A DNA stretch of 23,952 nt from IMG/VR virus record IMGVR_UViG_3300033144_003328, positions 1-23,952 of that record; one strand, 5' to 3'. The position numbers and the translations under genes are program-made. This document shows positions 1 to 23,952 of this stretch, one piece after another (position 1 is the first letter of the stretch; the number at the start of each line of letters is the position of its first letter). Origin of the DNA: a virus. The notes below the pieces were generated by a model. That model was not told the DNA's origin, did no database searches, and saw only the letters and a list, made by a program, of their open reading frames with translations.

Positions 1-156
1 CGAGCCGGTGGTGTAGAAACCATTGGGGCCGGTGAATTCAAACCAGCCGCCCCGGTCGCGCCATGCCCATGCATCTTTTCTCTCGGCGGCCGTGGTATGC
101 TTCCTGACGCTCTCCATGACAAATTTCAATGAGGCCCTGCAGAAATCGTGGTCCAT
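1..156 (-). CDS. Hypothetical protein, N-terminal part (runs off the left edge)
   Basis: The minus-strand frame is open from an ATG at 156 to the edge, giving the first 52 residues of an unrecognised protein. The visible part is rich in aromatic and charged residues (Trp-Ala-Trp, Gly-Gly-Trp-Phe-Glu-Phe) and shows no signal peptide or membrane segment. The start is chosen because AAAGGAG lies about 6 bases upstream of the ATG, an excellent ribosome site. A small perfect hairpin (GTCCC, AAA loop, GGGAC, at 170-182) sits directly before that site and could affect its accessibility. The plus-strand reading over the same bases is a shadow. It probably belongs to the leftward gene group at 293-819, separated from it by the hairpin at 273-288. 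Function unknown. Confidence 0.6.
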   Translation of the reverse strand, partial: MDHDFCRASLKFVMESVRKHTTAAERKDAWAWRDRGGWFEFTGPNGFYTTGS

Positions 157-272
157 GATATTCTCCTTTGTCCCTTTGGGACGGAATCGATTAATCCAAT
201 CGAAAGCGACCATATATAGATAAGGCCGCTTTCTCAGGATGAATCAACCCGGGAGGGGAGGGGAAGAAGGAA

Positions 273-288
273 GGGGGCCGAAGCCCCC
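273..288 (-). terminator. UUCG-loop hairpin, candidate intrinsic terminator
   Basis: Read on the minus strand this is GGGGGC-TTCG-GCCCCC, a perfect 6-bp GC stem closed by a C(UUCG)G tetraloop, a favoured loop in bacterial terminators. It begins only 5 bases after the stop codon of the leftward gene at 293-556. The following tail (272 down to 261) is pyrimidine-rich rather than pure T, so termination may be partial. Confidence 0.6.
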
Positions 289-292
289 TCTG

Positions 293-556
293 TTAGTCCT
301 CTCTGAACTCCTTGTAGAGATGCCAAGCTGGTCGAGGTCCTGTCCACTGGTCAAACCAATCACCCGCCGAAGTTACTTCCCCATGTTTCCGGGAAGCTCC
401 TTCAACCGAAGTGAATTGATAATCGACCGAGCAAACATCCTTGACCACCTGAACCTCCAATTCAAGAGTTCCGAGCGGCGTCTCAATTCTCAGGGTCTCA
501 CCAACGAGGGCGAAAACCCTTCGAATCCTTTTTCCCTTTCTCTCTCTCTTTTTCAT
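293..556 (-). CDS. Hypothetical small basic-start protein (87 aa)
   Basis: An 87-residue protein of unknown function. It opens with a Lys/Arg-rich stretch (residues 1-12), followed by an alternating beta-like segment (GETLRIETPLGTLELEVQVV, residues 19-38) and an aromatic C-terminal part (WFDQW, AWHLY). The GETLxI pattern faintly recalls CsrA-like beta proteins, but the match is too weak to call. The start is supported by AAAGGAGA 8 bases before the ATG. The ATG overlaps the stop of the upstream leftward ORF (ATGA, 553-556), suggesting translational coupling. A UUCG-loop hairpin follows its stop. The longer plus-strand reading over the same bases (239-667) has no good ribosome site and looks like a shadow. 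Confidence 0.6.
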   Translation of the reverse strand: MKKRERKGKRIRRVFALVGETLRIETPLGTLELEVQVVKDVCSVDYQFTSVEGASRKHGEVTSAGDWFDQWTGPRPAWHLYKEFRED

Positions 557-819
557 CGGATGAATCTCCTTTGTCCAAAAGTGGGTTGGAATCCCTCGGA
601 CCTAATTCTGAATTCTTGCCTTCTCAGCCCCCGGCGTATTCCATCCGTTTTCGCTGATGTCATCTGATTCGGGATTCCTCCGACGCCCTCAAGGGGTTGG
701 GCCGGGATTCTCCGGAATTCAGACTTTCGAGATTTTTGCTGGATGGGGATGAGATTCGAGAATTCTTTCAGTCCGTCGAACTTTGCCAGGTCAACCTTGT
801 ACCCTGCCTGGTTCATCAT
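553..819 (-). CDS. Hypothetical protein, first gene of the leftward group (88 aa)
   Basis: An 88-residue reading frame that I do not recognise. The N-terminal half (MNQAGYKVDLAKFDGLKEF) looks protein-like, while the C-terminal third is very Arg/Gln/Phe-rich and basic. Two ATG codons stand at 817-819 and 814-816; only a weak purine stretch (AGAAAG) lies upstream, so the start is unsure. Its stop overlaps the start of the next leftward gene by four bases (ATGA), and a consensus sigma70 promoter pointing this way lies about 145 bases upstream (963-990). These two facts are the main support. It could instead be part of an untranslated leader. Confidence 0.4.
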   Translation of the reverse strand: MMNQAGYKVDLAKFDGLKEFSNLIPIQQKSRKSEFRRIPAQPLEGVGGIPNQMTSAKTDGIRRGLRRQEFRIRSEGFQPTFGQRRFIR

Positions 820-962
820 CCGCTTTCTGCTAATCGGGGATTTTGATTTAGAGGACCCTGCACTTTGCGGCTTACCCTAAAAACCCTGCCCGCTTTGCTT
901 CTTGCTTTTGATTATGTCAAAGAACTCGTTGTTTTTGTCTCGTTGGCGTCGTCTGGATTATT

Positions 963-990
963 ATTATAACTGCTGGGGCGGATATGTCAA
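963..990 (-). promoter_or_regulatory. Consensus sigma70 promoter, leftward
   Basis: On the minus strand TTGACA (990-985) is followed after exactly 16 bases by TATAAT (968-963): both hexamers match the sigma70 consensus at all six positions. Transcription would start near 955-957 and run left into the genes at 819-293 after a leader of about 135 bases. This suggests the small leftward genes are strongly expressed, perhaps early by host RNA polymerase, and divergently from the late genes on the right. Confidence 0.75.
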
Positions 991-1026
991 CACTTTTCAT
1001 CATTTATCTTGTACGAAAACTCTTTA

Positions 1027-1032
1027 TATACT
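1027..1032 (+). promoter_or_regulatory. Possible -10 box for the rightward packaging genes
   Basis: TATACT lies in an AT-rich stretch (about 1001-1032) just before the terminase small subunit gene. No good -35 is present at 16-18 bases (best TTATCT at 1004-1009, 3 of 6), so this is at most a weak or activator-dependent promoter. Confidence 0.25.
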
Positions 1033-1071
1033 GACACCTTATGAGCACCGGTCAAAGTAATTGAAAATAAA

Positions 1072-1905
1072 TTGCCCCGGAGCGCCCAAATATCGTATAT
1101 TTCACCCATTCCGGAGAATCCTTTGAGCCGAACCATCCCACCCAGAGCGCCCACAGCAAATGGAGGAGGCCGCTTGGTCCCCCGAAGCAGAGGGGCCGCT
1201 CAAGCTATCCTTCCAAGGAAGAGCAATGGAAAGGACGCTCATCCCCTGACCATCCTAGAAGCGAACTTCGTCATCGAATATATCAAGGACTTCAATCAAA
1301 GGGAGGCCGCCATCAGAGCGGGCTATTCCCCCAAGTCAATTAACAATACCGCCAGCGAAGTAATGAATCGTCCCCATGTCTTAGCCGAGATAAAGGACCA
1401 GCTCCATTCAAGGGCCGTTCGAAATAAAACAACCACCGATAAAGTCTTCAGATGGATAGCCGATTTAGCTATGGTGGATATCAGGAGTATGTTCAAGAAG
1501 GATGGCACTCTAGTCGCCCTCACAGATATGTCCAAGGAACAAGCTTTCCTCATCCAAGGAATGGATGTTCAGGAGACCTTCGACAAGGAAGGGAAATACA
1601 CAGGAAGGATAAAGAAGGTCCGCTTAATCAATAGACTGGATACTCTCCGCACATTGGCTAAACATCTAGGGATGCTGGATGAAAGACTCAGAGTAGATGG
1701 GAAGATGGAACACGAACATAATCATTACCATCATATTCAAGTCGACATGACGGACCTGACAGAAAAAGAATTGGAAATGCTTTTCAATATGAGTAGGAAA
1801 GTAAAGGTCATCGATGTAACCCCAGAAGAATCCAATCCAAACAAACGACTCCCAATAACACCCGGGATGAAAGCCCCTAGCAGAAGGATGAAGAAGCATG
1901 GATAG
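1072..1905 (+). CDS. terS: Terminase small subunit (Terminase_2 family)
   Basis: The DNA-recognition subunit of the packaging motor: it binds the packaging site on concatemeric phage DNA and brings in the large subunit. Residues about 63-105 carry the Terminase_2 signature, a helix-turn-helix-like block (FVIEYIKDFNQREAAIRAGY followed by SPKSINN and a VMNRPHV stretch). The middle is helical and a His-rich segment (HNHYHH, about residues 216-221) precedes a basic C-terminus. The first 60 residues are Pro/Arg-rich and poorly conserved. No ATG start exists: the frame can open at TTG 1072 (no ribosome site), TTG 1123 (GGAGA just upstream) or TTG 1174 (GGAGGAGG four bases upstream). 1123 or 1174 is more likely than the longest form given. 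It is the first gene of an overlapping chain leading to terL. Confidence 0.9.
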   Translation: MPRSAQISYISPIPENPLSRTIPPRAPTANGGGRLVPRSRGAAQAILPRKSNGKDAHPLTILEANFVIEYIKDFNQREAAIRAGYSPKSINNTASEVMNRPHVLAEIKDQLHSRAVRNKTTTDKVFRWIADLAMVDIRSMFKKDGTLVALTDMSKEQAFLIQGMDVQETFDKEGKYTGRIKKVRLINRLDTLRTLAKHLGMLDERLRVDGKMEHEHNHYHHIQVDMTDLTEKELEMLFNMSRKVKVIDVTPEESNPNKRLPITPGMKAPSRRMKKHG

Positions 1906-2113
1906 GTATAAAGGGATAAGGGGAAGATATCCAAGTGTAGGGGATGTGGGGGTGATAGGGACAGCACTCCCCCCAGAAAAACGCCCCTCCCGATATAGGG
2001 GGTTGGGAATGGGGATATCAGTCAATCATCCAAACCTGGTCAACTGTGGGGGGATTGTAGAACCAGCCCGGCGTGTGCTGTCTGGGGAACTGAATGAGCA
2101 AAGGGGATTCTGA
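1898..2113 (+). CDS. Hypothetical small protein between terS and terL (71 aa)
   Basis: A 71-residue reading frame with no family I recognise, rich in Gly, Arg and Pro. It starts 8 bases inside the end of terS and its stop forms a TGATG overlap with the next frame, so it fits the unbroken chain of overlapping genes between terS and terL. The upstream AGAAGG is about 11 bases from the ATG, which is far. A shorter version starting at ATG 2009 has AGGGGG six bases upstream and would encode only 34 residues. The DNA is unusually G-tract-rich here, so it may be partly non-coding or a packaging-site region rather than a gene. Confidence 0.35.
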   Translation: MDRYKGIRGRYPSVGDVGVIGTALPPEKRPSRYRGLGMGISVNHPNLVNCGGIVEPARRVLSGELNEQRGF

Positions 2114-2289
2114 TGGGGAGGGAGCATGGGATGGGCATGCAGGGACGGGCACCGGCGATTGAGCGATTGACCCACCGGTGTCCCGCTGGATACCCGCTCA
2201 GTACACTTAGACACCTAAATCCCCTTTTGAAAAGTACGGGTGTTATATATGGAAAATTTACCCTATCCGAAAACTCAGGGGGTCGCTGA
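2113..2289 (+). CDS. Hypothetical small protein (58 aa), coupled to both neighbours
   Basis: A 58-residue frame from ATG 2113 to TGA 2287-2289, basic and without recognisable domain. Its support is positional: the start overlaps the preceding stop (TGATG at 2111-2115) and its own stop overlaps the next start (TGATG at 2287-2291). An AAGGGG ribosome site stands about 6 bases before the ATG. Without it the stretch 2114-2288 would be an unexplained gap inside an otherwise gapless block. The composition is not strongly protein-like in the N-terminal part (Met/Gly/Arg-rich), so it remains a candidate. Confidence 0.4.
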   Translation: MGREHGMGMQGRAPAIERLTHRCPAGYPLSTLRHLNPLLKSTGVIYGKFTLSENSGGR

Positions 2290-2561
2290 TGTCAGTCTAT
2301 GTCGACCCGCTGATGCCTTGTCAGCCGAATAAAAGATGGAGATGGAACCAAGTCTCCCATCTGATAGCCGATTCGTTGGAGGAGCTTCACGAGTTTGCGG
2401 CGCGCCTCGGATTGAAACGGGAATGGTTCCAGAATCACCGACTGGCTCCGCATTATGATTTGACACCGGGGAAGAGGAATCTGGCAATCCAGTATGGAGT
2501 CGTGGAATTGACGCATCGGGAATCCGTCGCTAAGAGATTGGAAATCAGGGAGGCGGGATGA
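2289..2561 (+). CDS. DUF4031 domain protein (90 aa)
   Basis: A small protein matching the DUF4031 pattern: an N-terminal MSVYVDP start, then HLIADSLEELHEFAARLGL (about residues 24-42), a Trp-Phe-Gln (46-48), and HYDLTPGKR (about 54-62) before a C-terminal helix. DUF4031 proteins are small, frequent in phages and bacteria, and have no established biochemical role. The start ATG overlaps the previous stop, with AGGGGG about 6 bases upstream. The stop overlaps the next start by four bases (ATGA, 2558-2561). Its place between terS and terL does not reveal its role. The family call is from remembered motifs, and the full length fits the family. Confidence 0.75.
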   Translation: MSVYVDPLMPCQPNKRWRWNQVSHLIADSLEELHEFAARLGLKREWFQNHRLAPHYDLTPGKRNLAIQYGVVELTHRESVAKRLEIREAG

Positions 2562-2893
2562 AAGAACCAAAGGGGAATAACAGACTGGGTTCGAAAGAAG
2601 ATGGACTCAAGCTGGATTGGGATTGGTATACGCCCGGGAAACCATCACAGGTCTGCCGAGCCCGGATAAAAGGGGACAGGGGATTTTTTTCTGCCTCAGT
2701 AGCGCAATGGTCAAAGTCTGCCGGGGAGGGTCAGTACGATAAGGAATATGATGCGTCGATTAAATATGTGGATGGAGTCCTCGGTTCCTCGGAAAAATTT
2801 TCGACGAGAATAGCCGCGCAGAGGGAAGCGGAAAGGATGTTCACCGAGTTCATCAACATGATGGGTGAGACATTTGCTAAGGTGGGAATATGA
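2558..2893 (+). CDS. Hypothetical protein upstream of terL (111 aa)
   Basis: A 111-residue soluble protein that I do not recognise. It is Lys/Asp-rich at the start, with a central beta-like part (SQVCRARIKGDRGFFSASVAQW region) and a helical C-terminus (residues about 83-108) with Arg/Glu pairs. There is no signal peptide or membrane segment. The start overlaps the DUF4031 stop (ATGA) with GGGAGG/GGCGGG-type purines upstream. The stop overlaps terL by four bases (ATGA, 2890-2893) with AAGGTGGGA before the terL start, so it is probably translationally coupled to terL. Single-strand-binding or packaging accessory roles are conceivable, but nothing in the sequence shows them. Confidence 0.7.
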   Translation: MKEPKGNNRLGSKEDGLKLDWDWYTPGKPSQVCRARIKGDRGFFSASVAQWSKSAGEGQYDKEYDASIKYVDGVLGSSEKFSTRIAAQREAERMFTEFINMMGETFAKVGI

Positions 2894-4416
2894 GTCAAGC
2901 CGCCCACAGGATTGACCCCTCCGCAATGCTGGACATGGTCCAGATAGAGAGGGAGCTGGGTCGGCGCTCGCTTCGACAATTCACCCGCCTGGCATGGGAC
3001 ACCGTTCAGCCCGGTCAGGGGGATGCAGATGAATTCGGAAGATACTGGGCGAGATGGGGTTGGCATCTGGATGCGGTATGTGACCACTTTGAAGCTTTTA
3101 TCCGGGGGGATATCCTTCGGCTCATCGTGAACATCCCACCTAGGTCAACCAAATCAACAGTCGGTTCGGTCTGCGCTCCGGTCTGGGGATGGATAGATAA
3201 TCCGGCGCTTCAATTCCTGACAGCATCCTATAGAGATGACCTCAGCACCAGGGATTCGGTCAGGTCGAGGCGGTTGATTCAATCCCCATGGTTTCAAGAC
3301 AGATGGGGCGAGGATAGTTTCACCCTCTGGTATGACCAGAACAGGAAGACCCGCTATGAGAATAACAAGGGAGGCCATCGAATCGCCCAGTCCGTAAGCG
3401 GGGGTTCCACCGGGGAAGGCGGAGACCGAATAATCGTGGATGACCCTCACAATGTGAAGAGGGCGGAATCTGATGTCGAGCGGCAGAATGCCATCGACTG
3501 GTGGGATGAGGAAATGCAATCCCGTTTGAACGACGCTCAGACCGGCGGCCTCTGCATTATCATGCAGAGGCTTCATGAAAGGGATTTGACTGGTCATGTT
3601 CTAAACAAGGAAGCAGGCTTCGTTCATCTGAAGCTCCCGATGAGACATGAGGTGGATGATAAGGGTCGTTCCTCTGGATGCATCACCACATGGCCGGGGT
3701 TCAGGTTTGAAGACCCAAGGACTATAGAGGGAGAGTCCCTTGACCCGAAGCGCTTCCCGGAACCCGCCATCGCCGATTTAGAAAAGAGAATGAATCCATA
3801 TGCCATTGCTGGTCAGTTGCAACAGAGACCAGCTCCTCGGAAGGGGGGTATGTTCGAAGTCGATTTGATTGAAATCGTCTCGGCTCCCCCCGCAGGCATA
3901 TCCCGGATGGTTCGATACTGGGATAAAGCCGGGACCGACCGAGCCGTGGCTAAAGCAACAGGGTCTCATACCGCGGGGCTCCTGATAGGAAAAATCACTG
4001 CCGGCATCTTCAAGGACCGATATATCTTCTTAGATGCTGTGCGGGGACAATGGAGTGCGGGCAAGAGAGAGCAGATTATCCGCTCAACGGCTGAAAAAGA
4101 TGGAAAAGGGGTAACCGTAGGGATAGAGCAAGAGCCGGGCTCTGGAGGGAAGGAGAGCGCGGAGGCTACGGTCAAGAATCTGGAAGGGTTCAAAAGTTAC
4201 ATAGATAGGGTCACCGGGGATAAGGAAACCAGAGCGGAACCAATGGCCTCCCAGATGATGGTAGGCAATTGCATGATGCTGAAAGCTGATTGGAATGACC
4301 AATTCATCCATGAGCTGAGGATGTTCCCGGTTGGAGCCCAGAAGGACCAGGTCGATGCGGCTAGCGGAGCATTCAATAAGTTGGCTTCGATGAGAGGGAA
4401 GAGGTTGACATGGTAG
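2890..4416 (+). CDS. terL: Terminase large subunit (packaging ATPase and nuclease)
   Basis: The motor protein that cuts concatemeric DNA and pumps it into the prohead through the portal. The ATPase half shows a Walker A-type segment NIPPRSTKST at about residues 81-90, a variant P-loop of the PPRxxKS type, and a Walker B segment RIIVDD at about 180-185. A coupling motif follows (IIMQRLHERDLTG, about 223-235). The C-terminal RNase H-like nuclease half shows the first acidic residue in YWDKAGTD (about 343-350), further acids around LDAV (about 381-384) and IEQEPGSGGK (about 412-421), and the late VDAASGAFN with its catalytic-type Asp near the end. At 508 residues it is of normal length. The ATG overlaps the previous stop and has GGTGGGA upstream. 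The portal follows after 10 bases, the usual order. Confidence 0.95.
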   Translation: MSQAAHRIDPSAMLDMVQIERELGRRSLRQFTRLAWDTVQPGQGDADEFGRYWARWGWHLDAVCDHFEAFIRGDILRLIVNIPPRSTKSTVGSVCAPVWGWIDNPALQFLTASYRDDLSTRDSVRSRRLIQSPWFQDRWGEDSFTLWYDQNRKTRYENNKGGHRIAQSVSGGSTGEGGDRIIVDDPHNVKRAESDVERQNAIDWWDEEMQSRLNDAQTGGLCIIMQRLHERDLTGHVLNKEAGFVHLKLPMRHEVDDKGRSSGCITTWPGFRFEDPRTIEGESLDPKRFPEPAIADLEKRMNPYAIAGQLQQRPAPRKGGMFEVDLIEIVSAPPAGISRMVRYWDKAGTDRAVAKATGSHTAGLLIGKITAGIFKDRYIFLDAVRGQWSAGKREQIIRSTAEKDGKGVTVGIEQEPGSGGKESAEATVKNLEGFKSYIDRVTGDKETRAEPMASQMMVGNCMMLKADWNDQFIHELRMFPVGAQKDQVDAASGAFNKLASMRGKRLTW

Positions 4417-4426
4417 AGGAGGAAAT

Positions 4427-5875
4427 ATGAGCAAGGAAAAGGTAGTCAATCTGAATGACTTGAGGACGCAGAACTCCTCATTCAGTCTTATCCGGGGGAT
4501 GCTCGCCAAAGCCCTTGGATTTGGCTTTCAAGGTCAACGGGATTTGTATACCGCTCTGGGATATACCAAGGAGCTGAAATTTGACAACTATATGTCGAAA
4601 TACAGCCGGCAGGATATCGCCAAAGCAGTCGTCGAAGCCCCCGTCCTTGAATCATGGAAGGATGCCCCGCTAGTTCTTGAGGTGAATGCGACCCGGAAGC
4701 AGGACGAGAAGGGGAGACCGGAGCCGAGCGACTTTGAGCAGAAGTGGAGGGAGCTGGCGGCGGATAAGCAACTCAAGCTCCTCCATTATCTATCCCGGGC
4801 GGATATCCTCTCTGGTATCGGGAGGTATGCCATCTTATATCTGGGACTCGATGGCCTCTCCGCGACTGAGGGTCCGAACAAGCCGGCGACCGGGAACAAG
4901 AAGCTCCTCTTCGTGACTCCCTTCTCCGAGGCGAATGCTAAAATCAAGTCTTATGTCAGCGACCAGGATAATCCGAGGTTCGGAAAGCCGGAGATGTATG
5001 AGGTGACCTTCGCCAATGCCGAAGCGACTGGAGCGGGAGGGGGAACTTCTACGATGCAGGTCCATTGGACCCGGACCATCCATATTTCCGAGGGGGCATT
5101 GGAGTCGGATATCTTCGGGACGCCTCGGCTGGAAGCTGTCTTCAATAGGCTCGATGATTTGGAGAAGGTGGTCGGTGGAAGTGGAGAGGCATTCTGGCAA
5201 CAGGGATTCCCCGGACTCCACTTCGATATCCGGGACGATGCTGATATCGATGACCAGACCCTCCCGGACCTGAAGGAGGCGACCGAGAAATATGTTCATC
5301 GATTGGAGCGGGTCATCAGAACGCAGGGGGTTGATGTCAAGACCCTGACCTCTCAGATAGCTGACCCCTCCAAGCTGGTCGCGGTTTATCTGGACCTGAT
5401 ATCCGGGACGACCCAGATTCCGAAGCGGGTGCTCATCGGTTCAGAGCGGGGAGAGCTTGCTTCGACTCAGGATGAGACCAGATGGGCGAAGAAGGTCACT
5501 ACCAGGAGGACCAACCATATCAATCCGAATATCCTTGACCAAGCTATCCTGCGGCTCATCGAGTTCGGGATTCTCCCGGCGCCCGGGGCCGAGGGGTGGA
5601 CGTATATCTGGCCCGACCTTTATGGCCCCTCGGATTCAGACAGGGCGGAGACCAACAAGAAGAGGACGGATGCTCTAGTCGCTTATGCAAATGCCCCTCA
5701 AGCCGACCGAGTGGTTCCCCTCTCCATCTTCCTTTCTGAGTATCAGGGATTGACCGAGGAGCAGGTGGCGAAAACAGAGGCGATACTCGATGAGGAAGGG
5801 AAACTCCTCCATGATGAGGATGAGGAGATAGATGAAGGGGATGTGCCCCCGTCACAAGGGGCTGTAGACATATAA
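4427..5875 (+). CDS. Portal protein (DUF1073 type)
   Basis: Forms the dodecameric ring at one capsid vertex through which DNA is packaged and released. The family is recognised from its N-terminal block (RDLYTALGYTKEL, about residues 38-50, then YSRQDIAKAVVEAP), the HWTRTIHIS segment in the middle, and the conserved stretch QIPKRVLIGSERGELAST (about 329-346) followed by WAKKVTT and a YIWPDLYGPSDSDRAE block. These are typical of DUF1073, whose Pfam name also mentions Acb1, but no Acb1-type phosphoesterase is visible here. The 482-residue length is normal for a portal and the C-terminus is acidic. The start has a near-perfect GAGGAGG ribosome site and stands 10 bases after terL. Confidence 0.9.
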   Translation: MSKEKVVNLNDLRTQNSSFSLIRGMLAKALGFGFQGQRDLYTALGYTKELKFDNYMSKYSRQDIAKAVVEAPVLESWKDAPLVLEVNATRKQDEKGRPEPSDFEQKWRELAADKQLKLLHYLSRADILSGIGRYAILYLGLDGLSATEGPNKPATGNKKLLFVTPFSEANAKIKSYVSDQDNPRFGKPEMYEVTFANAEATGAGGGTSTMQVHWTRTIHISEGALESDIFGTPRLEAVFNRLDDLEKVVGGSGEAFWQQGFPGLHFDIRDDADIDDQTLPDLKEATEKYVHRLERVIRTQGVDVKTLTSQIADPSKLVAVYLDLISGTTQIPKRVLIGSERGELASTQDETRWAKKVTTRRTNHINPNILDQAILRLIEFGILPAPGAEGWTYIWPDLYGPSDSDRAETNKKRTDALVAYANAPQADRVVPLSIFLSEYQGLTEEQVAKTEAILDEEGKLLHDEDEEIDEGDVPPSQGAVDI

Positions 5876-5960
5876 GAGGATGAGGGGGCGGAGTGATTCC
5901 TCCCCTTGGAGTGGAAATAATCGGAGCAACATATCTTTAAAGGGAACAGGAGGATTTATC

Positions 5961-6635
5961 ATGGGACGTTTGGATTTGGGAATGCAAATTGGAGTGAGAT
6001 GGGAGTTCGAGTGTTGGTCTCCTATGCTCGTGGAAACTCCAGTCGGGCTTGATATCAATATCAGGTGCCCGTTCACTGGGGTAGAGGAGCTTCGCCTTGA
6101 GCAGGCTCCGGGGGATATTTTCGAAGTGAGCAAGCATGACTTCGAAAAATATCTACTTCCCTTCTTCCCGGTCGCCATCATCCAAGATTCAGAATTAAAG
6201 TGGACGGATGGCTTCCAGAACTTGGTCGTCACGGCGGGGCGGAATGCGATGCTCGACGACTTCCTGAATAACTCGGCTCCTTCGGCTGGTAACAGCTGGT
6301 TCGTCGGGCTCAAGGATACCGGCGCTCCCGCCTCGGATGATACCATGGGCAGTCATGCCGGCTGGGCAGAATTATCCGCCATCTATTCCAATGGCACCCG
6401 CCCGGGATTCGTCGGAGGGGCAGTTGCTTCGGGGTCGATGAGCAATACGGCTTCGAAGGCGAGCTTCGTCATCACATCCACGGATGATGTTTACGGCGCA
6501 TTCTTGGTGAATGAATCCACCAAGGGAACAGGCGCTGGCCTTCTCTATGGAGCCGGGGATTTCGGAGCCGAGCGAGGCGTGCAGAATGGCGATACCCTGA
6601 ATGTGACGGTCACCGCTGCTCTGACCAGCTCATAA
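5961..6635 (+). CDS. Putative virion structural protein (224 aa)
   Basis: Not identified by family. The C-terminal two thirds read like a small phage structural beta protein: VVTAGRNAMLDDFLNNSAP (about 90-108), WFVGLKDTG, then repeated Gly/Ser/Thr-rich strands ending in GDTLNVTVTAALTSS, a pattern seen in minor head, neck or fibre-associated proteins. The N-terminal part carries two Cys residues. I start at ATG 5961 because AGGAGG lies 7 bases before it; the frame extends upstream to 5880 but without a comparable site. The 85 bases between the portal stop and this start contain only a short weak hairpin. It sits between the portal and several small genes, consistent with a virion role. Confidence 0.75.
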   Translation: MGRLDLGMQIGVRWEFECWSPMLVETPVGLDINIRCPFTGVEELRLEQAPGDIFEVSKHDFEKYLLPFFPVAIIQDSELKWTDGFQNLVVTAGRNAMLDDFLNNSAPSAGNSWFVGLKDTGAPASDDTMGSHAGWAELSAIYSNGTRPGFVGGAVASGSMSNTASKASFVITSTDDVYGAFLVNESTKGTGAGLLYGAGDFGAERGVQNGDTLNVTVTAALTSS

Positions 6636-6647
6636 GGAGAAGCCGAA

Positions 6648-6995
6648 ATGGCTTGGTTCCTGATTAAGAATTTCGAAGGCGGAGGCGAGTCCATTGGGGA
6701 CATCGTCGAAGTCCGGGATGATAGTCAATCGATGGGGTCTCGTTTGGAGAGAGACCCCAATCGATTCACTATTGTTTCGGTTCCCGGATTGGACCCGGAT
6801 ACGGTTCGTCATTTCATGGATGCCCATGTGGATGATGCCGACCCGGAGAAACCAATCGTACTCAACCGCCGGAGATACTCGGTGGATGATTTACTGGCTT
6901 CTCTCGGTCCCTATCATGTGGAGGACAATATTTATGAAGTTCCACAGGTCAACATGGGACTTATTAATGGAAAGCTCAGAGACAAAGGAGCTTAA
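6648..6995 (+). CDS. Hypothetical protein (115 aa)
   Basis: A soluble, acidic 115-residue protein of unknown function. Its N-terminus (MAWFLIKNFEGGGESIGDIVEVRDD) looks like a small beta domain of the kind found in short phage virion or head-completion proteins. The middle is Asp/Pro-rich (DPDTVRHFMDAHVDDADPEKP) and the end is again beta-like. AAGGAG lies 8 bases before the ATG. It stands 12 bases after the previous gene and 2 bases before the next small membrane protein, so it is part of the same transcript. No catalytic motif is visible. Confidence 0.75.
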   Translation: MAWFLIKNFEGGGESIGDIVEVRDDSQSMGSRLERDPNRFTIVSVPGLDPDTVRHFMDAHVDDADPEKPIVLNRRRYSVDDLLASLGPYHVEDNIYEVPQVNMGLINGKLRDKGA

Positions 6996-6997
6996 TC

Positions 6998-7129
6998 ATG
7001 AATTGGTTTGACATGGTTTTTTACGAGGCTGAGAAAAAGCCTTGGATGCGGAAGGTTCTGGTGCTCTTGGCATTGGTCTCCGCTCTGGCGACCGGCTTTA
7101 TCCTCTTCTTCGGTGGATGGGGAGGCTAA
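6998..7129 (+). CDS. Small single-pass membrane protein, holin-like candidate (43 aa)
   Basis: A 43-residue frame with a charged N-terminal segment (EAEKKPWMRK, about residues 9-18) followed by one clear hydrophobic helix (VLVLLALVSALATGFILFF, about 19-37) and a Gly-Trp-Gly-Gly end. AAGGAG stands 7 bases before the ATG, an excellent ribosome site, and the stop is 1 base before the next gene. A longer out-of-frame reading beginning at 7008 overlaps it, but its first 41 residues have no ribosome site of their own. The shape fits a small holin or a lysis accessory membrane protein, but no endolysin is visible nearby, so the role is only a suggestion. Confidence 0.65.
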   Translation: MNWFDMVFYEAEKKPWMRKVLVLLALVSALATGFILFFGGWGG

Positions 7130-7130
7130 G

Positions 7131-7592
7131 ATGGAAGAGCAAAGGAGAATCAAAGCAATCTTGAAGGTAGCTATCATTCTGCTCATCGGGTTGATAGTCC
7201 TTCTGGTCATCTTCAAGGATGCGAATGCCGCCAGCAAAGAGGTTAAGTGGAACCCTCCGATTGATAATTGCGATGCGACTCCACTCGCTGACCTTTCGGG
7301 ATTTACTGTCTGGTGGGGCCAGACCCCCAGACCCCCAGACCCTCCGTCGAGTTGTTCTGCATTTGTGGATGAGACCCTCTACCCTAATTCTTTCATGGTG
7401 GGTCCGTCCGATACTCAGGCGGTGATTAGCGTTTTTGATGAGGAGGTCGAGCGGACTTTCTTCATTGCCATAACGGCATGGGATAGCAAGGGCAATCAAA
7501 GTCAGTATTCAAATGAACTGGAGTGGATTGTCCCTCCTATGATGGTGGCCCCGAACCGCCCGACAAACCTTCGGGATGTGATGGCTCCATAG
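7131..7592 (+). CDS. Signal-anchored FN3-like exported protein (153 aa)
   Basis: The N-terminus has a basic start (MEEQRRIKAILK) and a strong hydrophobic segment (about residues 12-27). A possible AxA cleavage site (ANA|A, about 32-35) follows, so the protein is either secreted or membrane-anchored. The remaining part reads like a fibronectin type III or similar beta sandwich: LSGFTVWWGQT, then ERTFFIAITAWDSKGNQSQYSNEL (about 111-134), the classic C-terminal strand pair of FN3 domains. A Pro-rich linker and a short tail end it. I start at ATG 7131 because GGGAGG is 5 bases upstream. In phages such proteins may sit in the virion or act at the host envelope. No catalytic motif is seen. Confidence 0.75.
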   Translation: MEEQRRIKAILKVAIILLIGLIVLLVIFKDANAASKEVKWNPPIDNCDATPLADLSGFTVWWGQTPRPPDPPSSCSAFVDETLYPNSFMVGPSDTQAVISVFDEEVERTFFIAITAWDSKGNQSQYSNELEWIVPPMMVAPNRPTNLRDVMAP

Positions 7593-7629
7593 GTTTTGGA
7601 GTCTTCGGGATAATCTGGTGGAGGAGAAA

Positions 7630-7977
7630 GTGGAAAACATAACTACAGAGCGGGCAGTAGTCATTTCCCTTGAGGAGCCTGCCTCTATTGCCTACCTGAA
7701 CATCTACGATGAGGGAGATGTCTGGGAGAAAACCAGGGGGTGCGAAGACTGCCCCCCTGAGTGGATGGCAAAATGCTGCAAGGACTGCTTTGCATTCGTG
7801 CCAGAAAGAGGGTGTCTACTGCACCCAATAAAGACAAAGCCATTTGAATGTGTAGTTGTTCCTGCTCCCAATATTTGCAGGCGCAACTGCATATTGGAAT
7901 TCAAATGCGTTAAAGGACCGAAGAAGGGTTTGGTCAGAAGGGTGATGGATAGTGGCGATGTTTTCGTGGCTACATAG
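7630..7977 (+). CDS. Cys-rich protein resembling the YkgJ-type metal-cluster fold (115 aa)
   Basis: A small protein with eleven Cys residues, most arranged as C-x2-C-x7-CC-x2-C, then C-LLHPIKTKPFEC-VVVP and a final pair (CRRNC) with one more Cys after. The order of a Cys cluster with CC, then GC-x-x-HP, then a late Cys followed by a hydrophobic-Pro is similar to YkgJ/UPF0153 proteins, which are thought to bind zinc or an iron-sulfur cluster. The similarity is by eye only. Start GTG 7630 is preferred over GTG 7618 because GGAGG stands 5 bases upstream of it. The end overlaps the start of the giant appendage gene by 20-26 bases. A metal-binding or redox role is inferred, and its purpose in a phage structural operon is unknown. 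Confidence 0.7.
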   Translation: MENITTERAVVISLEEPASIAYLNIYDEGDVWEKTRGCEDCPPEWMAKCCKDCFAFVPERGCLLHPIKTKPFECVVVPAPNICRRNCILEFKCVKGPKKGLVRRVMDSGDVFVAT

Positions 7978-10900
7978 TTGGCTGAAAAGCCTGCCCAAGT
8001 TCATCCACCTGTGCTGGTGGTTTGATAAGCATGGGCTACCCGTGCCGCCTTACTTTGTTGGCGGGATGGCTGTCAACAATTCTGAAAGTTGGATAATTGG
8101 AGATAATGACAATGCCGACCCAGACCTCGGGGCATTTGATACCGAGGAAACTGGAAGGATTGACCAACCCAAATCAACTAACTTTGCCCTGCGGTTCCAG
8201 ATTTCAGAATCGGGCGGGGGAACATATAACCAGTCTTGGCAGTTATGGGGAAGCGCGACCGATGACATCGGAACAGCCACACAGATTGATACTGGAGCGA
8301 CTACGGCATGGGCTCAGATAATCGATGGAACACCCACGGATGCGACCCCGACCACAGCCAATGTAATATCAGCAGGGCCGGGCTCGTGGCTAGATGGTGA
8401 GTACTGCGAATCCGATTCCACCGGCAGCATCAGCCTCGTCTCTCAGTACACGGAAATAATGTTCAGCGTTCAATTCACGGCATCCGCCGGGGACGAAACC
8501 CCTTATTACTTCTGGATTAAAGACGGCGCTGGTGACATGGACAATTACAATGAGGGTAGCTCTTGTAATGTCACCACCGAGGCAGCTACCGGCAACATCT
8601 ATAATGAAGAAGTAATTCTTACCGCCAACGCCACCTGCGAATCTGCGGCGGTAAAGACGTCGGAGGCTTCGGTCATTCTCACGGCTGATGCGACCCAAGC
8701 AGGGTCAGCAGTTCTGGCGGCTGTAGGAGCGGTGCTCCTGACTGCAGCGGCTCTAATCACCCCGGTCGGGAATCTCACGATGGAGGAGGCGGTATCACTA
8801 TCTGCTAATGCTACCGCTACAGCTTCAGAAAACAAAACCATAGAAGTGGCGACCACCCTTACTGCTGATGCCTCTATTACTTGGGTTGATGAAATTGCAG
8901 AGGATGACCTTGAGTTTGACATTGATACGGGAGGGCTCGGGGACTACCTCAGCCTGAATGCTTTTGCTTCTGGGGAGGCGGATGATTTAACTGTCAGCCA
9001 GATAAAGCACAAGGCTATTTGCCGAGCAAGTGGGGATGCCGCAGATACTACTTTATTTGACACAGAAGGCTGGACGACTGATGTTGATTATGACCTCACT
9101 ATTGAGGCGGCGGTTGGCGAGGAAGCGGGACCGAGTTGGGATACCTCGAAATACAGGTTACAACCGACGGCGGTTCTAAGGGCGATATTTGCGAGGGGGT
9201 GCGACTTCCTGACCTTGCGAGGCTTGCAGATAGGAACCTCGGCGGGGATTCAGCAAATCACGATTGATTGTTATGATGTTGGGGTGGGGGCGGTTCACAC
9301 TATTGACTCCTGTTTCATTCAGGGAATACATACCGGAGATAATTCGGATAGTGTTACGGCGGTCTATGCGAACGACGCCGAACTGACGCTCAATATTATC
9401 AACTCCGTTCTGGCTAATGATACAGTTCACGCTTCCTCCGGAGTGGTGAGAACTTCAAATAGTTCTTATATCCTGAACATGGACAACTGCACCCTCCTTG
9501 CTTTGTCGGGCGGGGGGTATGGTGTACTTGTAGGGGATTCGGTGACCGCCAATATTCGTAACTGCTATATTGGCGGGGCGACTCTGGATATAACAGGGGA
9601 CGGGGTAAAGAACCTTACCACCGTGGCCACCTCCGACACCACGGGCTCGGCCGGGCTTCAGACTATTCTTGCCTCCACCGATGCGGGCGAAGCCCAATTT
9701 GTCAATGTTGGTATCGATACCCTTGATGCCACCATCGGAACCCGCTCCGCCCTCCTCTTAGTAGGGACAGACCTTACCGCCGACTATTTGGTGGATATGG
9801 TAGGGACCACCCGCTCAGATGACACCGGAACCATTGCCTACGACATAGGGGCTATTCACCAGACCCTAGTTAATCCCATTGTGGATACAGATGGAAGCTC
9901 TGGGGATTTCGCTAGCCTTGATGCTTGGCAAAGTGGCCAGACCGGGGCAGAGTTGAACCTCGCTGGAAATAATAAATCGCATATTGTTGATTGCCAAGCC
10001 ACAACCTCAGCGGCTGATACTGCTGCTGCTACTATATCCGGATGGACGACCACGCCGACCAATGACCTTACTATAAGGCAAGCAACCTCCGACCGGCATG
10101 GTGGAATTTATAATGACTCATTTTATAGGATAGAAAGAACGGGAGACTGCCTTTCTATAAATGATGCGGATATCAATATTACTGTTGATGGGCTACAAAT
10201 TAGAATTGCTTCCACCCTTGATTACAGCCAAGCATTCTATGTGGGAGGCACCACCACCGGAATTTTAAATTTTAAGAATTGCATTGCGGTTGGAGTTTTA
10301 TCTGGAACCGGCCAAGACCAATGCTATGGATTTGAAATATCTTATGTGGCTTCAGCCCGTGCTTCTGCATTAATAACTAATTATGAAAACTGCCTTGCTT
10401 ATGGATGGGACTCCGATAACGATAACAGTTATGGGTTCTTGTTCAATCAATATGCCGACGAGGTAAACGCCTTAAATTGCACCGCCTATGGAAACGACCG
10501 AGGGTTTAGTGCTTCCTCAACTGGAAATACCGCCGTTGTGACAAACTGCATCGCCCGGAATAATCCGGGGTACGGGTTCGGACCTAATTGGGATTCCACC
10601 TCCGATTACAACACCGCTGACGACACCTCCGCCACCGATATAAACCTAACTCAGGACAGCGGTTCCCCTTGGAATAGTTCAGCCACCGTCGACGCTGATA
10701 TATTTGCGGATGCGGCGAGCGGTGATTTCCGATTGCTTCTTGATTCCATATTTGATTCTGTTGGTGTTAATTTATACAGCTTATTCCAGACTGATATTAA
10801 GGATGATGCAAGAGCAGACGCCGCTTTTGACCTTGGCGCATTCATTGCCGATTTCCTAGCGGGCACTTTCATTGATATTGATACTGGCGGGAATGGGGAT

Positions 10901-13702
10901 TATCTTTCCCTCAACGCATGGCAATCTGGGGAGGTCGGGACTTTATCAGCTCCCATGTTTGCCGAGTGTAGGGCTTCAGACAATTCTGCTGATACCACTG
11001 AGTTTATTCTGGCCGGATGGACTACCACCCCCACCAATAAATTAATAATTCGGCAGGCTGATTCTGACCGGCACGCCGGGGTCTGGGACCCGCTCCTTTA
11101 TAGGTTGGATGTCGCTACAACAAATCAAGCCTTCGCCCTGTACGATAGCGGAGTCACTACCTATGTTGACATTGATGGACTTCAGATTACGAGTACCGGG
11201 GGCGACAATGATGGGTGCTTGTATTTCTGGGATGGCACTTGGATTTCGACCGTTGAAAATTGTATCTTCCGAGGGCAGTCGGGCGGGGGCGGGCATTATG
11301 ATGGGATTCAGGTTTTCAACTCAACCAATTCCGTCATCGATATTTACAACTGCGTATTTTATGATTTCAATAATAACTCCGCTGATGGGGCCATCTCTGT
11401 TTGGGATTCCTCGGCGACAGTAAACGCCTACCATTGCACCGCCTATAATTGTTATCACTCATACGAGTATCAGGCTGGAACTTTCAATACTTGGAATTGT
11501 GCTTCGGTTGGACATACGACAGGATTTTCCGGGTCTGTTGGTGGGGATTATAACCTCTCCGATGGCGATGCTCCGGGAGGAAATTCAGTCAACTCCTCCC
11601 AGAGTGATGAGCAACTTTTCGTAGGTGCCCCGAATTTCATTTTTAATATAGCCGCCCAGAATTCAGACCTGTTTGATAATGGCGGCAATTATAGTGTCAC
11701 CACAGATATTGCGGGGACGACTAGGACGCAGGATGACATCGGGGCTTTCGGCTTCCTCGTTGGATTCGGTTCTATTGTTCAGGCGAAGACAGGCGGGACT
11801 GACGATTCCCCGGATGAAATAACTCTCACCTTTGACCAAACTGCAACCCTTGGAAACCTCCTTGTTGTTATCCATTTTACCGGGGACGCAAACAGCAACG
11901 CCCCTTCAGGTTATTCCGAGGCAGTCGTTATGACTGATTCTGGGAATACCGACGAGGGGGCGATTTATTACAAGATAAGCGATGGGACTGAAACATTGGC
12001 GGTTCCCGGTTCCGATTCGACCGATGAGCAGATGGCTATTTTCTATGAGATAGAGGGACCATTTGAGTCCTCGCCTCTGGACCAAACAATCGACGCTGGG
12101 CCACAGGACGATGATTCCGCCGAGTGCGGCACGACTGGAACGACCTCCCAGAATGATGAGATTGCAATTGCCGCTGTCACCATTCGCTCATCTTCGAATG
12201 AGTATGATGGTTGGAGCGACTCGTTCACTAATATGCGAGTGGCTCTTTCCAGCGTGGCAAAAGGAGTTTATGGGGCCACCAAATTACTGACTGTAACGGG
12301 AGCGGTGTCCACTACGCTGACGATGCTGGACACAGCGGTCCACATGGGCTCAATTGCCACCTTTAAAAAGGAAGGGGTAGGAGGAGAAACCTTTAATGAG
12401 GAAGTGACTTTGACATCGGTGGCCCTCCTAACAGGAATGGAATATTTGGAGGCTTCAGCTTCCACCACATTGTCCGCTAATGCCACCCTTGTCACCTTAG
12501 CGATAAAAACAGCGGAGGGCTCAACTGCCCTGACGGCTGATGCCGACCTCTCCGCTTCTGGGATAAAGGCAGTTGATGATTCCATATCTTTGACAGCGGA
12601 TGCAGATATCATCCCGACCGAGCAAGCGGATATGGTGGGGGAGGTTGCTCTGACCGCCGATGGTTCTTTGGCTGTGGCTGGAGAAGCGGACAAGGATGAG
12701 TCCGTTTCCCTTTCTGCTGTTGCCCAGATGCTTCAGGAGGCCGGGCTGGACTTGGATGGGGAGGTCACTCTTTCAGCAAATGCAGTCCTCGCTCTTGCGA
12801 ATATTGTTTCGAAGGATGTGTCAATCACCCTGACGGCTGATGCCTCCCTCTCTCCATCTGCTATCCTGACAGCTGAAGCCCTCCTGAATCTGGCCGCAGA
12901 TGCGGGGGTCTCTGCTTCCGCCCTTGTAGAGATGGATGTAGCGCTCACGCTGGCGGCTGATGCTGGGCTCTCCGCCTCTGGGGCTCTGGAATTATTCCTG
13001 ACGGTCTCCTTGGATGGGGCGGCGACCATCGCATGGGTAGATGAACTGATTGAAGCAGGGGAGTGGTTTGAGGAGATAACCCTGACCGCTGATGCTTCTC
13101 TATCTGCTTCCGCCATCATGACTGCTTTTGGAGAAGCCATCCTGACAGCTAATGCTTCCCTGGCGGCTTCTGGACTGTTGGAAATGTATGAGGCAATCTC
13201 CCTCCTTGCTAATGCTCAGGCGGCCATGGCCGGGGGGATAGTGCTGGAAGATGAAATCACCTTGACCGCCGCCGCCGTTCTTTCATGGCTCGACGAAATC
13301 TCTTTCGAGGAAGCGATAACTCTGACCGCTGATGCAGGACTCTCGACTTCAGGGACCAAGGTGAGTGAGGGCATTATCTCCCTGACCTCGGATGCTGGGA
13401 TAACGGCGGTCGGGGCTTTGGATGCGGTGGGCAACATTATTCTTTCTGCGGATTCCACCTTGGCGGTAGTCGGAACATTGGAAATGGATGAGAGCATCAT
13501 CCTGAATGCAGATGCGGTTCTCCCCTTCTTGGGTAATCTTGAGACGGGGGAATCAATCATCCTCTCCAGTATCGCTTCGATGTCGGCGGAGGGAATTATT
13601 CTAATAACCACCATTCCGAAAGCAGAATTTATCGTGGCGGCCGTTGAGACGAATTATATAGTTCTCAAACCAAAGACCGATTATATCTCGGAGGATAACT
13701 AA
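7952..13702 (+). CDS. Giant multi-domain fibrous appendage protein (about 1,914 aa) with beta-helix modules and LTADA repeats
   Basis: A very large, probably virion-surface protein (tail or head fibre, or adhesin). Domain order: a beta-sandwich-like N-terminus (to about residue 222); five 20-residue LTADA-type repeats (223-322); three related modules starting at about 323, 644 and 974. Each module opens with D-x-D-x-GG-x-GD-x-x-SL-x-A and a GWTT motif, then runs through Asn/Cys-rich beta-helix-like turns, and two of the three close with a GTTR-type segment and DIGA. Another beta-sandwich region follows (about 1272-1474), then twenty more LTADA repeats (about 1487-1890) and a short tail. There is no signal peptide or intramolecular chaperone motif that I recognise. 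The start is uncertain: GTG 7952 or ATG 7958, both with weak ribosome sites and overlapping the previous gene. It is acidic and rich in Ser, Thr, Ala and Asp. Confidence 0.85.
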   Translation: MAMFSWLHSWLKSLPKFIHLCWWFDKHGLPVPPYFVGGMAVNNSESWIIGDNDNADPDLGAFDTEETGRIDQPKSTNFALRFQISESGGGTYNQSWQLWGSATDDIGTATQIDTGATTAWAQIIDGTPTDATPTTANVISAGPGSWLDGEYCESDSTGSISLVSQYTEIMFSVQFTASAGDETPYYFWIKDGAGDMDNYNEGSSCNVTTEAATGNIYNEEVILTANATCESAAVKTSEASVILTADATQAGSAVLAAVGAVLLTAAALITPVGNLTMEEAVSLSANATATASENKTIEVATTLTADASITWVDEIAEDDLEFDIDTGGLGDYLSLNAFASGEADDLTVSQIKHKAICRASGDAADTTLFDTEGWTTDVDYDLTIEAAVGEEAGPSWDTSKYRLQPTAVLRAIFARGCDFLTLRGLQIGTSAGIQQITIDCYDVGVGAVHTIDSCFIQGIHTGDNSDSVTAVYANDAELTLNIINSVLANDTVHASSGVVRTSNSSYILNMDNCTLLALSGGGYGVLVGDSVTANIRNCYIGGATLDITGDGVKNLTTVATSDTTGSAGLQTILASTDAGEAQFVNVGIDTLDATIGTRSALLLVGTDLTADYLVDMVGTTRSDDTGTIAYDIGAIHQTLVNPIVDTDGSSGDFASLDAWQSGQTGAELNLAGNNKSHIVDCQATTSAADTAAATISGWTTTPTNDLTIRQATSDRHGGIYNDSFYRIERTGDCLSINDADINITVDGLQIRIASTLDYSQAFYVGGTTTGILNFKNCIAVGVLSGTGQDQCYGFEISYVASARASALITNYENCLAYGWDSDNDNSYGFLFNQYADEVNALNCTAYGNDRGFSASSTGNTAVVTNCIARNNPGYGFGPNWDSTSDYNTADDTSATDINLTQDSGSPWNSSATVDADIFADAASGDFRLLLDSIFDSVGVNLYSLFQTDIKDDARADAAFDLGAFIADFLAGTFIDIDTGGNGDYLSLNAWQSGEVGTLSAPMFAECRASDNSADTTEFILAGWTTTPTNKLIIRQADSDRHAGVWDPLLYRLDVATTNQAFALYDSGVTTYVDIDGLQITSTGGDNDGCLYFWDGTWISTVENCIFRGQSGGGGHYDGIQVFNSTNSVIDIYNCVFYDFNNNSADGAISVWDSSATVNAYHCTAYNCYHSYEYQAGTFNTWNCASVGHTTGFSGSVGGDYNLSDGDAPGGNSVNSSQSDEQLFVGAPNFIFNIAAQNSDLFDNGGNYSVTTDIAGTTRTQDDIGAFGFLVGFGSIVQAKTGGTDDSPDEITLTFDQTATLGNLLVVIHFTGDANSNAPSGYSEAVVMTDSGNTDEGAIYYKISDGTETLAVPGSDSTDEQMAIFYEIEGPFESSPLDQTIDAGPQDDDSAECGTTGTTSQNDEIAIAAVTIRSSSNEYDGWSDSFTNMRVALSSVAKGVYGATKLLTVTGAVSTTLTMLDTAVHMGSIATFKKEGVGGETFNEEVTLTSVALLTGMEYLEASASTTLSANATLVTLAIKTAEGSTALTADADLSASGIKAVDDSISLTADADIIPTEQADMVGEVALTADGSLAVAGEADKDESVSLSAVAQMLQEAGLDLDGEVTLSANAVLALANIVSKDVSITLTADASLSPSAILTAEALLNLAADAGVSASALVEMDVALTLAADAGLSASGALELFLTVSLDGAATIAWVDELIEAGEWFEEITLTADASLSASAIMTAFGEAILTANASLAASGLLEMYEAISLLANAQAAMAGGIVLEDEITLTAAAVLSWLDEISFEEAITLTADAGLSTSGTKVSEGIISLTSDAGITAVGALDAVGNIILSADSTLAVVGTLEMDESIILNADAVLPFLGNLETGESIILSSIASMSAEGIILITTIPKAEFIVAAVETNYIVLKPKTDYISEDN
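8618..8917 (+). repeat. Five tandem 60-base repeats coding 20-residue LTADA units (first block)
   Basis: Five consecutive units, each exactly 60 bases, beginning LTANA, LTADA, LTAAA, LSANA and LTADA. The last (ASITWVDEI) ends right where the first beta-helix module begins (base 8918). The units are diverged at the DNA level, so this is an old protein repeat rather than a recent slippage array. Confidence 0.85.
8918..9870 (+). repeat. Beta-helix-like module A of the appendage protein
   Basis: First of three related modules: opens DIDTGGLGDYLSLNA, then CRASGDAADTT, GWTT, several Asn/Cys-containing short turns, and a closing GTTRSDDTG with YDIGAIH. Similar to modules B (9881) and C (10871). The fold (parallel beta-helix) is inferred from composition and turn spacing. 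Confidence 0.6.
9881..10859 (+). repeat. Beta-helix-like module B of the appendage protein
   Basis: Second module, opening VDTDGSSGDFASLDAWQSGQ, with GWTTTPTNDLTIRQA and SDRHGG shared nearly word for word with module C, Asn-Cys turns (NFKNC, NYENC, LNC, TNC), and a closing FDLGAF. It is closer to C than to A. Confidence 0.6.
10871..11760 (+). repeat. Beta-helix-like module C of the appendage protein
   Basis: Third module, opening IDIDTGGNGDYLSLNAWQSGE, followed by GWTTTPTNKLIIRQADSDRH (compare module B), Asn-Cys turns (VENC, YNC) and a closing GTTRTQDDIGAFG. The three openings show the gene grew by module duplication. Confidence 0.6.
12410..13621 (+). repeat. Twenty tandem 60-base repeats coding 20-residue LTADA units (second block)
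   Basis: Counting from the Leu of each LTADA-like core, twenty units follow one another; nineteen are exactly 20 residues and one (LDGAATIAWVDELIEAGEWF region, near 13010) is 24. The consensus core is L-[TS]-A-[DN]-A followed by a loose LSASG and a charged turn. The region is Ala/Ser/Thr/Asp-rich with almost no aromatic or Cys residues. The same unit makes the five-copy block at 8618-8917. Confidence 0.9.
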
Positions 13703-14007
13703 TGGGAATGGAATCTCACTTTCATCGGAAGCAACCGGTAGAGGCTTATACCATCACCGAGGACTTCGGGATGTATCGGCTGGAGAGCGCCGAGGGCATT
13801 ACCAGTCAAGTAGTCACGGCGGCGGATTCGGAGGGGAACGATGTGACCTCTTCTTTGCTTGGGAATATTTCCCGAGCGGATGACATTATCAGCATCCCCA
13901 TTCTGGCGAGTGGTGAGGACAGGTTCGATATCAAAATCGTTGTCACCACCGATGCCGATAGCATCTACGAGCAGGACTTGGTCTTGGAGGTAATCGACCG
14001 ACCATGA
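13702..14007 (+). CDS. Hypothetical small beta-rich protein (101 aa)
   Basis: An unrecognised 101-residue protein. Residues 14-60 alternate in a beta-like way with Thr/Ser/Val and the stretch DSEGNDVTSSLL. The end (FDIKIVVTTDADSIYEQDLVLEV) also looks like beta strands, so an Ig-like or fibre-accessory domain is plausible. The start overlaps the stop of the giant appendage gene (TAATG), with GGAGG seven bases upstream; a second ATG stands two codons later. The stop overlaps the next gene by four bases (ATGA). The tight coupling to the appendage gene suggests a partner or assembly factor for the appendage, but this is inference. Confidence 0.7.
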   Translation: MGMESHFHRKQPVEAYTITEDFGMYRLESAEGITSQVVTAADSEGNDVTSSLLGNISRADDIISIPILASGEDRFDIKIVVTTDADSIYEQDLVLEVIDRP

Positions 14008-14669
14008 GCGAGCGATGGCGAGGATACTGGGCGGCCTCTGAGATATGGAAAGACAGAGATGTCTTTATCATCGGGGGAGGTCCGTCCTTGAAGGAGATGG
14101 GGAGCCTCTCTTGCATCTGGCATCGCCCAGTCATCGGAGTGAACAATGCTTTTGAACTCGGCCCTTGGATTGATGTGATTTATTTCGGGGACAGGCCTTG
14201 GTGGAAGCGCCATGGGGTGAGAGCCCTTGCTCATCCCGGAATGATAGTCACAAGCTACAACTCAAGGAAGGGTCTGCTCCACCCAGATATAAAGACAATG
14301 GGCCGAGCGAATCGCCAGGGACTCCACTGGAGGTCCAATACTCAATTATGTTGGAATCGGAATAGCGGAGCATCCGCCATCAATCTCGCCTACCATTTCG
14401 GAGCGAGGAGAATCATCCTCCTCGGGTTCGATATGAAGAAGCGGGAGGGAGCCGGGAACCGGGGACATAATTGGCATGAATATCATGCTTCGTATAAAGC
14501 CCCCCGCGGAGATATCTACCAGAAGAAATTCCTCCCGGGTTTCAATATCATCAAGATGGATTTGGAGACCATAGAGAAGGAGACCGGGAGGAAGGTCGAG
14601 ATATTGAATGCGACTCCAGATAGCGACCTGGTCATCTTCCCCATGGTGGACTTGAGGGATGTGGCATGA
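14004..14669 (+). CDS. DUF115/MptE-like glycosyltransferase-type protein, copy 1 (221 aa)
   Basis: Shows the nucleotide- or sugar-nucleotide-binding start VFIIGGGPSL (about residues 20-29), then NNAFELGPW, IYFGDRPWW, the central SGASAINLAYHFGA and IILLGFDMK (about 140-149), and a NWHEYH segment. This order is found in DUF115 proteins, a group that includes the bacterial Maf flagellin glycosyltransferases and archaeal MptE-like enzymes. The GGGPSL motif also recalls GT42 sialyltransferases. It is clearly a paralogue of the protein at 19779-20435. It starts with ATGA overlap from the previous gene and its stop overlaps the Mu F-like gene. A sugar-transfer role is likely but the donor and acceptor are unknown; it lies directly downstream of the appendage gene pair. 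Confidence 0.8.
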   Translation: MSERWRGYWAASEIWKDRDVFIIGGGPSLKEMGSLSCIWHRPVIGVNNAFELGPWIDVIYFGDRPWWKRHGVRALAHPGMIVTSYNSRKGLLHPDIKTMGRANRQGLHWRSNTQLCWNRNSGASAINLAYHFGARRIILLGFDMKKREGAGNRGHNWHEYHASYKAPRGDIYQKKFLPGFNIIKMDLETIEKETGRKVEILNATPDSDLVIFPMVDLRDVA

Positions 14670-15598
14670 GCCAGATTGACCGAGTGCATAGAGCCCTGAC
14701 TAATCGGGACCCGACCCGAACCGTCACTCTGAGGAATGAGTTCATGGTGGATATGACTCGGAGGCTCAGGGCACATGCTCAAGATATCAAGACTTCGATT
14801 GTGGAATTTGATGTTCTGGGATTGAGGGGCCGGGAAGATATCCTCACCCTCGCCCCGGCTGACCCGGGGAGGTTCATTTATAAGACGACCGCCGAGAAGC
14901 TGGATGAGTTCATGGTCTGGCTCAAGGGCGAGCAGACCAAGGGCATCTTGGAAATCATCCAGACCGGGACGGGCCCGGAGCCTTGGACGAATACCTACAT
15001 CCGCTCGTCATATCAGAAGGGGATGGTCGAGGGGCGGGCTCAGCTGAGAGCGCTCGGGGTCGATGTTCCGATGGATACGATTCAGGGCGGAGGGATAGCC
15101 GGAGCTTTCCAGCAACCGATGAGAGCGGAGACGGCGGCCCTTCTCTATTCCAGAACCTACGAACAGCTGGTCGGAGTCACCGCAGATATGGACGCCGCCA
15201 TCTCTCGGGTCCTCTCTCAGGCAATCATCGAGGGGGTAGGTCCAGAGGAGGCGGCCCGAAGGTTGGCGAAGATAGAGGGCGTGGGAATCACCCGGGCTCG
15301 GCTCATCGCTCGGACAGAAATGGTCTACGCTTTCAATATGGGGGCGCTCACAGAATACGGAATGGCCGAAGGAATTATCGGCGAACAGATTTTTGTGAAG
15401 TGGATGACTGCCCGGGATGAGAGAGTCCGGAAGAAGGGCTTACGCAAATGGAATCATCTGCGCCGGCATGGGAAAATGTTCACTCAGGCGGACGGGATGA
15501 GTATGTTGGGAGACCCAAATTGTCGTTGCTTCTTGCCACCTTACATCCCGTCGATTCAGGGGGTGATGCCCCTCTCTCGGGCGGCTAATTTTAGGTAG
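14666..15598 (+). CDS. Minor head protein, phage Mu gpF-like (head morphogenesis)
   Basis: A minor capsid protein needed for prohead assembly in Mu, SPP1 (gp7) and relatives, usually encoded beside the portal. The family signature is in the C-terminal third: ITRARLIARTEMVYAFNMGAL (first residues about 210-219), then KWMTARDERVRKKG, HLRRHGKMF, and the closing GDPNCRCFLPP. The N-terminal 200 residues are helical. At 310 residues it has a normal length. The ATG overlaps the stop of the DUF115-like gene (ATGA at 14666-14669). It is unusual that about 9 kb, including the appendage gene, separates it from the portal. No ADP-ribosyltransferase or other fused domain is seen. Confidence 0.9.
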   Translation: MSQIDRVHRALTNRDPTRTVTLRNEFMVDMTRRLRAHAQDIKTSIVEFDVLGLRGREDILTLAPADPGRFIYKTTAEKLDEFMVWLKGEQTKGILEIIQTGTGPEPWTNTYIRSSYQKGMVEGRAQLRALGVDVPMDTIQGGGIAGAFQQPMRAETAALLYSRTYEQLVGVTADMDAAISRVLSQAIIEGVGPEEAARRLAKIEGVGITRARLIARTEMVYAFNMGALTEYGMAEGIIGEQIFVKWMTARDERVRKKGLRKWNHLRRHGKMFTQADGMSMLGDPNCRCFLPPYIPSIQGVMPLSRAANFR

Positions 15599-15664
15599 GG
15601 GTATCAGATTTGGACCGGCAAACCACGCAAATATTCAGGAGGTTTGTGCTAATGTTATAAAATG

Positions 15665-15676
15665 GCGCATATGCGC
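15665..15676. promoter_or_regulatory. 12-base perfect palindrome, operator candidate
   Basis: GCGCATATGCGC is a perfect palindrome, 5-6 bases after a TATAAA box and running into the shared element at 15670-15691. A further small inverted repeat follows (CTCAG at 15678-15682 and CTGAG at 15690-15694). The cluster could bind a dimeric regulator. Confidence 0.4.
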
Positions 15677-15691
15677 GCTCAGATTGGCTCT
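15670..15691 (+). repeat. Copy 1 of an element also found after the capsid gene
   Basis: This 22-base stretch, with core CGCTCAGATTGGCTCT at 15676-15691, recurs with one substitution and two 1-base indels at 19179-19200. It recurs even better in inverted orientation at 19253-19273 (18 of 21 positions against 15676-15696). The copies flank the protease, decoration and capsid genes. Confidence 0.6.
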
Positions 15692-15914
15692 GAGAGGCTT
15701 TGCACTCGAAGCAATACGAAGATGTACCGTGGGGTCGCGTTCGTGCTTTTCCTTTAAAAACAACGAGTTAAGTGCACTAAATTTTACTTAATTTTACACG
15801 GACAAATAACAGGGTTGAAATGAAATTAGGAAATGCTAATATGTGGTATGCAAGAATCATTCCAAAAATGACACGGACAGAATATTGGGTTATCCCGATA
15901 TAACGATATTCGCT

Positions 15915-15942
15915 TTGTCTGAACAACTTAGAATTTTACAAT
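15915..15942 (+). promoter_or_regulatory. Sigma70-like promoter for the capsid module
   Basis: TTGTCT (15915-15920) and TACAAT (15937-15942) are spaced by 16 bases, matching 4 of 6 and 5 of 6 consensus positions. The start point would be near 15949, leaving a leader of about 50 bases before the protease ATG at 15998. The surrounding A/T richness supports it. Confidence 0.5.
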
Positions 15943-15997
15943 ATTAGATTTGTGTGGGCTAATAAGAATTCCGGGATATTACAAAAGGGGAATAGAC

Positions 15998-17635
15998 ATG
16001 AAACTGACAATGCTTACTGCGGAGACCCTCGACAGCTATACACCTACGATTCGTATCTTTGAAGGTCGACAGCATTTAGTGGCTCCGGTCATCATCTTGG
16101 TGGAGGGGGTTCATGCAGGAAGTCTGGGTCCGGTCTTCTACTCAGCGGATGAGCTATCCACCCATCCCTCCTCATGGAATGGAGTCCCGGTGACTATCCA
16201 CCACCCATCCGATGAGGAGGGCCGAGGACTCAGCGCTGGACATCCGGAAGTCATGGATGAGTTCATGGTCGGCAGATTGTTCAATACCATTTACGACCCG
16301 AGCCTCCCCGGACTCCGGAGCGAGATTTGGGTTGATATCCAGAGGTGCTCACAATTGAGCATGGAAGCCCTGGCCACTCTCCAGAAGGGACAGCCCTTGG
16401 AAGTGAGTACGGGTCTCTGGTTCGATGATGACGGAACGCCGGGAGAATGGTCGGGGGAGGAATTCCAGTTCTCCGCCGGCAACTTCAGACCAGACCATTT
16501 GGCTCTGCTCCCCGGCTCAGTAGGAGCCTGCTCCATCCAAGATGGTTGCGGGGTCCGGAATGAGGAGGAATCCAAGATGGAAGGAATCTGGGGAAAGGTC
16601 AAGAGCCTGACCTTTCACTTGCTCGGACTCAATAAGGCTGGGTTCAGTGAGGTGATGACCAAGCTTCAAGGCTTGGTGGATGCTCTTGACAAGGATGTGC
16701 CGGGAGGTCGGCTCATCCATTATCTGGTCGATGCATTTGATGATGGCTCCTTCATCATGCAACAGGTCGGGGGTCCGGATGGGAGGAGATTTTATCAGGG
16801 CTCTTTTCTCAAGGACGATGAAGGAATGCCCACAGACTTAGCCGAGGATTTTACCGAGGTCGAAGAACGCAGGGAATTCGTCCCCGCTGGGAATGAGGAA
16901 GGTGATGGTCGGTCCATTTCCAATGGGGCATCATGGAGCAAGGGGAACTTGCCCTGCGAATCATCCTCCACTCAGGAGGTAGATATAGAAGTGGAAACCA
17001 TTAACAAGGAGGAGAGCGAGATGAAAGCCAAAGAGACTTTGGTATCGACGCTCATCGCCTGTGGGAAAGTTCGCTGGTCGGAGAACGACCGGGAATATCT
17101 CATGACGCAGGAAATGGAGATGCTCGAAAAGCTCCAGCCTGCAGATGAGGTAATCCCCCCGGTCGAAGAACCGGCGGTCGAGCTTTCTGCGGATGAGTGG
17201 GTCAAGGATGCTCCCTCCGCCGTCAGGGATATGCTGGAGGACGGACTGCGACTCCATCGTGAGAAGCGGACCTCCCTCATCGGAACCATCATGACGGCGA
17301 AGGGTAATTCCTTTACCGAGGAACAGCTGGACTCGAAGGACACTTCCGAACTGGAAGCCATCTCCAATCTGACTTCACCGGCCCCGGCCGAGGGAGAAGG
17401 AGAAGGAGAGGGCGAAGGGGATGGGACTGGTACTTCCGGGGCCCCGGCTGAAGAAGCGAGCGGCGAAGGCGGTGAAGGTGAGCCGACCGGGAATGAGGGG
17501 GTTAAGCCTCTGGAACTTCCCACTGCTCAGAATTATCAGGGGAGCACTGCTCCCCCCTCCAATACGGAAGGAGAGGCAGTCGAGCCTTTGGCCCGGCCCA
17601 CCCTTAACGACCAGGTCGGAGACACCACCCACTAA
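15998..17635 (+). CDS. DUF2213-type prohead protease with C-terminal scaffold-like part (545 aa)
   Basis: The N-terminal domain (to about residue 190) matches DUF2213-type head maturation proteins: WNGVPVTIHHPSD (60-72) with a His pair, EFMVGRLFN, SEIWVDIQ, EVSTGLWF (135-142) with a candidate catalytic Ser137, and FRPDHLALLPGSVGACSIQDG (163-183). A small middle domain follows (about 200-300: VDAFDDGSFIM, RRFYQGSF, REFVP). The C-terminal third is helical and strongly acidic with a Glu-Gly run (about 468-478), typical of scaffolds. ATG 15998 is chosen for its AAAGGGG site; the frame extends to 15950 without one. Two internal in-frame ATGs (16577, 17021) each have a strong ribosome site 8 bases upstream. 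The protease likely cleaves scaffold and capsid protein during maturation. Confidence 0.8.
   Translation: MKLTMLTAETLDSYTPTIRIFEGRQHLVAPVIILVEGVHAGSLGPVFYSADELSTHPSSWNGVPVTIHHPSDEEGRGLSAGHPEVMDEFMVGRLFNTIYDPSLPGLRSEIWVDIQRCSQLSMEALATLQKGQPLEVSTGLWFDDDGTPGEWSGEEFQFSAGNFRPDHLALLPGSVGACSIQDGCGVRNEEESKMEGIWGKVKSLTFHLLGLNKAGFSEVMTKLQGLVDALDKDVPGGRLIHYLVDAFDDGSFIMQQVGGPDGRRFYQGSFLKDDEGMPTDLAEDFTEVEERREFVPAGNEEGDGRSISNGASWSKGNLPCESSSTQEVDIEVETINKEESEMKAKETLVSTLIACGKVRWSENDREYLMTQEMEMLEKLQPADEVIPPVEEPAVELSADEWVKDAPSAVRDMLEDGLRLHREKRTSLIGTIMTAKGNSFTEEQLDSKDTSELEAISNLTSPAPAEGEGEGEGEGDGTGTSGAPAEEASGEGGEGEPTGNEGVKPLELPTAQNYQGSTAPPSNTEGEAVEPLARPTLNDQVGDTTH
17021..17635 (+). CDS. Possible nested scaffold protein, internal start in the protease gene (204 aa)
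   Basis: An in-frame ATG at 17021 (Met342 of the long protein) has AAGGAGG at 17006-17012, an ideal ribosome site with 8 bases spacing. Translation from here would give an acidic, mostly helical protein of 204 residues with a Glu/Gly-rich low-complexity stretch and a Pro-rich tail, the composition expected of a scaffold. The layout copies phage lambda, where scaffold Nu3 starts inside protease gene C. The caution is that Lys-Glu-Glu codons (AAG GAG GAG) create the ribosome site by chance. A second internal start at 16577 (Met194, GAGGAGG upstream) is also possible. Confidence 0.4.
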   Translation: MKAKETLVSTLIACGKVRWSENDREYLMTQEMEMLEKLQPADEVIPPVEEPAVELSADEWVKDAPSAVRDMLEDGLRLHREKRTSLIGTIMTAKGNSFTEEQLDSKDTSELEAISNLTSPAPAEGEGEGEGEGDGTGTSGAPAEEASGEGGEGEPTGNEGVKPLELPTAQNYQGSTAPPSNTEGEAVEPLARPTLNDQVGDTTH

Positions 17636-17681
17636 TCCGGGTGGGGGATAATCAGCCACATTCAATAGGAGGAACTGAATC

Positions 17682-18140
17682 ATGGCGAGCAACAAAACAG
17701 TTGTGGTTCGGGGAGATGTCCAGAGGGAGGAGTTCAAGACCAATGGGACTCCCTCCCCCGGGCACCTGCTCGAAATCGACAGCAGTGGCGATGTTCTCCC
17801 TCACAACTCGGCGGGGGAGAACATGTACCCCCTCTTCGCCCTTGAGAACGATTTGCAAGGGGATGACATTGATACCGCTTATGCGGACAATGTTCAGGCC
17901 CAGTGCGCTTGGGCGAAGCCGGGCGTGATGGTGAATGCCATCCTCGCTGATGGAGAAAATGTAGCCATCGGCGACCTGCTGGAAAGCGCGGGAGATGGAA
18001 CTCTCCAGAAGTATGTTCTGGATGATTCCAGCACCGTGCATTACTCGAACCAGATTGTCGGAGTTGCGAGGGAAGCTGTGGACATGAGTGATTCGTCCGC
18101 CGCCGACCCCGCTGGCCGCGTTCTGGTTTCCATTATCTAA
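17682..18140 (+). CDS. Putative capsid decoration or stabilising protein (152 aa)
   Basis: A small acidic protein between protease and major capsid protein, the standard position of a head decoration protein. Visible pattern: SPGHLLEIDSSGDVLPHNSAG (first residues about 25-45), FALENDLQGDDIDTAY (about 52-67), PGVMVNAILADGENVAIGD, then LLESAGDGTLQKY and a last strand GRVLVSII. These Gly/Asp turns are typical of small beta-rich proteins that sit on the capsid surface in similar phages. AGGAGG stands 8 bases before the ATG. The capsid gene follows after 9 bases with its own AGGAGG. There is no trimerisation motif that I can name, so the family assignment is from context and pattern. Confidence 0.75.
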   Translation: MASNKTVVVRGDVQREEFKTNGTPSPGHLLEIDSSGDVLPHNSAGENMYPLFALENDLQGDDIDTAYADNVQAQCAWAKPGVMVNAILADGENVAIGDLLESAGDGTLQKYVLDDSSTVHYSNQIVGVAREAVDMSDSSAADPAGRVLVSII

Positions 18141-18149
18141 GGAGGGGGC

Positions 18150-19169
18150 ATGGACCTTTTAGTGCAAGGTAACAACATCGCCGAACGCCTCCTCGCCTCC
18201 GGGATGGACCCGGGAGCGCTCCGCCCTTGGGTGGAGCCTGATGGCAAGGCGTACGTCAACATCAACGGAGTCGCGCGGCCCATCGCGAATGGGACTCTCC
18301 GGAAGGATGAGTGGATTCAGTATGATACCGCCATCGTCCGGGCGACTCGGGACCGGCTGGTCTATACCAATTATCTGATTGGGAAGGGGCTGGTCTACAA
18401 TATCGAGGGCATGAGCAAGACGGTTCTTGAGACCGAGAACCTGAATGACATGACCGACGCCGAGCTGACCATGGACGGCGTCAACAGGGCGGACAAAGAC
18501 CGGGCGAACTTCGAACTGGTTGGAATCCCCCTCCCCATCACTCACAAGGAGTTCACCCTCTCCAGCCGGGTTCTCAATATCTCCCGGACGACTGGACAGG
18601 CTCTGGACACCACCCAGTCCGAACAGGCCTCTCGGAAGGTCGCCGAGAAAATCGAGGAAATCCATATCAACGGAACCTCGAACTACAAGGCCGCTGGGTA
18701 CACCCTCTATGGGATTACCGATTTCCCGAGCGTGAACACCGGCTCTCTCTCAGTGAACTGGGATGCCTCCGCCGCTACAGGCGAGACCATTCTGGCTCAG
18801 GTTCTGGAGATGAAGCAGGTTCTTCTCGACGACGGGTTCTACGGACCCTTCGTGCTTCTGGTCCCGGGCAACTACGAGACCAAGCTCGATGAGGACTTCA
18901 AGGCCCAGTCCGACCTGACCATCCGCCAGCGGCTGGCTCAGATTTCGGGTATCTCTGATATCCTCGTTCTCGACCGCCTGGCAGATGATACGGTGGTCCT
19001 CCATCAACTCTCGACCGATGTCATCCGGGTAGTCAACGGCCTCGCCGTCACGACTCTCCAGTGGGATGAGGTTGGCGGCCTTGAGCTTAATTTCAAGGTC
19101 ATGGGCATTCAGGTTCCGCAGGTGCGCGCGGACCAGGGTGGAAACTGCGGGATTGTGGTCTATTCGTAA
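18150..19169 (+). CDS. Major capsid protein, encapsulin-like HK97 fold (339 aa)
   Basis: The main shell subunit. It lacks a long N-terminal scaffold (delta) region and instead resembles the encapsulin/linocin-type capsid proteins: IQYDTAIVRATRDRL (about 51-65), a hairpin-like arm, LPITHKEFTLSSRVL, the long helix with SEQASRKVAEKIEEIHINGTS (first residues about 158-167), YTLYGITDF, then GPFVLLVPGNYET, TIRQRLAQISGISDILVLD, and a late block QWDEVGGLELNFKVMGIQVP typical of HK97-fold P/A-domain strands. The start has AGGAGG 5-6 bases upstream. The absence of a delta domain agrees with a separate scaffold, perhaps the nested product of the protease gene. A 137-base gap with a strong hairpin follows. 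High copy expression is expected. Confidence 0.85.
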   Translation: MDLLVQGNNIAERLLASGMDPGALRPWVEPDGKAYVNINGVARPIANGTLRKDEWIQYDTAIVRATRDRLVYTNYLIGKGLVYNIEGMSKTVLETENLNDMTDAELTMDGVNRADKDRANFELVGIPLPITHKEFTLSSRVLNISRTTGQALDTTQSEQASRKVAEKIEEIHINGTSNYKAAGYTLYGITDFPSVNTGSLSVNWDASAATGETILAQVLEMKQVLLDDGFYGPFVLLVPGNYETKLDEDFKAQSDLTIRQRLAQISGISDILVLDRLADDTVVLHQLSTDVIRVVNGLAVTTLQWDEVGGLELNFKVMGIQVPQVRADQGGNCGIVVYS

Positions 19170-19178
19170 AATCCCGTC

Positions 19179-19200
19179 TATGCACGCTCAGTTGCGCTCT
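19179..19200 (+). repeat. Copy 2 of the capsid-flanking element
   Basis: Aligns to 15670-15691 with one substitution and two single-base indels. It forms the left arm of the hairpin at 19185-19273, whose right arm is the inverted third copy. Confidence 0.6.
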
Positions 19201-19273
19201 AAGGGCATTGGGGGGTACGTCCCCCCCTTGCCCTTCACCTAGGGCCGAAAGTGTCTGAGAGCCAAGCTGAGCG
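19185..19273 (+). other. Large nested hairpin after the capsid gene (terminator, RNA element or site)
   Basis: CGCTCAG (19185-19191) pairs with CTGAGCG (19267-19273), TTG (19192-19194) with CAA (19263-19265) and GCTCT (19196-19200) with AGAGC (19258-19262), giving a 15-bp stem with two single-base bulges. Inside is a second stem: GGGCA (19203-19207) with TGCCC (19229-19233) and six G (19210-19215) against C (19221-19227) around a TACGT loop. No T-run follows, so a classic intrinsic terminator is not certain. It fills the gap between the capsid gene and the next gene. Confidence 0.6.
19253..19273 (-). repeat. Copy 3 of the capsid-flanking element, inverted
   Basis: Reverse complement agrees with 15676-15696 at 18 of 21 positions, including the core CGCTCAGNTTGGCTCT. 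Together with copy 2 it makes the arms of the hairpin. Confidence 0.65.
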
Positions 19274-19306
19274 AGTCGTGGAATATTAGGAGAAAGGCGG
19301 ATTGAA

Positions 19307-19795
19307 ATGAAAGTGGAACGCTGGAAGAAGGTTTTCGGGAAGCATCACGCTTTTGAAGATGGGGTCAAAAAGATTTATGGCCCCGGTCAAGAGGATGGTG
19401 ATATCGTGACATTTCCCGCTGGCCAAGGACCGAAGGAAAGCCCCTCATGGCTTTTGATTGAGGGAGCCGGAGTGGAAGTCCTTGATTTCGAAAATGGGCC
19501 CGTGGTAAAAGCTCTGGGTCGGGGATGGTTCAATGTCATCAATCCTGAGACCGGGAAGCCCATCAACACCGTCAAGCTCCGGAGAGCTGATGCCGATGCA
19601 TTAGCCGAGGAGTGGGAGGCGGACAACGAGAACGATGATGACCCGGAGGGCGGCGAGGAAGAGCCGGTCTGTCCCGTCGAGGATGGAACCTTCGGGGAGG
19701 ATTTCGAAGACTATGACGAATGCGCCGAGTGCGAATTCGCCGTGGCCTGCGAAGCCAAAGAAAACGAGGATGATGGGGATGGCAAAGAAGGATAA
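19307..19795 (+). CDS. Acidic protein with a C-terminal Cys cluster (162 aa)
   Basis: The N-terminal 100 residues are mixed alpha/beta and include SWLLIEGAGVEVLDF (about 47-61) and WFNVINPETGKPI. Then come a very acidic run (about 104-118) and a tail with four Cys: a CPVEDGTFGEDFEDYDEC block followed by AEC and VAC, a pattern of the C-x(n)-FG-x-D-x(n)-C-x2-C-x5-C kind seen at the ends of some phage and DNA-binding proteins and likely zinc-binding. The ribosome site is AGAAAGGCGG upstream of ATG 19307. Its end overlaps the next gene by 17 bases. It is the first gene after the hairpin, so it may start a separate transcript or depend on read-through. Function unknown. Confidence 0.75.
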   Translation: MKVERWKKVFGKHHAFEDGVKKIYGPGQEDGDIVTFPAGQGPKESPSWLLIEGAGVEVLDFENGPVVKALGRGWFNVINPETGKPINTVKLRRADADALAEEWEADNENDDDPEGGEEEPVCPVEDGTFGEDFEDYDECAECEFAVACEAKENEDDGDGKEG

Positions 19796-20435
19796 AGACC
19801 GGACCTTCTGGTCTGCTCCCCCGATGTGGAAAGGGGAGACCGTCTTCATCATTGGAGGGGGTCCATCTCTTCTGGATTTGGACCTCACTCCTATTCACTC
19901 CAGAGCCGTGCTCGGTTGCAATAATGCTTTCGAGCTTGGACCTTGGGTGGATGTCACATATTTCGGGGACAAGCCTTGGTGGTTCTGGAATCAAGACAAG
20001 CTCCTGAAGTATTCCGGATTGATAGTCACCAGCAATGACGATGAGTTCTTTGAAGCGAATCCCAGAATCAAGGTGATGCGGAGGGAGATGCGATTTGGTA
20101 TCTCCAAGAATCCGAGCCGGGTTTGTTGGAATAAGAACACCGGGGGCTCCTCCATCAACCTAGCTGTTCATTTCGGAGCCAAGCGAATCGTGCTCCTCGG
20201 ATTCGACATGAAGGTCTCAGATAATGGGAGGGCCGGGAACTGGGGACATAACTGGCATGATAATCATAAACCCCACAAGGGCCACAAGCCGACTATCTAC
20301 CAAAAGAATATGCTCCCCCATTTCGTTCCTATCAAGAAGGTCTTGGACGAGCTGGGGATTGAGTGCATAAATGCCAACATGGGTAGCGCCCTTGAGATAT
20401 TCCAGAAGATTCCGCTTGAGGAGGTGCTCGGATGA
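19779..20435 (+). CDS. DUF115/MptE-like glycosyltransferase-type protein, copy 2 (218 aa)
   Basis: A paralogue of 14004-14669 with the same order of motifs: VFIIGGGPSLL (about residues 22-32), CNNAFELGPW, TYFGDKPWW, CWNKNTGGSSINLAVHFGAK, IVLLGFDMK and NWHDNH, but differing in the middle part. The motifs fit DUF115 proteins, which include Maf-type flagellin glycosyltransferases. The frame is open upstream to 19635, but that part lies inside the previous gene. I choose ATG 19779 because GAGG stands 9 bases before it and the length then equals the first copy; ATG 19770 and 19773 are alternatives. The stop overlaps the next gene (ATGA). It begins the sugar-modification cassette. Confidence 0.8.
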   Translation: MAKKDKDRTFWSAPPMWKGETVFIIGGGPSLLDLDLTPIHSRAVLGCNNAFELGPWVDVTYFGDKPWWFWNQDKLLKYSGLIVTSNDDEFFEANPRIKVMRREMRFGISKNPSRVCWNKNTGGSSINLAVHFGAKRIVLLGFDMKVSDNGRAGNWGHNWHDNHKPHKGHKPTIYQKNMLPHFVPIKKVLDELGIECINANMGSALEIFQKIPLEEVLG

Positions 20436-21118
20436 ATTATGTAGTCACCGTCCTCAAGAGCGGGGGAGTTTATCTCCCGGAGCATGTTGGGATTTTGAGC
20501 AGGAATGTCGCTCAGCATATGAGCACCCCATTTGAATTTGTGGTGCTCACAGATTTGGGAGCTGAGAGATGGACCAACGGATTGGTCAGCGCCGCTGATA
20601 TCATCGTCCCTCTGGAGCACGACTGGCCGGGATGGTGGAGCAAGATAGAATTGTTCCGACCGGGGATGCCATGGGATGGGATGGACAAAGTTTTGTATCT
20701 GGATTTGGATACTCAGATTGTTGGAGATATCAGCCACTTCTTTTCCCATGCTCTTCCATTCATTATGCTCAAATCCTTCCGGTCGAGGAGATGGGCATCC
20801 GGAGTGATGGGATGGACGGGGGCCGCTCCTCGGAGACCATATCGTCGGTTCTTGCATGGGCCGGGGGATTTCATAAGGAAGAATCGCAGGGCAGGAGACC
20901 AGAAGTTCATCATGGACTCTATGGAGGGAAAGGCCGAGCCAGCATTCTGGCAGGAGATATTCCCAGAGCAGGTCGTGAGTTATAAAAGGCATTGCCGCGG
21001 AGCAAATGGAAAAGGGGGAAGTCCCCCGGCTAAGGCGAGGGTGGTTTGCTTTCATGGGAAGCCCCGTCCTTGGCATGCAAGTGAGAAATGGATACAGGAG
21101 GTTTGGCAGAATGGATAG
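20432..21118 (+). CDS. Glycosyltransferase with DxD motif, GT8-like (228 aa)
   Basis: A GT-A type sugar transferase. The N-terminal NYVVTVLKSGGVYLPEHV is followed by FEFVVLTD, WWSKIELFRP (about 68-77) and the metal/nucleotide-sugar motif VLYLDLDTQI (about 87-96) with DxD at 91-93. Later come GVMGWTG, DQKFIMD, VVSYKRHCRG and VVCFHGKPRPWHA, the order seen in small GT8-like phage and bacterial enzymes. The donor sugar cannot be told. The ATG overlaps the stop of the DUF115-like gene (ATGA). The 3' end overlaps the radical SAM gene by 8 bases and carries its ribosome site (CAGGAGG), so the two are translationally coupled. Confidence 0.85.
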   Translation: MNYVVTVLKSGGVYLPEHVGILSRNVAQHMSTPFEFVVLTDLGAERWTNGLVSAADIIVPLEHDWPGWWSKIELFRPGMPWDGMDKVLYLDLDTQIVGDISHFFSHALPFIMLKSFRSRRWASGVMGWTGAAPRRPYRRFLHGPGDFIRKNRRAGDQKFIMDSMEGKAEPAFWQEIFPEQVVSYKRHCRGANGKGGSPPAKARVVCFHGKPRPWHASEKWIQEVWQNG

Positions 21119-22073
21119 ACTCTTGAGTTACTCGGCCGCTTCAATCTTTCCCGCTAAGGTTCTGCGGAAATTGACGGGACTCTTCAATGGGGGGAAGCTC
21201 CGCCCTATTCACCCACAGATTAGTCTGACCAATGAGTGTAATCTGGATTGTGATTTCTGCTCATGTGCCGGGAGGAGGGATGGAGAATACCTCCCCATCG
21301 AAAAGGCGGTCGAGATAATCTGGGCTCTGGAGAGATGCGGGACCCAAGCGATTACCATCACCGGGGGAGGCGAGCCCCTGATGCATCCGGACTTTGAGGA
21401 GTTCGTGAATTTTGTCGGCCGCCGGCATATCAAGATGGGGCTGGTGACAAATGGATACTTGCTCCCGAAGATTTCCCCGGAGGCTATATCCCAGATGACT
21501 TGGTGTCGGGTCTCGGCTTCCGATGACCGGAACATCCCCCTCCTTCTTGAGAAGGTGGCGGAGGCGGCTCGGAAATCCCCCCGGGTGGACTGGGCCTTTA
21601 GCTATGTGGTGACCATCGACTTCGACCCGGAGAAATTAGCGGAGATTATCAGGACGGCGAATGATTTGAAGTTCACCCATGTCCGAGTAGTCGCTGACCT
21701 GGTCGACCTTTATAATCCCCCGGACATGGGGGAGGTCATGACCGAGATTCGGGGGATGGATGTTGATGACAAGCTGGTCATCTATCAGGGGCGGAAGAAA
21801 TTCACCCGGGGGTCGGCGAAGTGCCTCATCTCCCTGATTAAGCCCTTGATAGGGTCTGATGGGAATGTCTATCCCTGTTGCGGGGTTCAATATGCTTTGA
21901 TGGATTCCTCCCTTGATTTCGATTCCCGGATGTGTATGGGGGAGGACATTGAGAAGATATCCATCCAGCAAGATTACTTCGATGGGAGCATCTGCGACCG
22001 ATGTTATTATCGACAATACAATGATGCCCTCTCCCATATCATCAGCCCGCTCGACCATGAGGAGTTCGTTTGA
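21111..22073 (+). CDS. Radical SAM enzyme with C-terminal Cys motif (320 aa)
   Basis: Generates a 5'-deoxyadenosyl radical from S-adenosylmethionine with a [4Fe-4S] cluster. The cluster motif is CNLDCDFC (Cys43, 47, 50), followed by ITGGGEPLMHPDF (about 83-95), the GGE-type motif for SAM binding, and LVTNGYLL. Near the C-terminus DGNVYPCCG and CDRCYYRQY give a SPASM-like set of cysteines for an auxiliary cluster. Such proteins modify peptides, sugars or nucleotide-linked substrates; the substrate here is unknown. ATG 21111 is chosen with CAGGAGG nine bases upstream; the frame is open back to 21006 inside the glycosyltransferase gene. The stop overlaps the next start (TGATG). The position suggests sugar or virion-protein modification. 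Confidence 0.85.
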   Translation: MDRLLSYSAASIFPAKVLRKLTGLFNGGKLRPIHPQISLTNECNLDCDFCSCAGRRDGEYLPIEKAVEIIWALERCGTQAITITGGGEPLMHPDFEEFVNFVGRRHIKMGLVTNGYLLPKISPEAISQMTWCRVSASDDRNIPLLLEKVAEAARKSPRVDWAFSYVVTIDFDPEKLAEIIRTANDLKFTHVRVVADLVDLYNPPDMGEVMTEIRGMDVDDKLVIYQGRKKFTRGSAKCLISLIKPLIGSDGNVYPCCGVQYALMDSSLDFDSRMCMGEDIEKISIQQDYFDGSICDRCYYRQYNDALSHIISPLDHEEFV

Positions 22074-22675
22074 TGCTGAGCGAAAATTTCTGGGAGGGGA
22101 AGCATACCGAGGAGGATATGTCTTGGCTGACGGTATCCAACCTTGGACACTATCTGCTCTTCTTTGATTTGAAGGGAGCGGAGATTGAAACCCATCGCGT
22201 GCTAGAAATAGGAGTCGGACTTTGTGTCGCTACGGCTCATCTCAAAAAGTTGGTGGGGGATTTATGGACGGTGGATGTCGCCCCGAGTGCTATCAGGCGA
22301 GCCCGGGGGATAGTCAAGAAGAATCAGTCTCTCCATGTGGAGCAGGCGCTGGAACTTCCGGCGGGTTATTTTGATGTGGCTTTTTCTTATGCGGTCGTTC
22401 AGCATTTGGGCGATGTGGAGCTGGAGCATCAATTGGATTATGTCCTCCGGGCTCTAACGCCTGAAGGAATATTTGCGGTCCAGTTCCTGACCGAAAAAGG
22501 GACTTCGGATGGGATGCGGACCAAGGGTGGAGTTTCCATCAGCAGGACCCCCGCTTATTTCCAACAGATTGTCGAGGGGGTTCATGGAAAGGTCATCAAG
22601 ATGGCGAAGCCTCTTCAGGCGAAGAAGCACCCGGATATAAAATGGAATGGGTTCATTGTAGGGAGAGCGGCATGA
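22073..22675 (+). CDS. SAM-dependent methyltransferase, class I, first of two (200 aa)
   Basis: A Rossmann-type methyltransferase. Motif I is VLEIGVGLC (about residues 43-51), the acidic end of strand 2 is WTVDVAPSA (about 65-73), and motif IV-like FDVAFSYAVVQHL stands near 103-115. The later LTPEGIFAVQFL is typical of UbiE/Methyltransf_11 proteins. The N-terminal FWEGKHTEEDMSWL resembles sugar- or lipid-linked methyltransferases in glycan clusters. ATG 22073 is used with GAGGAG 8 bases upstream and a TGATG overlap with the radical SAM stop; a TTG three bases earlier is less likely. The stop overlaps the next methyltransferase (ATGA). The acceptor is unknown; a sugar hydroxyl or carboxyl is plausible from context. 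Confidence 0.85.
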   Translation: MLSENFWEGKHTEEDMSWLTVSNLGHYLLFFDLKGAEIETHRVLEIGVGLCVATAHLKKLVGDLWTVDVAPSAIRRARGIVKKNQSLHVEQALELPAGYFDVAFSYAVVQHLGDVELEHQLDYVLRALTPEGIFAVQFLTEKGTSDGMRTKGGVSISRTPAYFQQIVEGVHGKVIKMAKPLQAKKHPDIKWNGFIVGRAA

Positions 22676-23172
22676 ACCCCTGCCCATCCCCCAGACTCCG
22701 GAACTTCCTCGCCAGAGAAGTCAAGAAGGGATACTCGGTTCTTGATTTGGGATGCGGGACCAAATGGTATTGGCCGGCTTTCAAGAATCGGGCTTCGGTC
22801 ATAGTGGGGGTGGATGCTCATCGTCCCTTCGACCCTTGCTTGCTTGTGGATATGGAAAAGGATGATTTGCCGGTCGCTGATAAGTCTTTCGATGTGGTTC
22901 TCATGCTGGACTTCATCGAGCATCTGAGCCGGGAGACAGGGGAGAGAGTCCTAGCCCATGCCAAGAGGATAGTCCGGGAGAAGATAATCCTGCTCACCCC
23001 GCTCCTCTGGGATGATAATGCTTCCAATGTGGAAGACCCAAAGAGCGAATATTTCGGGAATGGTTTTGACTATCACAAAAGCCTCTGGACGGTGAGGGAT
23101 TTTGAAGGATGGCAGCGGTCGATGCTATGGCCGGGGGACAAAAGATATCTGGGGATATGGAGACCGACATGA
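22672..23172 (+). CDS. SAM-dependent methyltransferase, class I, second (166 aa)
   Basis: A short class I methyltransferase: motif I VLDLGCGTKWYWP (about residues 23-35), acidic strand-2 end IVGVDAHRPFDP (about 44-55), then DDLPVADKSFDVVLMLDFIEHL (DD at about 64-65) and a strand IILLTPLLWDDN. The C-terminal part is compact (HKSLWTVRDFEGW, IWRPT). ATG 22672 is chosen since GGGAGA is five bases upstream and overlaps the previous stop (ATGA); the frame runs open back to 22642 within the earlier gene. It is smaller than usual, lacking extra substrate-binding insertions. It shares no close similarity with the first methyltransferase beyond the fold motifs, so it is not a recent duplicate. Probably a second modification step on the same product. 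Confidence 0.85.
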   Translation: MNPCPSPRLRNFLAREVKKGYSVLDLGCGTKWYWPAFKNRASVIVGVDAHRPFDPCLLVDMEKDDLPVADKSFDVVLMLDFIEHLSRETGERVLAHAKRIVREKIILLTPLLWDDNASNVEDPKSEYFGNGFDYHKSLWTVRDFEGWQRSMLWPGDKRYLGIWRPT

Positions 23173-23906
23173 TTTTCAGTTTCTTGATGCCATACTTTGA
23201 CCGGGCTGAGCAATTGGGCAGGACGCTGGAGAGCTTCCGATTTTTATATGGACCGACTGTCCAGTATGAAGTCGTCTTGGTCGAGGATAAGAAGAATTGG
23301 TCGAATGCCCGACTCACTGATGCCCTGACTAATGTTCTTGATGAGTTCCCAGATATCATCGTGAACCGAATCCCTTCCCATCATGAGGGATACAATCCGG
23401 CCCCTCATTATAATCAGGCGGCCAGATTGGCAAAGGGAGATTACCTGGTCATCACGAATCCGGAGTGCCGGCATAAGCAAAATATTCTGGGAGGGCTGGC
23501 GAACGAGTTTTCCTCTGACCCAGATTGCTATGTGGTCTGTGGGTGTATTAGTATCCGGGGCGGAGAGTTCCATCGATGGTTCCAGCATTCGGAACATCAC
23601 AATCGGCTCTTCCATTTCTGCTCTGCCATGAGTGCTAAGACCTATCAGAAGGTTGGGGGATTCGATGCGGCTTTCGGAGATGGGTTTGGATTCGACGACG
23701 ATGACTTCCGGGACACGATTCTTGAATCTGGTATCCGGATAGTTACTCGGGACGACCTGATTGTCTTTCATCAGGAGCACACCAAGAATTCGGTTCCGGG
23801 GTATGGGAATCTCCATGGTCGGAATAAGAAGCTGTGGCTGAGCAAGCATCCAAATCGAGCCAGATGGCTAAAACCAAATTGGAAAAGGGAGACTTTCAAT
23901 GTCTGA
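23169..23906 (+). CDS. GT2-like glycosyltransferase (245 aa)
   Basis: A GT-A fold transferase. N-terminal FSFLMPYFDRAEQLGRTLES is the typical GT2 opening, followed by YEVVLVEDK (about 33-41), PHYNQAARLAKGDYLVITNPEC (HYNQAARLAK at about 79-88), where NPEC stands where GT2 enzymes have DxD. Then CSAMSAKTYQKVGGFDAAF and FGFDDDDFRDTI (about 186-197) resemble the C-terminal galactosyltransferase-like region with its acidic motif, and VFHQEH ends the core. ATG 23169 overlaps the previous stop (ATGA) with GGAGA five bases before; ATG 23157 is an alternative. The stop overlaps the next gene by 8 bases. Donor and acceptor unknown. Confidence 0.85.
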   Translation: MIFSFLMPYFDRAEQLGRTLESFRFLYGPTVQYEVVLVEDKKNWSNARLTDALTNVLDEFPDIIVNRIPSHHEGYNPAPHYNQAARLAKGDYLVITNPECRHKQNILGGLANEFSSDPDCYVVCGCISIRGGEFHRWFQHSEHHNRLFHFCSAMSAKTYQKVGGFDAAFGDGFGFDDDDFRDTILESGIRIVTRDDLIVFHQEHTKNSVPGYGNLHGRNKKLWLSKHPNRARWLKPNWKRETFNV

Positions 23907-23952
23907 ACCCATTTTAGTTACCGGAGCGGCCCGGAGCGGGACGAGCTTGACC
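23899..23952 (+). CDS. Sulfotransferase-like P-loop protein, N-terminal part (runs off the right edge)
   Basis: The first 18 residues are visible: MSEPILVTGAARSGTSLT. The G-x-x-RSGTS loop is the phosphosulfate-binding loop of PAPS-dependent sulfotransferases; a P-loop kinase is less likely because the Lys of GxxGxGKS is missing. The ATG lies inside the end of the GT2-like gene (8-base overlap), continuing the coupled cassette. If right, the phage glycan or another acceptor would also be sulfated. Only the N-terminus can be judged. Confidence 0.65.
   Translation, partial: MSEPILVTGAARSGTSLT

Follow-up and report, generated by a model that had tools for sequence, protein, structure and literature searches.

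Gene content downstream of the capsid gene

The window analysed here, a stretch of 23,952 nucleotides, is a whole IMG/VR contig, and its phage structural region holds a sugar-building gene island of six complete genes and a cut-off seventh a short way downstream of the capsid gene (Table 1). The initial annotation had described seven consecutive, overlapping genes on the strand of the capsid gene; all seven are indeed on the plus strand and overlap their neighbours by 4-8 nt, but the seventh is represented by 18 codons only. It had placed the set at 19779-23952; a second DUF115 gene lies outside that range. Promoter and terminator scans did not clearly place an operon boundary. We detected a membrane-like segment in none of the window's island proteins (the right end of the island falls outside the window), and found among them neither a membrane flippase nor a membrane-bound bactoprenol glycosyltransferase, the parts of a Gtr-type module. 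Gtr-type serotype conversion was rejected on this absence of membrane proteins from the window's island.

Table 1. Island genes and neighbouring features in the window
Feature	Position	Strand	Basis or remark
Second DUF115 gene, outside island	14004..14669	+	phrog_4603 1e-36
Major capsid protein, left anchor of island	18150..19169	+	PF19774, phrog_771
Small protein gene (162 aa), capsid-to-island gap	19307..19795	+	no Pfam/PHROG match
DUF115 glycosyltransferase, island copy	19779..20435	+	phrog_4603 2e-33; Maf-like, GT42-like predicted fold
GT8-fold glycosyltransferase, DxD motif	20432..21118	+	phrog_1962 2e-41; predicted fold
Radical SAM enzyme	21111..22073	+	PF04055 3e-15
Class I methyltransferase 1	22070..22675	+	Methyltransf_11 4e-10
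Class I methyltransferase 2	22672..23172	+	Methyltransf_11 4e-10
GT2/GT7C-like glycosyltransferase	23169..23906	+	Glycos_transf_2 1e-9, Glyco_transf_7C 9e-6
Sulfotransferase-like gene, first 18 codons, ended by contig edge	23899..23952	+	full-length relatives

The capsid call rests on matches to DUF6260 (4e-27) and to a PHROG family of virion structural proteins (3e-30), and the protein is 41-55% identical to the capsids of relatives carrying the island. The island DUF115 protein falls in a PHROG family labelled 'alpha-2,3-sialyltransferase' and matches PF01973 (MptE-like) at E 4e-5, short of the curated cut-off. Its predicted structure (pLDDT 93.5) has a GT42/Maf fold: the top match is the Maf flagellin glycosyltransferase, a protein glycosyltransferase (Z 14.8 over 191 residues), followed by the GT42 sialyltransferase CstII (Z 12.4; profile comparison 2e-4), and the pyrophosphokinase MptE shares the fold as well (Z 10.9). 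Compared with Maf (632 aa), the phage protein (218 aa) comprises the DUF115-type core only. Residues D64, D143 and H160 are invariant in 62 sequences. The second DUF115 protein is 51% identical to the island copy, and its gene is flanked on one side by a head morphogenesis gene and on the other by a small gene and the gene for a repetitive protein of 1916 aa.

For the second island protein, Pfam gave a weak GT8 call (0.02), which was confirmed by the predicted fold (pLDDT 92.8). The model points to a GT8-type GT-A fold with a DxD motif, the closest folds being Skp1-galactosyltransferase and glycogenin (6mw5, Z 17.9; glycogenin, Z 17.8), and LgtC, a lipooligosaccharide GT8 enzyme, fits nearly as well as glycogenin. 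A profile comparison with glycogenin (2.5e-7) aligned DLD (residues 91-93) to DAD, and among 54 sequences D91 is conserved in at least 90% and D93 in 100%. The protein is 33% identical to PmgQ of phage P1. Maf and the glycogenin/Skp1-galactosyltransferase pair act on proteins or protein-bound sugars, which we counted in favour of a virion acceptor; the near-equal fit of LgtC, and the action of CstII on lipooligosaccharide, count against one.

Judged by its sequence, the third protein belongs to the radical SAM superfamily, with the CxxxCxxC motif present as CNLDCDFC and additional C-terminal cysteines of the SPASM/twitch kind. The nearest solved sequences are 8wm2 and cytosylglucuronate decarboxylase, with alignments restricted to the core domain. 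Used as a single query against viral contigs, the protein gave no match, whereas an alignment-based scan did find matches. The second methyltransferase matched the model of MftM, the mycofactocin oligosaccharide methyltransferase, at 2e-8, far under that model's cut-off, and the GT2 protein had no match in phage isolates.

The 18 codons of the seventh gene encode MSEPILVTGAARSGTSLT, of which 13 of 18 residues are identical to the product of 16909-17619 in a relative (L053). Full-length relatives at this place match Sulfotransfer_3 or Sulfotransfer_4 modestly (E 1e-3 to 6e-7), and by eye they show both PAPS-binding regions, the 5'-phosphosulfate loop and the 3'-phosphate-binding region, of which the window fragment contains only the first loop. 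Profile searches upheld the family calls proposed for the first six genes, and the sulfotransferase call, which could not be made from 18 codons, rests on the full-length relatives. The incomplete gene and the modest match of its relatives both weigh against the explanation that we favour below.

Conservation and exchange of the island in related phages

The relatives form a phage lineage that is almost wholly uncultured, and their arrangement is as in the window. We counted 52 non-redundant, capsid-anchored contigs and examined the interval from capsid to connector, in which DUF115 (44/52), GT8 (36/52) and sulfotransferase genes (36/52) recur; only seven intervals lacked all three, so that the island position is held in 45 of 52 contigs. 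Other structural intervals are nearly devoid of these families. The proposal of a sugar-modification island within the phage structural operon is borne out by the family calls and by recurrence at the same place in phage contigs. Since the same kind of set recurs there, the families did not prove unrelated, nor was the cluster confined to bacterial genomes. A bacterial polysaccharide locus as the source of the cluster was rejected because dozens of viral contigs have a block of this kind flanked by phage head genes, and the matches of the capsid query in genome collections were themselves phage structural loci.

The island ends are constant, with DUF115 first and the sulfotransferase last, and the interior varies widely. 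Enzymes that build or tailor sugars make up this interior, with unrelated cargo rare; one contig carries a DUF115-GT8 fusion (L036). Nearly all island proteins are predicted to be soluble (membrane-like segment in 8 of 412). Because incomplete capsids at the ends of contigs partly compromised a pairwise analysis of island sharing against capsid identity, we used a single pair from it, L191 and L197, which shows a clean cassette swap. Two changes of island state suffice on the capsid tree, indicating that the island is old in the lineage and ruling out a recent insertion in this contig.

The small post-capsid protein may also vary with the island. Its residues 67-101 correspond to a domain present in 63 of 71 island-bearing sites and in none of 10 empty sites (Fisher p 2e-8, a phylogeny-dependent value), an association that we kept as a lead because it comprises just two independent contrasts. 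At 3.7% Ser+Thr, the composition of the window copy speaks against a densely O-glycosylated acceptor.

Relation to known phage glycosylation systems

The island is a case related to systems already known, namely mycobacteriophage virion glycans, pelagimyophage islands and P1 pmgO/pmgQ. In mycobacteriophages, the capsid and tail tube proteins are established to carry glycans (Freeman et al. 2023, as cited in PMC12619734 and PMC12691614). Glycosyltransferases are phage-encoded in both cases; the acceptor is proven there, whereas here we infer it. Compared by description, the island differs in being a multi-enzyme tailoring set, with radical SAM, methyltransferase and sulfotransferase genes, whose exchange as a cassette leaves the end genes fixed. 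The pelagimyophage hypervariable host recognition cluster is a large, non-syntenic island with GT8 and radical SAM cassettes (PMC7029224), and resembles ours in this content and in its structural-region location; however, pelagimyophages are T4-like, the cluster lies between VrlC and the neck gene gp14, and tail fibre genes are intermixed.

Homologues of the first two island enzymes occur in P1 (pmgO/pmgQ), D3 (orf7) and Citrobacter phage phiNP (a DUF115-GT8 pair), but radical SAM, extra glycosyltransferase and sulfotransferase genes were not seen alongside them. In D3 the DUF115 gene comes after the capsid gene and one small gene; in CcrColossus it comes after a large tail protein. The post-capsid block of podophage ctQWt234 (MW202801) runs capsid, small gene, radical SAM, glycosyltransferase, PhyH, methyltransferase, NodB-like and glycosyltransferase; it belongs to a different phage, has no annotated DUF115 or sulfotransferase, and its radical SAM protein is ~27% identical to the island's. 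A literature search on PmgQ, HdmD and sulfotransferase islands found no functional study.

Possible products and acceptors of the island

We consider it fairly probable that the island is an exchangeable pathway that places a methylated and probably also sulfated glycan on a virion protein. It would be a resident glycan-biosynthesis cassette of a tailed-phage lineage, lying between the head-tail connector and the capsid gene with the small gene that follows it, and probably expressed together with the late structural genes. The DUF115 and GT8 enzymes may attach and extend sugars, the GT2 enzyme may add to the chain, and tailoring of the sugar or its precursor may fall to the radical SAM enzyme, the two methyltransferases and the sulfotransferase. 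A virion protein is the most likely acceptor, in view of the structure matches, the soluble enzymes and the position of the genes; candidates are the capsid, the small post-capsid protein and, for the second DUF115 copy, the repetitive fibre-like protein. Since relatives carry different enzyme sets at the same place, the particle is probably coated with a changeable sugar, and the outcome would be particles with a variable coat.

Virions are commonly regarded as consisting of unmodified protein on the outside. If this explanation holds, virion-surface variation by cassette exchange would become testable in a lineage with hundreds of environmental relatives, and a function would be suggested for the unexplained DUF115/GT8 genes, including P1 pmgO and pmgQ and D3 orf7. 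A serotype-like form of virion O-glycosylation is put forward tentatively: DUF115 would prime a virion protein, exchangeable enzymes would build a phage-specific methylated or sulfated glycan, and recombination between the fixed end genes would swap whole coats. Acceptor or adaptor would perhaps be the small post-capsid protein with its additional, island-associated C-terminal domain.

The main rival, which we regard as rather unlikely, is a role at the host cell surface: during infection the island would alter LPS, capsule or wall glycan, for example blocking superinfection or keeping new particles off debris. The lipooligosaccharide enzymes LgtC (GT8) and CstII (GT42) are close structural matches, and the pelagimyophage islands were read as serving host recognition and host O-chain modification (PMC7029224). 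However, the island proteins are almost all soluble and include no evident flippase, polymerase or undecaprenyl-phosphate transferase, the genes are grouped with late head genes and not with early or lysogenic-conversion ones, and DUF115 has a protein glycosyltransferase as its top match.

It is improbable that the island is a collection of auxiliary metabolic or moron genes gathered at a tolerant spot and not one pathway. The widely differing interiors would fit such a collection, as would the finding that P1 can dispense with the homologues pmgO and pmgQ in the laboratory (PMC10695390), but the same few families, in fixed order between fixed ends and linked by fusions, recur with little unrelated cargo. 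DNA hypermodification in phages is known to involve glycosyltransferases and radical SAM enzymes, so the island sugar might be attached to phage DNA as nuclease protection. PMC12619734 also mentions glycosylated phage DNA. We rejected this very improbable reading since thymidylate synthase/hydroxymethylase (PF00303) occurred in just one of 20 long lineage records, some of which may be fragments, since the folds match protein and glycan transferases, and since the island genes are part of the structural operon.

Gene content of the window and its sugar-enzyme island

The window is one entire IMG/VR contig (23,952 bases), and gene calls combined with Pfam and PHROG searches revealed a tailed-phage head module in it. 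A strongly folding stretch and the gene for a 162-aa protein follow 3' of the capsid gene, and then comes a run of overlapping enzyme genes, six of them complete and a seventh present by its start only. The initial annotation had assigned this run to a DUF115-like transferase, a DxD glycosyltransferase (here GT8), radical SAM, two methyltransferases, a GT2-like transferase and a sulfotransferase-like protein. These families are right, with gene-by-gene profile matches for the six complete genes and with 18 residues as the sole basis within the window for the sulfotransferase. The folded stretch includes a perfect-looking hairpin near 19200-19240 and might serve as a site of processing or attenuation, with lower expression of the genes downstream.

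Features of the window outside the enzyme genes of the island
Feature	Position	Remark
Terminase large subunit	2890-4416	
Portal	4427-5875	
1916-aa repetitive protein	7952-13702	between portal and head morphogenesis genes
Second DUF115 gene	14004-14669	
Head morphogenesis	14666-15598	
Protease-like protein	15950-17635	
Small head-associated protein	17682-18140	
Capsid	18150-19169	
RNA fold	19165-19310	z -4.0; immediately 3' of capsid gene
Small post-capsid protein, 162 aa	19307-19795	no match in Pfam or PHROG

Fixed ends and variable interior at the capsid-connector site

Alignment-based scans of viral contigs gathered relatives of three of the proteins, at least 549 for GT8, at least 388 for the capsid and at least 311 for the sulfotransferase-like protein, and a synteny check placed comparable islands at the same capsid-connector position in other phage contigs. 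One of these, L053, spans the island with both flanks and reads capsid, small protein, DUF115, GT8, radical SAM, two further genes (likely transferases), a DUF4254-like gene, methyltransferase, a Sulfotransfer_2-type gene, GT2/GT7C, cupin and connector, followed by a second DUF115, a sulfotransferase-like gene, and head closure, neck and major tail genes; several of these assignments were taken from the near-identical contig L093. In most islands other than that of L053, a sulfotransferase-like gene lies immediately 5' of the connector, and a minimal island (contig L036) consists of a single-frame DUF115-GT8 fusion and a sulfotransferase before the connector. Among 52 non-redundant capsid-anchored contigs extending to the connector, the interval contained DUF115 in 44, GT8 in 36 and sulfotransferase in 36, all three together in 30 and none of them in 7. 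DUF115 was the first gene in 42 of the 45 non-empty islands, and sulfotransferase the last in 35. Empty sites were also found, with about 0.3 kb from capsid to connector. The remaining structural-operon intervals, used as a control, were short and nearly devoid of these three families, the chief exception being connector-closure (6 DUF115 genes). Contigs L034 and L078 lack the cassette families at the capsid-connector site and carry GT8/DUF115/methyltransferase-type genes in the gap separating the protease gene from the head morphogenesis gene; the cassette may thus also use another location.

We further compared contigs L191 and L197, which share 76-100% identity in capsid, small protein, DUF115, terminal sulfotransferase, connector, closure and neck proteins, whereas their interiors have no recognisable homology except for weakly similar GT8 and sulfotransferase genes. 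The radical SAM-bearing type of the window also occurs in L129, L261, L093, L053, L175 and L132, at 28-51% radical SAM identity, and required at least five changes on the capsid tree, a quick tree with many weak branches, on which island presence needs only two. A Pfam census covering 148 interior proteins turned up methyltransferases, radical SAM, GT2, short-chain and zinc dehydrogenases, TPP enzymes, epimerases, hexapeptide proteins, sulfotransferases and GT29 sialyltransferase-like proteins. Taken together, the L191/L197 swap, the tree changes and this census give the locus the appearance of a resident sugar locus whose middle can be exchanged. GT29, a sialyltransferase family mainly from animals, was matched by five interior proteins, and several matched TPP-dependent E1/transketolase and zinc dehydrogenases; these matches suggest de novo sugar synthesis in phages.

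Predicted enzymes and candidate acceptors

The predicted DUF115 model (pLDDT 93.5) best matched the flagellin glycosyltransferase Maf (Z 14.8, 191/218 residues), followed by CstII/CstI (Z about 12) and the pterin pyrophosphokinase MptE (Z 10.9); CstII was also reached by profile search (E 2e-4). The structures nearest to the GT8 model (pLDDT 92.8) were Skp1-galactosyltransferase and glycogenin, a self-glucosylating enzyme (Z about 18); LgtC and GlyE scored equally or slightly lower. In the Xanthomonas phage XacN1 (L009, 7335-8651) and the Stenotrophomonas phage RAS14 (L012, 6335-7651), the GT8 domain is preceded by an additional, methyltransferase-like domain of ~200 aa at the N terminus. Only 8 of 412 island proteins have a membrane-like segment, which indicates a soluble set. 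According to PMC11339370, Maf puts nonulosonic acids on flagellin Ser/Thr. Going beyond the fold assignments, we infer as the simplest account that DUF115 would prime a sugar on a virion protein, GT8 and GT2 would lengthen it, and the remaining enzymes would tailor it.

The small post-capsid protein may offer a clue to the acceptor. Its C-terminal domain of ~36 residues (window residues 67-101; consensus TVKHRGGGWYDVVNEATGKPINEKALRKEEAEELLE) was present at 63/71 island-bearing sites versus 0/10 empty sites, and the next annotated gene after a domain-bearing small protein was DUF115 in 97 of 105 cases. A search of other DUF115-bearing lineages did not turn the domain up, and the phylogeny gives only two independent contrasts for this association; we therefore treat it as a lead, not proof. 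Moreover, Ser+Thr content in the window's protein is low (3.7%), which leaves the protein equally likely to serve as adaptor or as acceptor. Phage D3 likewise has a capsid gene, a small gene and then DUF115, while in CcrColossus the DUF115 gene comes after a large tail protein. In the window, one small gene separates the second DUF115 from the upstream 1916-aa protein, which is 20% Ser+Thr and contains many ILTADA/ISLTADA-like repeats.

Alternative targets, host and precedents

The island may instead modify the host surface, as pelagimyophage islands bearing GT8 and radical SAM genes have been read (PMC7029224). Modification of phage DNA by the island product is unlikely, given that PF00303 occurs in just 1 of 20 long records of the lineage. 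Integrase was found in 2/20 long records, and most members, whose records are possibly incomplete, thus carry no sign of lysogeny in sequence. A lineage member with a DUF115-GT8 island (L265; CP070742.1, 3148653-3169624) sits within a 3.7-Mb Candidatus Zixiibacteriota chromosome record, which points to a possible host. It may be a prophage, although the closest integrase matches are about 60-70 kb off.

Virion glycosylation by phages is already known, being established in mycobacteriophages according to PMC12619734; the open literature searched gave no description of an island between capsid and connector whose ends are fixed and whose middle is exchanged. Related gene pairs occur elsewhere: DUF115 and GT8 genes are adjacent in phiNP, and a single P1 cluster includes pmgO (DUF115) and pmgQ (GT8), which were scored as non-essential.
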